This document shows, in pieces, positions 1-64,000 of a DNA stretch of 64,000 nt. The translations under genes and the position numbers were made by a program. Each line of letters starts with the position of its first letter. Positions within the stretch are counted from its first letter, which is position 1. The notes beneath the pieces are model-generated. The model ran no database searches and had not been told where the DNA came from. It was given only the letters and a program-made list of their open reading frames with translations. The stretch comes from Niveispirillum irakense DSM 11586 (GTDB lineage Bacteria > Pseudomonadota > Alphaproteobacteria > Azospirillales > Azospirillaceae), in contig NZ_AUCG01000023.1 in NCBI RefSeq assembly GCF_000429645.1, forward strand, positions 124,001 to 188,000, given 5' to 3'.

Positions 1-161
1 TCGACAAAGCCGATCCCGGCATCCAGGGCGGTGGCCAGCGTTGCGGCGGCATCTTCATCAGACAGGGGGCGGTAGAGATTGCCCAAAGCCGCCCCGCCAA
101 AGCCGATTTCGCTGACCCACAGACCGGTTTGCCCCAAGGGGCGCGTGGCAATCTGCGTCAC
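1..161 (-). CDS. Aldo/keto reductase, N-terminal fragment (probable L-fucose/aldose 1-dehydrogenase)
   Basis: Only the first 53 codons lie in the window; the gene runs off the left edge. The translated start (TQIATRPLGQTGLWVSEIGF, then GGAALGNLY and SDEDAAATLATALDAGIGFVD) has the features of aldo/keto reductases: the RPLGxTGLxVSExGFGGA first strand and the helix leading to the FxD catalytic Asp. The start is GTG at 161, overlapping the stop of the upstream mutarotase as GTGA, which implies translational coupling. Beside a sugar mutarotase, a FucP permease and a fucosidase, the likely role is NAD(P)-dependent oxidation of L-fucose to fuconolactone, as D-threo-aldose 1-dehydrogenase-like enzymes do. 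The family call is firm; substrate is inferred from context. Confidence 0.8.
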   Translation of the reverse strand, partial: MTQIATRPLGQTGLWVSEIGFGGAALGNLYRPLSDEDAAATLATALDAGIGFV

Positions 162-523
162 TGCACACCTGTGGATCGGGAAGAGCCATGCTGGCCCAGG
201 TCGAAGATGCAGTCCATCGGGTGCCATTTCTCACCCGATGCCGCCTCCGGCAGCCGGCGCTGGAACCTGTCCATCAAGGATTCCCAGCGGGCAGCGGCAT
301 CGGACAGGGCCGGACCGGTCGGGCGCGGATAATCGGCCTCCACCTCGCTGACCATCACCATCCGGTTGCCGGTGCGCCAGATTTGCATGGATTTCACGCC
401 GCTGGCCCTTATATGGGCCAGCACTTCCGGCCATACCCCGCCCGGCTGATGCAGCTTTTCATATTCCGTGATCAGATCCCGGTCTTCGACCAGATCGAGG
501 CTGAGACAGAGCCGCCTTGTCAT
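158..523 (-). CDS. L-rhamnose/L-fucose mutarotase family protein (RhaM/DUF718)
   Basis: A 121-residue protein, about the usual 105-120 residues of the RhaM/DUF718 fold. It has the family signature LxLxxxxxLIxxYExLHxPxxVWPEVLAHIRxSGV near residues 8-45, including the conserved Tyr/His pair. These enzymes interconvert anomers of 6-deoxysugars in the cytoplasm. In Xanthomonas fucose catabolism a DUF718 protein acts as the L-fucose mutarotase, which fits this context. ATG at 523 overlaps the stop of the fucP-like gene (ATGA), and its own stop overlaps the following aldo/keto reductase (GTGA), so the three form one tight operon. Rhamnose specificity cannot be excluded from sequence. Confidence 0.85.
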   Translation of the reverse strand: MTRRLCLSLDLVEDRDLITEYEKLHQPGGVWPEVLAHIRASGVKSMQIWRTGNRMVMVSEVEADYPRPTGPALSDAAARWESLMDRFQRRLPEAASGEKWHPMDCIFDLGQHGSSRSTGVQ

Positions 524-1833
524 GCCACATCCCCCTGACGGCGGGCGTGCAGCGCGAAGGCAAGGCAGATGGCAAAGCAGGCCGCCGGGATCGGCATCGC
601 ATAATGGATGCCGCCTGCCAGATCAGAAACCAAGCCCATCAATGGCGGCACCAGCGCGCCCCCGATGATGGACATGATCAGGAAGGACGATCCCATTTCC
701 GTGTCCGGCCCCAGGTCGCGCAGGCCCAGCGCGAAAATGGTGGGGAACATGATGGACATGAAGAAGCTGGTCAGCCACAGGGCGCCGACCGCGGGCACAC
801 CGGTCATGAAGGTGGCGGCAAGGCACAGCAGGATGTTGGCCCCGGCATAGAGCGCCAGCAGGCTGGCCGGTGGCACCCGCCGCTGGATGATCGCGCCGCT
901 GAAACGACCGATCATCAACAGGGCGAAGCTGCCCGACAGCAAAAAGGCCACGGTCCTTTCATCCATGCCGGGCATCACATCCTTGGTGAAATCGATAAAG
1001 AAGCTCCAGATTCCGACCTGCGCGCCGACATAGAAGAACTGCGCGATCACCGCCCGCCGCAAGCCGGCATGGCGCAGGGCGGCAAAGGCCGGGCGTTTGC
1101 CGACGGCTGGCGCGGTGTCTGTCGCCCCCGGCGCCGTCATGGCGGGAAAAGGGGTGCGGGCGATCAGCAGGGCCAGCAGCACGACCGCGATGCCGATGAT
1201 CAGATAAGGCCCTTGTACGGCCGCCGCCTCCGACGCCCGCCACGCCGCCTGGGCCGTCGCATCCATGCCGGCCAGCGTGTCGGCGCTATGGTCTACACCG
1301 GAGAAGATGAACAGGCCGCCGATCACCGGCCCCAGGATGGCCCCAACCCCATAGAAGGATTGGGCCAGATTCAGCCGCGCCGACCCGGTTTCCGGCCGGC
1401 CCAGCACAATGACATAGGGGTTGGCGGCGGTTTCCAGAAAGGCCAGCCCGAAAGCGATGGTGTAAAGCGCGATCAGGAACAGCCCGTAAGCCTGGATAGA
1501 GGCTGCCGGATAAAACAGGAAGGCACCAACAGCATAAAGCCCCAGCCCGGCCAGGATTGCCTTCTTATAGCCGATACGCCGGATCAGCAGACCGGCCGGG
1601 ATGGCGGCGCAGAAATACCCGACATAAAACGCGAACTGGATCAGCCCGGACTGGCCCCGGCTGAGATCCAGCGCCTTCTGGAACTGGCGGATCAGCACAT
1701 CATTCAGCGACGCTGCCAGCGCCCAGGAGAAGAACAGGCTGGTGACCAAGATGAAGGCGACCAGATGGCGCCGGTCCACAAGCGGCGGACGGGCGGCAAC
1801 GGGTCTGGTGGCGCTGCTGGTATCGGCGACCAT
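520..1833 (-). CDS. fucP: L-fucose:H+ symporter-like MFS permease
   Basis: An MFS permease of the FucP branch with about 12 hydrophobic segments. Landmarks include ASLNDVLIRQF in TM1 (Asp equivalent to the proton-coupling region of E. coli FucP), the GLAFLETAANPYV motif in TM4 and the LNLAQSFYGVGAILGP motif following it, all typical of fucose/glucose/galactose permeases. An upstream in-frame start exists at 1905, but ATG at 1833 is preceded by AAGGAAA at a good distance and removes a low-complexity, non-hydrophobic leader, so it was chosen. It is the first gene of the three-gene fucose operon and is transcribed divergently from the IclR gene. Inner-membrane uptake of L-fucose released by the nearby fucosidase is the likely role. 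Confidence 0.87.
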   Translation of the reverse strand: MVADTSSATRPVAARPPLVDRRHLVAFILVTSLFFSWALAASLNDVLIRQFQKALDLSRGQSGLIQFAFYVGYFCAAIPAGLLIRRIGYKKAILAGLGLYAVGAFLFYPAASIQAYGLFLIALYTIAFGLAFLETAANPYVIVLGRPETGSARLNLAQSFYGVGAILGPVIGGLFIFSGVDHSADTLAGMDATAQAAWRASEAAAVQGPYLIIGIAVVLLALLIARTPFPAMTAPGATDTAPAVGKRPAFAALRHAGLRRAVIAQFFYVGAQVGIWSFFIDFTKDVMPGMDERTVAFLLSGSFALLMIGRFSGAIIQRRVPPASLLALYAGANILLCLAATFMTGVPAVGALWLTSFFMSIMFPTIFALGLRDLGPDTEMGSSFLIMSIIGGALVPPLMGLVSDLAGGIHYAMPIPAACFAICLAFALHARRQGDVA

Positions 1834-1993
1834 GGCAGTTTCCTTATCCCTGACATTGTTACGTCCACCGCTTTGGTGGCGGCCGCTTGGCACGGCATCC
1901 GCCACGGTCCAGCCGTGGCGCTTTATGATTTCTGGATATCATTTATAAAAATGCTTTCAAATGAGAAAATAGAGGTGGGCCTCCAGAACATTT

Positions 1994-2011
1994 AGTTTCA
2001 CATATGAAACT
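1994..2011. promoter_or_regulatory. Perfect inverted repeat, candidate IclR operator
   Basis: AGTTTCA-CATA-TGAAACT: perfect 7-bp arms around a 4-bp centre, in the 250-bp divergent region between fucP and the IclR gene. A weaker related element (TTTCAAATGAGAAA) lies at about 1965-1978. IclR proteins bind short palindromes in such positions, so this is the best operator candidate for the fucose genes. Confidence 0.55.
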
Positions 2012-2083
2012 GGACAAGCTGTGCAATCTGACTGATAGAAAGGTTACAGCCTAACCATTCAACAAGCGAAGGAGACAGCCCTG

Positions 2084-2875
2084 ATGGATGCGCAAGGCGA
2101 TGGGGCGACGGAAGAAGAACGCCGTTACCGCGCACCCGCGTTGGAAAAGGGGCTCGATATTCTGGAACTGCTGGCGCGGGAACGCCGGCCCCTCACCATC
2201 TCCATGATGACCCAGAAGCTGGGCCGGTCGATGAGTGAGCTGTTCCGGATGGTGCAGGTGCTGGAATATCGCGGCTTCATCCAGCAATCAGCCGGCGGGG
2301 AAGGCTATGTCCCTACCGACCGGCTGTTCTCGCTGGGGGTGGAGCGTGCGCCGACGCGCAACATGCTGGAAATCGCCCTGCCGGTGATGCGCGACCTTTC
2401 CACCGCCATCGGTCAGTCCTGCCATCTGGCGGTGCGGTCGGGCAGCGATATCGTGGTGGTGGCGCGCATGGAATCCGCCGAGCAGATCGGCTTCAGCGTG
2501 CGCATCGGCCATCGCCGGTCCATGGCGCTGACCCGGTCGGGCGCGGTTCTGTTCGCCTTCCAGCAAAAGCTGGTGCAGGAGCGATGGCTGGCGGAGATGG
2601 CGCCCACCGCTTCCGCCCAGCAACTCAACGAATTCCAGAAACACGCGACCCTGGTGCGGGAACGGGGTTTCGACAAAGCGGCCAGCGATTTCGTGCAGGG
2701 GGTGACGGATCTGTCCGCGCCGATCCTGCGGGGCGAAGCCGCCGTTGCCGCCCTGACCATCCCCTTCGTGCAGACGATGCAGCCCGTCTGCACCATGGAT
2801 CAGGCATTGCAACATCTGTCAGCGGCAGCGGCAGAGATTTCCGGTTCCCTGCTGGTATCAGACAACCGGGTTTGA
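2084..2875 (+). CDS. IclR-family transcriptional regulator
   Basis: A 263-residue protein of normal IclR length. The N-terminal winged helix (about residues 18-80: ALEKGLDILELLARE, then ISMMTQKLGRSMSELFRMVQVLEYRGFI) is followed by the IclR effector-binding domain from about residue 95 (ALPVMRDLSTAIGQSCHLAV, HRRSMALTRSGAVLFAF). A strong GAAGGAG ribosome site precedes the ATG. It is transcribed away from the fucose operon and convergent with the GH95 fucosidase gene. It probably senses fucose or a pathway intermediate and controls both flanking units; the perfect palindrome 73 bp upstream is its likely operator. Regulatory target and ligand are inferred. Confidence 0.88.
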   Translation: MDAQGDGATEEERRYRAPALEKGLDILELLARERRPLTISMMTQKLGRSMSELFRMVQVLEYRGFIQQSAGGEGYVPTDRLFSLGVERAPTRNMLEIALPVMRDLSTAIGQSCHLAVRSGSDIVVVARMESAEQIGFSVRIGHRRSMALTRSGAVLFAFQQKLVQERWLAEMAPTASAQQLNEFQKHATLVRERGFDKAASDFVQGVTDLSAPILRGEAAVAALTIPFVQTMQPVCTMDQALQHLSAAAAEISGSLLVSDNRV

Positions 2876-2879
2876 TATC

Positions 2880-2903
2880 GGGGCGGGGGAAGTGCCCCGC
2901 CCC
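2880..2903. terminator. GC-rich hairpin between convergent genes
   Basis: GGGGCGGGG, a 6-nt loop, then CCCCGCCCC, sitting between the IclR stop and the fucosidase stop. It lacks a clear T-tract on either side, so it may be a bidirectional but imperfect intrinsic terminator. Confidence 0.5.
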
Positions 2904-2913
2904 CTATCCGCCA

Positions 2914-5448
2914 TCAGGTGAACTGGATATCGTATCGGCCACCCTGGTCCAGCTTGACCCGCCACAGGTCTTTTTGCCGGCTGAACTCCGTTGCCCGCCG
3001 GCCTTTGGTGATGCGGCGGACCGATTGCCCCGGCGGCAGGCGCAGCAGATGCGTACCATCAGCCGTGGCTGTCAAGGTTGCCGTGGTCAGCCTGCCATCG
3101 GTCCAGGTGAAGTCCAGCATCAGCCCACCGCGCGCCCGGATGCCATTGATCCGGCCCCCGGCGGCCCATGCTTTTGGCAGGGCAGGCAGCAGGTTGATTT
3201 CCCCGGCATGACTTTGCAGCAGCATTTCCAGCAGGCCGGCACCGCCGGCGAAATTGCCGTCGATCTGGAACAGCGGGCCGGCTCCGCTGGGGTGGGTGTC
3301 CAGCATTGCGGGGGATGTGCCCATCGTCAAAAGCGCGTTGAAATTCTCCAGCGCCTTGTCGCCATCCTCCAGCCGGGCGAAGACATGGATGATCCAGGCG
3401 CGTGCCCATCCGGTGGCACCGCCATCGGCGGCCAGCCGTCGCTCCATGGAAATGCGCGCGGCCTTCGCCAGCTCGGGCGTGCCGCGCAAGGTGATCTCGT
3501 TGCCAGGGGTCAAAGGGTAGAGGTGGGAGATGTGGCGATGGCCCGGCTCATGCTCCACAAAATCCTGTTCCCATTCCTGCAACTGGCCATGGCGGCCGAT
3601 GCGATAGGGCGGCATCTGATCGGCCAGCCCCTTCAGGCGGGCTGCGAAATCCTGATCGATGCCCAGAATGGCGGCGGCCTGGATGGTGAAGGAGAAGACT
3701 TCCCGGATCATGGCCAGATCCATGGTGCAACCGGGGCTGACGGCATGGGCTTTCCCGTCCGGACCTGTGAACAGGTTTTCCGTGGAAACCGATGGCGCCG
3801 TCGTCAAAAGCCCGGTGCGCGGGTCACGGACCAGCCAGCCGGCACAGAATTCCGCGCAGCCCTTCAACAGCCGGTAACCGCGTTTGGCCAGGAAGCCGCG
3901 ATCCTGGCTATAAAGGTAATGTTCCCAGACATGGCGCACAAGCCAGGGGCCGGCCAGGGCGAAATTGGCCCAGTTAGGATTACCCTCCCCCTCCCCGACG
4001 GGGGAGGAGAGGCGCCAGATATCGCTATTGTGATGCACGCACCAACCATCCAGCCCATACAGCATGCGCGCGGTTTGGGCGCCCGTCTCCGCCAGCCCCT
4101 CGATCATGTCGATCAGGGGGCTGTGCAACTCGGCCAGATTGCCGCTTTCCGCTCCCCAGTAATTTTCCTGCACATTGATGTTGGTGGTGTAATTACAGCT
4201 CCAGGGCGGGCGGACCTCCCAGTTCCAGATCCCCTGCAAATTGGCGGCCTGGGTGCCGGGCCGGGAACTGGCGATCAACAGATAGCGGCTGAAATTCAGA
4301 TACAGCACCGCAAGACCCGGATCGGGATTGGTCCGGTTGCCGGTCAGCCGTTGGTCGGTAGGGCGTTCGACGCCGGTTCCGGAGGCGGCAAGTTGCAGGG
4401 AGAGGCGCCGGTAAAGGCTTTGATGGTCCTGGATGTGGGTCTGGCGCAGATCGGCAAAGGGGCGCCCCCTTGCGGTTGCCAGTGGTTTCAGGGTGTCTGA
4501 CAATATTTGCGCCAGCGGCGTGTCGGGTGCCTTGTCATAGCCCCGGAAGCCAGTGCTGGCGGCAATGGCCATCACCAGTTCACCTGCTCCCGACACCCGT
4601 AATGACTGCCCGTCTATATCGATTTTGCCATCGGTGGACAGGATTTCCAGCCGCGTGGCAAAGCGCATGCCTTTACCCTCCTCGTCCGAATAGACGACCG
4701 GGTTCAACACCTGACGACGGTAGGAGGGCGCACAGCGTGTCGGTGCCTTGCCGGTCAGCGTGATGCCGGCATTGTCCGGGGCCACAGTGAAGCGCAACAG
4801 GCTGTCCAGCCGCAGCCTGATTGACAGGGCGCCCGCCTGATCCGCCGTCAGCCGCAGAATAATCAACTGGTCGGGATGGGATGCGAAAAGCTCGCGTGTG
4901 AAGCCCACACCGTCGATCTTATAGCTGACACTGGTAACGGCTTCATCCAGGTCCAGGGCCCGCCGGTAATCGGTGATCTCACCCTGATGGTCCATCTCCA
5001 GATGCAGGTTGGCCAAGGGGGCGTAGGAATGGGTGAAAGGCCCCTGCAGCGCGGCGCACTTCCTGTCCGCTTCTGCATAATCGCCGGCAAATGCGGCGGC
5101 GCGCACAGCGGCCAGAGCCTCCACCCCACCTTCCTTGCGCCATTCGTGTGGCTGGCCAGCCCATAGCGTATCTTCGTTCAGGATGATGGTTTCCAGCAGG
5201 GGGTGCCCGGGCACCATCGCCCCCAGCCGGCCATTGCCGATCACCAGACTGTTCAGGGGAATATCGGCGGGGCGGCTGTACCAGAGCAGATGCTCACAGG
5301 GGATGGGGCCAAGCGGGTTCTGCGAAGATGCGGCAGCAGCGGTGACAGGCAAAAACATTCCTGCCGCGGCCCCGGCCCCTGTACTGAGCAATTCCCGTCT
5401 GCTGACATGCCACGCCACCTGCGTCTCTCCAAATTTTCTACATTTCAA
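2914..5448 (-). CDS. GH95 alpha-L-fucosidase, Tat-exported
   Basis: An 844-residue glycoside hydrolase of family GH95, which releases alpha-1,2-linked L-fucose by inversion. A twin-arginine leader is visible (SRRELLSTGAGAAAG at about residues 16-30, then an Ala-rich cleavage region), so it is probably exported folded to the periplasm. Family landmarks are LWYSRPADIPLNSLVIGNGRLGAM near the start of the mature protein, TNINVQENYW at about 415-425 (the Asn-x-Asn pair that assists catalysis in bifidobacterial AfcA), STENLF at about 555 (general-acid Glu), HRHISHLYPL at about 640 and DGNFAGGAG at about 735. The gene is convergent with the IclR regulator. It supplies L-fucose from host or plant glycans to the FucP/mutarotase/dehydrogenase operon. 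Confidence 0.9.
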   Translation of the reverse strand: MKCRKFGETQVAWHVSRRELLSTGAGAAAGMFLPVTAAAASSQNPLGPIPCEHLLWYSRPADIPLNSLVIGNGRLGAMVPGHPLLETIILNEDTLWAGQPHEWRKEGGVEALAAVRAAAFAGDYAEADRKCAALQGPFTHSYAPLANLHLEMDHQGEITDYRRALDLDEAVTSVSYKIDGVGFTRELFASHPDQLIILRLTADQAGALSIRLRLDSLLRFTVAPDNAGITLTGKAPTRCAPSYRRQVLNPVVYSDEEGKGMRFATRLEILSTDGKIDIDGQSLRVSGAGELVMAIAASTGFRGYDKAPDTPLAQILSDTLKPLATARGRPFADLRQTHIQDHQSLYRRLSLQLAASGTGVERPTDQRLTGNRTNPDPGLAVLYLNFSRYLLIASSRPGTQAANLQGIWNWEVRPPWSCNYTTNINVQENYWGAESGNLAELHSPLIDMIEGLAETGAQTARMLYGLDGWCVHHNSDIWRLSSPVGEGEGNPNWANFALAGPWLVRHVWEHYLYSQDRGFLAKRGYRLLKGCAEFCAGWLVRDPRTGLLTTAPSVSTENLFTGPDGKAHAVSPGCTMDLAMIREVFSFTIQAAAILGIDQDFAARLKGLADQMPPYRIGRHGQLQEWEQDFVEHEPGHRHISHLYPLTPGNEITLRGTPELAKAARISMERRLAADGGATGWARAWIIHVFARLEDGDKALENFNALLTMGTSPAMLDTHPSGAGPLFQIDGNFAGGAGLLEMLLQSHAGEINLLPALPKAWAAGGRINGIRARGGLMLDFTWTDGRLTTATLTATADGTHLLRLPPGQSVRRITKGRRATEFSRQKDLWRVKLDQGGRYDIQFT

Positions 5449-5597
5449 AGATATATAATATAAATAAATTGTCTTGTCGCCTGAAAGGAGTGTTGCGGTT
5501 CTCGGCTTGGAGATTATTTTAAATCAGCCTCTTAGATGCCTTTTGGGCTTGATGGCAACGAGAACGGACGACCGCGATCTCATCGCCGTGGGGCCGG

Positions 5598-6962
5598 TCA
5601 TAACTCAGGTACCAGGACGAAACCTGGGACGACATCCTGCCGAAAAACGTCCCTTTCACTGATGGCGGAGAAGGGGGGAGCATGATCGCCGACGATCACG
5701 ATAAGTGGATGATAGGGCAACGACGATGCGCTCGTAACGATTCCCTCCAGCACATTTTTCAGCGCGGCAATGTGCATACACGCACCGTCAGGCAGACCCT
5801 GGATATGACAGCTTTCTGAGAGCGTGTTTGGCAACTCAACAGGTACAACAGGCAGATGAGTGTTTAAAGTCAGGACATACGCAAAAGATTTGGGTGACGA
5901 AATATGGGAAACCGCCACATCCAGCAGGTCCTTGTCACAAGCGCCGCGGAAAACATTTCCACACCGATTCAAGCTTGCTACTTCTTGATTTTCTATAAAG
6001 AAAAGCTGATCGACTCCAATTTTGGGCCACCACGATTGACGATCAAACATTTGTTTTGAGAAGCCATGAAATCCGCTGGTATGCCACCCCAATCTCGCAA
6101 GCTGCGCAGGCAGGCAGTTTTTGCCAGTAGAATCAGTCATTGCTTTGTACGACCCTTCTAGGCCGCATAATGACCTCAGCTCACCGTTTGTAGTAGCCCC
6201 TCGAAATTCAATTTGATAGAAATTTGTATTGTAGTTATTTATATGAACGTACTGCTGAAGGAATTGTAGTGCATCATCTGATTTCGGGACGCCAAGAGAC
6301 TCGACCACTACGAAGAGAATTGAACGATCTGGATGAGCAGAAGCCCAGGCAACAATATCAAATTTCTTTGATATGGATTGGTCGCTCACAATCTGTCGCA
6401 GCATGTGTTTTTCCGGCGATCTTAATGAACTCCTGGCTAAATTAAATGCAGGACTGCCAGCGATGTTCACCGGCATAATCATCTTATCTCTGCGCCATAT
6501 ATCTGAAGCGCCATTGGTAGCATCAAACACGAAAAGAAATATACCAATAATAATCAGATCAGCGACTGATTTTGCCGAATTCGATATACGTCTGGAAGTG
6601 GTATACAAAAAACATAAGAATATTAAGAAAACCATCATCCCTATGACGTGCCAGTAAGTGATAAAACTCTGCCAATCTATATTGCCAGAAAAGCGAGCGC
6701 TTTGTAGAAATTCGTTGGGCGTCAGAAACTGATAAGTCAGTGATTGTGATACTAGGCCATCAACAATCCATGCCGCTAAAATTAGAAAAAAGCCAATAGG
6801 CTTGTTGAAAATTGATACTATCAATGCAATGATTGTTTCATAACTAAAAAGCGGTCTGTTTATAAAAACCACTCCGCCAATAATCCAAAATGGGGCGTTT
6901 GCAAAGCAAACTGCCAAAAAATTCATCGAAAGACGTTTCCAGTAATCACGTAACAAAATCAT
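5598..6962 (-). CDS. Membrane sulfatase-fold transferase (phosphoethanolamine/phosphoglycerol transferase-like)
   Basis: About 454 residues: four or so N-terminal membrane segments (roughly residues 10-30, 40-65, 105-125, 135-155), then a periplasmic alkaline-phosphatase/sulfatase-fold domain. Motifs seen: ILFVVVESLG (metal-binding strand), GATTNGELRSLCG (Thr nucleophile region), SGFHGFSKQMFDR, and C-terminal IVIVGDHAPPFS (metal-binding Asp-His). This matches LTA-synthase/OpgB/EptA-like enzymes that move phosphoglycerol or phosphoethanolamine onto envelope glycans or lipids. The ATG at 6962 overlaps the upstream stop as ATGA and is preferred over GTG at 6971. The gene is far richer in A+T than its surroundings, indicating acquisition by transfer. 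The exact substrate is unknown. Confidence 0.72.
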   Translation of the reverse strand: MILLRDYWKRLSMNFLAVCFANAPFWIIGGVVFINRPLFSYETIIALIVSIFNKPIGFFLILAAWIVDGLVSQSLTYQFLTPNEFLQSARFSGNIDWQSFITYWHVIGMMVFLIFLCFLYTTSRRISNSAKSVADLIIIGIFLFVFDATNGASDIWRRDKMIMPVNIAGSPAFNLARSSLRSPEKHMLRQIVSDQSISKKFDIVAWASAHPDRSILFVVVESLGVPKSDDALQFLQQYVHINNYNTNFYQIEFRGATTNGELRSLCGLEGSYKAMTDSTGKNCLPAQLARLGWHTSGFHGFSKQMFDRQSWWPKIGVDQLFFIENQEVASLNRCGNVFRGACDKDLLDVAVSHISSPKSFAYVLTLNTHLPVVPVELPNTLSESCHIQGLPDGACMHIAALKNVLEGIVTSASSLPYHPLIVIVGDHAPPFSAISERDVFRQDVVPGFVLVPEL

Positions 6963-7828
6963 TGGATACACCCAGATTGTATTTTTGGCGTTACTTCACT
7001 TGAAACATAAAAGCCAGTCGCACCGTAAGCTATCTGCTCAAGAAAATATTTACATCCAATAGTGGGGTGAGTAAATATTTTTATTCCATTTCCTTCATTG
7101 TGATCGATTGCAGGTAATCTATACGAAGGGACCGTTAGGGCCTTAAATCCAGATCCAATCAGGCTTCGTTGAATATGGCTTACAGAACGTTTAGCCATAT
7201 AAACAGTGATGATTGGTCCTGCTAATTTTTTCTCCTTAAGCCATTCTTTAAATAATTGAATGTGGTTTGGCTTGTATAGCTGGAAAATAATACGACTAGA
7301 ATCTTCGTTGCTGATTTTTTGCAATATTTCTCGGCTTGTAATTGAAAAATCTGTTTTTATGTCCAAAATAAGCCATGATTGATTCTCAGACGCAAATTTA
7401 AGCGCCTTTTCGAAGGTGCAGTCGCTATCTTGAAGGGGGCGGGGAAGATCGGGCCCATGATGGCAGCGAATGATTTTGTCATGGTCGAGCCACAAATCGA
7501 CTTCCATTAGCCTCAACCCTTTAGACAAAGATTCCCTCATCTCTGGCAAGGTGTTCTGGCGTTTAGAATCAGATGCTCCTAAGGCATGTGCAATCAAAGT
7601 TGGGGTGCTATTTTCTGCTAGCCAGGAATAATCAAATTGATCTTTTATTAAAGATATACTTGACCAATCTTCATGAAATAGATAATCGCCAGTCATATCT
7701 TTTCCTCTTTCATTAAAGAGGTTTATATCTATCCAATTATAGAGGCCGGTATAATAAGAAACAATAAGCATACCCATTGCTAAAAAAATCATCATAAGAG
7801 CATTTTTTAAAATATTTGTGTAATGCAT
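6959..7828 (-). CDS. Membrane-anchored glycerophosphodiester phosphodiesterase-like protein
   Basis: 289 residues with one N-terminal membrane anchor (about residues 10-30) and a GDPD TIM-barrel domain. Family residues are visible: LIAHALGASDSKRQNTLPEM (catalytic His and the NTLPE metal-binding Glu), LMEVDLWLDHDKIIRCHHGPD (ExDxxxxxD and second catalytic His), and WLILDIKTD (Glu/Asp metal strand). It likely hydrolyses glycerophosphodiesters on the periplasmic side. It overlaps the sulfatase-fold gene by 4 nt, so the two form an operon and probably act on the same phosphoglycerol-type substrate. It shares that gene's low GC content. A ribosome site is weak (GAGAAT region), which fits foreign DNA. 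Confidence 0.75.
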   Translation of the reverse strand: MHYTNILKNALMMIFLAMGMLIVSYYTGLYNWIDINLFNERGKDMTGDYLFHEDWSSISLIKDQFDYSWLAENSTPTLIAHALGASDSKRQNTLPEMRESLSKGLRLMEVDLWLDHDKIIRCHHGPDLPRPLQDSDCTFEKALKFASENQSWLILDIKTDFSITSREILQKISNEDSSRIIFQLYKPNHIQLFKEWLKEKKLAGPIITVYMAKRSVSHIQRSLIGSGFKALTVPSYRLPAIDHNEGNGIKIFTHPTIGCKYFLEQIAYGATGFYVSSEVTPKIQSGCIQ

Positions 7829-8300
7829 ATTCTATTCTCAATTTTAGCAGGTTGTAAAAATTAAAATCCGATAAAATAACTACCAAAGTGCATTCACCTA
7901 ACTCGGAGAAAGACGGTTTATACACCGCCAATACATTCATAATGCCGATTGGGAAATTCAACCCACTTGACTTTGCGGCTTTACATAAGGAATGCAGTGA
8001 GCCTGAATGTCAGCAGACCATCCAATGGGCAGAACACAGCTATTGCATAGCTTATATCAATACAGCAAGGCCTTTTTAAGCTGCCCGCCAATTACCCGCC
8101 AGCATAATCCCATATTATCAAGCTCTTCAAATAATTGGATTTTTAACCTCTTAAGACCCATGTCGGAGCGACGGGATAACCTAGTTTCCTTTCGATGCTT
8201 TATGACTTTTTAAAAAGCTGAGGACGATAGCGGTCCTGCAGAACCTGAGGGCGGTTGCCGGAAGCAGGGATCAGCTTCCACATATATCAGGACATGCAGG
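7829..8300. other. AT-rich intergenic region, no supported gene
   Basis: 472 bp between the GDPD-like start and the end of the PepSY gene. Base composition is close to that of the AT-rich pair on its left and becomes GC-rich only after about 8220. Short open frames exist on both strands but none has a ribosome site, codon bias or recognisable motif. It probably contains the promoter of the GDPD-like operon near 7830-7900 and marks the right edge of the transferred segment. Confidence 0.5.
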
Positions 8301-9776
8301 TCAGCTCTCTCTTCGCTTGATCAGCCTTCTGGCGCTGGCTGCAAAAATCGCCGCCAGCGCCAGCATCATCAGATCAAACCCCGCAAAAACCCAGTCACCT
8401 TCCATCAGGCTGCGATGCAGTCCGCGCGATGTTGTCAGCAGGTTTATCACCGGCACGAGGGTGTAGAGCAGGGCGGTTCCGGCCAGCAGTTCTACCCAGG
8501 CTTTGCGCGGGGGCCGCGCGCCGGCCCAGGCCAGCAGGGCGCCCCAGGCGATGAACAGGCTGTTGATCTCCCATTCCGCCCGGTGCGCCATGCCCAGTGG
8601 CAACAGCCTGTTGGCCAGGAAATACACGGCAAGGGCGCCGAGCCCCCCGACGATGATGCCGATATTCAGTCTTTCCACCAGATGGTGCGCCCTGGGGGTT
8701 GCCGAATGACGCTGCCTTTTGGCGATCCAGAGGATCAGGCCCGTCGCCACCATGGCGGTTCCGGCCACGCCGGACAGGAAATAAAGCCAGCGCAGCAGCG
8801 GTGCGGCGAAGCGGCCGGTATGCAGGTCGGTCATCACCCCATAGGTGGCGAGTGCCGGCCCCGGCGAAAAAGGGGCGAGCAGGGGCTGCCCCGTGACAGC
8901 GCTGAAATAGAGTGGGTTGTATCGGCCACCCAGTCGGTCGACATGGAAATGTACTTCGGCCATGGCCGAGACTGTGCCGGGATCATGCAGAATGAGGTAT
9001 GTCGGTGTCAGCCCGCCGGACGCGGTTTTCGCCTGTTGCAGCAGGGCGGGCAGGGGCAGCATCGGCGACGGGGTTGCTATGATCTCCCCCCGCACGGGTG
9101 CCGGGCGGATGGCGGCGGTGAAGCTGGCGCGGTCGGGGAAATTGGCACTGATCCCCCAGGGCATCAGGGTAAACATCAGCGTTACCAGCCCGGTATAGGT
9201 GATCATCACATGGAAGGGCAGCGCCAGGACGGAGGAGACATTATGACCGTCCAGCCAGGAACGCGGCCCCTTGCCCAGCCGCAAGGTGAAGAAATCCGCA
9301 AAGATCCGTTTATGGATGATCAGGCCTGATACCAGGGCCGCCAGCATGCCAAGTGAAGCAAGCCCGACCAGATAACGGGCCAGCAACCAGGGTATATAAT
9401 AGAGATTATAATGGAAGCTGAAGAGGAAGGCGCCGCCCCGCGTCTGCCGTGGCATGACAGGGGCGCCGTCCGCCGGCTGGAAATGCACCTCACCCCCCTT
9501 CCAGCCGACAGACACGGGTTCCCCACCCCGCGCTGCTGGCAGGGTCAGGGTCCAGGGGCCGCTGGCCGGGGCGTGGGTCGCCAGATGTTCAAAGGTCCGG
9601 ACCAGGGCGGTATCCGATACTGGTCCGGGCCGCAGTTCGGGCCGCATCCAGCCGGAAATCTCCGGATTGAAGAAAGAAGCGGTCCCGAACAGGAACACGA
9701 TGAACATCAGCCAGCCGAAGACCAGCCCCGCCCAACCGTGCAGCCAGGCCATGGATTGGCGCAAGCTGCCCTTCAT
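8301..9776 (-). CDS. PepSY-associated inner-membrane protein (PiuB-like, iron regulated)
   Basis: 491 residues. The N-terminus SMAWLHGWAGLVFGWLMFIVFLFGTASFF is the standard first helix of PepSY_TM proteins, with further membrane segments near residues 145-165, 190-215, 345-365, 385-410 and 430-480 and a periplasmic loop bearing the PepSY-like region (about 280-330, with HFHVDRLGGRYNPLYFSAVTGQPL). Relatives are found beside ferric-siderophore receptors and are thought to take part in reducing or transporting iron across the inner membrane. It follows the TonB receptor by 45 bp on the same strand, so it is co-transcribed with it. The molecular function of the family is not settled. Confidence 0.82.
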   Translation of the reverse strand: MKGSLRQSMAWLHGWAGLVFGWLMFIVFLFGTASFFNPEISGWMRPELRPGPVSDTALVRTFEHLATHAPASGPWTLTLPAARGGEPVSVGWKGGEVHFQPADGAPVMPRQTRGGAFLFSFHYNLYYIPWLLARYLVGLASLGMLAALVSGLIIHKRIFADFFTLRLGKGPRSWLDGHNVSSVLALPFHVMITYTGLVTLMFTLMPWGISANFPDRASFTAAIRPAPVRGEIIATPSPMLPLPALLQQAKTASGGLTPTYLILHDPGTVSAMAEVHFHVDRLGGRYNPLYFSAVTGQPLLAPFSPGPALATYGVMTDLHTGRFAAPLLRWLYFLSGVAGTAMVATGLILWIAKRQRHSATPRAHHLVERLNIGIIVGGLGALAVYFLANRLLPLGMAHRAEWEINSLFIAWGALLAWAGARPPRKAWVELLAGTALLYTLVPVINLLTTSRGLHRSLMEGDWVFAGFDLMMLALAAIFAASARRLIKRRES

Positions 9777-9821
9777 GGGCAGCCCCGCTTGCAGATGCTT
9801 CGACAGGCCATAGACCGGGCC

Positions 9822-12266
9822 TTAGAAATCGGCGGTGATGGAGACCAGCACGGTGCGGGGCGCCCCGACTGTCAGCCCCTCACGCGCGGCGGATAGCCAA
9901 TAATCCTTGTTCAGCACGTTCTCCACCGTGCCGCGCAGGGTCAGTGGGTGATCGCCGGCCAGGAAGGCATAGCGCACGCCCAGATCCCAGCGCGTCCAGT
10001 TGCCGATCTTCTGTGTATTGCCGACATCTACGAATTGGGAACTGGTATGGATGAGGCTGCTGTTCAGCGTCAGGCCGGGGATGAAGGGCGTATCCCATTC
10101 CCCCGTCAGGTTGAACTGACGCTTCGGTACGGCCGGGGCCGTGTTGCCGTCATTGGTGCCGCCGGCCGTTTCGGTCAACTCGCCATTTGTCAGGGCGATG
10201 CCGCCCAGCAGGCGCACGCCTTCCGTCACCTCGCCATGGACACTGAGTTCGATGCCCCGGTTGCGCTGGTTGCCATCGACATCGAAAATCAGGGTCGAGG
10301 GGTCGACGAAGGAACTGGGCCGGTCGATCTGGAACAGGGCCAGCGTGGCGCCGAAACCATCCAGGTCAATCTTGGCGCCGATCTCATATTGCTTGGTGGT
10401 GAAGGGGGCGAAGACCTGCCCGGCATTGGTGGCCGTGGATGGCGCCGTTGGTCCCTGGCTCAACCCCTCGATATAATTACCGTAAACCGCCAGATATTCC
10501 ATCGGGCGGACGGTCAGCGCTACGCTGGGGGTGGTGGCGGATTTATCGTAATGCGCCGTGCGTGCGCCCGACACCCCATCGAAAGTCGCGGTTTCCACCT
10601 TCTGGTGCCGCAGGCCGATGGTCAGTTGCACCTCGTCATTCGCCGTGGCGATGGTATCAGCCAGGGCGATGCTGGATATGTCGGTCGTTCCCACCTTGGG
10701 AATATGGGTGATGGCGACCAGGGAGGGCTGGGCGATCCGCACCGGCTTATACAGGTTGGAGAAGATGGTGCTGCCACGCACCCGCATCTGGCCGGAATCC
10801 TGATCCAGCACGCTGGTGCTCAGCACAGGGCGATGGAACAACATACCGGTGGCGAACTGGCCACGTATGCCGGCTTCGGCGGTCAGGCTGTCCATATATT
10901 CGTTCAGCCGGGCCGGTATCGCGCCGATCGTGCCGGCCCCGTCGATCATCAGCCAGCTTGTCTGTACGCTTTCAAAATCATAGGAGCGGGCGCCGACGGC
11001 GGCAAAGCCGGTCCAGTTGGGCGAAAAATCGAACTCCCCTCGCACCATGCCGGACAATTCATCCGTCTGCCAATAGGTCCAGTCGGGGAAGAAATTGCCA
11101 TTGGTGTCGGGTGCGCGCGGAATGGCGGTGCCGGCACCAGGCGGGAACAGCAAGCCGCTGCGGGCATTGGTGTCGCGATATTGGTAATTGGCATCCGCTT
11201 CCAGGCGGAACCGTTCACCTTGATAATCCAGTCCCAAGGCTGTGGCTTTCAGATCCTCACGGCTGTTCTTGGGGGCGGTGTCACCATCGCGATAGAGCGC
11301 GTTCAGGCGCACGCCCACCTGCTGCGCTTCCCCGAAACGACGGCCAACATCGGCATGCAGGCCAAACTGGCTGTCACTGACATAAGAGGCAGTCAACCGG
11401 TTGATCGGCTCGGCTTCCGCCCGCTTGGGCACCAGATTGATGGCCCCCCCGATGGAGCCGGATGGCGCCATCCCGTTCAGCAGCGCATTGGGCCCCCGCA
11501 GCACCTCCACCCGTTCTACCCCGATCATGGCGCTGGAATTGCGGGGTGACAGGCCATAAAGCCCGTTGAAGGAGACATCATAGTTGAACAGGGTGAAGCC
11601 ACGGACATTGAACTCGTCCCGGCCCGATCCGCGGGAGTAGGTATTGCGGATCGACGGATCGCTGGACAGGACATCACCCAGATTCTGGGCCTGCTGATCC
11701 TCAATGAATTGCGACGTATATTGGGTGACGTTGAAGGGCGTATCCAGATTGTCGCGGCTGCCCAGCAACCCAACCTTGCCGCCGCGTGCCACCTGCCCAC
11801 CAGCATAAGCAGGGGACAGATTGCCGATCTCCACCTGGGCCGGCATGGTGGGTATCGTCTCCTCCACCCGCAACGGGCCCGTCAGGATAGCGCCATCTAC
11901 GGATTGGGGGGCGGGCACAATCGTGACCACATTGCCGGTGATGCGGGAAGTGAAACCGGTCCCGGTCAGCAACTGGCTCAAGGCTTGGGCCGGGGAAAGC
12001 GTGCCGCTGACGCCAGAGGTACGCACCCCCCGGATCGTCGCACCGTCCACCGTGACCTGATAACCCGATTGCGCGCCGAACAGCACAAGCGCATCAGCCA
12101 GAGGCTGGGCCGGGATGGTGAAGGTGCGGCCTGCTTCTGACTGTGCCAAAGCGGGAACGGTTGCTGCCACCATGATCGGGCCTGTGGCCACGGTAGCCAG
12201 AAGGACCGCCCCCATCACCCGTCTTTGTGCGCTGCCTGCACTCCACTTGCGCGCCATGATCACCAT
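9822..12266 (-). CDS. TonB-dependent siderophore receptor with STN signalling domain
   Basis: 814 residues. A signal peptide ends near AALAQ-type ALAQSEAG (about residues 38-45), then comes a secretin/TonB short N-terminal (STN) domain (FTIPAQPLADALVLFGAQSGYQVTV onward, about 48-115), a plug domain (FNVTQYTSQFIEDQQAQNLGDVL..., GVERVEVLRGPNALLNGMAPSGSIGGAINLVPKRA) and a 22-strand barrel ending in the typical aromatic VLVSITADF. The STN domain marks it as a transducing receptor that contacts a FecR-type anti-sigma factor, encoded just upstream. Outer-membrane uptake of a ferric siderophore is the likely role; the ligand is unknown. Three in-frame starts (ATG 12266, GTG 12263, ATG 12257) cluster at the GGGAGA site; the true one is uncertain. 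Confidence 0.9.
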   Translation of the reverse strand: MVIMARKWSAGSAQRRVMGAVLLATVATGPIMVAATVPALAQSEAGRTFTIPAQPLADALVLFGAQSGYQVTVDGATIRGVRTSGVSGTLSPAQALSQLLTGTGFTSRITGNVVTIVPAPQSVDGAILTGPLRVEETIPTMPAQVEIGNLSPAYAGGQVARGGKVGLLGSRDNLDTPFNVTQYTSQFIEDQQAQNLGDVLSSDPSIRNTYSRGSGRDEFNVRGFTLFNYDVSFNGLYGLSPRNSSAMIGVERVEVLRGPNALLNGMAPSGSIGGAINLVPKRAEAEPINRLTASYVSDSQFGLHADVGRRFGEAQQVGVRLNALYRDGDTAPKNSREDLKATALGLDYQGERFRLEADANYQYRDTNARSGLLFPPGAGTAIPRAPDTNGNFFPDWTYWQTDELSGMVRGEFDFSPNWTGFAAVGARSYDFESVQTSWLMIDGAGTIGAIPARLNEYMDSLTAEAGIRGQFATGMLFHRPVLSTSVLDQDSGQMRVRGSTIFSNLYKPVRIAQPSLVAITHIPKVGTTDISSIALADTIATANDEVQLTIGLRHQKVETATFDGVSGARTAHYDKSATTPSVALTVRPMEYLAVYGNYIEGLSQGPTAPSTATNAGQVFAPFTTKQYEIGAKIDLDGFGATLALFQIDRPSSFVDPSTLIFDVDGNQRNRGIELSVHGEVTEGVRLLGGIALTNGELTETAGGTNDGNTAPAVPKRQFNLTGEWDTPFIPGLTLNSSLIHTSSQFVDVGNTQKIGNWTRWDLGVRYAFLAGDHPLTLRGTVENVLNKDYWLSAAREGLTVGAPRTVLVSITADF

Positions 12267-12409
12267 TCTCTCCCATCATCCAATCGCAATTGCGCTTGCT
12301 AATGCCTCGCATTAAAAGCGCTCTTGGGTTAGACGAACGGGCCAGCCCCCTTTTCGGTAAAAAAGTTGGGCGGGTTGATAAAAATTAAAAACGTAGATAA
12401 TTCAGATAA

Positions 12410-13414
12410 TTATGATTTCGATATCACCATAAGCCATGGCGTGATCTGGCGAACGACGCCACCATGGGGCTGTACGATCAGGCGCGCCGCCGCCAGGGGA
12501 TCTGTCATGTCAAAGATGCCTGTAACAGTGCGTGCACCCAACGTGGCATCGGTAAGAAGGACCTGCCCGCCATAATAGCGGCGAAGGTCCCCGACTACTT
12601 CTGACAAGGGGCGGTCAACAGCGGTGAGGCGCCGGTCGGTCCAACTGCCAACCATGTCAGGCGATATTTCGCCCTGTTCGGCTGCACCATCCGGCATTAT
12701 CCGGGTCCACTGGCCCGCCGTTAGAACCACTCCCGCCGGTTCTCCAATGGCTTTCACCTGCACAATGCCATGATGCACGGCAATCTCCGCCCGCTCCTTA
12801 CTGCCAAGGCGGATATCGAACCCGGTACCCAGCACGGTTACAGTCGCCGTGCCGGCCGCCACCTGGAAGGGGCGGGCGGGATCACGGGCGACATCAAAAT
12901 ATGCTTCCCCGGTCAGCAGGGCGACCATGCGCTGGTCATCCGCATAATCCACCTTGATGGCACTGGCGGGAGCAAGCCGGATCTGGCTGCCATCATCCAG
13001 CGTGACAAGCCGCTGTTCGCCATCCCCCGTGCGATGATCGGATGTTGCCCTTACCATTACTGCCGGCCCTGCCAGCCATGCCAGCGCGATAGCGGCTGCC
13101 AGGGCGGCCACGGTACGGCGACCGGGCCGCAGCCCGATTTTGTTTGCGGCCCGTGCGGGGGGGAGCGGCCTTATCCCTTTGGTCTGGACAATCAGGCTGG
13201 ATACCCGCGACGCTTCTGCCCAGGCTGCGCGATGCTGGGGATCGGCAGCCAGCCATATCTGGAACTGGTCCCGCAAGGCCATGTCTTCCGGGGCATCATC
13301 CAGCAGAATGCCCCAATCAACCGCTGCGCACAGGGCTTTGTCCCATGTTGCCGCCTCGTCATCGCCCCCGGCCTGGACGGGCTGGTCGTCGTCTTCTCCC
13401 GGTGATCTGGTCAT
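12410..13414 (-). CDS. fecR: FecR-type anti-sigma factor/signal transducer
   Basis: About 334 residues. The cytoplasmic N-terminal DUF4880 segment (AAVDWGILLDDAP...FQIWLAADPQHRAAWAEA) is followed by one membrane helix (RRTVAALAAAIALAWLAGPAVMV) and the periplasmic FecR domain (GEQRLVTLDDGSQIRLAPASAI, LLTGEAYFDVARDPARPFQVAAGTATVTVLGTGFDI). The C-terminal part (RPLSEVVGDLRRYYGGQVLLTDATL) resembles the STN partner region. ATG at 13414 is preceded by GGAGG and was preferred to an upstream start at 13471. It lies between fecI and the receptor in the same direction, the classic FecI-FecR-receptor order, and should pass ligand occupancy of the receptor to the sigma factor. Confidence 0.9.
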   Translation of the reverse strand: MTRSPGEDDDQPVQAGGDDEAATWDKALCAAVDWGILLDDAPEDMALRDQFQIWLAADPQHRAAWAEASRVSSLIVQTKGIRPLPPARAANKIGLRPGRRTVAALAAAIALAWLAGPAVMVRATSDHRTGDGEQRLVTLDDGSQIRLAPASAIKVDYADDQRMVALLTGEAYFDVARDPARPFQVAAGTATVTVLGTGFDIRLGSKERAEIAVHHGIVQVKAIGEPAGVVLTAGQWTRIMPDGAAEQGEISPDMVGSWTDRRLTAVDRPLSEVVGDLRRYYGGQVLLTDATLGARTVTGIFDMTDPLAAARLIVQPHGGVVRQITPWLMVISKS

Positions 13415-13520
13415 AGGGCCTCCGTGACCGGTTGGACGGAAAATGGACAGGATGAAGGCCGTCCCATCCATTTGACGATACGGTGGTTGTATTTTTCGGT
13501 ATTTTTTCGACGCACAGGTT

Positions 13521-14051
13521 TCACGGCCGCCCTGACAGCCGCTTGATGCAATGAAGTTTGGCTTCTGCGATCAGTTGATGCGTGAAGGAGACGGAAAGGC
13601 CCAACCGCTCGGCGACTTCACGCAGCTTCAGCCCTTCGATCGTGTGCAGGTGCAAGGCAAGCCGGCTGCGCTCGGGCAGTTCTTCAAGGCTGGAAAGCAC
13701 GATGTGCAGTTCCTCCCGTGCTGCCATGCCGGCTTCTGCCGTGGGATTGTCATCGGCGACCATTTCCGCCAGATCGCCGATTTCCCCACCGCTCCGCAGG
13801 ATTTCGCGCTTCCAGGCGCGCTGGCCATCCAATGCGAGATTGCGCACAATGCGATAGAAATAGCGCAGCGGTTCTGTCAGGGGCTGGCCCCGTTCAACGG
13901 CCTGCAGCCGCTCCCAGGCATCCTGCACCACATCTTCGGCGCGGGCCCGGTTGCGGACAATGCCATTGGCATAATCCACAAGAGCGGCGCGATGATCTTT
14001 ATAAAGCAGGATTGATTTCAGTTCAGGCGGCACGGGGAGGCAGGCTTTCAC
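13521..14051 (-). CDS. fecI: ECF sigma factor, FecI-like
   Basis: 176 residues starting at GTG. Region 2 is seen as LVDYANGIVRNRARAEDVVQDAWERL and LRYFYRIVRNLALDGQRAWKRE, and region 4 as LSSLEELPERSRLALHLHTIEGLKLREVAERLGLSVSFTHQLIAEAKLHCIKRL. These are the sigma2 and sigma4 helices of iron-starvation ECF factors. It directs transcription of the downstream receptor genes when FecR is triggered. There is a 107-bp gap to fecR, containing T-rich stretches. The 190-bp region upstream (14052-14241) separates it from the divergent HTH gene and probably contains both promoters. Confidence 0.9.
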   Translation of the reverse strand: MKACLPVPPELKSILLYKDHRAALVDYANGIVRNRARAEDVVQDAWERLQAVERGQPLTEPLRYFYRIVRNLALDGQRAWKREILRSGGEIGDLAEMVADDNPTAEAGMAAREELHIVLSSLEELPERSRLALHLHTIEGLKLREVAERLGLSVSFTHQLIAEAKLHCIKRLSGRP

Positions 14052-14241
14052 ACCCAGCCGGCATCATGACATGGTCCCTGGCGACGGATGGTAGTTGCGA
14101 TGTATTCTCAATTGCTTTTAATTCAAACCCGCCGCCGCCGCAACAGGCGGCTGGGAAAGATTCCGTGCCGATTTTGCAATAGGGCTCATACACGCAATGA
14201 TAGTCTGATAGGATAAACGCACGGCGGCAGGGGAAAGGCTG

Positions 14242-14736
14242 ATGGCAGAAAGGACGAATGGCAACATTACCATCGTTGCCGGCCTGCCGGACGCGCCGGC
14301 GCCGCATCTTGACGCGCGCTTATCCATGTCGCGCAAGCAAACCCTCGCCTTCCGCCTGCGCAAGCAGGGCTGGAGTTATCGTCGTATTTCCGATGCGTTG
14401 GGCGTTTCTTATTCCACCGTCATGGACTGGATGGAGATGGAGGCCGATCTGGTCTCTGCCCCCTATGCACCTCCGCCTGCAATGGTACGCCCCGCCCTTC
14501 GCGCACCGGCCAATTTCAGCGCTCCGATATCTTCTCCTGTTGTCCCCGATTCGGCGGTGGAGGCGGAATTGTTCCGCCGGTTGGATGGGATTGTTGCCGA
14601 ACAGCAGGCGCAGGCTGACCGCCTGGCGGGAATGGAGAAACGCCTGGTAGAGACGGTGAAGGCTGAAGCCAAAAGCATGGGCAAACGCATCCTGGATGCC
14701 CTTAAAGCCCTCTCCAAAGGGTCTAAACCGTCTTGA
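14242..14736 (+). CDS. Helix-turn-helix protein with C-terminal coiled coil, upstream of T6SS
   Basis: 164 residues. Residues about 32-62 (KQTLAFRLRKQGWSYRRISDALGVSYSTVMDWM) form a clear resolvase/transposase-type helix-turn-helix. A proline-rich linker follows (about 70-105), then a charged helical segment (AEQQAQADRLAGMEKRLVETVKAEAKSM) likely to form a coiled coil. AAAGGCTG precedes the ATG. It is not an obvious member of a named regulator family. It lies 163 bp upstream of tssJ on the same strand, so it may regulate the secretion cluster or simply be a neighbour. DNA binding is supported by the HTH; the role is inference. Confidence 0.6.
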   Translation: MAERTNGNITIVAGLPDAPAPHLDARLSMSRKQTLAFRLRKQGWSYRRISDALGVSYSTVMDWMEMEADLVSAPYAPPPAMVRPALRAPANFSAPISSPVVPDSAVEAELFRRLDGIVAEQQAQADRLAGMEKRLVETVKAEAKSMGKRILDALKALSKGSKPS

Positions 14737-14899
14737 GGCGCATATCTGCGCAATCTTCTATGGCGGTTGGGCTATGGCCTGCCGGCCGTTGCCACCCTGC
14801 ATAGGCATTTAAGGTAGTATTTTGCTCGGCTAACGGGTTACTATCCCTCCGCGTTCGTCCTGAGGCGGTGCAAGTCTTAAAACTTGCTTGTGGGGAACT

Positions 14900-15367
14900 G
14901 TGCGGCTGGTTACTGGCGATCATCACGCCTGGGCGCGACTTGTTGTTGCGGCGGCGTTGTTGTTCTTGCCGGGCTGTGGGTCTGATCTGCCCCGTATCGA
15001 CACGGTGCGGGTGCAGATGGCCGCGGCGCCGGAAGCGAATATGGATTCCCCCGTCGCCGTCGACCTTGTCTTCATCATGGATGGGGAAGCGCTGGCCGGT
15101 ATCGTCAATCTCTCAGCGGGTCAGTGGTTCCGGGACAAGGGGCAACTGACGCTCGCCTATCCCACGGGCGTGCGGGTGAAATCGTTCGAATTGGTGCCTC
15201 GCCGAACCATCACCTACGATCTCACCTCAAAAGATGAGGACGGCGTGGCGGCGCTGATCTTCGCCAATTACGCCACCCCCGGTACCCATCGGGCCCGTGT
15301 GGACCGGCTGAAATCCGTCAATCTGCGCCTGGGGCGCAATGCCTTCACCATTGAAGCGGGACCTTGA
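14900..15367 (+). CDS. tssJ: T6SS outer-membrane lipoprotein TssJ
   Basis: About 155 residues with a lipoprotein signal: hydrophobic LVVAAALLFLPGC, lipobox Cys at about residue 26. The mature part is a transthyretin-like beta-sandwich typical of TssJ (PVAVDLVFIMDGEA, TLAYPTGVRVKSFELVPRRTITYDL, LRLGRNAFTIEAG). It anchors the trans-envelope TssJLM complex at the outer membrane. The start is GTG at 14900; an upstream TTG at 14888 is also possible. Its stop lies at the start of tssK (the TGA is part of TTGACGCCTATG). It is the first structural gene of the cluster. Confidence 0.85.
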   Translation: MRLVTGDHHAWARLVVAAALLFLPGCGSDLPRIDTVRVQMAAAPEANMDSPVAVDLVFIMDGEALAGIVNLSAGQWFRDKGQLTLAYPTGVRVKSFELVPRRTITYDLTSKDEDGVAALIFANYATPGTHRARVDRLKSVNLRLGRNAFTIEAGP

Positions 15368-15372
15368 CGCCT

Positions 15373-16716
15373 ATGGCTGCCGATAACGGCAAAATACTCG
15401 TGGCTCCGCCGGTTCCCGATCCCGTGCAATGGCACGAGGGGATGCTGCTGCAACCGCATCATTTTCAACAATTCTGGCTGCGTCAGGATGGGCTGATGCA
15501 GTTCCATCTGTCCCGTATCGCCCCTTTTGCCCATGGGGTGGTGCGGCTGGAGCTGGATCGCGGCGCCCTGGCTGCCAGCCGCCTGCGATTCCTGGCGCTG
15601 GAAGCGGTGATGCCGGACGGGATGCTGGTCCGGTATGAGGCGGGGGGCGAACGGCTGGAACTGGATTTGCCGCCCTTGAAGGATCGGCTGGGCCGGCCGC
15701 TGCGGGTGCATCTGGTGGTGCCGCGCTACCAGCCCGGATCGGCCCGCCCGGATGATGATCTGGCGCGGTGGCGGTCCCATCCGGGTGACAGTGCGGTTGA
15801 TGAGAATACCGGCACCCATCCCGAACCCATGCCCCGACTGCGCCCCAGTTTGCGGTTGCGGCTGGAGGATGACCTGCCGCCGGGCATGGTGACGCTGCCG
15901 CTGCTGGCGGTGGAGTTCAAGAACCAGGGCTTCCAGCTTACCGATTACGAGCCGCCGACCGCCATCCTGTCCCCTACCAGCGCCCTGTTCCGCGAAAGCC
16001 GCGCCCTGGTGGCAAAGCTGCGGGAAAAGGCCAGCTATGTTGCTGAAAGCAAGGGCGGGGATCTGGATCGGTCGGAGGCGCGGCAGACTGTCCTCTGTCT
16101 TGTCGCCGGGCTGCCACCGCTGGAGGCGCTGCTCTCCCTGCCGGCTCTCCACCCGTTCGACCTGTACATGGCGCTGCAGAGTGTGATGGGCCATGTCTCC
16201 ATCCTGCGCGCCAGCCTGGTGCCGCCCCTGACGGAGCCTTATGACCATCTGGACCCGCGCGGGTCGATCGGGCGGCTTTTGTCGGCGCTGGACCTGATCC
16301 TGGATCAGGTGACCCAGGCTTTTGCCGCCTTGACGTTTGAGCCGGCGCAACACGGGTTCCGCCAGCGGATCAACGAGGATTGGCTGGGGGATGAACTGAT
16401 TGTCGGCCTGCGGCTGAAGCCGGGGCAGAAATCCGACGACGCGATGGACTGGATGGAGGCCGCCTTGATCGCGGCGGAAGACCGGTTGGACGAGTTGGGC
16501 TCCTATCGTCTGCGCGGCGCCGGGCGGCGGGCCCTGTCGGCGGAAGAGGCGGCTGCCTTCGCTGCCAGCCGCGATGTGCTGCTTTATGCCATTACCTGCG
16601 ATGAATATGTGATGCCGGACGTGCCGCTGTTCATCGTCAATCCGCTGGACCGCACGGGTGCCCGCCGCCCGGCGGATATCCTGCTGTTCATTCCCACCGA
16701 TACGGCGGAAAAATGA
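15373..16716 (+). CDS. tssK: T6SS baseplate protein TssK
   Basis: About 447 residues, the normal TssK length. The N-terminal signature VQWHEGMLLQPHHFQQFWLRQD is diagnostic, and the C-terminal domain runs to PLFIVNPLDRTGARRPADILLFIPT. TssK links the baseplate to the membrane complex by contacting TssL, TssF and TssG. ATG at 15373 was chosen; a TTG at 15364 would overlap the tssJ stop by 4 nt and cannot be ruled out. The stop overlaps tssL (ATGA). Confidence 0.95.
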   Translation: MAADNGKILVAPPVPDPVQWHEGMLLQPHHFQQFWLRQDGLMQFHLSRIAPFAHGVVRLELDRGALAASRLRFLALEAVMPDGMLVRYEAGGERLELDLPPLKDRLGRPLRVHLVVPRYQPGSARPDDDLARWRSHPGDSAVDENTGTHPEPMPRLRPSLRLRLEDDLPPGMVTLPLLAVEFKNQGFQLTDYEPPTAILSPTSALFRESRALVAKLREKASYVAESKGGDLDRSEARQTVLCLVAGLPPLEALLSLPALHPFDLYMALQSVMGHVSILRASLVPPLTEPYDHLDPRGSIGRLLSALDLILDQVTQAFAALTFEPAQHGFRQRINEDWLGDELIVGLRLKPGQKSDDAMDWMEAALIAAEDRLDELGSYRLRGAGRRALSAEEAAAFAASRDVLLYAITCDEYVMPDVPLFIVNPLDRTGARRPADILLFIPTDTAEK

Positions 16717-17555
16717 GCGCGATGGTGCTGGACCGGACCGAAGGGGAGGGAGGGACGGCGCCAGGGGCACCGTCCATGATGGGGCAATTTCGTCTGTTCC
16801 ATGCCGAACTGCTGGGCATCCGCGATGCCCTGGCCTTGGGCGACCGGCTGGTGGGAGAGGGGCAGGCCCGTCCCGACCCGGCGGAACTGGCAGCGCGCAT
16901 CAACCGCCGGCTTCACCGGTTACTGGATGGTCAGGCGGCCCAGGCGCTGCGGGCGGGCGGCGGCTATGCCGCCCAGCAATATCGCGAGGCGCAATATCTG
17001 ATGGTTGCCCTGGCGGATGAGACGTTGCTGCATGGCGAGGGGTGGAACGGTCGGGAAGAATGGTTGGATAATCTTCTGGAACTGTCCCTGTTCGGTACCC
17101 GCATCGCGGGGGAAAAGGTGTTCCAGAACCTCGACGCCCTGCTGGCCAGCCGGACGCCAGACCCGGAATTGATCGCGCTTTATCTGGCTGTGCTGTCTCT
17201 GGGCTTCCGGGGCCGCTACTGGCGGCAGCAGGATAATCCCCAGCTTCGGCGCTATCGCCAGACCCTGGCGGAACGGTTGAAGGAGCGGCGGCGGGAAGAG
17301 GTGCGACCCGGTGAGACGCCGCCACCGCCCCGCCTCTGTCCTGCGGCCTATGCTGCCACCTTGTCGCGCAGCCATAAGGTGCGGCTTCCGCACCTTCGCC
17401 CTTATGCACTGGGCTTCGTGGTGCTGTTCTTTCTCTATTCCCTGGTCGCGCATGGCGTCTGGTTCCAGCGGACGGAAAGATTGGACGCGTTGACGGCACC
17501 AATCCAGCCGACCGCCGCAATCCCGGCTCCCCCTCCCACAGGGGGGGCGCCATGA
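16713..17555 (+). CDS. tssL: T6SS inner-membrane protein TssL (DotU family)
   Basis: 280 residues. The cytoplasmic DotU domain shows FRLFHAELLGIRDAL, YREAQYLMVALADETLL, WLDNLLELSLFGTRIAGEKVFQNLDAL and LYLAVLSLGFRGRYW, followed by a single C-terminal membrane helix (YALGFVVLFFLYSLVAHGVWF) and a short periplasmic proline-rich tail. No peptidoglycan-binding OmpA extension is present. It forms the inner-membrane complex with TssM. It overlaps tssK and tssM by 4 nt each. Confidence 0.93.
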   Translation: MSAMVLDRTEGEGGTAPGAPSMMGQFRLFHAELLGIRDALALGDRLVGEGQARPDPAELAARINRRLHRLLDGQAAQALRAGGGYAAQQYREAQYLMVALADETLLHGEGWNGREEWLDNLLELSLFGTRIAGEKVFQNLDALLASRTPDPELIALYLAVLSLGFRGRYWRQQDNPQLRRYRQTLAERLKERRREEVRPGETPPPPRLCPAAYAATLSRSHKVRLPHLRPYALGFVVLFFLYSLVAHGVWFQRTERLDALTAPIQPTAAIPAPPPTGGAP

Positions 17556-20500
17556 TGGCGGGATGGCTGATTGAGAATGCGGCCTGGGTTGTTGCCGGTC
17601 TTCTGGCCCTGGCGCTGCTGGTGCTGCTGGCTCTCTACATTGCCTTGCGCCGCAATCAGAAGGCGGAGGCGGCCAAAGCTGCCCAGGCGGCGAGGCAGGG
17701 CATGGTTCTGGCGCCTGATGAGGGGAAGGCGGCCAGCGCTTCTGGTTCCCTGCCGACCATGCTGGCCTTCCGCACAGTCCTGAAACGCCTGACAGAGCGA
17801 TCCGGCATCCGGTCTCCCTATACCCTGCCCTGGGTGCTTTTGCTGGGGGATGCCGGTACGGGCAAGACCAGTTTCGCCCGTTCCGCCGGTTTGCCGCGCC
17901 TGCTGGCTGATCTGGACACGCCGGCGGGTGAGGATGCGACGCTCCATTGTTTTGAAAATGGCGTGCTGATCGACAGCGCTGCCCGCGCCGCCTTCACCCC
18001 CGATGGGCGCCCCAGTGCCAATGACGCCTGGCGGCGCCTGATGCGGGCGGTGCAATGGTACCGCCCGCAGCGGGGTCTGGACGGGGTCATCCTGGCCATT
18101 TCTGCTACCGATCTGATCGGGCCCCATGCACTGGGCACGGAGATGCTGGCCATCAAGGGCGATGCGTTCCAGGCCCAGTTCTGGGATTTGCAGCGCCGGG
18201 TGGGGTTGCGGCTGCCGGTCTATGTCGTGGTCACGCAATGCGACCATGTGCCAGGCTTTTCCGCTTTCTGGCAATCGGTGCCCGAAGGCGGGGCAGGGAC
18301 CATGCTGGGCTGGTCCGCACCGCGCGCGATCGATAAATCCTTCGATCCCGCCGATATCGACCAGGCGATGGCGGAAGTGACGGCATCGCTTTGGGCGCAT
18401 TATGTCGATGCGGCGGCGATGCTGGACAAGCCGCTGGACCCGGACGGGATGTTCCGCCTGCCGGGTGAATTTCCGGCCCTTGCCGGGCCGTTGAAGATTT
18501 TTCTTGCCCGCGCGCTGCGGGCTGCCGCTTTCCAGGAAACCCATTTCCTGCGCGGGGTCTGGTTTACCGGTGCCGCCGATGCGGATGCAACGGAAACGGC
18601 GGATATGCTGGTGGCCCCCGCTTCCGGAGGCACCAGCCTTTCGACCGCCCTGGCCACCTTGCGTGCGGGGCCGGCTGCGGCAAGCCCAAGCCCGTCCCCG
18701 CCACCGCAACGCTTGCCGCGGCTTCTGTTCGTCACCGACCTTCTGGCTGATAAGGTGTTTGCCGAAACCGGCTTGGCGCAAGCTGCCCGCACCGGGCTGG
18801 TGGCCCGCACCCGGACCAGCTTGACCGCACAGGCGGCCCTGGTGGTGACGACCCTGGTCCTGGCGACGGGGCTGTTCCTGTCCGATCTTTCCCTGCGGCA
18901 ACTGACAGCGCAATTGGAACCGCCGCTGGCCCTGGTGCGCGAGGAAATGAGCAACGCAGCCCTGGCCGATGACCAACAGTTCCGGAGCGCCGCCGCCCAT
19001 CGCCTGCTAACCTATTTCGAGGCAATCAGCCGCGGCTCCCTTGTGTATGGCTTCATTCCCTCGTCCTGGGCCGGGACCCTGGATGCCAATGTGTCCCGCA
19101 TGTTCGGCGACGGGCTGGATCATCTGGTCCTGGCGCAGCTTCGCACAGAACTGGAGCGGCGCTATATCCAGCTTCGTGATGTGCCGCCGGTTGATACGAT
19201 CCTGCCCGCCACCAGCCATCACCTTTCCGGCGCTGCTGATGTGGAAACGATGGAAGCCTATCTGCGCAAGGTGCAGGGACTGGACCGGCTGGCTGCGGAA
19301 TATGCCGGTGCCAACAAAGGGTCGGTGGAGAAGCTGGCCGATCTTTCGAACAACCTTTACGGCACCCGTCTGGATGGGAATTTTGCCCATAATTCAGGGC
19401 TTTACCTGCGGGGGCTGCATCAGGTCCGGATTGATCCGCTGCCCCATGACCATGCAAGGCAGATCCGGTCTGTTGTTGGTGTGATGGCGGCAGGGTTGCT
19501 CCGGCGCATTGGTCCGGAGGGGGAGATATCAACCCGCGTGCGCCGTCTGGCAGAAGCGGTGGCCGATGTACGCCAGCCGCGCCAGGGGCAGGATCTGGGG
19601 CAACGTATGCAGGATCTGGCCGCCGGCCTGATGGATGTGCGCCAGATGCTGGACGATCCTGGCATGCTGTGGCTGGCCAGCGATGATATCGCCACCAGCC
19701 CCGCCATCTCCGATCTGATGGCTTTGATGAATACGCCATCCATCGGACCGGAGCAGCGAAACCAGTTTTTGCTGGATATCCGCGCCGCGCATCATGCGTT
19801 GGTCAAACGGCTGATGGAAATCCCGGATGGGGAGGGGGGCACCATCCTCGTCCGGTCGGGCACCGGCGTCGGCCTGCGGTTGAACGACCGGCTGCACGCC
19901 CTGTCCGATCATTTCCAGCCGGCGCTGAACCGGCCTTTCATGCGCCAATATCCGCATGTGTCACTCTCCAACCCGCCCGTCGCCGGCTCTGGTCAGGTGA
20001 TGAGCTGGGACCCGCTGGGTCTGCAGCAGGTGCTGCACACCTATCGTTCCTATGAGGAATTCCGCGCCGTCGATCTGTCCCGTATCCCGGCTGATTTCCA
20101 GAGTGCGGTGGAGCGGATGGGCCGTCAGCGGCTGGAAGCGGCCCTGCGCACGGAACTGGCGGCGGCCCAGCGTATCCAGCGCAGTGCTGACCGGTTCCAC
20201 GATTTTGGCGAGGCGGCGCTGACGGCCGAGATCAATGATCTTCGGCAAGTGTCGGAACTATTGGTTTCCGTCATTTCCGTCCTGGCCCAGAACCGGCTGG
20301 ATGGGCTGCATGACGAGTTGCGCCGGGTGGTGCGTACCCATGTCGACGGGCTGCTGACCGAGGTGGATGAACTGACCGGCATGGAATCCTTTTATGAGCC
20401 GGTGGATGATTTCACGGGCTGGGATGGGCGGGGCTCCCTGTTGGAGGCGGCATTTTATACGCCCGATGATGTCGCGATGGCCCAGTATCTGGATAATACG

Positions 20501-21697
20501 CGGGGCCGCCTGGAGCATCTCTGGAACCATATGGCCGCCCCGCTGGTGGATTTGATGGGCCGTAATGAGTTGGGCAGCGGCTGGCAGGGCTCCAACTCCC
20601 TGTTTTTCTGGCAGTCCATTGGTCAGGGATTGCAGCGCTATCAGGCCAAGGCCCCCGGCAATGGGCTGATGGTGCTGGAAAATTTCCTGCGCACGGACAT
20701 TGCTCAGATCAACCTGGATAATTGCGAAGCCAAGCTGGCTGACCCTGGCGCCGTGGTATCGGGCGATTTCTTCATCCAGCAGCGCGACAGCATCCGCACC
20801 CGTTTGCTGGAGCGATGCCGGACCCTGATGGGGGCGGCAATCGATACCGATTATGCCCGGCTGGCCGATGGTTTCAACCGCACACTGGCCGGCCATTACC
20901 CCTTCGTGGGAACGGGCGAGGATGTGGATGGCGATCTGCCGGAAGCCGATCCTGACGCTGTGGCCCGCTTCCTGCGCGAATATGCAGGCAATGCCGATCG
21001 GTTGCGCAAAGCAATTGAAATCCGCGCCAAGCGGGACCGGACACAGCAAGCAGCCTTGAATTTCCTGGATCAGATGGATCAGGTCCAGGCCTTCATGGCG
21101 CCCTTTGCCGCACCGCTGGATACGCCGGTTGACGGGCCGGCCGCTTATCAGGTGGCGGCAGAATTCCGCGTCAACCGCCAGCGGGAGATGGAAGGCAACC
21201 AGATCATCGAATGGGTCTTGCAGTCCGGGGCGCAGGAACTGCGGGTCGGCGACGAAAGCAAGTCCATCCCCTGGCGTCCGGGTGACCCGATATCCCTTCA
21301 TCTGCGCTGGGCAAAGGATGGTTCCACCGTGCCCCAGGCGTTGGCCGACCAACCCTATATTGATGGGCTGACAGCATCCTTTGCCTATAAGGGCCGCTGG
21401 TCCTTGCTGCGCCTGTTGCAGGCGCACCGGTCCAGTTTCCAGGATTTTGGCCAGGGCGGTGATCGTCAGCCGCATACGCTGCGGTTTGATATTCCGACCG
21501 CGCCGGCCGCCCCGGTGACGCCCTTGATGCCCGCATCCACACAGCCGACGGGGGAAACCCGGGTCTTTATCCGCGTCGTCCTGGCGTCCGATGCACCAGG
21601 AACAGATGGGGCGCCGGGCCAGAAGCGGCGCCATGTGCTGCCCACATTCCCGGCCAAGGCACCGGGCCTTTCCGGACCCAGCGGGGGAGAGATGTGA
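17552..21697 (+). CDS. tssM: T6SS inner-membrane protein TssM (IcmF family)
   Basis: 1381 residues, at the long end of the family. Two hydrophobic segments lie near the N-terminus (WVVAGLLALALLVLLALYIAL), and a third near residues 425-450 (AALVVTTLVLATGLFLSDL) precedes the large periplasmic domain. The cytoplasmic part contains a P-loop, LLGDAGTGKTSFARS at about residue 95-110, so nucleotide binding is plausible in this member (some TssM proteins have lost it). The periplasmic IcmF/DUF1215-type domains and a C-terminal beta-domain (YKGRWSLLRLLQ) follow. With TssL and TssJ it spans the envelope and docks the baseplate. Start ATGATG overlaps tssL. Confidence 0.94.
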   Translation: MMAGWLIENAAWVVAGLLALALLVLLALYIALRRNQKAEAAKAAQAARQGMVLAPDEGKAASASGSLPTMLAFRTVLKRLTERSGIRSPYTLPWVLLLGDAGTGKTSFARSAGLPRLLADLDTPAGEDATLHCFENGVLIDSAARAAFTPDGRPSANDAWRRLMRAVQWYRPQRGLDGVILAISATDLIGPHALGTEMLAIKGDAFQAQFWDLQRRVGLRLPVYVVVTQCDHVPGFSAFWQSVPEGGAGTMLGWSAPRAIDKSFDPADIDQAMAEVTASLWAHYVDAAAMLDKPLDPDGMFRLPGEFPALAGPLKIFLARALRAAAFQETHFLRGVWFTGAADADATETADMLVAPASGGTSLSTALATLRAGPAAASPSPSPPPQRLPRLLFVTDLLADKVFAETGLAQAARTGLVARTRTSLTAQAALVVTTLVLATGLFLSDLSLRQLTAQLEPPLALVREEMSNAALADDQQFRSAAAHRLLTYFEAISRGSLVYGFIPSSWAGTLDANVSRMFGDGLDHLVLAQLRTELERRYIQLRDVPPVDTILPATSHHLSGAADVETMEAYLRKVQGLDRLAAEYAGANKGSVEKLADLSNNLYGTRLDGNFAHNSGLYLRGLHQVRIDPLPHDHARQIRSVVGVMAAGLLRRIGPEGEISTRVRRLAEAVADVRQPRQGQDLGQRMQDLAAGLMDVRQMLDDPGMLWLASDDIATSPAISDLMALMNTPSIGPEQRNQFLLDIRAAHHALVKRLMEIPDGEGGTILVRSGTGVGLRLNDRLHALSDHFQPALNRPFMRQYPHVSLSNPPVAGSGQVMSWDPLGLQQVLHTYRSYEEFRAVDLSRIPADFQSAVERMGRQRLEAALRTELAAAQRIQRSADRFHDFGEAALTAEINDLRQVSELLVSVISVLAQNRLDGLHDELRRVVRTHVDGLLTEVDELTGMESFYEPVDDFTGWDGRGSLLEAAFYTPDDVAMAQYLDNTRGRLEHLWNHMAAPLVDLMGRNELGSGWQGSNSLFFWQSIGQGLQRYQAKAPGNGLMVLENFLRTDIAQINLDNCEAKLADPGAVVSGDFFIQQRDSIRTRLLERCRTLMGAAIDTDYARLADGFNRTLAGHYPFVGTGEDVDGDLPEADPDAVARFLREYAGNADRLRKAIEIRAKRDRTQQAALNFLDQMDQVQAFMAPFAAPLDTPVDGPAAYQVAAEFRVNRQREMEGNQIIEWVLQSGAQELRVGDESKSIPWRPGDPISLHLRWAKDGSTVPQALADQPYIDGLTASFAYKGRWSLLRLLQAHRSSFQDFGQGGDRQPHTLRFDIPTAPAAPVTPLMPASTQPTGETRVFIRVVLASDAPGTDGAPGQKRRHVLPTFPAKAPGLSGPSGGEM

Positions 21698-22821
21698 TGA
21701 ACCGGCCAGCCGATCCCGCCCTGCTGTTGGATATCAAGACCTTGCTGGCCCCCATCCCGGGGGGGGATCCCGCCGGTGAGGATATCCGCTATGGCGGGGA
21801 ATATGATCTGATCAAGGAAGCGCGGCGGGAGGAGGTCGACCTGCCGCAAGGCGTCTGGAAGGCCGACCGCAAGCGCGCCGAATGGGGTGAGGTGATCCGG
21901 CTGGCCGTGGCCACTTTGACCAACCGGGCGAAGGATTTGCAGGTCGCCGCCTGGCTATGCGAGGCGCTGCTGCCCCGTCATGGTGCAGCGGGCCTTGCTG
22001 CCGGTCTGGAACTGCTGGCCGGTTTGCTGGAACAGTTCGGGACGGAAGCCCATCCCCGCGCGGACGAAGATGGCGACCTGTCCCGCCGGGCCCTGATCTT
22101 TGAATGGTTGAATGAGCGGCTGGTCGTGCTGCTGCTGACCCTGCCGGTTACGGTGCCCCCGGCCGACCGGGAAAATGGGCTGACTTTCGGCGATTATCTG
22201 AACAGCCAGCGTCTGCAGGCCATGGCGGGCCGGGAAAGCAGGCCGTCCCCGCGTGGCGGCCCGGCCCCGGTGACGCTGCAGATGTTCAACGCCACGGCAA
22301 GGGCCACGCCAACCCCGTTCTATCGCAGCCTTTTCCAAGCGCTATGGGCCTCTGCCCAGGCTTTGGAACGGTTGAACGCGGCGCTGGACGGGGATTTAGG
22401 CCGGCAGGCGCCGTCCCTGCACGATCTGTCGCAACGGCTGCATGATATGGGGCAATGGGTGCTGGTCACCCTGCGCGAGAGGGGGGAGGAACCGCACATG
22501 GTGCATGAGGAGGAAGAAGCCGCCCCGTCCGCATCTTCAGAGCCGGCGGATGACGCGGCGATGGAGGAGGGAGAGGCAGCGGCGCCTGTCCCGCTGCCCA
22601 CGGCGGGTGCCATCGCCAGCCGGCGCGATGCCTATCGGCAATTGGCGGAGATTGCGGACTATCTGGCCAAGACAGAGCCGCACAGCCCCGCCCCCTATCT
22701 GTTGAACCGCATCGTGCAATGGCGGGATCTGCCCCTGCCGGCACTGCTGCTGGAATTGAGCCGTGGCCGGCGCGATGTCGCCGCCATCTTCGAACTTCTC
22801 GGCTTGCCGGAGGAAGGGTAG
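21697..22821 (+). CDS. tssA: T6SS assembly protein TssA
   Basis: About 374 residues with an N-terminal ImpA domain (LLAPIPGGDPAGEDIRYGGEYDLIKEARREE, then DWxEV-like AEWGEVIRLA and DLQVAAWLCEALL). An acidic linker rich in Glu/Ala occurs around residues 270-300. The C-terminal region (YRQLAEIADYLAKTEPHSPAPYLLNRIVQW, LPALLLEL) is the short TssA type that caps or primes sheath polymerisation. ATG at 21697 has GGGAGA upstream and shares one base with the tssM stop; a GTG at 21694 is an alternative. A 139-bp gap with AT-rich sequence (TTAATATTTAG) follows, where a second promoter for tssB onward may lie. Confidence 0.9.
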   Translation: MNRPADPALLLDIKTLLAPIPGGDPAGEDIRYGGEYDLIKEARREEVDLPQGVWKADRKRAEWGEVIRLAVATLTNRAKDLQVAAWLCEALLPRHGAAGLAAGLELLAGLLEQFGTEAHPRADEDGDLSRRALIFEWLNERLVVLLLTLPVTVPPADRENGLTFGDYLNSQRLQAMAGRESRPSPRGGPAPVTLQMFNATARATPTPFYRSLFQALWASAQALERLNAALDGDLGRQAPSLHDLSQRLHDMGQWVLVTLRERGEEPHMVHEEEEAAPSASSEPADDAAMEEGEAAAPVPLPTAGAIASRRDAYRQLAEIADYLAKTEPHSPAPYLLNRIVQWRDLPLPALLLELSRGRRDVAAIFELLGLPEEG

Positions 22822-22960
22822 CGCCGGGCGGGATGACATGTGGTTGAGCATGTCTTAATATTTAGCATCTTTGAGTTGATTTGCGTATAAGTCTGTTCAT
22901 CCCTCGAAAGTCGTGGGCGCGGTCCTATCCCCGGCGCCTTGAACGGAAGGAGAAAGTGCA

Positions 22961-23464
22961 ATGGCCGACAGTACACAGCAAAAGCTGGGCCGGGTGCGTC
23001 CGCCGCGTGTCCAGATCACCTATGATGTTGAAACCGGTGGTGCGATCGAGAAGAAGGAACTTCCCTTCATCGTCGGCATCATGGCCGATCTGTCCGGCAA
23101 GCCGGCGGAAGCCCTGGCCCCGGTCAAGGATCGCAAGTTCGTGGAGATCGACCGCGACAATTTCAATGATGTGCTGGCGTCCGCTGCGCCGCGGCTGGCC
23201 CTGCGCGTGCCCAACCGGCTGGTCAAGGACAGTGACGAGCAGTTGGGCATCGAGCTGAACTTCACCCATATGGATGATTTCAGCCCCGTAGAGGTGATGG
23301 AACAGGTGCCGGCGCTGAAAGCGCTGATGGATGCGCGCAAGCGCCTGCGCGACCTGCTGACCAAGCTGGACGGCAATGACGAGCTGGACAGCCTGCTGAG
23401 CCAGGTGGTGCGGAACACCGAAGACCAGGCCGAGCTGAAGAAGCAGCTTGGCAGTCCTGAATAA
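22961..23464 (+). CDS. tssB: T6SS contractile sheath small subunit TssB (VipA)
   Basis: 167 residues. The family signature is clear: QKLGRVRPPRVQITYDVETGG, KKELPFIVGIMADLSG, FVEIDRDNFNDVL, and C-terminal LRDLLTKLDGNDELDSLL. It intertwines with TssC to build the cytoplasmic contractile sheath. A very good ribosome site (AAGGAGAAAGTGCA) precedes the ATG. It opens the tssB-C-hcp-E-F-G segment, 74 bp ahead of tssC. Confidence 0.96.
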   Translation: MADSTQQKLGRVRPPRVQITYDVETGGAIEKKELPFIVGIMADLSGKPAEALAPVKDRKFVEIDRDNFNDVLASAAPRLALRVPNRLVKDSDEQLGIELNFTHMDDFSPVEVMEQVPALKALMDARKRLRDLLTKLDGNDELDSLLSQVVRNTEDQAELKKQLGSPE

Positions 23465-23538
23465 GCCGGCCGCAAAGGCCCATCCATCAACGCTGTATCC
23501 TGCGCCCTGGAGGCGCGGATCCCCCACGGGAGGCTCTT

Positions 23539-25014
23539 ATGGCTGAGAAAGAGGAAAGCGCGGCCGGCGCCGACACCGCGCCCGCGACGCTTCTGGATAA
23601 GATCATTGTCGAGGGCAAGCTGGCCCGCGATGACAGCCAGCGCGGTTTCGCCCGCGATCTGGTGGCTGAATTCGTCAATTCCGTCCTGGCCGAAGGTGGC
23701 ACGGTCGGCAATGACGTTGTCGCCATGATCAATGACAAGATCGCCCAGATCGACGATCTTCTGTCCGATCAGTTGAACGAAATCCTGCACAACGAGGAAT
23801 TCCAGAAGCTGGAAGCCTCCTGGCGCGGCCTCTCCTACCTGGTCTTCAATTCGGAGACCGGCACCAAGCTGAAGCTCCGCCTGCTGAATATTACCAAGGC
23901 GGAATTGTTGAAGGATCTGGAGAAGGCGGTCGAGTTCGACCAGTCGGCCCTGTTCAAGAAGGTGTACGAGGAAGAGTACGGCACCTTCGGCGGCAACCCC
24001 TATTCCATGCTGGTTGGCGATTACGAATTTGGTCGCCATCCGCAGGATACCAAGTTGCTGGAACTGGTATCCAACGTGGCCGCCGCTGCCCATGCCCCGT
24101 TCATCGCTGCGGCCAGCCCGCGCCTGTTCGATATGGACAGCTTCACCGAACTGGGCGTGCCGCGCGATCTGTCCAAGATCTTCGAGAGCATGGAGCTGGT
24201 GAAGTGGCGGTCCTTCCGCAACAGCGAAGACAGCCGCTATGTCACGCTGGCACTGCCGCATGTGCTGCTGCGCCTGCCCTATGGCCCCAACACGGTGCCG
24301 GTGGAAGGTGTTGATTTCGTTGAGGATACGGACGGTCGCGACCACAAGAAATATCTGTGGGGCAATGCCGCCTATGTCCTGGCCCAGCGCATCACCAACG
24401 CCTTCTCCAAATATGGCTGGACGGCGGCCATTCGCGGGGTGGAAGGCGGCGGCAAGGTCGAGGGCCTGCCGACCCATACGTTCCGCACCGACGAAGGCGA
24501 TATCGCGCTGAAATGCCCGACGGAGATCGCCATCACCGACCGGCGCGAGAAGGAGCTGAATGACCTGGGCTTCGTCTCCCTGGTCCATTGCAAGGGCACG
24601 GACTATGCCGCCTTCTTCGGCGGCCAGACCACCAACAAGCCGCGCCTTTACAATACCGACAGCGCCAATGCCAACAGCCGTATCTCCGCGATGCTGCCCT
24701 ATGTGCTGAACGCATCGCGTTTCGCGCATTATATCAAGGTCATCATGCGCGACAAGATCGGCAGCTTCATGACCAAGGAAGATGTGCAGGGCTTCCTGAA
24801 CACCTGGATCATGGATTACGTGCTGGGCAAGGATGATGCCGGTCAGGAACTGAAGGCGAAATACCCGCTGCGCGAAGCCCGCGTCGATGTGTTCGACGTG
24901 CCGGGCAAGCCCGGCTGCTATCGCGCCACGGTCTTCCTGCGGCCGCATTTCCAGTTGGAGGAGCTGACCGCTTCCATCCGGCTGGTGGCGGAACTGCCGG
25001 CCCCGGCAGCCTGA
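23539..25014 (+). CDS. tssC: T6SS contractile sheath large subunit TssC (VipB)
   Basis: 491 residues, the usual TssC length. Landmarks: LDKIIVEGKLARDDSQRGFARDLVAEFV, LNEILHNEEFQKLEASWRGLSYLV, YGTFGGNPYSMLVGDYEFGRHPQD, and C-terminal RATVFLRPHFQLEELTASIRLVAELP. It forms the outer layer of the sheath and carries the helix recognised by ClpV. GGGAGGC lies upstream of the ATG. It follows tssB directly and precedes hcp by 89 bp. Confidence 0.97.
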   Translation: MAEKEESAAGADTAPATLLDKIIVEGKLARDDSQRGFARDLVAEFVNSVLAEGGTVGNDVVAMINDKIAQIDDLLSDQLNEILHNEEFQKLEASWRGLSYLVFNSETGTKLKLRLLNITKAELLKDLEKAVEFDQSALFKKVYEEEYGTFGGNPYSMLVGDYEFGRHPQDTKLLELVSNVAAAAHAPFIAAASPRLFDMDSFTELGVPRDLSKIFESMELVKWRSFRNSEDSRYVTLALPHVLLRLPYGPNTVPVEGVDFVEDTDGRDHKKYLWGNAAYVLAQRITNAFSKYGWTAAIRGVEGGGKVEGLPTHTFRTDEGDIALKCPTEIAITDRREKELNDLGFVSLVHCKGTDYAAFFGGQTTNKPRLYNTDSANANSRISAMLPYVLNASRFAHYIKVIMRDKIGSFMTKEDVQGFLNTWIMDYVLGKDDAGQELKAKYPLREARVDVFDVPGKPGCYRATVFLRPHFQLEELTASIRLVAELPAPAA

Positions 25015-25103
25015 TCCACGGTTCTCGCCCGGTTGCCACGCGGCGGCCGGGTCGGCCCCTTGCGCCCTAATCCAAGAACCACATCGCGAAACGGAGAATT
25101 GCC

Positions 25104-25604
25104 ATGGCCGGCAATATGTTCCTGAAGCTGACGGGGCCCGCTATCACGGGTGAAAGCACCGACAGCAGCCATACCGGTGAAATCCAGGTCCTGTCCTGGA
25201 GCCATTCCTTCAACCAGCCCACCTCACCCACGCGCAGCAGCGCCGGCGGCGGCACGGTGGAACAGGCCAACCATTCCGACTTCAGTTTCACCAAATATAC
25301 TGACGCCTCCACCGACGATCTGTTGAAGATGTGCTGGAGCGGCAAGCATATCGAGAAAGGCGTTTTCTGCGCCTATCGCGCCAATGGCGACAACAAGCCG
25401 GTGAAATATCTGGAAATCACGTTGGAGAAGATCATCGTCTCCAACGTGTCCGTTGGCGGCGGCACCGGTGACGTGCCGACGGAGACGGTGACGCTGAGCT
25501 ATGCCATCGTCGAGTATAAATACATCCCGCAGAAGGAAGATGACGGCACGGGTGAAGGTGCCCAGCCCGTCAAGCATGACCTGATGAAGCAGGAAGTGTC
25601 GTAA
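25104..25604 (+). CDS. hcp: Hcp, T6SS inner tube protein (TssD)
   Basis: 166 residues: MFLKLTGPAITGESTDSSHTGEIQVLSWSHSF at the N-terminus, then SFTKYTDASTDDLLKMCWSG and LEITLEKIIVSNVSVGGG, the beta-barrel strands of Hcp. Hexameric rings stack to form the tube expelled on contraction. Codon usage is strongly biased, as expected for a highly made protein. ACGGAGA precedes the ATG. It is followed by a strong stem-loop (25612-25646) that probably limits read-through into tssE and so raises hcp output relative to baseplate genes. Confidence 0.96.
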   Translation: MAGNMFLKLTGPAITGESTDSSHTGEIQVLSWSHSFNQPTSPTRSSAGGGTVEQANHSDFSFTKYTDASTDDLLKMCWSGKHIEKGVFCAYRANGDNKPVKYLEITLEKIIVSNVSVGGGTGDVPTETVTLSYAIVEYKYIPQKEDDGTGEGAQPVKHDLMKQEVS

Positions 25605-25611
25605 GACGTGG

Positions 25612-25646
25612 GGCCGGTTTGGATGACATGTCGATCCGAACCGGCC
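25612..25646 (+). terminator. Stem-loop after hcp (attenuator)
   Basis: GGCCGGTTTGGAT and ATCCGAACCGGCC pair along 13 positions with one G-U pair and a 9-nt loop, followed by a weak T-rich run (TTCGTTCT). Placed 8 bp after the hcp stop and before tssE, it probably acts as a partial terminator or mRNA stabiliser. Confidence 0.6.
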
Positions 25647-25671
25647 TTCGTTCTGCGACGATTGATAATCC

Positions 25672-26247
25672 ATGAATGGCCCCCGCCTTCTTCCCGGTGC
25701 GCCTGTCCCGCTGTTTGAGCGGCTGGTAGATGCACAGCCCGGTCAGGCTGGCCCTTTGCCGCCCCTGGACCGGGACGGCTTGATCCTGTCCATCGCGGCG
25801 GAAGTGTCGGCATTGCTGAACACGCGGCTGCCGCGCGCCCGCGACGATCTGGCCAAGCGGACGCGGACGGTGCTGGATTATGGCATTGCGGATCTCGCCA
25901 CCTTCCAGCCCTTCAATAATGTGCAGGAGGAAGCGCTGGTGGCGGAACTGACGGCGGCCATCCAGACCTTTGAGCCGCGCCTGATCGCGCCCAAGATCCG
26001 GCTGTACCGGCTGGATGGTGACCGTCGTGCCGCTTTCCTGCGGGAATGGTCGGAACGGGCGGGCCGGTTGGGGCCGAACCAGCAGTTACGCCGCCTGGGT
26101 GGTTGGTTCACCGTGCTGCCGGAAAGCCATGACCGTCTATCGCTGCTGGTGGAACTATCCGGCCAGATCCGGCTGGATGGGCAGGTGGAGCCGGTGAGTT
26201 TCCCCGTTATCATCCGTGACGGGGCAGGAGGATATGATGCCGCGTGA
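25672..26247 (+). CDS. tssE: T6SS baseplate protein TssE (gp25-like)
   Basis: 191 residues with the gp25/lysozyme-like fold of phage baseplate wedges: LPRARDDLAKRTRTVLDYGIADLATFQPFN, then AIQTFEPRLIAPKIRL with the conserved EPRL-type sheath-docking motif. It nucleates sheath assembly on the baseplate. The middle (about residues 120-150, RAAFLREWSERAGRLGPNQQLRRLGGWFTVLPES) is an insertion longer than in most TssE proteins, which are usually 130-170 residues. Its stop overlaps the start of tssF. Confidence 0.88.
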   Translation: MNGPRLLPGAPVPLFERLVDAQPGQAGPLPPLDRDGLILSIAAEVSALLNTRLPRARDDLAKRTRTVLDYGIADLATFQPFNNVQEEALVAELTAAIQTFEPRLIAPKIRLYRLDGDRRAAFLREWSERAGRLGPNQQLRRLGGWFTVLPESHDRLSLLVELSGQIRLDGQVEPVSFPVIIRDGAGGYDAA

Positions 26248-28066
26248 AGAAGCGGACGCCCTGTTCGAGGCCTATGAGCGGGAACTGCTCTATCTGCGCA
26301 ACGAAGGGGCGGAGTTTGCGGCAGCCTATCCCAAGGTCGCCGGGCGGCTGGATTTCAACGGTCATGAAAGCCGCGACCCCCATACCGAAAGGCTGTTGGA
26401 AAGCTTCGCCTTTCTGACCGCCCGCATCCAGCGCACCCTGGATGCCGATTTTCCCCTGATCCCGGCCTCCTTGCTGGAGGCGACATATCCGCAGCTTGTT
26501 TCCCCCACGCCGAGCATGGCGATTGCCCGTTTCGATGTGGATGCTGGGCAAGCACGTGCCGCACTAGGCTTTCATCTACCCGACAATATCGCCCTGTTCG
26601 CGCAGAGTGGGGCGGATGGGCTGACCTGCCGTTTCCGGTCCTGCTACCCGATCAAGCTTTGGCCTGTGGATGTAGCCGGCATGGATATGCAGATGCCGGA
26701 ACGGTTCCCCGCCCTGGCCCGGTTGGGCACGGTGGCGGGGGTGCTGCGCCTGCGGCTGCGCGCCATGGGCACGCTGACCCTGGCCGATATGGCGCCAGAC
26801 CGTCTGCGCTTTTATCTGGATGCCGATCCCATGCTGGCCGGCAGCCTGTACGAACTGTTGATGAATAATTGCCATAGCGTGGTGTTGAAGGCGCCGGGGG
26901 ACGATGCCTCGGCAATCCGCTTGCCGGCGGATGCCATCCAGCCCGTGGGCTTTGGTGATGGGGAGGATGTGCTGCCTTTCCCTGGCCATGCCCATCAGGC
27001 CTATCGGCTGATCCGGGAATATTTCACCTTCCCACAGAAATTCCAGTTCTTCGATGTGGCCGGGTTATCTGGTTGGCCGGCAACGCAGGAAGCGGAGCTT
27101 CTTTTCCTGCTGGACCGTGTGCCCGATCGCCTGGATCGGCTGGACCGCATCACCGTGCGGACGAACTGTGCGCCCATCATCAACCTGTTCTCCAAAACCA
27201 GCGAGCCGGTGCGCTTGGACCAGACACAGGTGGAATATAAACTGTCCCCCGACAGCCGATGGGAACGGTCAACGGAAATTCACAGCATCGTGAAAATGTC
27301 GGCCGTGACCAATCCGGCCGATGACAGCCGGCTGGTGCGGCCCTTCTTCTCCTACGATCATAATGCCTTGCGGGGCGGGGCCGATTGTTTCTGGATTGCG
27401 CGCCGCCGCCCGGCGGTACGCGCGGATATGCCAGGCAGCGACATATGGCTGTCGCTGGTCGATCTTAAACTGGATCCGGGCGTGCCGCCTTCCCAAACCC
27501 TGTTTGCCCACACGCTCTGCACCAGCCGGGGGGTGGCAGAACAACTGGCGCCCGGCACGCTGCTGCATATGGAGGTGGATGCCCCCGTGCGGCGCATTAC
27601 CTGCCTGGGGCGGCCGACCAAACAGATCGCCGCACCGCAGCAGGGGGAAACCCTGTGGCAGCTTGTCTCGGCCTTGGCCTTGAACCATCTGTCCCTGGCC
27701 GATGCGGACGCGCCGGAAACAGCGCTGAAGGCGTTACGGGAAATCCTTATCCTCTATGGCCATGGGTGTGGGGCGGAGGTGCAGCAGCAGGCTGCCGGGC
27801 TTTACAGCCTGACTGCGCGGCCGGTTGTGCGCCGGATCGGGACGGAGGCGTGGCGCGGCTTTGTCCGTGGCACGGAAGTGACCCTGACCCTGGATGAAAC
27901 CCAGTTCATCGGCAGCAGTGCCTTTCTGCTGGCCACCGTGCTGGACCGTTTCCTGGCGCTTTATGCCGGGGTCAACAGCTTTACCCAGTTGGTGGTGAAA
28001 AGCCGCCAGCGTGACGGAGTATGGAAGACATGGCCGGCCCGGGTTGGCGCGCGAAACGTTCTTTGA
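26234..28066 (+). CDS. tssF: T6SS baseplate protein TssF
   Basis: About 611 residues. N-terminal YERELLYLRNEGAEFAAAYPKVAGRLDF and DPHTERLLESFAFLTARIQRTLDADFPLIPASLLEATYPQL are the hallmark of TssF (VasA). It forms the TssF2G wedge with TssG. ATG at 26234 (or the next codon, 26237) follows CAGGAGG, so the gene overlaps the tssE stop by about 14 nt; an earlier GTG at 26216 lacks a ribosome site. The end overlaps tssG by 46 nt, showing strong coupling. Confidence 0.95.
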   Translation: MMPREEADALFEAYERELLYLRNEGAEFAAAYPKVAGRLDFNGHESRDPHTERLLESFAFLTARIQRTLDADFPLIPASLLEATYPQLVSPTPSMAIARFDVDAGQARAALGFHLPDNIALFAQSGADGLTCRFRSCYPIKLWPVDVAGMDMQMPERFPALARLGTVAGVLRLRLRAMGTLTLADMAPDRLRFYLDADPMLAGSLYELLMNNCHSVVLKAPGDDASAIRLPADAIQPVGFGDGEDVLPFPGHAHQAYRLIREYFTFPQKFQFFDVAGLSGWPATQEAELLFLLDRVPDRLDRLDRITVRTNCAPIINLFSKTSEPVRLDQTQVEYKLSPDSRWERSTEIHSIVKMSAVTNPADDSRLVRPFFSYDHNALRGGADCFWIARRRPAVRADMPGSDIWLSLVDLKLDPGVPPSQTLFAHTLCTSRGVAEQLAPGTLLHMEVDAPVRRITCLGRPTKQIAAPQQGETLWQLVSALALNHLSLADADAPETALKALREILILYGHGCGAEVQQQAAGLYSLTARPVVRRIGTEAWRGFVRGTEVTLTLDETQFIGSSAFLLATVLDRFLALYAGVNSFTQLVVKSRQRDGVWKTWPARVGARNVL

Positions 28067-29091
28067 TCCGCCAGTTGCTGGCCGATCCCGGCCGGTTCGA
28101 GGCGCTGCAGGCGGTCCGGTTGCTGGAACTGGATGCCGCGCGCAAGGCCGCGCGCACGGGCACCCGGCCTTTCCAGCCCCCGGCCTGGGGTAATGATGCG
28201 GGGCTGGAGGCGGTGCGCTTTCGGTCCAGCCTGGGGGTGGTGCTGCCCGGTGGGCAGGTACAGGAAATACGGGAGCAGGCGGCCCCGTCGGGGCGGGTGC
28301 GTTATACTGTGCGGCAAAGCTTGCTGGGGCTGGCGGGATCGTTCGGGCCACTGCCGCAACCCATCGCCGAGTTGGTATCGGAACGGGCGCGGGCGGGGGA
28401 TTTCGCCATGCGCGATTTCCTGGACCTGTTCAATCACCGGCTGGTTTCCATCCTGATGCGGTCCCGCCGGGCGCATCGGCCGGAACTGGCGGGGGCCGCG
28501 CCCTGGGACACCAACCTGTCTGCCTTTGCGGCCGCCCTGTGCGGCATCGGTACGCCAGCGCTGAAAAGCCGGCTGGATGTGCCGGATCGGGCGCTCTATC
28601 GCTTTGCCGGCCTGCTGAACCGCCGGCCCGCCAGCCAGCATGGGGTAGAGCGGTTACTGGAATGCCATTTCAACCTGCCGGTCCGCATCCACCCGTTGCA
28701 GGGCAATTGGATGGCGCTGGAGCCGGAGGATCATACAAGGCTGGGCCGGCAGGCCGATAGTACGCGGCTGGGCCGGGGCGCCGTGCTGGGGACACGGGCC
28801 TGGGACCAGGGGGCGGGTATCCTGGTGGAACTGGGGCCGTTGAATTTGCGCCAGTATCTGTCTTTCCAGCCGGGCAAGCGCGGGCTACGGGAATTGATGG
28901 CGCTGGTCGCCTTCCATGCCGGACCGGACCTGGAAGTCACCTTGCGGCTGCGGTTGCGGGGCGATCAGGTCCCCAAGCTGCATCTGAAACATGCTTCCGG
29001 CCGGGCACTGGGGCGCACCACGCTGCTGGGCGGGCGCAAGCCGGAAACGGAGATGGTTGTCACTGTGCGGCCGGGCAGGGAACGGCAATGA
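28021..29091 (+). CDS. tssG: T6SS baseplate protein TssG
   Basis: 356 residues. Family features: SLIRQLLADPGRFEALQAVRLLE at the N-terminus, EAVRFRSSLGVVLPGGQVQEI, LLGLAGSFGPLPQPIAELV, DFLDLFNHRLVSILMRS and the C-terminal GPLNLRQYLSFQPG. It pairs with TssF in the baseplate wedge. ACGGAGT immediately precedes the ATG, inside the tssF frame. A 109-bp gap follows before the effector-like genes. Confidence 0.94.
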   Translation: MEDMAGPGWRAKRSLIRQLLADPGRFEALQAVRLLELDAARKAARTGTRPFQPPAWGNDAGLEAVRFRSSLGVVLPGGQVQEIREQAAPSGRVRYTVRQSLLGLAGSFGPLPQPIAELVSERARAGDFAMRDFLDLFNHRLVSILMRSRRAHRPELAGAAPWDTNLSAFAAALCGIGTPALKSRLDVPDRALYRFAGLLNRRPASQHGVERLLECHFNLPVRIHPLQGNWMALEPEDHTRLGRQADSTRLGRGAVLGTRAWDQGAGILVELGPLNLRQYLSFQPGKRGLRELMALVAFHAGPDLEVTLRLRLRGDQVPKLHLKHASGRALGRTTLLGGRKPETEMVVTVRPGRERQ

Positions 29092-29200
29092 ACCGGCAGC
29101 GGCAAGGTGAAGGTAGCGATGCTGTTAACCCTTACGCGCTTGACGTGTGGGGGGCACTGTGGCGGAATGAAGCGTTGATGATATTGCCAGCAGGTGGGTC

Positions 29201-30226
29201 ATGGCGGGTCATGTGATCCAGGGGCGTTTCCATGGGACTGGACCGCGTCTGCCGGTTGCGGCGCGTCCCGGCGTGGCGACGGCAAGCGGCCCTGTCCTGC
29301 AGCGCCGGGGTGGTGGGGGCAATGATGCCCAGCAATTACCACCGGGCCTGGTGCGCCCGTCCGGCGGCGGACGCCCCTTGCCGGATATGGTGCGCACGAA
29401 GATGGAAAACTTCTTTGGCGCTGACTTTTCCGATGTGCGCGTGCATGTGGGGCCGGAGGCGCCGAGCATCGGTGCATTGGCCTTCACCATGGGCAGCAGC
29501 CTTTATTTCGCCCCCGGCCAGTACAATCCGGACAGCCCGCAGGGTCAGGCCCTGCTGGGGCATGAATTGACCCATGTGATCCAGCAGCGTCAGGGGCGGG
29601 TGCGCAACCCGTTTGGTACTGGTGTTGCCGTGGTGCAGGACCATCATCTGGAGGCGGAGGCCGACCGGATGGGCGCGCGCGCCGCCAACCATCGCCTGCC
29701 GGAAGCGGTGCAGGCCAAGCCGGCCCCGGGCATGCGCCCGGGGGCAGGGGCAGCAGCGCCGGTGCAGCGCAAGGCAGATGCCCAGGGCAGTGGTTATCGC
29801 CTGATTGTCGGCGGCTATCTGCATCAGGAAAAGGGTTTGCCCGACGGGATGGCCGGCCATGGTTTCGTGGCGATCGAGAAGCCGGGCGGCAAGCGGGAGG
29901 CATTCGGCTTTTCCCCCGCCGGTTTTTCCGGCATGGACCCTAACCGCGATCTGGGGCGGCTGACCGCCGGTGTGCCGGGCCGGGTGCATAGCGATGCGGA
30001 CGCATTCAGCAAGCCCGGTGTGCGCACCCGCGCGTTTGCCATCAGTGCGGAACAGGCGCAGCAGGCCATGGGCAAGGTGGCGGAATATCGTGGCGGCAGC
30101 GTCCAGTTCAGCCTTGCCCGTAAACAATGCAGCAGCTTTGCCATGGATGTGGCGCGAGCGGCGGGGGTAGGGGATTTCAGCGGTGCCAAGGTGGCCAACC
30201 CACGGGAATGGTACCGGAAGATTTGA
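29201..30226 (+). CDS. Effector-like protein: DUF4157 (eCIS core) domain plus candidate permuted papain-fold domain
   Basis: 341 residues. Residues about 58-160 are a DUF4157 domain of the type found in extracellular contractile injection system loci (LPDMVRTKMENFFGADFSDV, FTMGSSLYFAPGQYNP, GHELTHVIQQ, HHLEAEADRMG), with an intact HExxH zinc motif (His121, Glu122, His125) and a downstream Glu. A linker with VQAKPAP and PVQRK follows. The C-terminal part (about 198-341) has AGHGFVAIEKPGG (His220) and, 90 residues later, QCSSFAMDVARAAG (Cys310). This His-before-Cys order is that of permuted papain/NlpC-P60-like domains, so it may be an amidase or protease effector; that assignment is inference. 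The gene lies between tssG and a deaminase-like effector gene, and both are probably delivered by this T6SS. Confidence 0.7.
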   Translation: MAGHVIQGRFHGTGPRLPVAARPGVATASGPVLQRRGGGGNDAQQLPPGLVRPSGGGRPLPDMVRTKMENFFGADFSDVRVHVGPEAPSIGALAFTMGSSLYFAPGQYNPDSPQGQALLGHELTHVIQQRQGRVRNPFGTGVAVVQDHHLEAEADRMGARAANHRLPEAVQAKPAPGMRPGAGAAAPVQRKADAQGSGYRLIVGGYLHQEKGLPDGMAGHGFVAIEKPGGKREAFGFSPAGFSGMDPNRDLGRLTAGVPGRVHSDADAFSKPGVRTRAFAISAEQAQQAMGKVAEYRGGSVQFSLARKQCSSFAMDVARAAGVGDFSGAKVANPREWYRKI

Positions 30227-30267
30227 GAGGATATTTAATGGCTTTACCCTGTAAATAGAGGAGAACA

Positions 30268-31308
30268 ATGGCTAAGCGCTACTTGCCGCCACCCATACAT
30301 TTTCCAGTTTTGCAGGCAAAGCATGCGGAGACATCAACGCTGCGCTCTTCCACGCTTGTGCCGCCGACAAAATATCTGTCGAAGTCCCCATCGTCTTCCA
30401 GCACCGCACTGCAAAAGGCGATAAATAAAAATGGTTGCCATCGTGCTTTATCGTCCCATGCCGGTCAGCCGCAGCATGCACAAAGGTCAACAAATATCAT
30501 TCAAAGATCTTCATTGCCAACGTCTGGCAAAGAAATTGTCTCATACGGTGCCAATCAGTCTTTAACCGTTCATATTGTGAATAGTGATTGGAAAAAATCG
30601 AAAGAGAAAAATAAGATTGATAAAATGTATCCAACCGGCAGTAGCCAGCTTAGTGTTGCGCGGTCATACGCCGGAGAGAGGCCGCGGCAAATATTGCGAT
30701 GGTTATCAACGGCGGTTTTTAAAATATTCCCGAATTCAGTGGAGATTCAATGTTATTTTGATATATCTTCAGGAAAAATATATATCTCATCAAATGTGAC
30801 GTCAATAAATAAAAAAATCTCAAGTTGCTCTTCGGGTTTGTTTAAAATTATTGGTGAAATACACGGGTCTTTAAGCGAAGAAGATGCTGGAAGAACGTCG
30901 AGGCATTTTAGAAAGCTTTTAATTAGGGGTGTTTATAAAGAGCAAACAGATATTATGGATGCTCTTAAAAATGGCGATATAGTTGTTCCTCTGGATGATC
31001 ATAGTGTGGATCTGCATGCCGAACGAAGAATTGCGGCGATGCTGAAGGAGCAGGGTAAAGTCCTTGATCCGCAATTCCTTGCGGGGGTTAAGCGACCGTG
31101 CATGGCGTGTTTTTACGCCCTCAATCTTATAAATAGTAGGCCAGGCCCTTTATGGCCATCGAAGCCAGGTTCATTTGGGTACGATCCAGAAAAACTGATG
31201 AAGCATGCGTATGAAAATGGAGTGATCTCTTATGCGGCACTCGATAGATTTAATCGAACGGTAGTTTTAGATCATGATAGCGACAGCGAATCAGATAAAG
31301 ATGATTAG
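30268..31308 (+). CDS. Candidate deaminase-fold toxin/effector of the T6SS
   Basis: 346 residues. Near the C-terminus the protein has VDLHAERRIAAML (His250, Ala, Glu252) and VKRPCMACFYAL (Cys278, Cys281). HAE followed about 25 residues later by PCxxC is the zinc and catalytic signature of the cytidine-deaminase-like superfamily, which includes many polymorphic toxins acting on nucleotides or nucleic acids. The N-terminus starts with a PPPIHFPVLQAK leader and has a later NIIQRSS, short motifs that recur in DUF4157-associated proteins. The DNA is markedly AT-rich compared with both neighbours, so the gene was probably acquired recently. GAGGAG precedes the ATG. Only 99 bp separate it from clpV, so no cognate immunity gene lies next to it. 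Target (DNA, RNA or free nucleotide) is not readable from sequence. Confidence 0.68.
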   Translation: MAKRYLPPPIHFPVLQAKHAETSTLRSSTLVPPTKYLSKSPSSSSTALQKAINKNGCHRALSSHAGQPQHAQRSTNIIQRSSLPTSGKEIVSYGANQSLTVHIVNSDWKKSKEKNKIDKMYPTGSSQLSVARSYAGERPRQILRWLSTAVFKIFPNSVEIQCYFDISSGKIYISSNVTSINKKISSCSSGLFKIIGEIHGSLSEEDAGRTSRHFRKLLIRGVYKEQTDIMDALKNGDIVVPLDDHSVDLHAERRIAAMLKEQGKVLDPQFLAGVKRPCMACFYALNLINSRPGPLWPSKPGSFGYDPEKLMKHAYENGVISYAALDRFNRTVVLDHDSDSESDKDD

Positions 31309-31407
31309 CTAGAACTTTATTATACATATGGGGCTTTTGACATATTTATAGATGCGCTGTTTCCGCACAGTATTTGACAAATCATACTCCTTCCTGTGAG
31401 TGCTCTC

Positions 31408-34068
31408 ATGTCCACCATCGCCACCCTCATTACCCGCCTGAACCCTTCCACCAAGCGGGCGTTGGAGGGGGCGGCGCAGTTGTGCCTCACGCTGACGCAT
31501 TTTGCCGTGGAGGTGGAGCATCTGTTGCTGAAACTGGTGGAGCAAGCCGATGGCGATCTGCCGCGTGTGCTGCGCTATTACGAGATTGATCCCGGCGCCT
31601 TGCAGACGCAACTGACCGATGCGCTGGACCGGTTGAAGCGCGGCAATAGCCGGACCCCGGCCTTCTCCGAGCATATCGTGCGCCTGCTGCAATCAGCATG
31701 GTTGGTTTCCAGCCTGGAACTATCCGCGCCGCTGGTGCGGTCCGGCGCCATCCTGAAGGCTCTGCTGGAGGATGAGGCCCTGCGGGGGTTGTTGCTGGAG
31801 CCCGTGCCCCTGCTGCTGAAAATCCGGCAGGGGCGGTTGGCGGAGGATTTGCCTGAACTGATCCGGGGATCGGCAGAGGATATGCCGGGCCTGACCGGGC
31901 AAGCGAAAGCAACGATGGCAGCACCCATGACATCGGGAGGAATGGCATCCGCGTCGAAAAACGGCCTAAGCAGCCCGGCCCTGGATGCCTACACCATCGA
32001 CCTGACGGCACAGGCGCGGGCCGGGAAATCTGACCCCGTTGTCGGGCGGGATGGCGAAATCCGCCAGTTGATCGACGTGCTGATGCGGCGGCGGCAGAAC
32101 AACCCGATCCTGACCGGTGACCCCGGTGTCGGCAAGACGGCGGTGGTGGAAGGGCTGGCCCAGCGTATTGTGGAAGGGGGCGTCCCACCGCCTTTGAAAC
32201 CAGTGCGATTGCTCTCGCTTGATCTTGGATTGCTGCAAGCCGGTGCCTCCCTGCAGGGGGAATTTCAGCAGCGCTTGAAACAGGTGATCCAGGAAGTGGC
32301 GGTGGCGCCTGCGCCCATCATCCTGTTCATTGACGAGGCGCATAGCCTGATCGGGGCAGGGGGCGCGGCGGGGCAGGGGGATGCCGCCAACCTGTTGAAA
32401 CCGGCTTTGGCGCGGGGGGAATTGCGGACCATCGCCGCCACCACTTGGGCTGAATATAAGAAATATTTTGAAAAAGACCCCGCCCTGACCCGCCGCTTCC
32501 AGGTGGTCAAGGTGGCGGAGCCGGACGAGCCGACGGCCATTGCCATGCTGCGCGGGCTGGTACCGAAGCTGGAAGCCCATCACGGCGTACGGGTCCTGGA
32601 CGAGGCGGTGGCTGATGCAGTGCGCCTGTCCCACCGCTATATTTCGGGCCGCCAATTGCCTGATAAGGCGATTGGCGTGCTGGACACGGCCTGTGCCCGC
32701 GTGGCCATTGCCCGGTCCGGGGAGCCTCCGGCGCTGGAAGCAGCCCGCCGCCGGGTGCAGCAACTGACCGACGAAATCGCGCTGCTGGGTCGGGAAAAGG
32801 CGCGGGGCCGCGACCATGGCGACCGGATCGAAGATCTGGAATCTGCCCGGGAGCGGGAGCAGGAAGAGCGGGACCGGCTGGGTCAGCGCTGGGACCAGGA
32901 GACGGCATTGGCCGCCCGCGTGCGCGACCTGGAGGATAAGCTGGCCAGTGCGGGCCTGCGGGGCGCGGATTTCAGCCGCGCCATGGATGATCTGGACGGG
33001 TTGCGGCTGGAACTGGAACAGATCCAGGGCGAGGCGCCGATGGTGCCCCTGTCCGTGGATCATCGCGCGGTGGCGTCGGTCGTGTCCGGCTGGACGGGCA
33101 TCCCGGTCGGCCGGATGCTGACCGACAATATCGCTGCCGTGCGGTCGCTGCGGCAGCGGATGGCCGAACGGGTGGTGGGGCAGGAGGAAGCGCTGGATGC
33201 CATCGCCCGCCGTATCCAGACCTATTACGCGTCCCTGGCTGAACCGGGCAAACCGACTGGCGTCTTCCTGCTGGTCGGCCCGTCCGGTGTGGGCAAGACG
33301 GAAACGGCACTGGCCTTGGCCGAGCTACTGTTCGGCGGGGAGCGGGCCATGGTCACCATCAACATGTCGGAATATCAGGAGGCGCACAGCGTCGCCGGCC
33401 TGAAAGGGGCACCGCCCGGCTATGTCGGCTATGGTCGCGGTGGCGTGCTGACGGAGGCGGTGCGCCGCAACCCTTATAGCGTGGTGCTGCTGGATGAGGT
33501 GGAGAAGGCCCATCCCGACGTGCTGGAACTGTTCTATCAGGTGTTCGACAAGGGCATGCTGGAGGATGGGGAGGGGGTTGCCGTTGATTTCAAGAATACT
33601 GTCATCCTGCTGACCAGCAATCTGGGCGCGGAGATCATCCATGACCGGGCGTCCAGCCAGGGTGGGGCGGATGCACTGGTGGAGGCGATCCGCCCCACCC
33701 TGATCCGCCATTTCAAGCCGGCCTTGCTGGGCCGCATGGTGGTGGTGCCTTATCGCCCGCTGCCCCCCGCCCGGCTGGGGGAAATCGCGCGGCTGAAATT
33801 GTCGCGCATCCAGCAGCGCATGGCCGATGCCTATCAGGCAGAGCTGACCTATGCCGAGGCTTTGGTGGATTATATCGTCGCCCGCTGCCGCGCGGCCGAT
33901 GCCGGTGCCCGCGCCATTGACCAGATATTGACCAACGGCCTGCTGCCGCAACTGTCCGCAGAAGTGCTGGAAAGGCTGGCCATTGGCGAACCCATTGATC
34001 TGGTGCATGTTGCCCTGGACCCGGCAGGGGCCGGGCTGGTGATCGGCTTTGGGAATGGCGGCGCATGA
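31408..34068 (+). CDS. clpV: T6SS sheath-recycling ATPase ClpV (TssH)
   Basis: About 886 residues, a Hsp100 AAA+ ATPase with two nucleotide-binding domains. Domain order: N-terminal ClpV domain (LITRLNPSTKRALEGAAQLCLTLTHFAVEVEHLLLKL), first Walker A GDPGVGKTAVVEG at about residue 236 with Walker B ILFIDEAHSLIGAGG, a coiled-coil middle domain (about 420-530), second Walker A GPSGVGKTETALA at about 622 with VVLLDEVEKAHPDV. It disassembles contracted TssBC sheath. ATG at 31408 starts the family's MSTIATLITRLN; a GTG at 31396 is possible. It overlaps vgrG by 4 nt. Confidence 0.96.
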   Translation: MSTIATLITRLNPSTKRALEGAAQLCLTLTHFAVEVEHLLLKLVEQADGDLPRVLRYYEIDPGALQTQLTDALDRLKRGNSRTPAFSEHIVRLLQSAWLVSSLELSAPLVRSGAILKALLEDEALRGLLLEPVPLLLKIRQGRLAEDLPELIRGSAEDMPGLTGQAKATMAAPMTSGGMASASKNGLSSPALDAYTIDLTAQARAGKSDPVVGRDGEIRQLIDVLMRRRQNNPILTGDPGVGKTAVVEGLAQRIVEGGVPPPLKPVRLLSLDLGLLQAGASLQGEFQQRLKQVIQEVAVAPAPIILFIDEAHSLIGAGGAAGQGDAANLLKPALARGELRTIAATTWAEYKKYFEKDPALTRRFQVVKVAEPDEPTAIAMLRGLVPKLEAHHGVRVLDEAVADAVRLSHRYISGRQLPDKAIGVLDTACARVAIARSGEPPALEAARRRVQQLTDEIALLGREKARGRDHGDRIEDLESAREREQEERDRLGQRWDQETALAARVRDLEDKLASAGLRGADFSRAMDDLDGLRLELEQIQGEAPMVPLSVDHRAVASVVSGWTGIPVGRMLTDNIAAVRSLRQRMAERVVGQEEALDAIARRIQTYYASLAEPGKPTGVFLLVGPSGVGKTETALALAELLFGGERAMVTINMSEYQEAHSVAGLKGAPPGYVGYGRGGVLTEAVRRNPYSVVLLDEVEKAHPDVLELFYQVFDKGMLEDGEGVAVDFKNTVILLTSNLGAEIIHDRASSQGGADALVEAIRPTLIRHFKPALLGRMVVVPYRPLPPARLGEIARLKLSRIQQRMADAYQAELTYAEALVDYIVARCRAADAGARAIDQILTNGLLPQLSAEVLERLAIGEPIDLVHVALDPAGAGLVIGFGNGGA

Positions 34069-36053
34069 GTGATGCCTGGACGCAGGGTGCGCAGTCGCTG
34101 TCGCTGACGACATCGCTGGGCAAGGATAAGCTGATCCTGCGGGAATTGACGGGGCGGGAGGGTGTCTGTTCCCTGTTCAGCTTTGACCTGACCGCCACAG
34201 CCGATAGCGACGATGTTGATCTGGCATCCCTGATCGGGCAATCGCCGACTGTGACGCTGACCGGGCCGGATGGGGCCACACGCTATATCAATGGCGTCTG
34301 TGTGCGGGCGGTGCAGATTGACCGGACCTGCCAGCTTCAGCTTCGCCCCTGGCTATGGCAATTATCGCTGACCAGCGATTGCCGCATTTTCCAGAATAAA
34401 TCGGTGCCGGATATCATCAAGGCCGTGTTCGGCGATCTGGGATTCACCGATTTCAAGGACAGTCTGACCGGCACCTACTCGGCGCGCGAGTATTGTGTGC
34501 AATATAACGAGACGGCGCTGAACTTCGTCTGCCGGCTGATGGAAGATGAAGGTATTTTCTGGTTCTTCACCCATGCTGATGGGCTGCACACGATGGTGCT
34601 GGCCGATGATGCCTCGGCACATGAGGATATTCCCGGCACCGCAACCCTGCCCTATATCCCGCTGCCAATGGAGAAGGATTGGATCGGCAGTGACCGGATA
34701 GAGAGTTTCGTTATCGAAACAATGATGGTGAGTGGCAAGTATCAGGCCGATGATTTCGCCTTCGAAACGCCGAGTACGGAGTTGAAGGCTGCTGTGGCTG
34801 GTACCGGCAGCCTGCAGATTTACGAATATCCCGGCCTTTACGCCAAGAAAGACCGGGGCGATGCACTGGCCAAGATAAGGTTGGCGGAACTGGAAGTGCC
34901 GGCCAGCCGGGCCAGCGGCACCAGCACCGTCCGGGGGATGGCGGCGGGGCTGAAATTCACCCTGTCCGGCCATGCGCGCAGCGACGCCAACGCCAGCTAC
35001 GTGCTGCATGAGGTGGAGCATCACGCCAATATCGGTGCCTATGCCAACAGTTTCACGGTTTTGCCGGCCAGCGCCACCTTCCGCCCGGCCCGTGCCGCCC
35101 TGCGCCCACGCATTGCCGGCACGCAGACGGCCATTGTCGTCGGCAAGTCGGGGGAGGAAATCTGGACTGACAGCCATGGCCGCATCAAGGTCCAGTTCCA
35201 TTGGGACCAGGAAGGCAAGCAGGATGAAAATTCATCCTGCTGGGTGCGCGTGGCCCAGGGATGGGCGGGCAAGAATTGGGGCAGCTTCTTCCTGCCGCGC
35301 ATCGGTCAGGAAGTGGTGGTCAGTTTCCTGGATGGTGATCCCGACCGTCCGCTGGTGACCGGATCGGTCTATAATGGCGAACAGCCTGTGCCTTATACGC
35401 TGCCCGACGACCAGACCAAAAGCACGATCAAATCCAATTCCAGCAAGGGTGGCGGCGGCTACAACGAATTCCGCTTCGAGGACAAGAAGGGGGAGGAGGA
35501 GGTTTATCTCCAGGCAGAGAAGGATCTGACCGTGCTGGTGAAGAACCAGCGCAAGGCCACGATTAACGAGGCCGATGACCTGCTGACCATCGACAAGGGC
35601 AACCGCACCACCACCATCACCAAGGGCAATGATACGCTGACCATTTCCGAAGGTGACTTGTCCACCACGGTGGCCAAGGGCAAGGAAACCCGATCGGTGA
35701 AGGGCACCCGTGACCTGACCGTGGAAGGCGCGGAAACCCGCACCAACAAGGCCGATGTCACGTGGAAGGTCAGCGGCAATTTCACCTTGAAGGTGGATGG
35801 TGATATCACATTGCAGGCTGGTGGCGCCGTGCTGGTGAAATCCGGTACCACGGCCACGATGCAGGCCGGCACGGCAGCAACAGTACAGGCCGGCACCGAC
35901 GCCACGGTGAAGGGGATGAATGTGACGGCCAAGGCCGACATGACGGCCAGCGTTTCCGGCGGTGTCTCGGCTGAGGTGAAAGGCAGCGCCAGCGGTACGG
36001 TTGATGGTGGCGGCATGCTGACCCTTAAAGGTGGCCTGGTGAAGATTAATTGA
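34065..36053 (+). CDS. vgrG: VgrG spike protein (TssI)
   Basis: 662 residues. The gp27-like part runs from about 10 to 370 (LILRELTGREGVCSLFSFDL, ALNFVCRLMEDEGIFWFFTH); the gp5-like OB domain follows (VGKSGEEIWTDSHGRIKVQFHWD, WVRVAQGWAGKNWGSFFLPRIGQEVVVSFLDGDPDRPL), then a repetitive beta-helix needle (about 500-640, with Thr/Val/Gly-rich repeats). The C-terminus ends in the needle and carries no extra effector domain, so cargo must be bound through PAAR or adaptor proteins. ATGA overlap with clpV. The three genes after it are likely spike tip and cargo-related. Confidence 0.96.
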   Translation: MSDAWTQGAQSLSLTTSLGKDKLILRELTGREGVCSLFSFDLTATADSDDVDLASLIGQSPTVTLTGPDGATRYINGVCVRAVQIDRTCQLQLRPWLWQLSLTSDCRIFQNKSVPDIIKAVFGDLGFTDFKDSLTGTYSAREYCVQYNETALNFVCRLMEDEGIFWFFTHADGLHTMVLADDASAHEDIPGTATLPYIPLPMEKDWIGSDRIESFVIETMMVSGKYQADDFAFETPSTELKAAVAGTGSLQIYEYPGLYAKKDRGDALAKIRLAELEVPASRASGTSTVRGMAAGLKFTLSGHARSDANASYVLHEVEHHANIGAYANSFTVLPASATFRPARAALRPRIAGTQTAIVVGKSGEEIWTDSHGRIKVQFHWDQEGKQDENSSCWVRVAQGWAGKNWGSFFLPRIGQEVVVSFLDGDPDRPLVTGSVYNGEQPVPYTLPDDQTKSTIKSNSSKGGGGYNEFRFEDKKGEEEVYLQAEKDLTVLVKNQRKATINEADDLLTIDKGNRTTTITKGNDTLTISEGDLSTTVAKGKETRSVKGTRDLTVEGAETRTNKADVTWKVSGNFTLKVDGDITLQAGGAVLVKSGTTATMQAGTAATVQAGTDATVKGMNVTAKADMTASVSGGVSAEVKGSASGTVDGGGMLTLKGGLVKIN

Positions 36054-36063
36054 GGATGTGCTT

Positions 36064-36684
36064 GTGGCTGATGAAAACCCCGTTGCTGGTGATGAACCGA
36101 CCCTGACGGAAGAATTCGACGAAGCCGGCACCCTGCGCCGTCGCCTGCCCATGCGCGCCGGCGCGCTGGACGGGGTAATGGAAAGTTTCGATGCGCTTGG
36201 CCGGGCAGAAGCGCGGTTGAGTTTCGTCGCCGGAGTGCTGAATGGCCCGGCGGTCACGTTCCTGGCCGGGCGACCGGTGCTGGAGATGACTTATCAGGAT
36301 GGTGTGCTGGAAGGGGAGGTGCGGAGTTATGATCCTGCCGGCCGCCTGACCGCCATCGTGCCTTTCCAGGCAGGGCGGAAAAACGGCACGGCCATGATCT
36401 ATTATCCCGATGGCGCGCCCCTGCGCCTGGAAACCTATGAGGAGGATCTGCTGCAAGGGCCGGTGGTGGACTACCATCCTGGTGGCATTGTGCGGCAGGA
36501 AGCTATTTACAGCGGCGGGCTGCTGCAAGGTGAACTGGTGATCTATGATCCGGCCGGCGCGGAAGTGGAACGGTTGCGCTATGAGGATGGGGTGCAGCAA
36601 TCGCCAGCCGCCCCGGCGGCGGCAATGGCACCGCCCGCCCGCAAACCGGGACTGAAGGAACGTCTGTTCGGCAAAGGGGGATGA
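36064..36684 (+). CDS. MORN/YwqK-type repeat protein beside VgrG
   Basis: About 206 residues built of five or six MORN_2-like repeats of about 23 residues (for example AGVLNGPAVTFLAGRPVLEM, DGVLEGEVRSYDPAGRLTAI, AGRKNGTAMIYYPDGAPL, SGGLLQGELVIYDPAG). The tail KPGLKERLFGKGG is basic. Such proteins are annotated as YwqK-family antitoxins; in Bacillus, ywqK accompanies the ywqJ deaminase toxin. Here it could be an immunity protein, a VgrG/PAAR adaptor or a chaperone. GTG at 36064 has GAGG 8 nt upstream; GTG at 36058 is an alternative. It is followed after one base by the PAAR-like gene, so they are co-translated. Repeat structure is certain; role is inference. Confidence 0.65.
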   Translation: MADENPVAGDEPTLTEEFDEAGTLRRRLPMRAGALDGVMESFDALGRAEARLSFVAGVLNGPAVTFLAGRPVLEMTYQDGVLEGEVRSYDPAGRLTAIVPFQAGRKNGTAMIYYPDGAPLRLETYEEDLLQGPVVDYHPGGIVRQEAIYSGGLLQGELVIYDPAGAEVERLRYEDGVQQSPAAPAAAMAPPARKPGLKERLFGKGG

Positions 36685-36685
36685 G

Positions 36686-37075
36686 ATGGGGCAGCAGGTG
36701 GTGGCGGGTGCGCTTATGCAATGCAGCTTCGGGGCGGCCCCGGCGGCCTTGTCCGTGCTGCCGCTGAACCGGACCATGGCTGCGGGACCGCCGGCGGCCA
36801 ATATCATGGATTTCGCCCCGATGCTGAATATCCCGCCCTTTGCCATCTGCAACAGCATCGCCAACCCGATGGTGGCGGCTGCAACCGCGGCGGCCTTGGG
36901 CGCCTTGACACCGATGCCCTGCATCCCGATGACGGTGGCGCCCTGGATTGTCGGCGCGCCTACAGTCCTGATCGGCAATATGCCGGCGTTGAACAACAGT
37001 TCCAAATGCATGTGTGCCTGGGGTGGGGCCATCAGCATCAATTTCGCCGGTCAGGCGACGGTTCAGGTGCCGTGA
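36686..37075 (+). CDS. PAAR-like spike-tip protein (DUF4280)
   Basis: 129 residues: VVAGALMQCSFGAAPAALSVL at the N-terminus, IMDFAPMLNIPPFAICNSIANP, MPCIPMTVAPWIVGAPTVLI and C-terminal NSSKCMCAWGGAISINFAGQA. This GAxxxCxFG...C...P...W...C...G...I pattern is the DUF4280 PAAR-like family, whose Cys residues probably bind metal at the tip. It would sharpen VgrG and tether effectors. It starts one base after the MORN gene and is followed by an effector-module gene. Confidence 0.8.
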   Translation: MGQQVVAGALMQCSFGAAPAALSVLPLNRTMAAGPPAANIMDFAPMLNIPPFAICNSIANPMVAAATAAALGALTPMPCIPMTVAPWIVGAPTVLIGNMPALNNSSKCMCAWGGAISINFAGQATVQVP

Positions 37076-37157
37076 CGGCTGGCGCTTGCCCATTGTCCGG
37101 CAAGGTTGAAGCCGGTGGCGCACGCAGGTATCATTGCGGGCATCCACAGGGACGATC

Positions 37158-37934
37158 ATGACCTTTCCCGCCCGCAAACAACCTGCCCCACCCCATGCCC
37201 CGGCGCCTGCGTCGCGGGCTTTCAGGGCTGGTGTTGCCCAACCGATGAAAACCTTTGATGCCATCCGCACCGCCAATGCTGGCGGGCGCCGCGGAAGCGC
37301 GGGGGAAGAACTGGTGCCATCGGGTCAGGATGTTTTCCAGGTTCGGCAGGCGGATCGGGGGGTGATGGTGCGCCCCAATGGCACCTATAATTTTGTTCGC
37401 GTGGCGGGGGAAACGCAGGCGCGAGCGCAAACGCTGATCTCGTCCAAGGCAGGGCACGCCGCCATCGCCGGGGGACGCCCGGTGCTTTATGCTGGCACCG
37501 TGCGCTTTGATAATGGTGCGTTGGACTGGTGGAGCAATTATTCCGGCACCTATCAGCCGATTGCGGCTTTCCGTGCGCAGGCCAGCCTGCCGGAAGACAG
37601 GTTCATGCCCTGGCAGCGGCTGCAAATGGGCGGCATCGGCATGCAGCGCAACACGTTCCGCGACCAGCGCAAAGTGCTGGACCCGGAAAAGCCGAAACAG
37701 CCGCAGCGGTCCCAGCCGGATACCGCCAAAGCCGCCGCTGAGCCGGTGCCGCAGCACAGCACGGCCCCTGCACCGAAAAAGCCCGAACCGATAGAGGTAA
37801 AGGGGGCAAGCCGGGCCAGACCGGTGCCTTCCACCCCGCCGGTCCCGGTCAAGGCGGCAACGGCCACAGCCCAGGCCAAGCGCGTGATCATGCCCCCGCC
37901 GCCCCCCTTCTGGCCGGGGACGAGGGCGCGGTGA
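37158..37934 (+). CDS. Secreted-effector-module protein with Pro-rich tail (unknown function)
   Basis: About 258 residues. The N-terminal PARKQPAPPHAPAPASRAF segment is a Pro/Ala-rich leader similar in style to DUF4157-associated leaders. Residues about 60-150 contain KAGHAAIAGGRPVLYAGTVRF and NGALDWWSNYSGTYQP, a pattern I associate with a small module found in many T6SS/eCIS toxin-related proteins (GH...GxxVxxAGxxxxxxGxLxxxxNxSGxYxP). The C-terminal 90 residues are low-complexity Pro/Lys/Ala and end PPPPPFWPGTRAR. ATG at 37158 follows GGGACGA and was preferred over 37134. It overlaps the SPOR gene by GTGA. Function not recognised; effector or PAAR cargo is plausible. Confidence 0.5.
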   Translation: MTFPARKQPAPPHAPAPASRAFRAGVAQPMKTFDAIRTANAGGRRGSAGEELVPSGQDVFQVRQADRGVMVRPNGTYNFVRVAGETQARAQTLISSKAGHAAIAGGRPVLYAGTVRFDNGALDWWSNYSGTYQPIAAFRAQASLPEDRFMPWQRLQMGGIGMQRNTFRDQRKVLDPEKPKQPQRSQPDTAKAAAEPVPQHSTAPAPKKPEPIEVKGASRARPVPSTPPVPVKAATATAQAKRVIMPPPPPFWPGTRAR

Positions 37935-38602
37935 AGCGCATCCATCCTGCCTTTCTGCTGTTGGGCGTGGTCCTGTTCGGTCTGTTGACCTTTGCTGCCG
38001 GGTTGACCCTGGGGCTGGGCCTGCAAGAGGCGCAGCCGGAGAAAATGGTGCCCAAGGTGGAAGCCGGGCAGAGCGAGCCCCCCCACACACCCGCAGCAAT
38101 CCCACCCTCTCTACCGGCACCGCCACAAGCCACGATGCCCGCGGGCACGGGCGTGCCAGCTGGCGGTGTTTCGCCCCCGCCAGCGGCCCTGCCTGAACCG
38201 ACGGCCCCCCCTTTGCCGGCGGCCCCTGCTGCCCCGTCCGGGCCCGTGGTCAAGGGGCTGCGCAGCGACGCGGCGGTGGGGCAATCCGGGGTGCTGGAAC
38301 GTCAGGCGCGGACCCTGGCGGGGCAAACACCTGACCCGGTGGCACCGTCTGATCGGATCATCTCGGTGGAGGTTGGGCGGTTCCTGCTGGTGGAAAATGC
38401 GGCGGAACGGGCGGCGGCATTAGCCCAACTGGGATTCGCCACAGAAGTGATCGCCGCCTCCTATCCCGGCATGCCTGTGTGGCATGTCGTCACGCTGGGC
38501 GTGGTGCCGGATGAACGGACAGCCCGCGATCTGGCGACGGATGCCGCCACCCGCACTGGCCTGTCGGCCCAGGTGGTAAGCTGGCAGCGCCCGGCTTCGT
38601 GA
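37931..38602 (+). CDS. Single-pass membrane SPOR-domain protein
   Basis: 223 residues. One N-terminal membrane helix (AFLLLGVVLFGLLTFAAGLTLGLGL, about residues 7-31), a Pro/Ala-rich periplasmic spacer (about 40-115) and a C-terminal SPOR-like fold (ISVEVGRFLLVENAAERAAALAQLGF ... VWHVVTLGVVPDERTARDLATDAATRTGL). SPOR domains bind denuded peptidoglycan at septa. The start is GTG, overlapping the previous gene's TGA, so it is translated with a putative effector. It could be an immunity protein held in the periplasm or a local cell-wall factor for the secretion machine. It ends 19 bp from the convergent enoyl-CoA hydratase gene, closing the T6SS locus. Confidence 0.65.
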   Translation: MKRIHPAFLLLGVVLFGLLTFAAGLTLGLGLQEAQPEKMVPKVEAGQSEPPHTPAAIPPSLPAPPQATMPAGTGVPAGGVSPPPAALPEPTAPPLPAAPAAPSGPVVKGLRSDAAVGQSGVLERQARTLAGQTPDPVAPSDRIISVEVGRFLLVENAAERAAALAQLGFATEVIAASYPGMPVWHVVTLGVVPDERTARDLATDAATRTGLSAQVVSWQRPAS

Positions 38603-38621
38603 TATGCGAACGGGTGAGGTG

Positions 38622-39404
38622 TCAGTTGAAGGTGAAGGCGGGCTTGCGCTTCTGGCGGAAGGCGTCGCGCCCTTCGATGAAATCGACCCCCTCGATAGCA
38701 TCCAGAAATTCCGCCACCGTGTCTGGCGACTCTTCCGTCTGGCCAGCCAGCACGCGATTGATCATCCGCTTGATGGCGCGGGTGGAATATTGGCTGGCGG
38801 CGGTGATCTGGGCCGCGTAATCCAGCGTCGCCGCTTCCAGCGCTTCTGGCGCTTCCACCCGGTTGACCAGTCCCATGGACAGGGCCTCTGCCGCGCCCAG
38901 CAGCCGGCCCGTGAACAGCAGATCCTTGGCATGGCTGGGGCCGACTGCCTGCACCAGCCGTTTGGTGTCGCCCAGCGGATAGACCAGCCCCAGCTTGCTA
39001 GGGGTGATGCCCATGCGGGCATCGCTGGCGGCAAAGCGCATGTCACAGGCGAGCGCCAACCCCAATCCGCCGCCGACACAGGCCCCCTGGATCAGTGCGA
39101 TGGTCGGCTTGATGAAGCTGGCCAGCCCTTCCATGGCGCCACCAATATCGCCGGCATAGGCAGCCGTGCTTTCCCGCGTGGCATAGGCCGCTTCAAATTC
39201 CGAAATATCGGCCCCGGCGGCGAACGTGCCGCCAGCCCCTTGCACGATCAGCACGCGGATAGTCGGATCGGCTGCCGCTTCCGCCAGACGTTCCGGCACC
39301 AGCCGCCACATTTCCTGCGACAAGGCATTGCGCTTGGCCGGCTGGTTCAGGATCAGCCGGCCGATGCCGTCGGCATCGCGCTGCAGGATGACTTTATCGG
39401 ACAT
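38622..39404 (-). CDS. Enoyl-CoA hydratase/isomerase family protein
   Basis: About 260 residues of the crotonase fold: GIGRLILNQPAKRNALSQEMWRLV, the oxyanion-hole strand GAGGTFAAGADISEFE, and IQGACVGGGLGLALACDMRFAASDARMGITPSKLGLVYPLG. A Glu and Asp/Glu pair expected for hydration cannot be assigned without alignment, so hydratase, isomerase or another crotonase reaction is possible. ATG at 39404 starts at MSDKVILQRD; an upstream frame to 39458 has no ribosome site. It is the last gene of the 42151-to-38622 operon and indicates that the pathway passes through a CoA thioester. Confidence 0.85.
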   Translation of the reverse strand: MSDKVILQRDADGIGRLILNQPAKRNALSQEMWRLVPERLAEAAADPTIRVLIVQGAGGTFAAGADISEFEAAYATRESTAAYAGDIGGAMEGLASFIKPTIALIQGACVGGGLGLALACDMRFAASDARMGITPSKLGLVYPLGDTKRLVQAVGPSHAKDLLFTGRLLGAAEALSMGLVNRVEAPEALEAATLDYAAQITAASQYSTRAIKRMINRVLAGQTEESPDTVAEFLDAIEGVDFIEGRDAFRQKRKPAFTFN

Positions 39405-39462
39405 GGGTTCGGCCCAGGACTGGCGATGGAATGTGAGATGGGAGGGCAATGAAACCATCCTT

Positions 39463-39493
39463 CATCCCATCCCCGCAACAAGGGGATGGGATG
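39463..39493. other. Intergenic stem-loop
   Basis: CATCCCATCCCC, loop GCAACAA, then GGGGATGGGATG: a perfect 12-bp stem between the deacetylase-like stop (39511) and the hydratase start (39404). No T-tract follows, so it is more likely an mRNA processing or stabilising element or a chromosomal repeat than a terminator. Confidence 0.5.
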
Positions 39494-39510
39494 CAAGGAA
39501 AAGGGGGGGA

Positions 39511-40431
39511 TCAGCCCAAAGCCGCCAGCAGATCGCGGGGGCTGACGACGCGGGTGTCCGTCCTGTCCAGCACGCCCTTCAGGCTATCGGCCAGCGGGCG
39601 GATGCGATAGGGCAGGCCGCTGACATAGGGGCGGATGGTCAGGGTCAGGATGCGCGGGCTGGCCAGTTGCTTGGCTTCCGCCGCCAGCCAGTCAGCCGCA
39701 TCCGAGACCTGGGCATGCCATTCATGCTCCGGCCTTGTGTAGGCGATCAGGATTTGCCAATCATCCAACTCGTTGGACAGGGGCAGTGCCGCCAGATCAC
39801 CGGCCGGCGTGCTGAAACGGGTGGGCAATTCATCATGCGCCCAATCGGCAAACCAGCGGATGCCAGCGCCGGCCAGCCGGGCCGGGGTGGCGAAACCCTC
39901 GGCGCGGGCCGGGCTCAACCACCCATCCGGGCGGGCGGCACCGGCGGTTTCGATCGCGTCCAGCGTGCGGGTGATATAGCCGGTTTCCACCTCTTCCGTC
40001 AGGCCGGAATGGTGCAGGCTGTCCGTGTCCCAGCCATGGGCACAGATATCATGGCCATCGGCCACCAGATCGCGCACCAGCACCGGATAACGCTCCGCCA
40101 CCGCGCCCTGCACGGCGAAGGTGGCGCGCAGGCCCAGCTTGTTGAACAGTTTCAACAGCCGGTAAGCGCCGACACGGTTGCCATAATCGCGGGTGGTGTA
40201 ATGGCGCAGGTCCGGATAGGGGGTCTGCATGGCACCCGGCGCCTTGAAAGGTTGGCCGGAGGGGTTGAGCGGGAAAAATTCCAGCGGCACCACCACCCAG
40301 AGACCCAGGGCGGCCTGGTCCGGCAGGGTTACAGGCGCGCGGTCACGCACCGGGGAGGCCGGATAATAATCATGGTCCGGGCCGGCCTTGCGCTGGGCAT
40401 AGGTCAGATAGCTGTCGGGAAGGGTGCTCAT
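39511..40431 (-). CDS. Polysaccharide deacetylase-fold protein (PuuE-like), paralogue 1
   Basis: 306 residues of the NodB/CE4 fold in the PuuE-like group. Features: LGLWVVVPLEFFPLNPSG, TTRDYGNRVGAYRLLKLFNKLGLRATFAVQG, VADGHDICAHGWDTDSLHHSGLTEE (the HxxxxHG-type metal motif in the form DICAHGWD) and DGWLSPA. The TRDYGNRVG segment is shared with the next gene. Known relatives with this segment hydrolyse small cyclic amides (allantoinase PuuE) rather than polymers. ATGA overlap with the upstream paralogue shows co-translation; the pair may form a heteromer or act on successive substrates. Confidence 0.75.
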   Translation of the reverse strand: MSTLPDSYLTYAQRKAGPDHDYYPASPVRDRAPVTLPDQAALGLWVVVPLEFFPLNPSGQPFKAPGAMQTPYPDLRHYTTRDYGNRVGAYRLLKLFNKLGLRATFAVQGAVAERYPVLVRDLVADGHDICAHGWDTDSLHHSGLTEEVETGYITRTLDAIETAGAARPDGWLSPARAEGFATPARLAGAGIRWFADWAHDELPTRFSTPAGDLAALPLSNELDDWQILIAYTRPEHEWHAQVSDAADWLAAEAKQLASPRILTLTIRPYVSGLPYRIRPLADSLKGVLDRTDTRVVSPRDLLAALG

Positions 40432-41384
40432 GCCGCATCTCCTTCAGGATTAAAGCCGGTGCCCGGTCGGGCGCAGCCCCGCGCCTTTATATCGGCCAGC
40501 GACTGGTCGTAATGGTTGGCGAGGTAGAATTCGGCGATTTCCTTCGCTGTCGTCACCCACACATCGTCACGATGGCTGGTGATATAGCGCAACGCCTCGC
40601 GGAACGGTCCCATCCGGTGCGGGTGGCCCACCAGATAGGCGTGCAGCGGGATGCACATCACCGTGCCGCTCTCTTCCCCTTCTTCCAGCAACTGGTCGAA
40701 ATGGCGCATCAGCGCGTCGGCATAGGCGCGTGGGCTTTGATGGTAGACGCCATAGGTGATGACGTCGTTGACTTCCAGGCTGTAGGGCATGGAAACCAGC
40801 CGGTTATTGCCCTTTACCTTCATGGGCTGGGGCTGGTCATCCTGGAACAGGTCGCAACTGTACCAGAACTCATATTCCGCCAGCAGGTCCATGGTGCGTT
40901 CGGTATGGGTCAGCGCCGGGGCCAGGTAGCCGCGGATGCGCTGGCCGGTGGCATCCATGACCGATTTGATGCTGTCCTCGATAACCGCGCGCTCCTGCGC
41001 TTCGGTCATATTGTAGGAATAGCGGGTATTGTAGATGCCGTGACTGAAGAACTCCCAGTCGCGGTCCACACAGGCCTGGATGATTTCCGGATGATGGTCC
41101 AGCATGGCGCAGGACAGGCTGATGCTGCCGCGCACGCCGCATTCATCCATCACTTCCATCAAGCGCCAATGGCCGACCCGATTGCCCCAGTCACGCGCGG
41201 AATAGGGCACCACATCCGGGTGCGTCCGGCCCCAGGGCTTGCGCGACGGGTTGATGGGCGGGTCCAGCTCGTAAAACTCGATATTGGGGGCGACCCAGAA
41301 GGCCAGCTTCTTTTGCCCCGGCCAGACGATCTTGGGCCGGTCCTTATAGGGCCAGAAATCATAAAGATTGGGATCGCGATGCAT
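40428..41384 (-). CDS. Polysaccharide deacetylase-fold protein (PuuE-like), paralogue 2
   Basis: About 318 residues of the same family as its neighbour: KKLAFWVAPNIEFYELDPP, SARDWGNRVGHWRLMEVMDECGVRGSISLSCA, WEFFSHGIYNTRYSYNMTEAQERAVI (metal motif FFSHGIYN) and a C-terminal HAYLVGHPHRMGPFREALRYI with His residues that are candidate general acids. Compared with paralogue 1 it keeps more of the expected His ligands, so it may be the active partner. ATG at 41384 begins HRDPNLYDFWPY; the longer frame to 41447 is not supported by a ribosome site. Likely hydrolysis of a C-N bond in a cyclic amide or formamide. Confidence 0.78.
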   Translation of the reverse strand: MHRDPNLYDFWPYKDRPKIVWPGQKKLAFWVAPNIEFYELDPPINPSRKPWGRTHPDVVPYSARDWGNRVGHWRLMEVMDECGVRGSISLSCAMLDHHPEIIQACVDRDWEFFSHGIYNTRYSYNMTEAQERAVIEDSIKSVMDATGQRIRGYLAPALTHTERTMDLLAEYEFWYSCDLFQDDQPQPMKVKGNNRLVSMPYSLEVNDVITYGVYHQSPRAYADALMRHFDQLLEEGEESGTVMCIPLHAYLVGHPHRMGPFREALRYITSHRDDVWVTTAKEIAEFYLANHYDQSLADIKARGCARPGTGFNPEGDAA

Positions 41385-41458
41385 GGGCTTGGTTTCCCGG
41401 AATGATGCGATGTCGAAAGGGGGTGCCGATGTGACGCCATCCGGCACCCCAAACGCCG

Positions 41459-42151
41459 TTACTTCCCCACCAGGCTGGCCAGATGGGCTTCAACCTCTGC
41501 TACGCCGACCACGTCGGCATATTTCAGCAGCAGGTCGGTCAGGTTGGCGTAATGGTAGCTCTCATGCTTATCGGCCACGCATTCCTCCGGCACAATGGTG
41601 CGGTAGCCGCGTGACAGGCTGTCCACCGCCGTGGCGCGGATGCAGCCCGACGTGCTGCCGCCGGTGATCACCACCGTGTCGATCTTGTGCCAGATCAGAT
41701 AGGATTGCAGCGGCGTCTCGTGGAAAGCCGAGGGCATGCGCTTGTCATAGACAAGATCCACCGCCGCATCGATCTCCACCCGCGGGTCGAAGGCGTGGCG
41801 CTCGCTGTCCTTGCGGATGTTCTGCAAACTGTCTGGCGTGTTGGTGCGCGTACCCCAGACGCCGGCATCGCCGCCATCTTCCTTGTAGCAGACGCGGGTC
41901 CAGATCACCGGCATGCCCAGGGCGCGGGCAGCCGCACTGATCCGGTTCGTATGCGCGATCTGATCCGGGTCGGTGACATAGGCCGAGACGGGAAACAGGT
42001 CGGGGCGGGTATAGGCCTGCTGGAAATCCACATTCACAATGGCCAGCCGCTGGCCAAAGCCGAACTTGGCCCGGGTGGGGTTGGACTTCACCCGTTCATA
42101 GATTTCGCGCGCCGTTTTCTCCTCGCGCACCATGGTCGGTTCGAACCGCAT
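41459..42151 (-). CDS. Isochorismatase-like amidohydrolase (N-carbamoylsarcosine amidase type)
   Basis: 230 residues with the cysteine-hydrolase triad in order: Asp in LAIVNVDFQQAYT (about residue 42), Lys in VYDKRMPSAFHETPL (about 137) and Cys in VVITGGSTSGCIRATAVD (about 170), with the cis-peptide motif before the Cys. Family members hydrolyse N-carbamoylsarcosine, maleamate, nicotinamide and related amides. It leads the 42151-38622 operon and is preceded by a palindromic candidate operator at 42175-42194. With two PuuE-like proteins behind it, release of ammonia or carbamate from a small N-compound is likely. Confidence 0.85.
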   Translation of the reverse strand: MRFEPTMVREEKTAREIYERVKSNPTRAKFGFGQRLAIVNVDFQQAYTRPDLFPVSAYVTDPDQIAHTNRISAAARALGMPVIWTRVCYKEDGGDAGVWGTRTNTPDSLQNIRKDSERHAFDPRVEIDAAVDLVYDKRMPSAFHETPLQSYLIWHKIDTVVITGGSTSGCIRATAVDSLSRGYRTIVPEECVADKHESYHYANLTDLLLKYADVVGVAEVEAHLASLVGK

Positions 42152-42174
42152 CAGACCGCCTCGCTGTTCTGTAA

Positions 42175-42194
42175 TTGGTATAAGTTTATATCAT
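42175..42194. promoter_or_regulatory. Candidate GntR operator, near-perfect palindrome
   Basis: TTGGTATAAGTTTATATCAT, 24 bp upstream of the amidohydrolase start. Arms TGGTATAA and TTATATCA pair except for one G-T position. It closely matches the perfect site at 62711-62730 and differs mainly by the A-to-G change seen in the 54076-54095 site. Confidence 0.6.
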
Positions 42195-42271
42195 TATTAT
42201 GGGAAGCAGGGGCGGGCGGCAACAGCGAAATCCATGCCCGCCCCCATTTGCTTGTGCGCCGCTATGTCGCG

Positions 42272-43555
42272 TCAGCGCTTTGCGGCAACGGGGAAGCTGG
42301 TTGGGTAACGGCCCAGGCCCAGCAGCAGAATGCCACCGCCGACAAACATCAGCGCCGCCGCGATCAGCACCGGGGCATAGGTGCCGCTGCTGGCATAGAC
42401 ATACCCGTAAAGCGGGGGGGAGAAGGAGGAACCGGCGGCAAAGGCGGCATAGAGCATTCCGTAGATGCGACCATAATAGGCCATGCCGAAATAGCGGCCG
42501 GACAGATAGGCGATCAGGTCGGTTTCCGCACCCGCGGCGAAGCCCAGCATGACGGCGGCCAGGATGATCAGGGGCAGGGGCGCGGCATCGCCAATGAAGA
42601 TCATGCAGGCAAAGGCCGGCATGGACAGCAGCGGCAGGGCCACCATCGGCGCCCAGAATCGATCAACCAGATAACCGGTGCCGATACGGCCGACAATGAT
42701 GGACAGGCCGACGCAACCAGCGATCAAGGCGCCGGCCTCATCACTGAAGCCTTTCAGCCGGATCATGTTCTGCAGGTTGGTGTGGAACCCGCCATAGGCC
42801 AACGAGACCATCAGGAAGGACAGGATCATGATCCAGAAGCGGCGGTCGCGCAGAACCTGATTCAGCGGAACGCCGGTTCGCACGTTGGCGCTGAGGCCGT
42901 CCTGCCCATTGCCAGATACATCGCCGGGGCCGGGATCGCGCAGAAAAGCGTAAACAACGGGAAAGGCCACCAGCAATGGCAGCAAGGCCACCACGGCATA
43001 GGCAACCCGCCAGCCGTACCGTTCAATCAGGAAGACGGTCAGTGACGGCAGGATGAAGGCTGCGATGCCGGTGCCCACCAGCATGATGCCCAGTGCGAGC
43101 CCGCGATGGCGCACGAACCACAAGTTGACGGCGCGTGACCAGGTGACCGGGGTGGATCCGATCCCCAGCAGCCCCATGAGGAAATACATGGTGTAGAACA
43201 TGAAGAGCGAACTGGTCAGGCCGGTGGCGGCAAAGGCCAGCCCGAACCCGGCCAGCGCCAGCAACCCGACGCGGCGGGTGCCGTACTTGTCGGCCAGCCC
43301 GCCCACGATGGGGGCCATGATACAGCCGGTCAGGCCATACATCAGGATACCGATCTGGATATCACCGACATTCCAGCCGAACTCTTCCGTCAGCGGCTTC
43401 AGGAAGGAACCGATCGTGTTGTACGGCACGGGCGAGGCACCGCACATCGTGCCCAGCAAGGCCGCCAGCAGGATGGTCCAGCCCCTGGCAAATTCACCCT
43501 GCGCCGGCCCGGAAGGCGGAATGGCGGCGGTATTGTCCTTGGCGGATACGCTCAT
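42272..43555 (-). CDS. MFS transporter (monocarboxylate/oxalate-formate type), paralogue A
   Basis: About 427 residues and 12 membrane segments. Start of TM1 has SPVPYNTIGSFLKPLTEEFGWNVGDI, the loop 2-3 motif GGLADKYGTRRV, and the C-terminal half YLSGRYFGMAYYGRIYGMLYAAFAAGSSFSPPLYG. These features match MCT/OFA-like carriers of small carboxylates. It is clearly paralogous to the transporter at 60031-61275. The ATG at 43555 shares a base with the stop of the VOC gene (TGATG). It probably imports the pathway's substrate or an acidic product; direction and ligand are unknown. Confidence 0.82.
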   Translation of the reverse strand: MSVSAKDNTAAIPPSGPAQGEFARGWTILLAALLGTMCGASPVPYNTIGSFLKPLTEEFGWNVGDIQIGILMYGLTGCIMAPIVGGLADKYGTRRVGLLALAGFGLAFAATGLTSSLFMFYTMYFLMGLLGIGSTPVTWSRAVNLWFVRHRGLALGIMLVGTGIAAFILPSLTVFLIERYGWRVAYAVVALLPLLVAFPVVYAFLRDPGPGDVSGNGQDGLSANVRTGVPLNQVLRDRRFWIMILSFLMVSLAYGGFHTNLQNMIRLKGFSDEAGALIAGCVGLSIIVGRIGTGYLVDRFWAPMVALPLLSMPAFACMIFIGDAAPLPLIILAAVMLGFAAGAETDLIAYLSGRYFGMAYYGRIYGMLYAAFAAGSSFSPPLYGYVYASSGTYAPVLIAAALMFVGGGILLLGLGRYPTSFPVAAKR

Positions 43556-44469
43556 CACAGGCCCTTTCCGGTTTCGATCAGTTCGTACAATTCCCCGTCC
43601 GGGCCACGCAGGGTAGCAACCCGGCGTCCGTCATAGAGCGGGCCGGGCCGCGCCTGAGGCGGGGTCAGGAAAGGAAGGTCGATTTTGTCCAGATTGTCGA
43701 TATTGAAACTGATCAGCGCATTGCCCGGCGGCAGACCATCCGGCGGCTGCGGCCGGGTGATGGTGGCTTGCGGATATTGATCAATCTCCGCCACCGGCAG
43801 CCGGTCCACCTTGGTCATGCTGATCGTGGTGCGGTTGTCGGCGGGCAGGGCAAAGGCGTTGTTGATGACGCTATAAGGGATGTTGTAGGTGCCGCCTTCA
43901 GCGAAACCCAGATGACGCACCTGGAAATCAATCGACGCCTGCCGGTCGGATGCGGCCAGGATGGCGATGAAGATGATATCCACCATGGAGTCTGCCATTG
44001 GCAGATCCACGTCGCTCATCGATTTCAGAACCTGGTTGAGATAGAGAATCTCACCGCTGCGCCCCACCACCTGCATGGGGATGAAATTGGTGAAGCCTTC
44101 CACATGCTTGGGCGGGCCGATGACCTTGAAGGCCTCTGCCACCTTTTCATGCAAGGCGAAGACATCCTCCACGGTGATCTCATACGCCACCCAGCCATAG
44201 GACCGGGCGGGGCGATAATCCGGCGTGGCTTCCACCTCCACCAGACGGTAATAGCAGCCATTGCCGCCCGCCGGGCGCAGCAGGGCGGTACGGGCACCGG
44301 CCACGGCGGGGGCATCCCAGCTTGCGGCCAGATCGACAGGAACCGTCCCCTGTTCCACCAGCTCCAGCCCCAGCAGGTCGCGATAATCGGCCAGCGTCGC
44401 ATCAAAAGCGGGGGTGGCCACGGTACCGCACTTGATCCGGCCGTGCCGGTCGAAACCTGTGCTCGTCAT
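43555..44469 (-). CDS. Tandem VOC (glyoxalase/dioxygenase-fold) protein
   Basis: 304 residues made of two vicinal-oxygen-chelate halves: residues about 10-135 (GTVATPAFDATLADYRDLLGLELVEQG ... YGWVAYEITVEDVFALHEKV) and about 150-300 (DIIFIAILAASDRQASIDFQVRHLGFAEGG ... LRGPDGELYELIETGKG). Two-domain VOC proteins include extradiol ring-cleavage dioxygenases and related metal enzymes. The expected His ligands of extradiol enzymes are not obvious here, so isomerase, lyase or binding roles are equally possible. It follows the tandem alpha/beta-hydrolase gene by 4 bp and overlaps the MFS gene. Confidence 0.7.
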   Translation of the reverse strand: MTSTGFDRHGRIKCGTVATPAFDATLADYRDLLGLELVEQGTVPVDLAASWDAPAVAGARTALLRPAGGNGCYYRLVEVEATPDYRPARSYGWVAYEITVEDVFALHEKVAEAFKVIGPPKHVEGFTNFIPMQVVGRSGEILYLNQVLKSMSDVDLPMADSMVDIIFIAILAASDRQASIDFQVRHLGFAEGGTYNIPYSVINNAFALPADNRTTISMTKVDRLPVAEIDQYPQATITRPQPPDGLPPGNALISFNIDNLDKIDLPFLTPPQARPGPLYDGRRVATLRGPDGELYELIETGKGL

Positions 44470-44473
44470 CTTG

Positions 44474-46141
44474 TCATCCGTTCAGGAAATCAAGGAAGGC
44501 AGCCCCACGGGCCACCGGATCGGGATCACGCGCTAAGCGGGTGGCGGGCGTCACGTCGGCCACCGCCTTGTAAAGCGGGTCACCCGCCACATCCGCCAGC
44601 AGCAGCGGCACCGGAACGGCGCCCAGCAGCGTCCTGGTATCAGTGCTGAACGCAGCGCGCAGGGCATCACCCTGATGCTGGGGCTGTTGCAGCATGTCCA
44701 GCACCCGGCGATAGAGCAGGGCGGGCTGCAACACTGCACTATCACTGCGCACGGCCGGGATGGACAAATCCTGGGCAGGGAAGGCGGCTGCGGCATCACG
44801 CAATGCGTGGAAGGCGCGCAGCAAATGGCTGCCGGCCATGTCCGGGGACAGGGGGGCTGCCAGATAGGCCAGCATGCCCTCCCTGGCCGCGCCTTCCAGC
44901 ACCGGCAACCCATCCAGCACGGCCCGGCGCACCGGCAATCCTGCTGTCAGCAGACAAAGCGCCAGCGGCACGGACAGGCCATTGGCGACCAGATCGAATT
45001 CCTTGAACCCGAGGGCGGCCACGCTTTGCGCCAGGGCGCGGACATAGGCATCCGCCGTCGGGTCGGGCAGCGGCACTGAGGCACCACAGCCCGGCAGGTC
45101 CGGGGCGATGACGGGGCGACCGCCGGCGGCCAGCGCCTGATGGAGAGCGTCCTCCGCCCCGCTGCCGCCCGGCAGGTCATGCAGGCAGAGGATGGGACGG
45201 CCCTGGCCGGGATGGAAGCGCACATGCATCTGCCCATGCGGCAGATCAACATAACGCGGTCCCGGCTGCGCTTCCACGACGGGCATCGGCCCGGCGATCA
45301 TATCCTCGCGGTGATCATCAAACATGCGGCGGATATGCGCCATCCAGGCGACGCGGTCGGCTGACAGGCGCGCAACGGACAGGGTGGGCGGCAAAGGATC
45401 GGGCAGCAGGTCCAGACAGCGGAACAGCACATCATCGGCCCGTGCCATCACCTGGGCCGGCACCGCCACTTTCGACACATTCGCCAAGGGCTGGTGCCAC
45501 ATGGCGGCGCGGTAGGCGCCGCTATAGTGCGGGCCGGCCATGGCGTAATCCATGAAATAGGCATGGATATCGCCGATTTCCGGCTGGGCGATGGGCATGC
45601 GGCAGCGTGCCTGGGGCGCGAACCACGGGAACCAGCGCATCGTATCCCGCACGCGCGTCCATTCCCGCGCCAGCCACGCGCCATCAGCATCAATATCGAA
45701 CGGGCGCATATAGGTGTCGATAAAGGCACCGTCGGGCTTGCCGCCGGGGGCGATGGACAACCCGTCCAGCAGCGCCACCGCCACGCGCGACGGGTGGCGC
45801 ACGGCAAAATCCAGCAGAATCTTGGAACTGGTATGGAAGCCGTAGAACCCGGCTTTCTCCAGTCCCAGCGCCGTCACTGTCCGGGCCAGCGCATCGGCAA
45901 AATCGGCAATTTCCAGCCCGCGCCCATCCACCGCCAAGGGTGTGGACAGGCCATAACCGGGCGTGTCCAGCGCATAGACCGTGTATTGATCGGCCAGGGC
46001 CGCGATCAGGTCCAGATGCAGCACCGAGGAACGCGGGCTGTCATGCAGCAGCACGATGGGGGGACCGGAACCGGCGCGTCGATAATGGACGACACCGCCA
46101 TCCACAACGACATAGGCTTTACATATGTGCGGGTCCGTCAC
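44474..46141 (-). CDS. Tandem-domain alpha/beta-hydrolase-fold protein without Ser nucleophile, paralogue A
   Basis: 555 residues: two alpha/beta-hydrolase domains (about 8-285 and 297-555). Domain 1 has HYRRAGSGPPIVLLHDSPRSS and YALDTPGYGLS, but its nucleophile elbow reads GFHTS (101-105), with His103 in place of the catalytic Ser. Domain 2 has RPILCLHDLPGG and IAPDLPGCGAS, and its elbow reads ANGLS (386-390), with Gly388 at the nucleophile position. Thus neither half has the GxSxG triad nucleophile. The paralogue at 50904-52469 shows the same substitutions, so this is a conserved design rather than decay. Possible roles include a cofactor-free oxygenase, lyase or C-C hydrolase-like step. 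The gene starts a unit with the VOC and MFS genes. Confidence 0.75.
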   Translation of the reverse strand: MTDPHICKAYVVVDGGVVHYRRAGSGPPIVLLHDSPRSSVLHLDLIAALADQYTVYALDTPGYGLSTPLAVDGRGLEIADFADALARTVTALGLEKAGFYGFHTSSKILLDFAVRHPSRVAVALLDGLSIAPGGKPDGAFIDTYMRPFDIDADGAWLAREWTRVRDTMRWFPWFAPQARCRMPIAQPEIGDIHAYFMDYAMAGPHYSGAYRAAMWHQPLANVSKVAVPAQVMARADDVLFRCLDLLPDPLPPTLSVARLSADRVAWMAHIRRMFDDHREDMIAGPMPVVEAQPGPRYVDLPHGQMHVRFHPGQGRPILCLHDLPGGSGAEDALHQALAAGGRPVIAPDLPGCGASVPLPDPTADAYVRALAQSVAALGFKEFDLVANGLSVPLALCLLTAGLPVRRAVLDGLPVLEGAAREGMLAYLAAPLSPDMAGSHLLRAFHALRDAAAAFPAQDLSIPAVRSDSAVLQPALLYRRVLDMLQQPQHQGDALRAAFSTDTRTLLGAVPVPLLLADVAGDPLYKAVADVTPATRLARDPDPVARGAAFLDFLNG

Positions 46142-46219
46142 ACTCTGCTCTCCCCAGTCCGTTCAGCCATCCTGTCAATGTGCCGCGTTTTCCGCTGCAT
46201 CATGTTCTTGCCGGTCGAT

Positions 46220-46235
46220 GGTATATTGATATACG
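46220..46235. promoter_or_regulatory. Candidate GntR operator in divergent promoter
   Basis: GGTATATTGATATACG, containing the perfect palindrome GTATAT-TG-ATATAC, in the region between the divergent alpha/beta-hydrolase and flavoprotein genes. It matches the core of the 54076-54095 site in 14 of 16 bases. A flanking ATCAATATA repeat follows at about 46241-46249. Confidence 0.6.
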
Positions 46236-46292
46236 AATAGATCAATATAAAACGCGCTAGCGAACAAACTGCCTCGGCAAAGGACAGGGTTC

Positions 46293-47942
46293 ATGCAGAA
46301 TCTTTCCATCCAAACCGGTGCCGCTCCGGCATCGACCGCCGGTACGGGTCCGGCTGATATCCCTTCGGACCAGGATGTTACGGCCCTGGCCGGGCGGCTG
46401 GCCGCCATTGTCGGTAAGGGTCACATCCATCGTGATGCGCCGCATCGGGGCCTGTTTTCCCAAGATATCTATATCGCTGCCGCTGCCCCGGCTGCGCTTG
46501 TCGTTGCCCCTGCGACGACAGATGAATTGTCGGCAGTGGTATCGGCAGCTCATGCGGCTGGCTTCTCCTGTGCCCCGCGTGGCGGGGGGATGAGCTACAC
46601 AAAGGGCTATATTCCATCTTCTCCACGCAGCGTCATGCTGGACCTGTCGCGCATGGACAAGGTGCTGGATATCCGTGCCGATGACATGGTGGTGACGGTA
46701 CAGGCCGGCTGCACCTGGAAAACCCTGTATGAGACGCTGGCCCCGCTGGGGCTGCGCACCCCGTTCTGGGGCGCCCTCTCTGGGTTGGTGTCCACCATCG
46801 GCGGCGGTCTGTCGCAGGGCAATGCCTTCTTCGGCGCCGGCCATCATGGCACCACGGGGGAAAGCGTGGTCGCCCTCTCGCTGGTGCTGGCCGATGGCCG
46901 TGTACTGCGCACCGGCGCCCGTGGGGCGGATGGCAACAGCCCCTTCTACCGTTTCTATGGCCCGGATGTGACGGGCCTGTTTGCCGGGGATTGCGGGGCT
47001 TTTGCCATCAAGGCGGAAGTGACGTTGCGGCTGATCCGTGCGCCCAAGCATGAAGGTTATGTTTCCTTCTCCTTCAAGACCAGCCCGGACATGCTCGCGG
47101 CGATGACGGAGATGACGCGTGCCGGCATCGCCTGTGAACTATGCGGTTTCGACCCGCGCCTTACCCGCATCCGCCTGAAGCGTGCCTCCCTGGCCTCCGA
47201 TCTGGGGGCGCTGAAGAACGTGGTCGGCAAGCAGGGCTCCTTCCTCAAAGGGATGAAAGAGGCGGCGAAGGTGGCGCTGGCCGGGCGCAGCTTTATTGAT
47301 GATGGTGATTTCGCTCTGCATATCGTGTGCGAGGGGCGCTCAGCCGCCGGTGTTGCCGACGATGTGGCTGAAGCCAAGCGCATTGCCGCCCGCTTCAACG
47401 GGGTGGAGGTGGAGAACACGATCCCCAAGGTGATGCGCGCCCAGCCCTTTGTGGCGTTGAATTCCATGGTCGGCCCAAATGGGGAACGCTGGGTGCCGAT
47501 CCATTGTCTGGCACCGCTGTCCCGTGCCCATGCCATTTTCACCGCGATTGAGGCGGAGTTTGATGGCATGCGGGCGGAACTGGATGAACATGGGATCGAA
47601 AACGCTTTCCTGTTCAGCTCCCTGTCCACCAATGCCCTGGTGATCGAGCCGACCTTCTACTGGCCGGATGCGATGATGCCGATCCATGACGCCTATGTGG
47701 AAAAATCCCATATGGCGAAGCTGCCCGCATATCCGGCCAATCCGGCGGCGGCGGCTGTCGTGGAAAAGGCCCGCCAGCGCCTGCTGGCTTTGTTCAAGCG
47801 GGAAGGGCTGGGCCATTTGCAGGTTGGCCGCACATATCCCTATCTGGAAAGCCGGGACGCGGCCAGCGTGGACCTGCTGCAAGGGATCAAGCAGGTGCTG
47901 GACCCGGAAAGGCGCGTCAATCCGGGTGTGTTGGGACTGTAA
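46293..47942 (+). CDS. FAD-dependent oxidase/dehydrogenase (PCMH/VAO family)
   Basis: 549 residues. The FAD-binding PCMH domain is clear: AAPAALVVAPATTDELSAVVSAAHAAGFSCAPRGGGMSYTKGYIP, then SGLVSTIGGGLSQGNAFFGAGHHGTTGESVVALSLVLADG. The C-terminal half is of the cytochrome-linked D-lactate/glycolate/VAO type and ends DPERRVNPGVLGL, the usual flavin-contact tail. Such enzymes oxidise hydroxy acids or phenolic side chains. It is transcribed divergently from the hydrolase/VOC/MFS unit, with a shared palindromic operator between them. It probably performs an early or middle oxidation in the island's pathway; substrate unknown. Confidence 0.8.
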   Translation: MQNLSIQTGAAPASTAGTGPADIPSDQDVTALAGRLAAIVGKGHIHRDAPHRGLFSQDIYIAAAAPAALVVAPATTDELSAVVSAAHAAGFSCAPRGGGMSYTKGYIPSSPRSVMLDLSRMDKVLDIRADDMVVTVQAGCTWKTLYETLAPLGLRTPFWGALSGLVSTIGGGLSQGNAFFGAGHHGTTGESVVALSLVLADGRVLRTGARGADGNSPFYRFYGPDVTGLFAGDCGAFAIKAEVTLRLIRAPKHEGYVSFSFKTSPDMLAAMTEMTRAGIACELCGFDPRLTRIRLKRASLASDLGALKNVVGKQGSFLKGMKEAAKVALAGRSFIDDGDFALHIVCEGRSAAGVADDVAEAKRIAARFNGVEVENTIPKVMRAQPFVALNSMVGPNGERWVPIHCLAPLSRAHAIFTAIEAEFDGMRAELDEHGIENAFLFSSLSTNALVIEPTFYWPDAMMPIHDAYVEKSHMAKLPAYPANPAAAAVVEKARQRLLALFKREGLGHLQVGRTYPYLESRDAASVDLLQGIKQVLDPERRVNPGVLGL

Positions 47943-47982
47943 GGCGGGAGTAGAAGGTATCATTCATGGTTTCGCGGCCCCA

Positions 47983-48366
47983 TCACTTGATGATCCGGTC
48001 GCGAAACCATGATGCAAGTTCCGCCTCACTCATCCTGCTGGCGGCAACGGCCTCCACAGTACGAACCGCATCAACCTTATCTATGCGTATGCGGTAGCCG
48101 TTATCGGCCAGGAACAAACGGGCGGCAATCCAGGCCGTCTGTTTGTTGCCATCAATAAATCCGTGATTTTTCGTCAGCCCATAGACATAGGCTGCCGCCA
48201 GATCAGCCACATCGGGCGTGCCATAGAGGGTAAGGTTTTGCGGCCTGGTTAGTGCTGATTCTACGGAGCCCTGATCGCGTATTCCATCTCTGCCGCCATG
48301 TTCGGCAAGTTGCCGATCATGCACAGCATAGATGATCCGGGAACCGAGCCAGCGCCACTCCTTCAT
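47983..48366 (-). CDS. doc: Doc-type Fic-fold toxin
   Basis: 127 residues, the length of Doc toxins. AVHDRQLAEHGGRDGIRDQGSVESALTRPQN at the N-terminus and the active-site loop HGFIDGNKQTAWIAARLFL are diagnostic (canonical HxFxx[AG]NKR). The Arg after NK is replaced by Gln here. Doc phosphorylates EF-Tu in phage P1. The start overlaps the antitoxin stop (ATGA), the standard antitoxin-first arrangement. It is convergent with the flavoprotein gene, 40 bp away. Confidence 0.88.
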   Translation of the reverse strand: MKEWRWLGSRIIYAVHDRQLAEHGGRDGIRDQGSVESALTRPQNLTLYGTPDVADLAAAYVYGLTKNHGFIDGNKQTAWIAARLFLADNGYRIRIDKVDAVRTVEAVAASRMSEAELASWFRDRIIK

Positions 48367-48590
48367 TTCGCCAGGGCACGCAGGATATCCCGATCCTCAT
48401 GCATGATTTCCTCCGCCAAGGACATCTGGCGTTCAAATGTGGGGTCATAGGGGGTCAGCCGATAGCTGCCATCCGGCGCTTCGGTCAAATACAGCGTGTC
48501 GCCCTTCTGGACTTTAAGGTGCGCCAGCGCTTCCTTGGTTAAAATGATACCGGCGGAAGCCCCAACCGTCGTTACCTTGAATGCGAGCAT
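48363..48590 (-). CDS. AbrB/MazE-type antitoxin paired with Doc
   Basis: 75 residues. FKVTTVGASAGIILTKEALAHLKVQKGDTLYLTEAPDGSYRLTPYD is the swapped-hairpin AbrB/SpoVT DNA-binding fold; the C-terminal 25 residues (FERQMSLAEEIMHEDRDILRALAK) should be the toxin-neutralising helix. ATG at 48590 has GGAGG seven bases upstream. It should bind Doc and repress its own promoter through the palindrome at 48611-48626. Doc is better known with Phd antitoxins; AbrB-type partners are a recognised variant. Confidence 0.85.
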   Translation of the reverse strand: MLAFKVTTVGASAGIILTKEALAHLKVQKGDTLYLTEAPDGSYRLTPYDPTFERQMSLAEEIMHEDRDILRALAK

Positions 48591-48610
48591 CTCCGGGCCT
48601 CCAGCCAAAT

Positions 48611-48626
48611 TATAATGTCCATTATA
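48611..48626. promoter_or_regulatory. Autoregulatory palindrome of the toxin-antitoxin operon
   Basis: TATAATG-TC-CATTATA: perfect 7-bp arms, about 20 bp upstream of the antitoxin start. TATAAT itself resembles a -10 box, so antitoxin binding would block RNA polymerase. Confidence 0.65.
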
Positions 48627-48661
48627 TAGCATTCAGGCCCGCGCCAGAACATTCCTCATTT

Positions 48662-49324
48662 TCAGAAAGGCTTCCAGACGCTGATCACGGTGATGGCGGC
48701 GATGAAGAGCCAGAGCAGGCAGACAATGGCCGTGCCGTGACGCGCGCCCTGACGCAGGCTTTGCTCCCTGTCCGTGTTGCTGCCCTCTGCCTGGATCACC
48801 CGCCAGGTGCGGAAAAGCCCGATCAGGGCGAAGCGAATACCCACGCCGCAAGCCACGACGGCAGCGAATAGACCCAATTTCAAGCGCAGCCAGCCCGGCA
48901 TGGGCCAGTCGGCACCGATCAGGCCGATGGCAGTCGCCAGCAGCAGGGCGATCAACACATAGCGCGATGCACGGTCGATGGCGGCAAGGATATGGCCCTG
49001 GCTGCCATGGCGCAGCCGGTGGACCAGTTCCACAAAACCCAGCCACAGCACCCCGAAAGCGAGGAATCCGTTTGCGACCGCCGGTCCGCCGGGAATATAG
49101 CCGTAATGGATGGCGATAGCCGGGCCTAAACTGGCCTGCAGGACCAGGGCGTAGCGCACATGCTGGTCAACCGTCATCACATGGCCCATCAGCCGGTTGC
49201 GTTCCCCGATCGGGATGCCCGGCTGGGCACAGACATAGCGAAACGTGCTGTTAATGACCAGTTCCGACCCCAGCCAATAGCCGAGAATGGCAATGTGCAG
49301 GGGCAATAGCCACTCAATGATCAT
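48662..49324 (-). CDS. Integral membrane protein, CopD/DUF2269-like, paralogue 1
   Basis: 220 residues with about five membrane segments (LLPLHIAILGYWLGSELVI; VLQASLGPAIAIHYGYI; AVANGFLAFGVLWLGFVEL; YVLIALLLATAIGLIG; GLFAAVVACGVGIRFALIGLF; AIVCLLWLFIAAITVISVW). The first helix with YWLGS.. followed by short cytoplasmic helices resembles the protein at 50184-50840 (YWLGGDLG), so the two are paralogues. Similar to CopD/DUF2269 four-to-eight-helix proteins, some of which bind haem or copper. It follows a DUF3108-like gene across a stem-loop. No catalytic motif seen. Confidence 0.6.
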   Translation of the reverse strand: MIIEWLLPLHIAILGYWLGSELVINSTFRYVCAQPGIPIGERNRLMGHVMTVDQHVRYALVLQASLGPAIAIHYGYIPGGPAVANGFLAFGVLWLGFVELVHRLRHGSQGHILAAIDRASRYVLIALLLATAIGLIGADWPMPGWLRLKLGLFAAVVACGVGIRFALIGLFRTWRVIQAEGSNTDREQSLRQGARHGTAIVCLLWLFIAAITVISVWKPF

Positions 49325-49355
49325 TCTTCCCCCCCAATGATACGCGCAGGCGCCA

Positions 49356-49387
49356 GAGAAAGGGGCCGTGTGTGCAGCCCCTTTCTC
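49356..49387 (-). terminator. Stem-loop between unknown protein gene and membrane protein gene
   Basis: GAGAAAGGGGC and GCCCCTTTCTC pair perfectly around a 10-nt loop, just after the stop of the 49404-50126 gene. The short T-rich arm could give partial termination on the minus strand. Confidence 0.45.
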
Positions 49388-49403
49388 ATCGGGTGGGAAA
49401 GGG

Positions 49404-50126
49404 TCAGCGCTCCAGGCTGACCAGTTCGTACCAGGTCATCATGTAACCGCCGACACCACCCTGGACGAAGATGCTGTCCTCGTCTTTGGTGACCCACACA
49501 TCATAGACGGGGTGGGCACCATTGGCGTTGACCATGCCACCATCTTCATCGGAGAAGCGGTAATGGCGGCATTCAAAGGTGCCGGCGGTGACGGTGACCG
49601 TCTCCTCCCCGACATATTCCATATAAAGCCGGCTTTCCGCGATCAGCGGCGGCGTGGCGCCGCGATGGTCGACCGATGGCAGGAAGGCGCGGATTTCCCG
49701 CTTATGCGGCCCGCGCGACAGGTCCAGGCAGCGCGTCAGATAGGCATCCCCGATGATGGGATGGGTACCGAACCCGTCATAATGGCCTTCCACCGGCATC
49801 TGCTGCGAGACGCGGCCAATGGAAGGACCATAACTTTCGCATTCAATCAGGCCCGGGCTCATCCGGAACCAGCCGGTGCCCATGAATTTGTCGCCCACGG
49901 TCAGGCGGACATGGCAATCCATCGGCCGGTCATTTTCATCCAGTGAATAGATGATGTCGCGCAGCACGGTGGGCGCCGGCTCTTCAATCTCACATTGGGC
50001 GCGGATGGTCAGCTTGCCATCGGTATGGCGGGTCATGGTGAAATGTTCGCGGCCGCGTTCCTGGCCCACCCGTTCCGGCTTGCGTGACGTGTAGCGGATG
50101 GTGCCGCGGATCGTGCGATGCTGCAT
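49404..50126 (-). CDS. Unknown beta-rich protein, DUF3108-like
   Basis: About 240 residues, no signal peptide or membrane helix. It looks like a beta-barrel/LolB-like fold: HFTMTRHTDGKLTIRAQCEIEEP, DIIYSLDENDRPMDCHVRLTVG, and VTVTAGTFECRHYRFSDEDG ... HPVYDVWVTKDEDSIFVQG near the C-terminus, which resembles DUF3108 proteins. ATG at 50126 follows AGGAGAACCAAGGC. It lies between the two paralogous membrane proteins on the same strand and is likely co-transcribed with them. Function not recognised; a small-molecule-binding role in the island's pathway is a guess. Confidence 0.5.
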   Translation of the reverse strand: MQHRTIRGTIRYTSRKPERVGQERGREHFTMTRHTDGKLTIRAQCEIEEPAPTVLRDIIYSLDENDRPMDCHVRLTVGDKFMGTGWFRMSPGLIECESYGPSIGRVSQQMPVEGHYDGFGTHPIIGDAYLTRCLDLSRGPHKREIRAFLPSVDHRGATPPLIAESRLYMEYVGEETVTVTAGTFECRHYRFSDEDGGMVNANGAHPVYDVWVTKDEDSIFVQGGVGGYMMTWYELVSLER

Positions 50127-50183
50127 GCCTTGGTTCTCCTGTCGGTCTTGGCCTCTATCGTGGGCCATTGGGGATGGGGTGCG

Positions 50184-50840
50184 TCAGGTCGGGGTGCCAA
50201 GCCCCAGCGTTGCCGCCATCAGCAGCAACAACCAGAGCAGCATCACGACGGGACGGGCGCGGGCCAGCACGCCTTTGATGGCGGCATCGGTTTCCGGTGT
50301 GGCGCCCGTGGCCATCATCTGGCCGAAGGGTGCCATCAGGGGCCGCAGCAGCAGCCGGATCAACAGGCCCAGCGAAATCGCAATGGCCAGGATCAACAGC
50401 TTGGCGGCAATGAAATGCGGCAGATGGATCAGGCCGGCAATACCGGCAATGCCCAATCCGGCACAGCCAAGCAGCACGGCCCAGCGGATCACCAGATCCA
50501 CCGTGCGCAGCCAGGGTTGCTTGCCATGGGTGATATGGACAGCCCAGGCCAGGGCCAGCCAGACCAGCATGACCACCCAGACCGCGGCCAGGAAGGCGGG
50601 CGGCAGTTCCGCCAGCCAGCCTTTGATGGAGGCCAGGGTCAGGCCGGTGGGCAAAGCCAGGATCAGCGCTGTACGCGGCGCCATGTCCACGGCCATCAGA
50701 ATGCGCAAAGCCGTGGCCCGTTGCGGCGGGGTGGCTTTCGCGTCGGTCAGGATGGTGGAGGCATAAAACGCCCCCAGATCGCCGCCCAGCCAATAAACGA
50801 AGATCAGCAGGTGCAGCAGGGTGAACAGCAACTCGCCCAT
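50184..50840 (-). CDS. Integral membrane protein, CopD/DUF2269-like, paralogue 2
   Basis: 218 residues and five or six membrane segments (FTLLHLLIFVYWLGGDLGAFYAS; AALILALPTGLTLAS-like; FLAAVWVVMLVWLALAWAVHI; VIRWAVLLGCAGLGIAGIAGLI; KLLILAIAISLGLLIRLLL; VVMLLWLLLLMAATLGL). It shares the YWLG(S/G)(D/E)L first-helix motif with the protein at 48662-49324. Several membrane-facing His residues (in LLHLLI, HITHGK, LIHLPHF) could bind haem or metal. The ATG is 27 bp downstream of an AT-rich GATATATC element. It is followed by the unknown beta-rich protein gene after a 57-bp gap. Confidence 0.6.
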   Translation of the reverse strand: MGELLFTLLHLLIFVYWLGGDLGAFYASTILTDAKATPPQRATALRILMAVDMAPRTALILALPTGLTLASIKGWLAELPPAFLAAVWVVMLVWLALAWAVHITHGKQPWLRTVDLVIRWAVLLGCAGLGIAGIAGLIHLPHFIAAKLLILAIAISLGLLIRLLLRPLMAPFGQMMATGATPETDAAIKGVLARARPVVMLLWLLLLMAATLGLGTPT

Positions 50841-50903
50841 TCGAAGCCCCCTTATTATTGTCCTAGAGATATATCATTATGACAAGTCAGGGAACCCGAA
50901 ATC

Positions 50904-52469
50904 TCAGGTCAGGGCAAGAAGACGGGGCAACCATCCGCCCAGCGTGCCGCCGCCATCCAGTACCGCATCGGCCAGATGCTGGTGGCGGTTACCGGCTTGG
51001 GTGCGTAAGGACGCCGCGTCGATGCGCGTTTCCAGCGCCACGGCTTCCTGCCACTGCGCCCCGGCTTTCAACAGGGACAAGGCCCGTTTCTGGATGTCGC
51101 CGGGCTCCAGATCGCCGGGCGGATGCAGGGCAGCGGCTTGGTCGCCCTTATGCCAGGGCCGGAACAGCCGTTCCCGCCGGGCGATGCGGAAAGCCCGAAC
51201 CAGATGCGCGCCATCCCATTCCGGCGCCAGGGAGGGGGCGCCATCTGCCGGGTCCAGCACCAGATCATCGCCCAGATGGACGGATTTTGCTGCAACGCCA
51301 TCCGCCGCCAGTTGCGTTGCAATCAACCCCCCCAGCCCCCGACCGGCAACCAGCGGCTGGGTGAAGCCAGCGGCACTGATCGCTTCACGGATCACGGTCG
51401 CCAGCGTCGGCAGACTGGCGGCCAACGGAATAGTCTGGCTTTCGCCATGACCCGGCAGGTCGAAGGCCAGGACGGGCCGGTTTGTCCGCGCGGTCACCCC
51501 GTCAAAGTCCCCTCCAGTGCCACCAGCCCGGTGCAGCAGCACCAGCGGCTGACCATGGCCCGTTAACCTTCCACGCCAGGCGATTGGTCCCTTGCTGGTG
51601 GGTAAAAAGCCACGCCTGTCCGACTCTACGACGGCCGGCGCTTCATCCCCCGGATGTGCCGCCAGCCAGTCGGTGGCAGCCGCGCGCAAGCTGGGGGCAT
51701 CCGGCACGATGCGCGCAGCGGCACCCGCCAGCCCAGGCCGCGACAGGTGACCGCGCAGCACATCGGCTTGCGTCACGATGATCAGATAGTCAGATTTCAG
51801 GGCCGGCAGCCAATGGTCGGGGCGAAAGGTGAAGGCGGCACGATAGGTGTTGCGGTAATTATCGCCCGCTTCCAGCAGATCCATGGCATTGCCATGCAGA
51901 TAGGAGGGGGTGGAGAGATCATAGTCCATCCGGGCCGATGGCAAGGCCCGGTGCCAGGGGAAGAACATCATCTGTTCTTCGATTCGTGACCAGACCCAAC
52001 ACATATGGCTGCCATCCCAGGATGGCAGCAAGGGCGGCAGGTAGTGGGCCAGACAATCGGCCCTTTCCTCCTCCGACCAACAAGGCAGGCCATCGAACAG
52101 GGCCCCCGTCACCCGGTCAGGATAGAGCGCAGCAAAGGCGCAGGCGATGGTGGCACCAGTATGGAAGCCATAAAGCCCCACCCGCTTCAGCCCCAATACC
52201 TCCGCGAAACGGCCCAATGCCATGGCATAGGCATCACTGTCCGGCAGCGTGGCGGTAAGGGGAGGGGACAGGCCATTACCCGGCGTGTCAGGCGCAATAA
52301 CGCAGAACCCGCGCGCCGCCAGCATTTCCCCCATCGCTGCCATGGTGCGCGAGGATTGCGGCGAGCCGTGCAATGCCAGGATGGCTGGCCCATGGCCCCA
52401 GCGCCGGTAATGGACAGTCCGCCCGTCAACTTCCACGAAATGGCGGGTTTGCACGATGGGATGGGTCAC
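50904..52469 (-). CDS. Tandem-domain alpha/beta-hydrolase-fold protein without Ser nucleophile, paralogue B
   Basis: About 521 residues with the same two-domain plan as the protein at 44474-46141. Domain 1: HYRRWGHGPAILALHGSPQSS, IAPDTPGNGLS and elbow GFHTG (101-105; His103 replaces Ser). Domain 2 (from about 290): GQPLVLLHRAGGTGG, LAFDLPGHGES and elbow GRGLG (376-380; Gly378 replaces Ser). GTG at 52469, with GGAG 9 nt upstream, begins at THPIVQTRHFVEVDG; the longer frame to 52601 adds residues with no domain match. Domain 1 keeps HG oxyanion residues. Presence of two such paralogues in one island suggests two related steps or substrates. Confidence 0.75.
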   Translation of the reverse strand: MTHPIVQTRHFVEVDGRTVHYRRWGHGPAILALHGSPQSSRTMAAMGEMLAARGFCVIAPDTPGNGLSPPLTATLPDSDAYAMALGRFAEVLGLKRVGLYGFHTGATIACAFAALYPDRVTGALFDGLPCWSEEERADCLAHYLPPLLPSWDGSHMCWVWSRIEEQMMFFPWHRALPSARMDYDLSTPSYLHGNAMDLLEAGDNYRNTYRAAFTFRPDHWLPALKSDYLIIVTQADVLRGHLSRPGLAGAAARIVPDAPSLRAAATDWLAAHPGDEAPAVVESDRRGFLPTSKGPIAWRGRLTGHGQPLVLLHRAGGTGGDFDGVTARTNRPVLAFDLPGHGESQTIPLAASLPTLATVIREAISAAGFTQPLVAGRGLGGLIATQLAADGVAAKSVHLGDDLVLDPADGAPSLAPEWDGAHLVRAFRIARRERLFRPWHKGDQAAALHPPGDLEPGDIQKRALSLLKAGAQWQEAVALETRIDAASLRTQAGNRHQHLADAVLDGGGTLGGWLPRLLALT

Positions 52470-52700
52470 GGCGGACGCTCCGATCAAAAAAGGAGAGGAA
52501 GAAGCGGCGATCAGAATATTGCGTGTTGCACGGGATCGCGCTGTCTGAAATGATATAAACACATATCTATAAGCAGGAAAATACCCCTGCCAGTCGCCCA
52601 TCGGTTTGGATGTTACGCGTTAAGATATGTTTCAGAGCCGCATGCCATGGTATGTTTATGCGGTTCCATCCATCCGCTCATCGCATATCGGAGGGATTTG

Positions 52701-53198
52701 ATGGCCCATGAATTATCCGCCTTGATCCGCGCCGCGCTGTTTGTGCGCGACCTGGATCGGTCGATTCGGTTCTACAAGGCTTTAGGGTTCGACGCGGTCT
52801 ATTTTGAAGGGATGCTGGACGGTCCGTCTGCGGCCACGGTCCTGGCGGTTCCACCGACATCCAAGGTGCGCTGCTGCATCCTGAAGCGGGCCGACGGCCC
52901 CAATTTCGGCATGGTCGGCCTGTTCGAGGTGACGGAACCGGTTCCCGAGGCGCTGCCTCTGTCAGCCGGTCCACCCCGCATCGGTGAAGTGGCATTGGTC
53001 ATCTATGCCAAGCCGATCACGGAAGCGATCATCGCCTGCCGTGCGGCTGGTGCCACCTGGGCACCTGATGCCATCCTGTTCAACATGCCCCATCGTCAGC
53101 AGATGGAATCCTGCCTGCGGGATCCGGACGGGGTGCTGATCAATCTGGTGGAACGCGATCCGGCAGAACAGAACCGTACCCAGCCGGTGGTGTTGTAA
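52701..53198 (+). CDS. VOC-family (glyoxalase/dioxygenase fold) protein
   Basis: 165 residues. LIRAALFVRDLDRSIRFYKALGFDAVYFEG is the classic first beta-alpha-beta unit, and the second half has GEVALVIYAKPITEAIIACRAAGATW and ESCLRDPDGVLINLVERDP with the terminal metal-ligand Glu position. A single polypeptide contains two beta-alpha-beta modules, enough for one active site per dimer. TCGGAGGG precedes ATG 52701. It shares TAATG with the following bicupin gene, so they are translated together, and both lie upstream of the TonB receptor. Confidence 0.8.
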   Translation: MAHELSALIRAALFVRDLDRSIRFYKALGFDAVYFEGMLDGPSAATVLAVPPTSKVRCCILKRADGPNFGMVGLFEVTEPVPEALPLSAGPPRIGEVALVIYAKPITEAIIACRAAGATWAPDAILFNMPHRQQMESCLRDPDGVLINLVERDPAEQNRTQPVVL

Positions 53199-54013
53199 TG
53201 GCACGGCCGCACGTGGAATTCGTGCAGTCGCAACAGGTGGACTGGCAGGAAGAGGGGACGGGAACAGCGGTTAAGCCGCTGAATATCGACCCCGATACTG
53301 GCGATGGAACGGTGCTGCGACGCTATCCGGCGGGGGTGGGCCAGGCTCCGGCGCCGCGGCCCGGCACCTCCATGGAATTCTATGTCCTGGATGGGGCGAT
53401 CAATATTGATGGGCACGAACTGGCGCCTCACGCCTATGGCTATCGCCCTGCCGGTACGCCCTCCTTGGCGTGGCGCAGCGATAAAGGCGCGCTTCTCCTG
53501 GAAATCCGGGAGGAACGGCCGGTACCAACCGGTGAGCCGGACCCCGCCATCCTGATCAATAGTCTCGCCATGCCGTGGGACGTTTCCACCTACGATCCGC
53601 AGCTTCGCCATATGCACAATGCCCGCAAAGTGCTGCGTCTGGGGTCGGGTGATAGCGGGCGGACTTTCCTGCTGGCAGGATTGCCGCACGGCTTTCCTGA
53701 AGCGCCCGACCTGCCGCTGGAAAAACACCCCCATGCGGAAGAAATGTTCATGATTCACGGGGAGATGAAATCACCCCAGGGTGTCATGCGCGACGGCGCT
53801 TATTTTTACCGCCCGCCCGGTATCTGGCATGGGCTGCATGTGTCGGAGTTCGGCTTCCTGATGTTCATGCGCAGCCCGGGTGCCAACCGCATCAGCACGC
53901 ATTGGAGCGAGCAGCGCCACCCCATCCATTATCGCCCTTCTTTTCAGCCTGTGCTGCCGGAAGGGGCGCCCACATCCTGGTCTGCTCCTCATAGTGATCG
54001 GCCAACTTACTGA
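53198..54013 (+). CDS. Bicupin-fold protein (DUF4437-like)
   Basis: 271 residues with two cupin halves. First: MEFYVLDGAINIDGHELAPHAYGYRPAGTPSL (about 65-100); second: PLEKHPHAEEMFMIHGEMKSPQGVMRDGAYFYRPPGIWHGLHVS (about 175-220), whose HPHAEE ... H pattern (two His and a Glu, then a later His) is a typical metal site. The first half lacks the His ligands. Cupins of this kind include ring-cleaving dioxygenases, isomerases and epimerases. Co-translated with the VOC protein. An oxygenase role in the island is plausible but not shown. Confidence 0.75.
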   Translation: MARPHVEFVQSQQVDWQEEGTGTAVKPLNIDPDTGDGTVLRRYPAGVGQAPAPRPGTSMEFYVLDGAINIDGHELAPHAYGYRPAGTPSLAWRSDKGALLLEIREERPVPTGEPDPAILINSLAMPWDVSTYDPQLRHMHNARKVLRLGSGDSGRTFLLAGLPHGFPEAPDLPLEKHPHAEEMFMIHGEMKSPQGVMRDGAYFYRPPGIWHGLHVSEFGFLMFMRSPGANRISTHWSEQRHPIHYRPSFQPVLPEGAPTSWSAPHSDRPTY

Positions 54014-54075
54014 TTTTAAGTGAAAATCCGGACAACAAAAAAATATGTCCGGACTTAATCAAAAAGAGCTTCCGT

Positions 54076-54095
54076 TTGGTATATTGCTATACCAA
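54076..54095. promoter_or_regulatory. Candidate GntR operator upstream of TonB receptor
   Basis: TTGGTATATTGCTATACCAA: perfect 8-bp arms with TTGC centre, 79 bp upstream of the receptor start. It shares its core with sites at 46220-46235 and 59995-60012. Confidence 0.65.
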
Positions 54096-54174
54096 TATGT
54101 TCAAAAAAGCGGGTGGACGGGCAAAACCACCTGGTGGCCTGGAGGCTCAATAGAAGGACAGGAGGCTGGTTCAA

Positions 54175-56469
54175 ATGACTGCTAAACACTCTAATTGTGT
54201 GCGCGTGAAGCCGGCATTGAAGCTGGGGGCATCCTTGGCCCTGCTTGTTGCCGCCATTCCGATGGCGGCCCAGGCGCAGAGCGACGGCCTGCAGCTTGAA
54301 GAAATCGTGGTGACGGCAACCCGCCGTGCCGCCAGCCTGCAGGATGTGCCGCTGGCCGTTTCGGCCTTTACGGCGGCCGAGCTGGAAAACCGGCAGATCA
54401 CTTCGACCCTGGATCTGGTCCGGTCGGTGCCGAACCTTTACGGCTCCAACAATACCGGCGTTCCCAGCGCCAATACCTATTATATCCGTGGCCTCGGCTC
54501 GACCGAGCAGATCGCCACCATCGACCCCGCCGTTTCGACCTATGTCGACGATGTGGTCGTGCCGCGCCAGAACGCCAATAATTACGGCTATTTCGATCTG
54601 GAGCAGATGGAAGTGCTGCGGGGCCCGCAGGGGACCACGTTCGGCCGTAATTCCACCGGTGGTGCAATCTCCGTCAAGCTGAAGAAGCCCAGCGATCAGT
54701 TCGGTGGCTTCCTGCAGGCAGCCTATGGTTCCTATGACCAGATGCTGGTGCGTGGCGACGTGAACATCCCCGTCAGCGAAAAGGTGCTGACCAAGTTCAC
54801 CGGCTTCTATACCGAAGATGAGGGTTGGGCCAAGAACGTCGCCAATGGCGAGAAGATCAACGCGCTGAAGAACTGGGGTGGCCGTGGCGCCGTCCGCATC
54901 CTGCCCAATGACGATATAACCGTCGATCTGGCGCTGGAACATATGGATGGTGATGGTCTCTACCTGCGCACATTTGCGGGTGACAATCGCGAAACCATCC
55001 TGCCGGGCAGCACCAAGGGCGGCACCTCGGATGAAGTCGCTGATGCGCTGGCCAATCGTGGTCTGCGCGCCCAGTACGATACCACAGCGGTGACGGCCAA
55101 TATCGAGTGGCGCTTCGATGATGTGTCGGTGGAATCCATCACCGGTTACCGCACCATCAACCAGAGCTTCGTGCTGGACTTCTCCCTGCCGGCATCGCGC
55201 ACCGTTGTGCCGACCCCGTTCTACCTGACCAATGATGGCGGGTACGACATGTTCAGCCAGGAGTTCAAGGCCGCCGGCAATTTCGGCGACCGGCTGAGCT
55301 ATGTTGCCGGTCTCTATTACTTCTATGAGAACAATGCCACGCTGGCGGGGCAGGTCTTTGGCTCCTCTGTTTCCTGCTCGGCGGGCCTGTTCGGTGATGG
55401 CAACATGACCTGTGGTGGCCGTCCCGGCTATTCCAGCGTCCGCGACATCCGGAACAAGACCAGCTCATATGCCGCCTATGCCCAGTTCGATTACAAGCTG
55501 ACCGATGAACTGACGGCCATTGCGGGCCTGCGTTACACCAACGAGGTCAAGAAGCTGGATCTGCGGCCGACTTCCTACGGTGGCATCACCACGGAAGACA
55601 TCATTGCCGCCGGCATGAAGACCCGGCTGGAGACCAACAAATTCACCCCGAAGTTCGGCCTGAACTACAAGGTCGATCCCGATGTGATGCTGTTCGTTTC
55701 CGCGACCAACGGCTACAAGTCCGGTGGCTGGAACAGCCGTACCGCCTATGTCCCGCAGAGCTTCCAGGACATGGAGCCGGAGACGGCCTGGTCTTATGAG
55801 GCCGGCTTGCGCAGCGACCTGTTCAACCGTCGGGTCCGCTTCAATGTCACCGGCTTCATCACCAATACCGACAATCTCCAGCTCTCCTACACCACACCCG
55901 GCCCCATCGCTGGGACCACCCTGTCCACACAGGACAATGCGGGTGATATCCGGGTGAAGGGTCTGGAGTTTGAGTTGAGTGTTCGCCCGACGGCTGGTCT
56001 GGATGTCTTTGCGACCCTGGGCCTGCAGGAAGGCAAATATACCTGGGTCAATCCGGCGGCCCAGTCCTTCACCAACGCCAGCGGCGCCTTTGTCAACGCC
56101 ATCGACCCGACGGACGAGCTGTCCCGTCTGCCGAAAAAGTCGCTGGCGATGGGCGCCACTTATACGGTGCCGGTCGAAGCCTTGAAGGGCTCACTGATCT
56201 TCAGTGGCGAGGCCAATTATACCGGTGGCTTCTGGACGACGGCGTCCAACACCACGCCTTCGACCCGGACGCCAACGGCGCTCGACACCTTCGCCCGGTC
56301 CTACACGCTCTATAACCTCTCCGCCTCTTACCTGTCGGAAGATGAGGCATGGCGGCTGGCTGTGGAGTGCAAGAACTGCTCCGACAAGCTGTATCTGACC
56401 TCTGTCTTTAACGGCTATTACTATGGCGAGCCGCGCCGTGTCCGTGCGACGCTGACCCGCAAGTTCTGA
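54175..56469 (+). CDS. TonB-dependent outer-membrane receptor
   Basis: 764 residues. Signal peptide (LKLGASLALLVAAIPMAAQAQ), TonB box region (LEEIVVTATRR), plug domain (QDVPLAVSAFTAAELENRQI, YYIRGLGS, VDDVVVPRQ, EQMEVLRGPQGTTFGRNSTGGAISV) and a barrel ending VRATLTRKF with the usual C-terminal aromatic. This subclass (IRGxG, GRNSTGGAI) is expanded in sphingomonads and related bacteria for carbohydrates, aromatics and other nutrients, not specifically siderophores. It has no STN domain. AGGAGG lies nine bases upstream of the ATG. Its place behind a regulon-type palindrome suggests uptake of the island's substrate. Confidence 0.92.
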   Translation: MTAKHSNCVRVKPALKLGASLALLVAAIPMAAQAQSDGLQLEEIVVTATRRAASLQDVPLAVSAFTAAELENRQITSTLDLVRSVPNLYGSNNTGVPSANTYYIRGLGSTEQIATIDPAVSTYVDDVVVPRQNANNYGYFDLEQMEVLRGPQGTTFGRNSTGGAISVKLKKPSDQFGGFLQAAYGSYDQMLVRGDVNIPVSEKVLTKFTGFYTEDEGWAKNVANGEKINALKNWGGRGAVRILPNDDITVDLALEHMDGDGLYLRTFAGDNRETILPGSTKGGTSDEVADALANRGLRAQYDTTAVTANIEWRFDDVSVESITGYRTINQSFVLDFSLPASRTVVPTPFYLTNDGGYDMFSQEFKAAGNFGDRLSYVAGLYYFYENNATLAGQVFGSSVSCSAGLFGDGNMTCGGRPGYSSVRDIRNKTSSYAAYAQFDYKLTDELTAIAGLRYTNEVKKLDLRPTSYGGITTEDIIAAGMKTRLETNKFTPKFGLNYKVDPDVMLFVSATNGYKSGGWNSRTAYVPQSFQDMEPETAWSYEAGLRSDLFNRRVRFNVTGFITNTDNLQLSYTTPGPIAGTTLSTQDNAGDIRVKGLEFELSVRPTAGLDVFATLGLQEGKYTWVNPAAQSFTNASGAFVNAIDPTDELSRLPKKSLAMGATYTVPVEALKGSLIFSGEANYTGGFWTTASNTTPSTRTPTALDTFARSYTLYNLSASYLSEDEAWRLAVECKNCSDKLYLTSVFNGYYYGEPRRVRATLTRKF

Positions 56470-56500
56470 TCAGTTTCCTCCGCTGGATATTGACAGAGAG

Positions 56501-56531
56501 CCCCGCCGGCAAATTTGCCGGCGGGGTTTTT
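56501..56531 (+). terminator. Strong intrinsic terminator
   Basis: CCCCGCCGGCAAATTTGCCGGCGGGG followed by TTTTTA: 26-nt perfect palindrome with a T-tract, 31 bp after the TonB receptor stop. Confidence 0.9.
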
Positions 56532-56545
56532 ATTGACGTTCTGGT

Positions 56546-58012
56546 TCAGTGGGCGCTGCCGGCCTTTTGCCCTTTCAACGGCGGCAGGCGCAGGCAGAAA
56601 AGCAGGGCCAGGGCGAACAGCAGCAGAAGACAGAAAAAGGCATCGCCAAAGGCCATTGCCATGGCATCGGCCATCTCTGTGGTGCCGGCGGCCAGATGCA
56701 CATCGCGGCGATGCAGCAGCAATGTGTTCAGCCCCGCAATGCCGACGGCGCCACCCAGCATGCGCATCAGGTTGAAGATACCGCTGGCATCGGGCAGCAG
56801 GTTTGGCGGCATACGGCTTAGCGCAATCAGGCTGACCGGCGGGAAGATGAAATTGATGCCCAGCGCGCGCAGGATCATGGGCACAGTATGGTCGGCGGCG
56901 GTCCATCCGGCGGTCACCCCGCTATTCATCCAGGTGGCGGCAATGAAACAGACCAGCGCCAGTCCCAGCATGTAACGCGGGTCCATCTTGTCGTTCAGCC
57001 AGCCCATGGCGGGGGTCAGCATCAGTTGCGTGATGCCGGAAATGCCCAGCACCATGCCGATCCGCACCGGATCCAGCCCCTGCACCATGTCCATGAACAT
57101 GACCAGCAGGAACATCATGCCGAAGACACCGACCCCGATCAGGGCGGAATAGGCGCTGCCCATGGCGAACAGGGGCTGGTAAAAAGGCGTCAGCAAAATC
57201 ACCGGATGACGGGCCATGCGCAGCCGCAAGGCCAGCAGGATGGCACCGATAACAGCCAGTATCGTGCCAGAAAGAATGGTCGGATCAGCCAGCCACTCTT
57301 TGCGCGCCCCTTCCTCCAGCACATAAATGCCGGCGCCAAGCGTGACCATCAGCAGGATGATCCCGGCAATGTCCAGATGGCGGGCCTGGGCCCAGTCTGG
57401 CCGGTCCCAGCCGATGGCGCGCCAGCCGACGATTGTAATGGCAATGCCCGGCACCAGATTGATCAGGAACAGCCAGTGCCAGGAAAATTGCGCCGTCAGC
57501 CAGCCGCCCAATGTCGGTCCCAGGGTTGGCGCCAGGGTGCCCAGAACGGTCAGCGCGGCAATCGCGACACCCCGCCGCCCATCGGGAAACAGCCGGAAAA
57601 CGGCGACGAACAGCATGGGCACCATAGCCCCGCCAATGAAGCCCTGGACCGCCCGCCAAGCGATCATCGCCTCCATGCTTTCCGCCTGCGCACAGCCCAG
57701 GCTGGCAGCGGTGAAGCCGGCAGCCGACAGCATGAAGAGATAGCGGCTGGACATCAGGCGCATCAGCATCCCGGTCAGCGGGATCATCAGTGCCTCGCCG
57801 ATCAGATAGCTGGTCTGGACCCAACTGACGGCATCGGCTGTGGCGCCCAGCCCGTCGCGGATGGCCCCCAGGGAGGCGGCGACGATCTGGATATCCAGCA
57901 CGGCCATGAACATGCCGATGCCCATGGCTGCGAACCCGGCCAGTTCCCGACGGTTGGGCATTCCGACCGGTGCGCCAGGGATATCCCCGCCCGGCCTGCC
58001 GTTCTCCGACAT
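56546..58012 (-). CDS. MFS drug:H+ antiporter-2 family transporter (EmrB/QacA-like)
   Basis: About 488 residues with 14 predicted membrane helices. RELAGFAAMGIGMFMAVLDIQIVAASLGAIRDGLGATADAVSWVQTSYLIGEALMIPL is the DHA2 TM1-TM2 signature (LDxxIV, and the SWVxTSYL motif). ATG at 58012 follows AAGGAAATAC. It might export a toxic intermediate or the substrate itself, or be a general efflux pump. It is preceded by an AT-rich palindrome of the island type at about 58095. Convergent with the TonB receptor across the terminator. Confidence 0.88.
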   Translation of the reverse strand: MSENGRPGGDIPGAPVGMPNRRELAGFAAMGIGMFMAVLDIQIVAASLGAIRDGLGATADAVSWVQTSYLIGEALMIPLTGMLMRLMSSRYLFMLSAAGFTAASLGCAQAESMEAMIAWRAVQGFIGGAMVPMLFVAVFRLFPDGRRGVAIAALTVLGTLAPTLGPTLGGWLTAQFSWHWLFLINLVPGIAITIVGWRAIGWDRPDWAQARHLDIAGIILLMVTLGAGIYVLEEGARKEWLADPTILSGTILAVIGAILLALRLRMARHPVILLTPFYQPLFAMGSAYSALIGVGVFGMMFLLVMFMDMVQGLDPVRIGMVLGISGITQLMLTPAMGWLNDKMDPRYMLGLALVCFIAATWMNSGVTAGWTAADHTVPMILRALGINFIFPPVSLIALSRMPPNLLPDASGIFNLMRMLGGAVGIAGLNTLLLHRRDVHLAAGTTEMADAMAMAFGDAFFCLLLLFALALLFCLRLPPLKGQKAGSAH

Positions 58013-58094
58013 GTATTTCCTTCGGATGTGGGGGCGAAGTGATAGCCGTCTTGCCGCCATTGGCGTCGCGCTATCCTCAAGCCAAAAAGGTCTA

Positions 58095-58112
58095 TTGATA
58101 TATTTTTATCAT
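58095..58112. promoter_or_regulatory. Candidate GntR operator, imperfect palindrome
   Basis: TTGATATATTTTTATCAT: arms TGATA and TATCA around TATTTT, between the DHA2 transporter start (58012, minus strand) and the GntR stop. A similar sequence, TGATGATATTTCTATCGTGA, occurs at about 62680-62699 ahead of the nitrilase-fold gene. Confidence 0.5.
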
Positions 58113-58141
58113 GACCTTGTAAGCTTGTCACCTGCCCCCTG

Positions 58142-58972
58142 TCACCCGATATCCGGCAGCTTATCCACCACAGTGCCGACGAAGGGGCCTTCGCTGCGGA
58201 TGTGCCAGTCAAACCGGTCCGACCGGTAATAGGCCATCAGATATTCCACGGGATCGCCCTGTGTGTCATGCAGCAGCCGTTCAATCCGCAATACGGGAAA
58301 GCCGATATCCACGGCCAGCACCGTTGCCACTTCCGGTTCAGCGGCAACTGCCGAGACCCATTGCCCGCTGATCAGCCTGTCATGCCCCTGGTTCTGGAGC
58401 AGCAGGGCGAACGGTGTCGTCTCATGCGGGCCCAGGCCATATTGGTCGGCCACGGCCTGGGGCACATAAGAGGTGAAGAAGGAGAAGGGCTGCCCATCCA
58501 CCCGCCGGCGCCATTTGCTGCGGTAAAGCGGGGTGTCGGCGGCCACTTCCAGGCGACGGGCAACGGCGCCGGGGGCCGGGGCGGTGAGCGCTTCCAGCAG
58601 GTCGATCTTGGTTTCGTGGCCGGATTCCACCACCGATCCGGTCAACCCGTCGAACGTGCCGCGCACGATGGGAATCGTGTTGTTCTCCGCCACCACGGTG
58701 CCGCGCCCGCGTCCGCGGATCACCATCTTGCGGGTGACCAGCTCCTGCAGCGCGCGCTTGACCGTGATGCGCGACACATCCATCCGTTCCGCGATCTCCT
58801 GGTCGCTGGGCAGCGCGCCGCTGGCGCCGAAATCCCCACGCCGGATCTTCTCCAGCAGGGTCATGAAGACCTGATGATAAAGCGGCGTCGGCAAGGTGGG
58901 GTCTACCCGGGGCCACAGTTTGTCGCGGTCATCCCCCGCCGCTGCGGGGGCCGGGCCGGCCTTGGATTGCAT
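58142..58972 (-). CDS. GntR-family regulator (HutC/UTRA subfamily), paralogue 1
   Basis: About 276 residues. N-terminal winged helix PLYHQVFMTLLEKIRRGDF ... LPSDQEIAERMDVSRITVKRALQELVTRKMVIRGRGRGTVV, then a UTRA ligand-binding domain (ARRLEVAADTPLYRSKWRRRVDGQPFSFFTSYVP ... VLRIERLLHDTQGDPVEYLMAYYRSDRFDWHI). HutC-type proteins bind palindromes with alternating purine-pyrimidine steps, in line with the island's operators. ATG at 58972 is used (AAGGAACAGATACGG upstream); a start at 59002 is possible. It follows its paralogue on the same strand by 59 bp. Confidence 0.9.
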   Translation of the reverse strand: MQSKAGPAPAAAGDDRDKLWPRVDPTLPTPLYHQVFMTLLEKIRRGDFGASGALPSDQEIAERMDVSRITVKRALQELVTRKMVIRGRGRGTVVAENNTIPIVRGTFDGLTGSVVESGHETKIDLLEALTAPAPGAVARRLEVAADTPLYRSKWRRRVDGQPFSFFTSYVPQAVADQYGLGPHETTPFALLLQNQGHDRLISGQWVSAVAAEPEVATVLAVDIGFPVLRIERLLHDTQGDPVEYLMAYYRSDRFDWHIRSEGPFVGTVVDKLPDIG

Positions 58973-59031
58973 CCGTATCTGTTCCTTACTGATTGCGGGC
59001 ACGGGGGACTTCGTTGAATGAAGGTGGCGGA

Positions 59032-59853
59032 TCAGCCGTCCAGATTCCAGGACCGGTCGCGCCCTTTGCGCTTATAATGCACATGATATTTGAAACGGTC
59101 GGGCCGGTAATGACCATGGATCACCTGAACGGGTCGACCGGCCTTGTCGCGCATCACCCGCTCAATCTTCAACACCGGTGCGCCCGCCGCAAGGTCCAGG
59201 GCGGTGGCCATGACAGGGTCGGCGGCGACGGTCGTGATCCATTGCTCCGCCTCATAGACGATCACGCCCTTCTGCTCCAGCAGCACCAGGGTGGGGATGG
59301 TTTCCATCTCCGTCCGGGTAATGTGGGCCGCAATGTCGGTCGGCATGAACTGGATCAGGTAGCTGAACGGTTCCCCCGATAGCTGTCGCAGGCGCACGGC
59401 CCGCTGCACCGGAGTGCCCGGTTCCATATCCAGCAGCGCTGCGATAGGGGCGGGGGCCGGCTGTTCCGCCACTTCCAGCACCTGCACCTCTGTTTCCAGG
59501 CCCAACGTCTTCAGGCTTTCGATCAGATTGTCAAAGCTGCCATGGACCTGGGGCAGGGCAGCCGATGCGGTGACAACGGTACCACGCCCACGATGGCGCG
59601 TGACCAGATCATGGGCCGCCAGTTCGTTCAGCGCCCGTTTGACGGTGATGCGGGAGACATCAAACAGTTTCGCCAGTTCCTGTTCACCCGGCATGATCGC
59701 ATTGGCCGGAAACTCACCGGTGCGGATTTTCTCCCGCAGGACCAGATAGATCTGGTGATAGAGCGGGGTCGGCGCACCATGATCCAGTTGATCGGCGTGC
59801 AGTCCTGCGGTGGATAGCGGCTGGTCCATAGGGTCTTTGTCCGATTTACGCAA
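59032..59853 (-). CDS. GntR-family regulator (HutC/UTRA subfamily), paralogue 2
   Basis: 273 residues, colinear with the preceding regulator: PTPLYHQIYLVLREKIRTGEF ... MPGEQELAKLFDVSRITVKRALNELAAHDLVTRHRGRGTVV and a UTRA domain (DMEPGTPVQRAVRLRQLSGEPFSYLIQFMP ... LKIERVMRDKAGRPVQVIHGHYRPDRFKYHV). The recognition helices (VSRITVKRAL) are identical between the two, so both may bind the same sites while their ligand pockets differ. The gene is divergent from the MFS transporter at 60031. This suggests dual sensing of two pathway compounds. Confidence 0.9.
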   Translation of the reverse strand: MRKSDKDPMDQPLSTAGLHADQLDHGAPTPLYHQIYLVLREKIRTGEFPANAIMPGEQELAKLFDVSRITVKRALNELAAHDLVTRHRGRGTVVTASAALPQVHGSFDNLIESLKTLGLETEVQVLEVAEQPAPAPIAALLDMEPGTPVQRAVRLRQLSGEPFSYLIQFMPTDIAAHITRTEMETIPTLVLLEQKGVIVYEAEQWITTVAADPVMATALDLAAGAPVLKIERVMRDKAGRPVQVIHGHYRPDRFKYHVHYKRKGRDRSWNLDG

Positions 59854-59994
59854 AACTGGCGGCTACTTTGTTCTTATCTGCACCGGGATTGGCGGCCCGG
59901 TGGGAGGCATCGTTAACCACGGTGTGGACAGGGGGATGAACCCTTTGCCCCACACCCTGCTTTCCGATTGCTGATGGTGATTATGCCTACAATA

Positions 59995-60012
59995 ATGATC
60001 GATCAATATACC
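59995..60012. promoter_or_regulatory. Candidate operator half-site ahead of MFS transporter
   Basis: Read on the minus strand this is GGTATATTGATCGATCAT, sharing GGTATATTGAT with the 46220 site. It is flanked by an 8-bp inverted repeat (CAATAATG at 59990, CATTATTG at 60012-60019), and lies 18 bp before the ATG at 60031. Confidence 0.5.
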
Positions 60013-60030
60013 ATTATTGCCGAGGCACAT

Positions 60031-61275
60031 ATGTCGGTCGATCGGTCGGAGTTCAGGCAGGGCTGGAAAGTGGTTCTGGCCTCGGCATTGGGGATCGGCA
60101 CCGGCCTGTCGCCGATCCCGATTTATACGCTGGGGGTCTTTGTTGGCCCCTTGTCCCAGGAATTCGGCTGGGGCGTTGACCAGATCATGGTCGCCATGAT
60201 GTTCATGACCCTGGGTGCCCTGGTGGCGGGGCCGCTGGCGGGCATGCTGGCCGACCGGTTTGGCGTGCGACTGGTGGCACTCTCCTCGGTTGCCCTGTTC
60301 GGGCTGACGCTGGCGGGCTTCGCCCTGTCCAATGGCTCCCTGGTCATGTTTTATGCGAACTGGGTTTTGATGGCGGCGCTCGGTGCCGGCACCTTGCCCA
60401 TCACCTGGACGCGGGCGGTAAATAACTGGTTTAACGCCAATCGCGGCTTGGCTTTGGGCCTGTCGCTGCTGGGCACAGGTCTGTTCGGGGCCGGGGCCAA
60501 GCTCTATGCCAATTTCCTGATCGGGGAGGTGGGCTGGCGCATGGCCTATGTCGGGCTGGCGCTGCTGCCGCTGATCATTGCCCTGCCCATCGGGCTGCTG
60601 TTCTTCCACGATGCGGGCGATGCCAAGGCCAAGGGGGCGCCGCTGCTGCGGCCAGCCGGGGGGCTGAGCGTCGGGCAGGCGATCCGGGGTTATCGCTTCT
60701 GGGTGCTGGCGCTGGCCTTCGTACCCATTTCCTTTGCGGTGGGCGGCCCCATCCCGAACCTGGAAAAGATCCTGGGCACCAAGGGCATGGATGTGCAGCA
60801 GGCGGTACAGGTCGCCAGCCTGATGGGGCCGGCGGTGATTGCTGGCCGCGTGCTGGGGGGCTGGCTGATTGACCGGTTCTGGGCGCCGGGGGTGGCCTTT
60901 ATCCTGCTGGCAATGCCGGCGCTGGCCTGCTGGCTGCTGACCCATGGGGAGGTGAGCAGCGGTGCCGCCATCTTCTCCGTTCTGTTGATCGGTTTCGCGG
61001 CGGGTGTGGAATATGACATCATGGCCTTCCTGGTCAGCCGCTATTACGGCATGAAGGCCTATGGTGCCATTTATGGCCTGATGTATGGGTTTTTTGCGCT
61101 CGGGGCCGGCTTCGGGCCTTGGGCTTTCGGGCGCATTTTCGTGGAAACCGGCACCTATGATGCGGGTCTGATCTGGGGCGGTGTCGGCTTTGTGTTTGGT
61201 GCCACGCTGCTTTTAACCCTTGGCCGCTATCCCAATCCGGACAGCCTGCAGGCCCCTTCAGCGGAGAGTAAATAA
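60031..61275 (+). CDS. MFS transporter (monocarboxylate/oxalate-formate type), paralogue B
   Basis: About 414 residues, 12 membrane segments, paralogous to the transporter at 42272-43555: SPIPIYTLGVFVGPLSQEFGWGVDQI, AGMLADRFGVRLV, DRFWAPGVAFILLAMPALACW, and FLVSRYYGMKAYGAIYGLMYGFFALGAGFGP match the other protein closely. ATG at 60031 has GAGG five bases upstream, and starts MSVDRSEFRQGWKVVLASALG; the frame open from 59968 is not used. TAATG links it to the DUF1330 gene. Likely carrier of a small organic acid. Confidence 0.85.
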   Translation: MSVDRSEFRQGWKVVLASALGIGTGLSPIPIYTLGVFVGPLSQEFGWGVDQIMVAMMFMTLGALVAGPLAGMLADRFGVRLVALSSVALFGLTLAGFALSNGSLVMFYANWVLMAALGAGTLPITWTRAVNNWFNANRGLALGLSLLGTGLFGAGAKLYANFLIGEVGWRMAYVGLALLPLIIALPIGLLFFHDAGDAKAKGAPLLRPAGGLSVGQAIRGYRFWVLALAFVPISFAVGGPIPNLEKILGTKGMDVQQAVQVASLMGPAVIAGRVLGGWLIDRFWAPGVAFILLAMPALACWLLTHGEVSSGAAIFSVLLIGFAAGVEYDIMAFLVSRYYGMKAYGAIYGLMYGFFALGAGFGPWAFGRIFVETGTYDAGLIWGGVGFVFGATLLLTLGRYPNPDSLQAPSAESK

Positions 61276-61580
61276 TGCCCGCCTATATGATCATCACCGC
61301 GCATATCCGCGACCGGGAAGGCTTTGTTGCTACCTATGCCAAGGCGGCGGCCGGGCTGGTGGCCAAGCATGGCGGTGAATATGTGTTCCGCGGCCAGGGG
61401 CCCGGCATCGCGCTGGAGGGGGATGCCGATGATGGGGCCGTGGTGCTGGTCAGCCGCTGGCCGGACATGGCGACGCTCCGCGGCTTTTGGGAAAGCCCCG
61501 ACTATGTGGCCTTGAAGGCCTTGCGCCAGGATCTGGCCGATGTCCGCGTCCTGGCGGTGGAAGGGGAATGGGTGGGCTGA
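61275..61580 (+). CDS. DUF1330 family small protein
   Basis: 101 residues: PAYMIITAHIRDREGFVATYAKAAAGLVAKHGGEYVFRGQG at the N-terminus and VVLVSRWPDMATLRGFWESPDYVALKALRQ, the ferredoxin-like alpha/beta dimeric fold of DUF1330. Biochemical function of the family is unknown; relatives of this fold include monooxygenases and muconolactone isomerase-like proteins. It shares TAATG with the MFS gene. A hairpin with the convergent nitrilase-fold gene follows. Confidence 0.8.
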   Translation: MPAYMIITAHIRDREGFVATYAKAAAGLVAKHGGEYVFRGQGPGIALEGDADDGAVVLVSRWPDMATLRGFWESPDYVALKALRQDLADVRVLAVEGEWVG

Positions 61581-61586
61581 GGGCCC

Positions 61587-61614
61587 AAGGCGGGCGTCAA
61601 AGAATGCCCGCCTT
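61587..61614. terminator. Hairpin between convergent genes
   Basis: AAGGCGGGC and GCCCGCCTT (9-bp arms, 10-nt loop) after the DUF1330 stop; the right arm lies inside the last codons of the nitrilase-fold gene. Probably a bidirectional terminator, without a strong T-tract. Confidence 0.6.
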
Positions 61615-62646
61615 GTCCAGCGCGTCGATCACCCGCATCTGCCGTTCCCGGTAAAAGGCCGGGCCGTCCGGCGGGGTAACGGTTCCGTCCGGGGCGACCA
61701 TGCCATTGCGCAGTTGGGCCTCTCCGGCGGCATAGGCATCGGCGAACAGGCCCAAAGGCAGGCGGGAGGGCATGTTGCCCATGCCGGGCCGCCGCCGCCA
61801 GGCTCGCAGGGCGGCCAGATCAATGCTGGCATTGGCGGTCATGCTCTCCCCATAGCCGGTTTCCGCCAATATCTGCCCGCGATAATCGATGATTTTTGAG
61901 CCGGCATCGGTAGATGCTGCGGGAATGGCGATATCGGCGATCCCGGCGGAATTGGCTGAGACGATATAAGCCAGATTTTCAATCGCGCGGGCTTGCTTGG
62001 CGATATTTTTCGGCGTGGGCAGGGTGCTTGCCACCTCGGAAGAGGAATGGACAAAGATTTCCACCCCCCGCAGGGCATGCGCGCGGGCGATCTCCGGATA
62101 AAGAATTTCCTCTGACGCGATGGCCGCCAGCCGGCCGATTTCCGTTTCCGCCACCGGGAAAATGGCATCCGTCCCATAGATGCCGACATACCGGTCCCAG
62201 ACATCATAGGGGCTGGGCGCGAACATGGAAATCAGCCGGCGATAGCGCAGCACAACCGCCCCATCCGGCGCCAGCACGAAACTGGCCTGGAAATACAGGC
62301 CGGGGAAATGCGGGTCGCGTTCATAGGCATTGCCGGCGATGAAACAATCCGCCGCCCGCGCCATCTCCCCCAGCGCCTTATATTCCGGCCCGTCCAGATC
62401 CAGCGCTGCCTTGTCCGCCCAAACGGCGGGGCCTTCCCCCATGGGGAAGCCGGTCAGGAAATATTCCGGCAGCACAACAAGCCGCACATCCGGTCCGATA
62501 AACCGTTTGGAAGCAATCACCTGTTCGCGGATGCGGGCGATGCTGTCCGCCATACGCTGGCGTGCTGTAGCCCGGTCCAGGCAGCGGTTCACGGAATGAC
62601 AGGTGACCTGAAGGGCCAGGGCCATGTAAGGGGTGACAGATGTCAT
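61597..62646 (-). CDS. Nitrilase-fold protein with Cys-to-Ser and Lys-to-Arg active-site changes
   Basis: About 349 residues of the carbon-nitrogen hydrolase fold: VRLVVLPEYFLTG (catalytic Glu61 in place), LRYRRL (Arg137 where the catalytic Lys normally sits) and AAIASEEILYPEIARAHALRGVEIFVHSSSE, where Ser178 replaces the catalytic Cys. Alignment by the YPE and GVEIFVH landmarks makes the substitution clear. The enzyme therefore cannot form the usual thioester; it may be a serine variant, a lyase or a binding protein. ATG at 62646 is preceded by GGAAGGA. It is divergent from the aldehyde dehydrogenase with an operator between them. Confidence 0.8.
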   Translation of the reverse strand: MTSVTPYMALALQVTCHSVNRCLDRATARQRMADSIARIREQVIASKRFIGPDVRLVVLPEYFLTGFPMGEGPAVWADKAALDLDGPEYKALGEMARAADCFIAGNAYERDPHFPGLYFQASFVLAPDGAVVLRYRRLISMFAPSPYDVWDRYVGIYGTDAIFPVAETEIGRLAAIASEEILYPEIARAHALRGVEIFVHSSSEVASTLPTPKNIAKQARAIENLAYIVSANSAGIADIAIPAASTDAGSKIIDYRGQILAETGYGESMTANASIDLAALRAWRRRPGMGNMPSRLPLGLFADAYAAGEAQLRNGMVAPDGTVTPPDGPAFYRERQMRVIDALDKAGIL

Positions 62647-62710
62647 CAGCATCTTCCTTCCAAATGGCGCGCAGAGGTTTGATGATATTTCTATCGTGAC
62701 GTTACTGTTA

Positions 62711-62730
62711 TTGATATAACTTTATATCAA
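62711..62730. promoter_or_regulatory. Candidate GntR operator, perfect palindrome
   Basis: TTGATATAACTTTATATCAA: perfect 9-bp arms around CT, between the divergent nitrilase-fold and aldehyde dehydrogenase genes, 17 bp upstream of the latter's start. Best-conserved member of the island's palindrome family. Confidence 0.7.
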
Positions 62731-62746
62731 TAAAGAGGAAGGCGTC

Positions 62747-64000
62747 ATGGAAATCCCCGTCCGCAATCCCCGCACCGGCTTGATTGATCATCATATCCAT
62801 GCAGCTGACAGCGCGGCGGTGGCGGCAACCGCGCAGCACCTGCGTCGCGGGCTGGCCGGGTGGCGGGCGATGGGGCTGGCGGGAAGGGCGGCAGCGCTGG
62901 AGGCTTTCAGCCAGGCCCTTGCCGCTCGGGCCGGGGAGATTACGAACGCGCTTGCCACCGATACAGGCCGCCAGCGCATCGCGGGGCTGGAACTGGACGG
63001 GGTGCGCGGTGCCATTGCCGGCTGGATTGCCGCCACGCCGGGCCTGCTGCCGGAAGGGTGGGTGGCCGGGCGCGGTAACCCTGCCATCAATCATGCGCCC
63101 CACTGGGTGCCCTATCATCTGGTGGGTGTGATCAGTCCCTGGAACTTCCCCCTGACCCTTTCCCTGATTGATGCCATTCCGGCCTTGCTGGCTGGTTGCG
63201 CCGTGATGATCAAACCATCGGAGGTGACCCCGCGTTTTGCCCGCCCGTTGGCCGATGCGGTGGCGGCGGCCGGCCTGTCGGATGTGCTGGCCATAGTTCA
63301 GGGCGATGGCAAAACCGGTCAGGCGCTGGTGGACGCAGTTGATTGTGTCTGTTTCACCGGATCGGTGGCGACCGGCCGCAAAGTGGCTGTCGCAGCAGCG
63401 CAAAGGCTGATCCCGGCTTTCCTGGAATTGGGGGGCAAAGACCCGCTGATCGTCCTGGAAGGGGCTGATCTGGACGCGGCTGTAACGGCGGCCCTGCGCG
63501 GATCGGTGCTGGCGACGGGCCAAGCCTGCCAATCCATCGAGCGTATTTATGTCGCCCGCCGCCTTTACGCGGATTTTGTGAGTCGGCTGGCGGCGGCGGC
63601 GGAAAAGGCCCGTTTGAACACACCGGACATATCCCAGGGCGAAATCGGGCCGATCATCTTTGATCGGCAGGCGGAGATATTACGACACCAGATTGAGGAT
63701 GCGGTGGCGCGGGGCGCCCGCATCGTGACGGGGGGTGTGGTTGAGGATCATGGCGGGCTTTGGCTGCGCCCGACTGTACTGGTTGATGTCACCCATGAGA
63801 TGGCGGTGATGCGGGAGGAAACATTCGGCCCCCTGCTGCCGGTCATGGTTTTTGATGATGTGGAACAGGCCATCATCCTGGCCAATGACAGCCAATATGG
63901 CCTGTCCGCCGCGGTTTTTGCCGCCGATACGGATCAGGCGGCGGCGGTGGGGCGGCGTCTGGTGGCCGGTGCCGTCAGCCTGAATGACGCTGCCTTGACC
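62747..64000 (+). CDS. Aldehyde dehydrogenase, partial (right end outside window)
   Basis: 418 codons are in the window with no stop, so the gene continues beyond the right edge. It has the NAD(P)-dependent aldehyde dehydrogenase landmarks: VGVISPWNFPLTL, VMIKPSEVTP, VCFTGSVATGRKV (GxxxxG), PAFLELGGKDPLIVLEGADLDAA (general-base Glu), TGQACQSIERIYV (nucleophile Cys at about residue 260) and EETFGPLLPVMVF. It oxidises an aldehyde to an acid, probably a late step of the island's pathway. GAGGAAGG precedes the ATG; a perfect palindromic operator lies just upstream. Confidence 0.9.
   Translation, partial: MEIPVRNPRTGLIDHHIHAADSAAVAATAQHLRRGLAGWRAMGLAGRAAALEAFSQALAARAGEITNALATDTGRQRIAGLELDGVRGAIAGWIAATPGLLPEGWVAGRGNPAINHAPHWVPYHLVGVISPWNFPLTLSLIDAIPALLAGCAVMIKPSEVTPRFARPLADAVAAAGLSDVLAIVQGDGKTGQALVDAVDCVCFTGSVATGRKVAVAAAQRLIPAFLELGGKDPLIVLEGADLDAAVTAALRGSVLATGQACQSIERIYVARRLYADFVSRLAAAAEKARLNTPDISQGEIGPIIFDRQAEILRHQIEDAVARGARIVTGGVVEDHGGLWLRPTVLVDVTHEMAVMREETFGPLLPVMVFDDVEQAIILANDSQYGLSAAVFAADTDQAAAVGRRLVAGAVSLNDAALT

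Follow-up and report, generated by a model that had tools for sequence, protein, structure and literature searches.

Two tandem alpha/beta-hydrolases, referred to here as A and B, are encoded in the window (the whole stretch of Niveispirillum irakense DSM 11586 DNA that was analysed, 64,000 nucleotides), and neither carries a serine at the nucleophile elbow of either of its domains, which raises the question of what chemistry such proteins could perform. Hydrolase-fold Pfam matches were obtained in each half of both proteins, and the presence of the beta5-elbow-alphaC core together with a fold similar to that of solved members assigns them to the alpha/beta-hydrolase fold superfamily. The two share 31% identity over 512 aligned columns. 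The open frame of B runs on to 52601, beyond the GTG at 52469 from which its residues are numbered. The features on which the analysis rests are as follows.

44474..46141, minus strand: protein A, tandem alpha/beta-hydrolase, 555 aa, GTG start (ORF, Pfam, AlphaFold model)
about 45302-46141, minus strand: domain 1 of A
45827..45841, minus strand: domain-1 elbow of A, GFHTS, residues 101-105 (sequence and AlphaFold model)
45833-45835, minus strand: codon of A His103
45431..45433, minus strand: A Asp237 at the beta7 acid position, equivalent of B Asp236 (alignment)
about 44477-45274, minus strand: domain 2 of A
44972..44986, minus strand: domain-2 elbow of A, ANGLS (386-390), with Gly388 in the nucleophile position (sequence, model)
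50904..52469, minus strand: protein B, tandem alpha/beta-hydrolase of 521 aa, counted from its GTG start (ORF, Pfam, AlphaFold model)
about 51645-52469, minus strand: domain 1 of B
52362..52364, minus strand: B Ser36 in the oxyanion loop HGSP (alignment)
52155..52169, minus strand: domain-1 elbow of B, GFHTG, residues 101-105 (sequence and AlphaFold model)
52161-52163, minus strand: codon of B His103
51954..52016, minus strand: domain-1 cap motif of B, residues 152-172, DGSHM...W...E...FFPW (alignment)
51762..51764, minus strand: B Asp236 at the beta7 acid position (alignment, model)
about 50907-51632, minus strand: domain 2 of B
51330..51344, minus strand: domain-2 elbow of B, GRGLG (376-380), with Gly378 in the nucleophile position (sequence, model)
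51153..51215, minus strand: domain-2 cap motif of B, residues 419-439, DGAHL..AF...R...FRPW (alignment)

In the predicted models, His103 occupies the beta5-turn-alphaC nucleophile elbow of both proteins; the strand before it spans 94-102 in A and 97-102 in B, and the helix after it spans 104-115 in both. Gly378 of B links strand 373-377 to helix 379-389, and Gly388 of A immediately follows strand 382-387 in an uncertain region of a model whose second half is poor (mean pLDDT 63.7; about 71 at the domain-2 elbow and 30-56 from residue 411 onward). An earlier sequence-only reading, which took the GFHT segment as the elbow, with His103 replacing serine in domain 1 and glycine replacing it in domain 2 of both proteins, is thus borne out by sequence and models, with the uncertainty just noted for domain 2 of A. 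The elbow Asp of epoxide hydrolases and haloalkane dehalogenases and the elbow Cys of dienelactone hydrolases and PHA synthases are likewise replaced by His in A and B. The acid after beta7 is present as Asp in both, and in the alignment the loop that follows beta8 in domain 1 has no triad His in either protein. The same reading described the HG/HD oxyanion region as retained, which is only partly correct: it holds for domain 1 (HD in A, HG in B) and for domain 2 of A (HD) and fails for domain 2 of B (HR).

The unusual elbow is shared far beyond the two paralogs. A profile built from seven His-elbow proteins, and hence biased toward His, collected 107 tandem relatives; their domain-1 elbow residue is His in 100 (43 of 47 after reduction to 60% non-redundancy) and Lys in four. 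The His-Thr pair is near-invariant in tandem domain 1 at a median identity of 39%, and the beta7 acid is Asp in 102 of the 107 rows. The oxyanion His is followed by Q, A, E or D in 87/107 rows and by G in 8/107, and Asp occupies position 126, which follows beta6, in 76/107. A His after beta8 is clear in five domains of three proteins and possible in L007 among the 58 rows reaching that point; four aligned rows (L054, L056, L059, and L062) have one within strand beta8 itself. Loss of the acid was seen in 4 of 7 rows lacking the elbow His, falling to 1 of 4 after redundancy removal, compared with 1 of 43 His rows; the idea that non-His rows always lose the acid was therefore rejected, and the trend is suggestive only. 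The source genome encodes seven His-elbow genes, five of them single-domain, and the 14 other hydrolase-fold genes matched by the family profile have Ser (13) or Asp (1) at the elbow. Since 100 of the 107 tandem relatives share the His while the other hydrolases of the genome keep Ser or Asp, the His elbow exceeds chance, and an accident confined to two paralogs was rejected. The presence of the same His in relatives from other bacteria suggests a real, uncharacterised enzyme chemistry. The retained, non-classical domain-1 site proposed earlier from two diverged copies is thereby argued more strongly, because the sequence-level support now comes from conservation across many relatives and from trees.

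As defined here, the His-elbow family combines a GxHT[GS] elbow, usually an Hx[SNAT]P loop, a beta7 acid, and a position on one branch relative to Ser/Asp hydrolases; domain 1 of A and of B shows these features and falls inside the family branch. A single branch with support of 99/95 separates the sampled His-elbow domains from Ser/Asp-elbow hydrolases, the single-domain rows in alignment and tree having been picked by motif, so that their His counts hold by construction. Twenty near-duplicate, frame-extended or partial rows had been removed before the first tree, in which three Ser-elbow rows on long branches lay inside the His branch; this placement disappeared when more outgroup rows were included. 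In an Azospirillum-type branch the domain roles are reversed, with Asp at the first elbow and His at the second, although the 13 rows concerned were separated by those very elbow letters, so that the split is by construction. Rough prevalence searches gave matches in 28 of 82 genomes of the same taxonomic family (E 1e-25, up to 18 candidates scored in each genome), in 21 of 385 genomes of the class (E 1e-30, 3 candidates scored), including one (G443) whose sole match, L070, has an elbow Ala, and in 7 of 299 genomes of the phylum (E 1e-25, 8 scored). Since three of these seven (G361, G537, and G552) matched through an ordinary Ser- or Asp-elbow protein, the His elbow occurs in 4 of 299 phylum genomes.

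Domain 2 presents a different picture. Its elbow residue varies among relatives (G, N, W, H, Q, D, S, E and others, in a column with at least one row out of register, L139, reading HAHDA), whereas its cap motif is conserved, cap His422 being found in 90 of 102 tandem rows with letters. Because this motif is kept, plain decay of domain 2 was rejected. In a tree from which two long Ser rows and two His rows were omitted, 27 His rows and 15 domain-2 rows form one branch against 11 Ser/Asp rows (support 100/99), and by this sequence evidence domain 2 is a member of the same His-elbow family as domain 1; whether it split off before or after the origin of the His depends on a node with support of 59/92. 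The earlier suggestion of a possibly structural domain 2 agrees with these data, in which conservation and trees point to a catalytically degenerate domain.

The genes surrounding A and B give both proteins a catabolic-looking setting, in which the apparent A operon covers 38622-46141.

39511..41447, minus strand: two PuuE-like polysaccharide-deacetylase-family proteins (39511-40431, 40428-41447), recurrent neighbours
41459..42151, minus strand: isochorismatase-family hydrolase, apparent A operon, recurrent neighbour
42272..43558, minus strand: MFS transporter, apparent A operon (Pfam)
43555..44469, minus strand: VOC/glyoxalase-superfamily protein directly downstream of A, recurrent neighbour (Pfam, neighbor comparison)
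46293..47942, plus strand: FAD_binding_4 (GlcD-like) oxidase, divergent from A (Pfam, neighbor comparison)
49404-50168, minus strand: DUF3108-like protein (Pfam match below cut-off) downstream of B, recurrent neighbour
50184-50840, minus strand: small membrane-like protein, no Pfam match, downstream of B, recurrent neighbour
52647..56469, plus strand: small VOC protein (52647), ChrR-type cupin (53198) and TonB-dependent receptor (54175), divergent from B

Many relatives also sit in catabolic-looking clusters, and among the neighbours of His-elbow genes are flavin and FAD oxidases as well as amide-hydrolase-type families. The FAD_binding_4 oxidase is the commonest recurrent neighbour family among those tested, the 15 families having been derived from the same, not entirely independent, loci on which they were tested, with 12 loci of one genome as control. 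Three of the five His-elbow regions tested in the source genome itself contain none of the 15. GntR regulators also recur beside His-elbow genes. Isochorismatase- and Asp/Glu-racemase-type genes would fit a maleamate route of pyridine degradation. Among the literature matches listed for a published pathway with such a set of genes, none was apparently relevant.

Starting from what is directly observed, namely the residues, their elbow positions in the models, conservation, trees, and gene context, we propose that His103 and the beta7 acid form the catalytic base of domain 1, as a rewired dyad or triad, with domain 2 as a degenerate partner, a reading to which we give an even chance. Domain 1 would be the working domain, in which His103, oriented by Asp236 in B or Asp237 in A, would act as general base in a pocket beneath a cap rich in conserved Tyr, Trp, Arg and His. 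It would remove a proton from the substrate or from a water, so that a C-C or C-N bond breaks or an elimination takes place on a catabolic intermediate, and no acyl-enzyme would form on a serine. Main-chain amides of Thr104 and the beta3 loop would provide the anion site, and domain 2 may have been retained as a built-in dimer partner or lid.

Other readings of the same site have to be weighed. A permuted serine triad, in which Ser36 is the nucleophile, His103 the base and Asp236 the acid, would leave A and B hydrolases after all, and we regard it as unlikely. Its three residues are all highly conserved in tandem domain 1, Ser36 being present in 103 of 105 rows with letters, and in the part of PMC10548524 available the main-chain amide of HOD Trp36 contacts the active-site water, so that such a loop can border the site. 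Nevertheless, several His-elbow relatives, single-domain or of the Azospirillum type, have Asn, Ala or Thr at the Ser36 position (L013, L015, L071, L140, and Azospirillum-type domain 2), a variability unlike that of a universal nucleophile, and serine is also found there in an ordinary Ser-elbow member (L129, HGSS). A serine supplied from another position, which the earlier reading named as evidence against itself, keeps some probability in the tandem proteins in the form of Ser36. If His103 were instead itself a covalent nucleophile, forming an acyl- or alkyl-imidazole intermediate in place of Ser, Cys or Asp, its position in both models and the four Lys substitutions, also with a nitrogen side chain, would be accounted for; to our knowledge there is no example of an elbow His acting in this way. 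The available part of the review PMC11878206 names Ser, Asp and Cys as elbow residues. Turnover of an acyl-imidazole with no second His or other base after beta8 would, however, need another water activator, and we hold this reading to be quite unlikely.

A cofactor-free dioxygenase of the HOD/QDO type, acting on a heteroaromatic intermediate, would suit the shared fold and the flavin and FAD oxidases and amide-hydrolase-type families nearby, and HOD requires only its His-Asp base while AqdC has an elbow Ala (PMC10548524, in the part available). The base His of HOD lies in the beta8 loop, where A and B have no conserved His, and many of the neighbours could provide the oxygenation instead; we hold a dioxygenase to be very unlikely, and the cofactor-free oxygenase or lyase put forward by the sequence-only reading goes beyond what these data show. 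The absence of HOD from the 50 fold-comparison matches listed excludes nothing. Serine-less hydrolase-fold binding proteins exist, and A and B could be non-catalytic pseudo-enzymes sensing or carrying a catabolite, as the degenerate domain-2 elbow would allow. We nonetheless doubt this, given the near-invariant His-Thr and conserved acid in such divergent sequences, the retention of the His site where the order of intact and degenerate domains is reversed, and the placement of the genes among enzymes and transporters, regulators notwithstanding. A metal site formed by His103, an acid and the cap residues His155 and His192 is extremely improbable: the two cap histidines are present in 96/107 and 75/107 rows, but His192 is Gln in 25/107, and domain 2, which has mostly lost the elbow His, keeps the cap GxH motif just as well, so that the motif is independent of the elbow residue.

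The proposed His103-acid base and its nearest variants can be framed more broadly. The chance is somewhat short of even that this is a separate catalytic class within the alpha/beta-hydrolase fold, in which the catalytic His has been transplanted to the elbow and acts there directly, as a dyad base, as the base of a permuted Ser36-His103-Asp236 triad or as nucleophile. On this reading the family is present in at least Alpha- and Betaproteobacteria, and its tandem members have more than once retained one live site while the other decayed, in either order. Should the elbow His prove catalytic, a further active-site layout would be added to one of the largest enzyme folds, and the name "alpha/beta hydrolase", under which such genes are annotated in the plasmid records examined, may mislabel their function. 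The decay of either domain makes the role of its partner directly testable, and the Lys-elbow subgroup offers a natural variant.

Comparison with known systems sets the family apart on several counts. A profile of 12 His-elbow sequences matched 218 distinct solved chains at 1e-10, the best of them an esterase at E 3e-23; none of the five alignments shown, from 60 listed of the 218, contains a His elbow, and relative L014 had no solved-structure match at 1e-8. The best literature matches, judged by titles and abstract openings, contained no description of a His elbow, and the elbow motif strings (GHHTG and variants) had no match in open-access full text, so that GHHTG as an already published motif is not supported. 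The fold review, in the part available, gives the elbow as Ser, Asp, Cys or no functional residue and the catalytic His after beta8, and a conserved elbow His is missing from that list (PMC11878206). Compared with Abhydrolase_1 and Abhydrolase_6 (PF00561, PF12697), A and B have an elbow His (domain 1) or Gly (domain 2) rather than Ser, Asp or Cys, no conserved His after beta8 and two tandem domains, and the family's oxyanion loop reads HxSP with x mostly Q, A, E or D. The meta-cleavage-product C-C hydrolases BphD, DxnB2, MhpC and HsaD, which use a Ser-His-Asp triad, resemble A and B in fold, catabolic setting and weak profile matches, but both proteins score far under the NCBIfam cut-offs (A against HsaD 33.6, cut-off 400). 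Haloalkane dehalogenases, with an elbow Asp and a catalytic His, and epoxide hydrolases share with A and B the fold and a non-Ser elbow residue, whereas A and B have His at the elbow and none at beta8. The Ndr family (NDRG) comprises serine-less hydrolase-fold proteins; A matches it below threshold (16.2, cut-off 23.3), and unlike Ndr the family of A and B has a conserved GxHTG elbow and acid. The fold is likewise shared with HOD, QDO and AqdC, and in HOD the Asp partner of the base lies after beta6. Epoxide hydrolases pair the elbow Asp with a catalytic His in the available part of PMC11878206, and that of PMC10548524 describes a His251-Asp126 base pair in HOD, with the His in the beta8 loop, and a His-Asp base in HOD, QDO and AqdC, which degrade N-heteroaromatic compounds with no need of an elbow Ser. 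A and B instead place their His on the elbow and a conserved acid after beta7, and since they have no conserved beta8 His, any likeness to HOD is one of principle and not of parts.

The domain-1 elbow of two paralogous tandem alpha/beta-hydrolases carries His103 at the nucleophile position:

44474-46141, minus strand: A, domains 1 and 2
50904-52469, minus strand: B, domains 1 and 2

To place this residue among its relatives, the collected loci were scanned with a profile of seven tandem proteins, which returned 141 proteins, 121 of tandem length; removal of one truncated row and 13 rows of the Azospirillum type, in which the intact and degenerate domains are swapped, left 107 tandem rows with a median pairwise identity of 39%. 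The elbow residue in these is His in 100, Lys in four, and Arg, Asp and Ala in one each, a count biased toward His because all seven profile rows carry it. Thr104 is kept in 105 and the beta7 acid Asp236 (B numbering) in 102 of the 107 rows, while a non-redundant set of 47 rows (60% identity cut) retains His in 43 and Asp236 in 45. When domain-1 rows were collected by pairwise comparison with A or B, all 37 had Thr104 and 34 had His103. Four tandem relatives (L073, L209, L211 and L216) present an elbow Lys (GxKTG), accompanied by replacement of the beta7 Asp with Ser in three of them, and this group may have undergone a further change of chemistry.

The remainder of the domain-1 site is also well preserved. 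The oxyanion loop reads H34-x-S36-P37, with Q, A, E or D at x in 87 of 107 rows and Gly in eight, and is joined by a conserved D61-T-P-G-x-G-x-S68 segment and by the cap residues Tyr143, Gly153, His155, Trp160, Arg/Glu164, Asp/Glu165, Pro171-Trp172, Arg180, Tyr205 and Tyr209. The classical His following beta8 is absent from both A and B in an alignment in which 58 of 64 rows extend to that point. Three proteins (L014 and the two L090 proteins) show a clear GHG-type His after beta8, in five domains altogether, and L007 may have one; four more aligned rows place a His within strand beta8 itself.

From its position, its conservation and the retention of the acid despite the loss of the beta8 His, we think that the elbow His together with the beta7 acid is the candidate catalytic base. 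The acid is lost in four of seven non-His rows versus one of 100 His rows; in the non-redundant set, however, these values become one of four versus one of 43, and this fading of the covariation counts against the elbow His as base. A permuted triad of Ser36, His103 and Asp236 must be taken seriously as an alternative in the tandem clade, Ser36 being found in 103 of the 105 tandem rows with letters there.

The domain-2 elbow column varies freely across the 107 rows (G 45, N 15, W 14, H 8, Q 7, D 6, S 5, E 2, K 1, Y 1, gaps 3). Two of the eight His belong to the L090 proteins, and four of the five Ser rows (L164, L168, L199, L214) show GxSxG; L168 and L199 combine a classical serine elbow (GESLG / GDSLG) in domain 2 with a His-elbow domain 1. 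Since domain 2 nevertheless keeps the cap motif (Gly420 in 103/103 rows with letters, His422 in 90/102, Arg431 in 94/99), this motif is independent of the elbow His, and we infer a structural or interface role for it.

The genome encodes seven His-elbow genes, namely A, B and five single-domain genes with the elbows GSHTG (twice), GFHTG, GYHTG and GHHTG. These scored E-values of 1e-116 to 3e-87 with a 12-row profile that contains them, followed by domain 2 of A at 3.5e-37 and others from 7e-22; the elbow column of the 14 other matched genes holds Ser in 13 and Asp in one. A tree of 29 His-elbow and 13 Ser/Asp-elbow domains sets the His rows apart on one branch (support 99/95). With 15 domain-2 rows added, His and domain-2 rows separate together from 11 Ser/Asp rows (100/99), the fork that would place the domain-2 split before or after the origin of the His reaching only 59/92. 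A 109-row domain tree, which contains some weakly supported forks and misplaces three Ser-elbow rows, suggests one old fusion for the A/B type, with domains 1 and 2 in separate groups, a second, independent fusion for the Azospirillum type, and a third for the L090 proteins, which keep HTG in both domains. The Azospirillum-type proteins (L036-L046, L048 and L102) carry the GTHTG domain second, their first domain having Asp in a LAFDLAAPLA-like elbow.

Beyond Alphaproteobacteria, the His elbow recurs in plasmid-encoded relatives from Variovorax (GSHTG) and Comamonas (GTHTG) and in two GMHTG tandem proteins of one genome from another class of the phylum. Within the alphaproteobacterial family f30 (G414, G732, G240, G110 and others), all ten genomes searched have tandem-profile matches at E <= 1e-50, with up to 16 in a single 3.7 Mb genome, which is a lineage-specific expansion.

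Gene order and overlapping ends indicate that A is the first gene of an apparent operon encoding a VOC protein, an MFS transporter, an isochorismatase-family protein, two PuuE-like deacetylase-family proteins and a crotonase, with a GlcD-like FAD oxidase divergent from A. B adjoins genes for a DUF3108-like and a small membrane-like protein, with a VOC protein, a cupin and a TonB receptor divergent from it. The FAD oxidase recurs in 14 of 41 regions that contain these hydrolases, the 300-aa VOC protein in ten, and the isochorismatase, PuuE-like, DUF3108-like and 218-aa proteins (the last without Pfam match; window 49404-50840 and relatives for these two) in seven each, versus none of 12 control regions around ordinary hydrolase-fold genes of the same genome (12 of the 14 non-His matches); these counts are descriptive, the families having been defined from the 41 regions, some of which come from related or the same genomes. 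SDR, TonB, AMP ligase and MFS families also appear in one or two of the controls, and none of the 15 neighbour families occurs in three of five His-elbow regions of this genome (L108, L193, L194). The single-domain gene on the Comamonas plasmid is directly followed by an isochorismatase-family gene and two polysaccharide-deacetylase-family genes. In a second cluster of the genome, two single-domain His-elbow genes flank two luciferase-like monooxygenases, an M24 peptidase-family protein and a kinase-like (APH) protein, near a FAD_binding_3 protein and an arylmalonate-decarboxylase-family protein. The gene context suggests a role in the breakdown of ring compounds, perhaps of ones that contain N.

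Further features of the window are:

47983-48366, minus strand: Fic/Doc-family protein encoded between the clusters of A and B; it may be the toxin half of a toxin-antitoxin pair
7543-7626: predicted tRNA-Pyl overlapping an opposite open frame, probably a false call

The tRNA call lies in the stretch 5598-7828, which also holds a gene with a 457-aa sulfatase-family match and low third-position G+C (GC3 0.43), and a type VI secretion cluster at 15364-36053 encodes VasE/ImpJ, IcmF, the VipB sheath and Hcp (Pfam; six proteins tested), as well as a ClpB-type ATPase and a baseplate protein resembling VgrG.

Section 2.7 of a review of the fold gives the elbow residue as Ser, Asp, Cys or none, with the His after beta8 (PMC11878206). 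A full-text search of the open literature found no paper on the His-elbow motifs, and among the papers listed by broader searches none describes the His elbow in its title or the printed part of its abstract; going by the open literature searched, we file these proteins as a variant of a known fold not described before. In the cofactor-free dioxygenase HOD, of the same fold, a His-Asp base alone suffices for catalysis (PMC10548524), yet there the catalytic His resides in the beta8 loop, whereas in A and B the His sits on the elbow.
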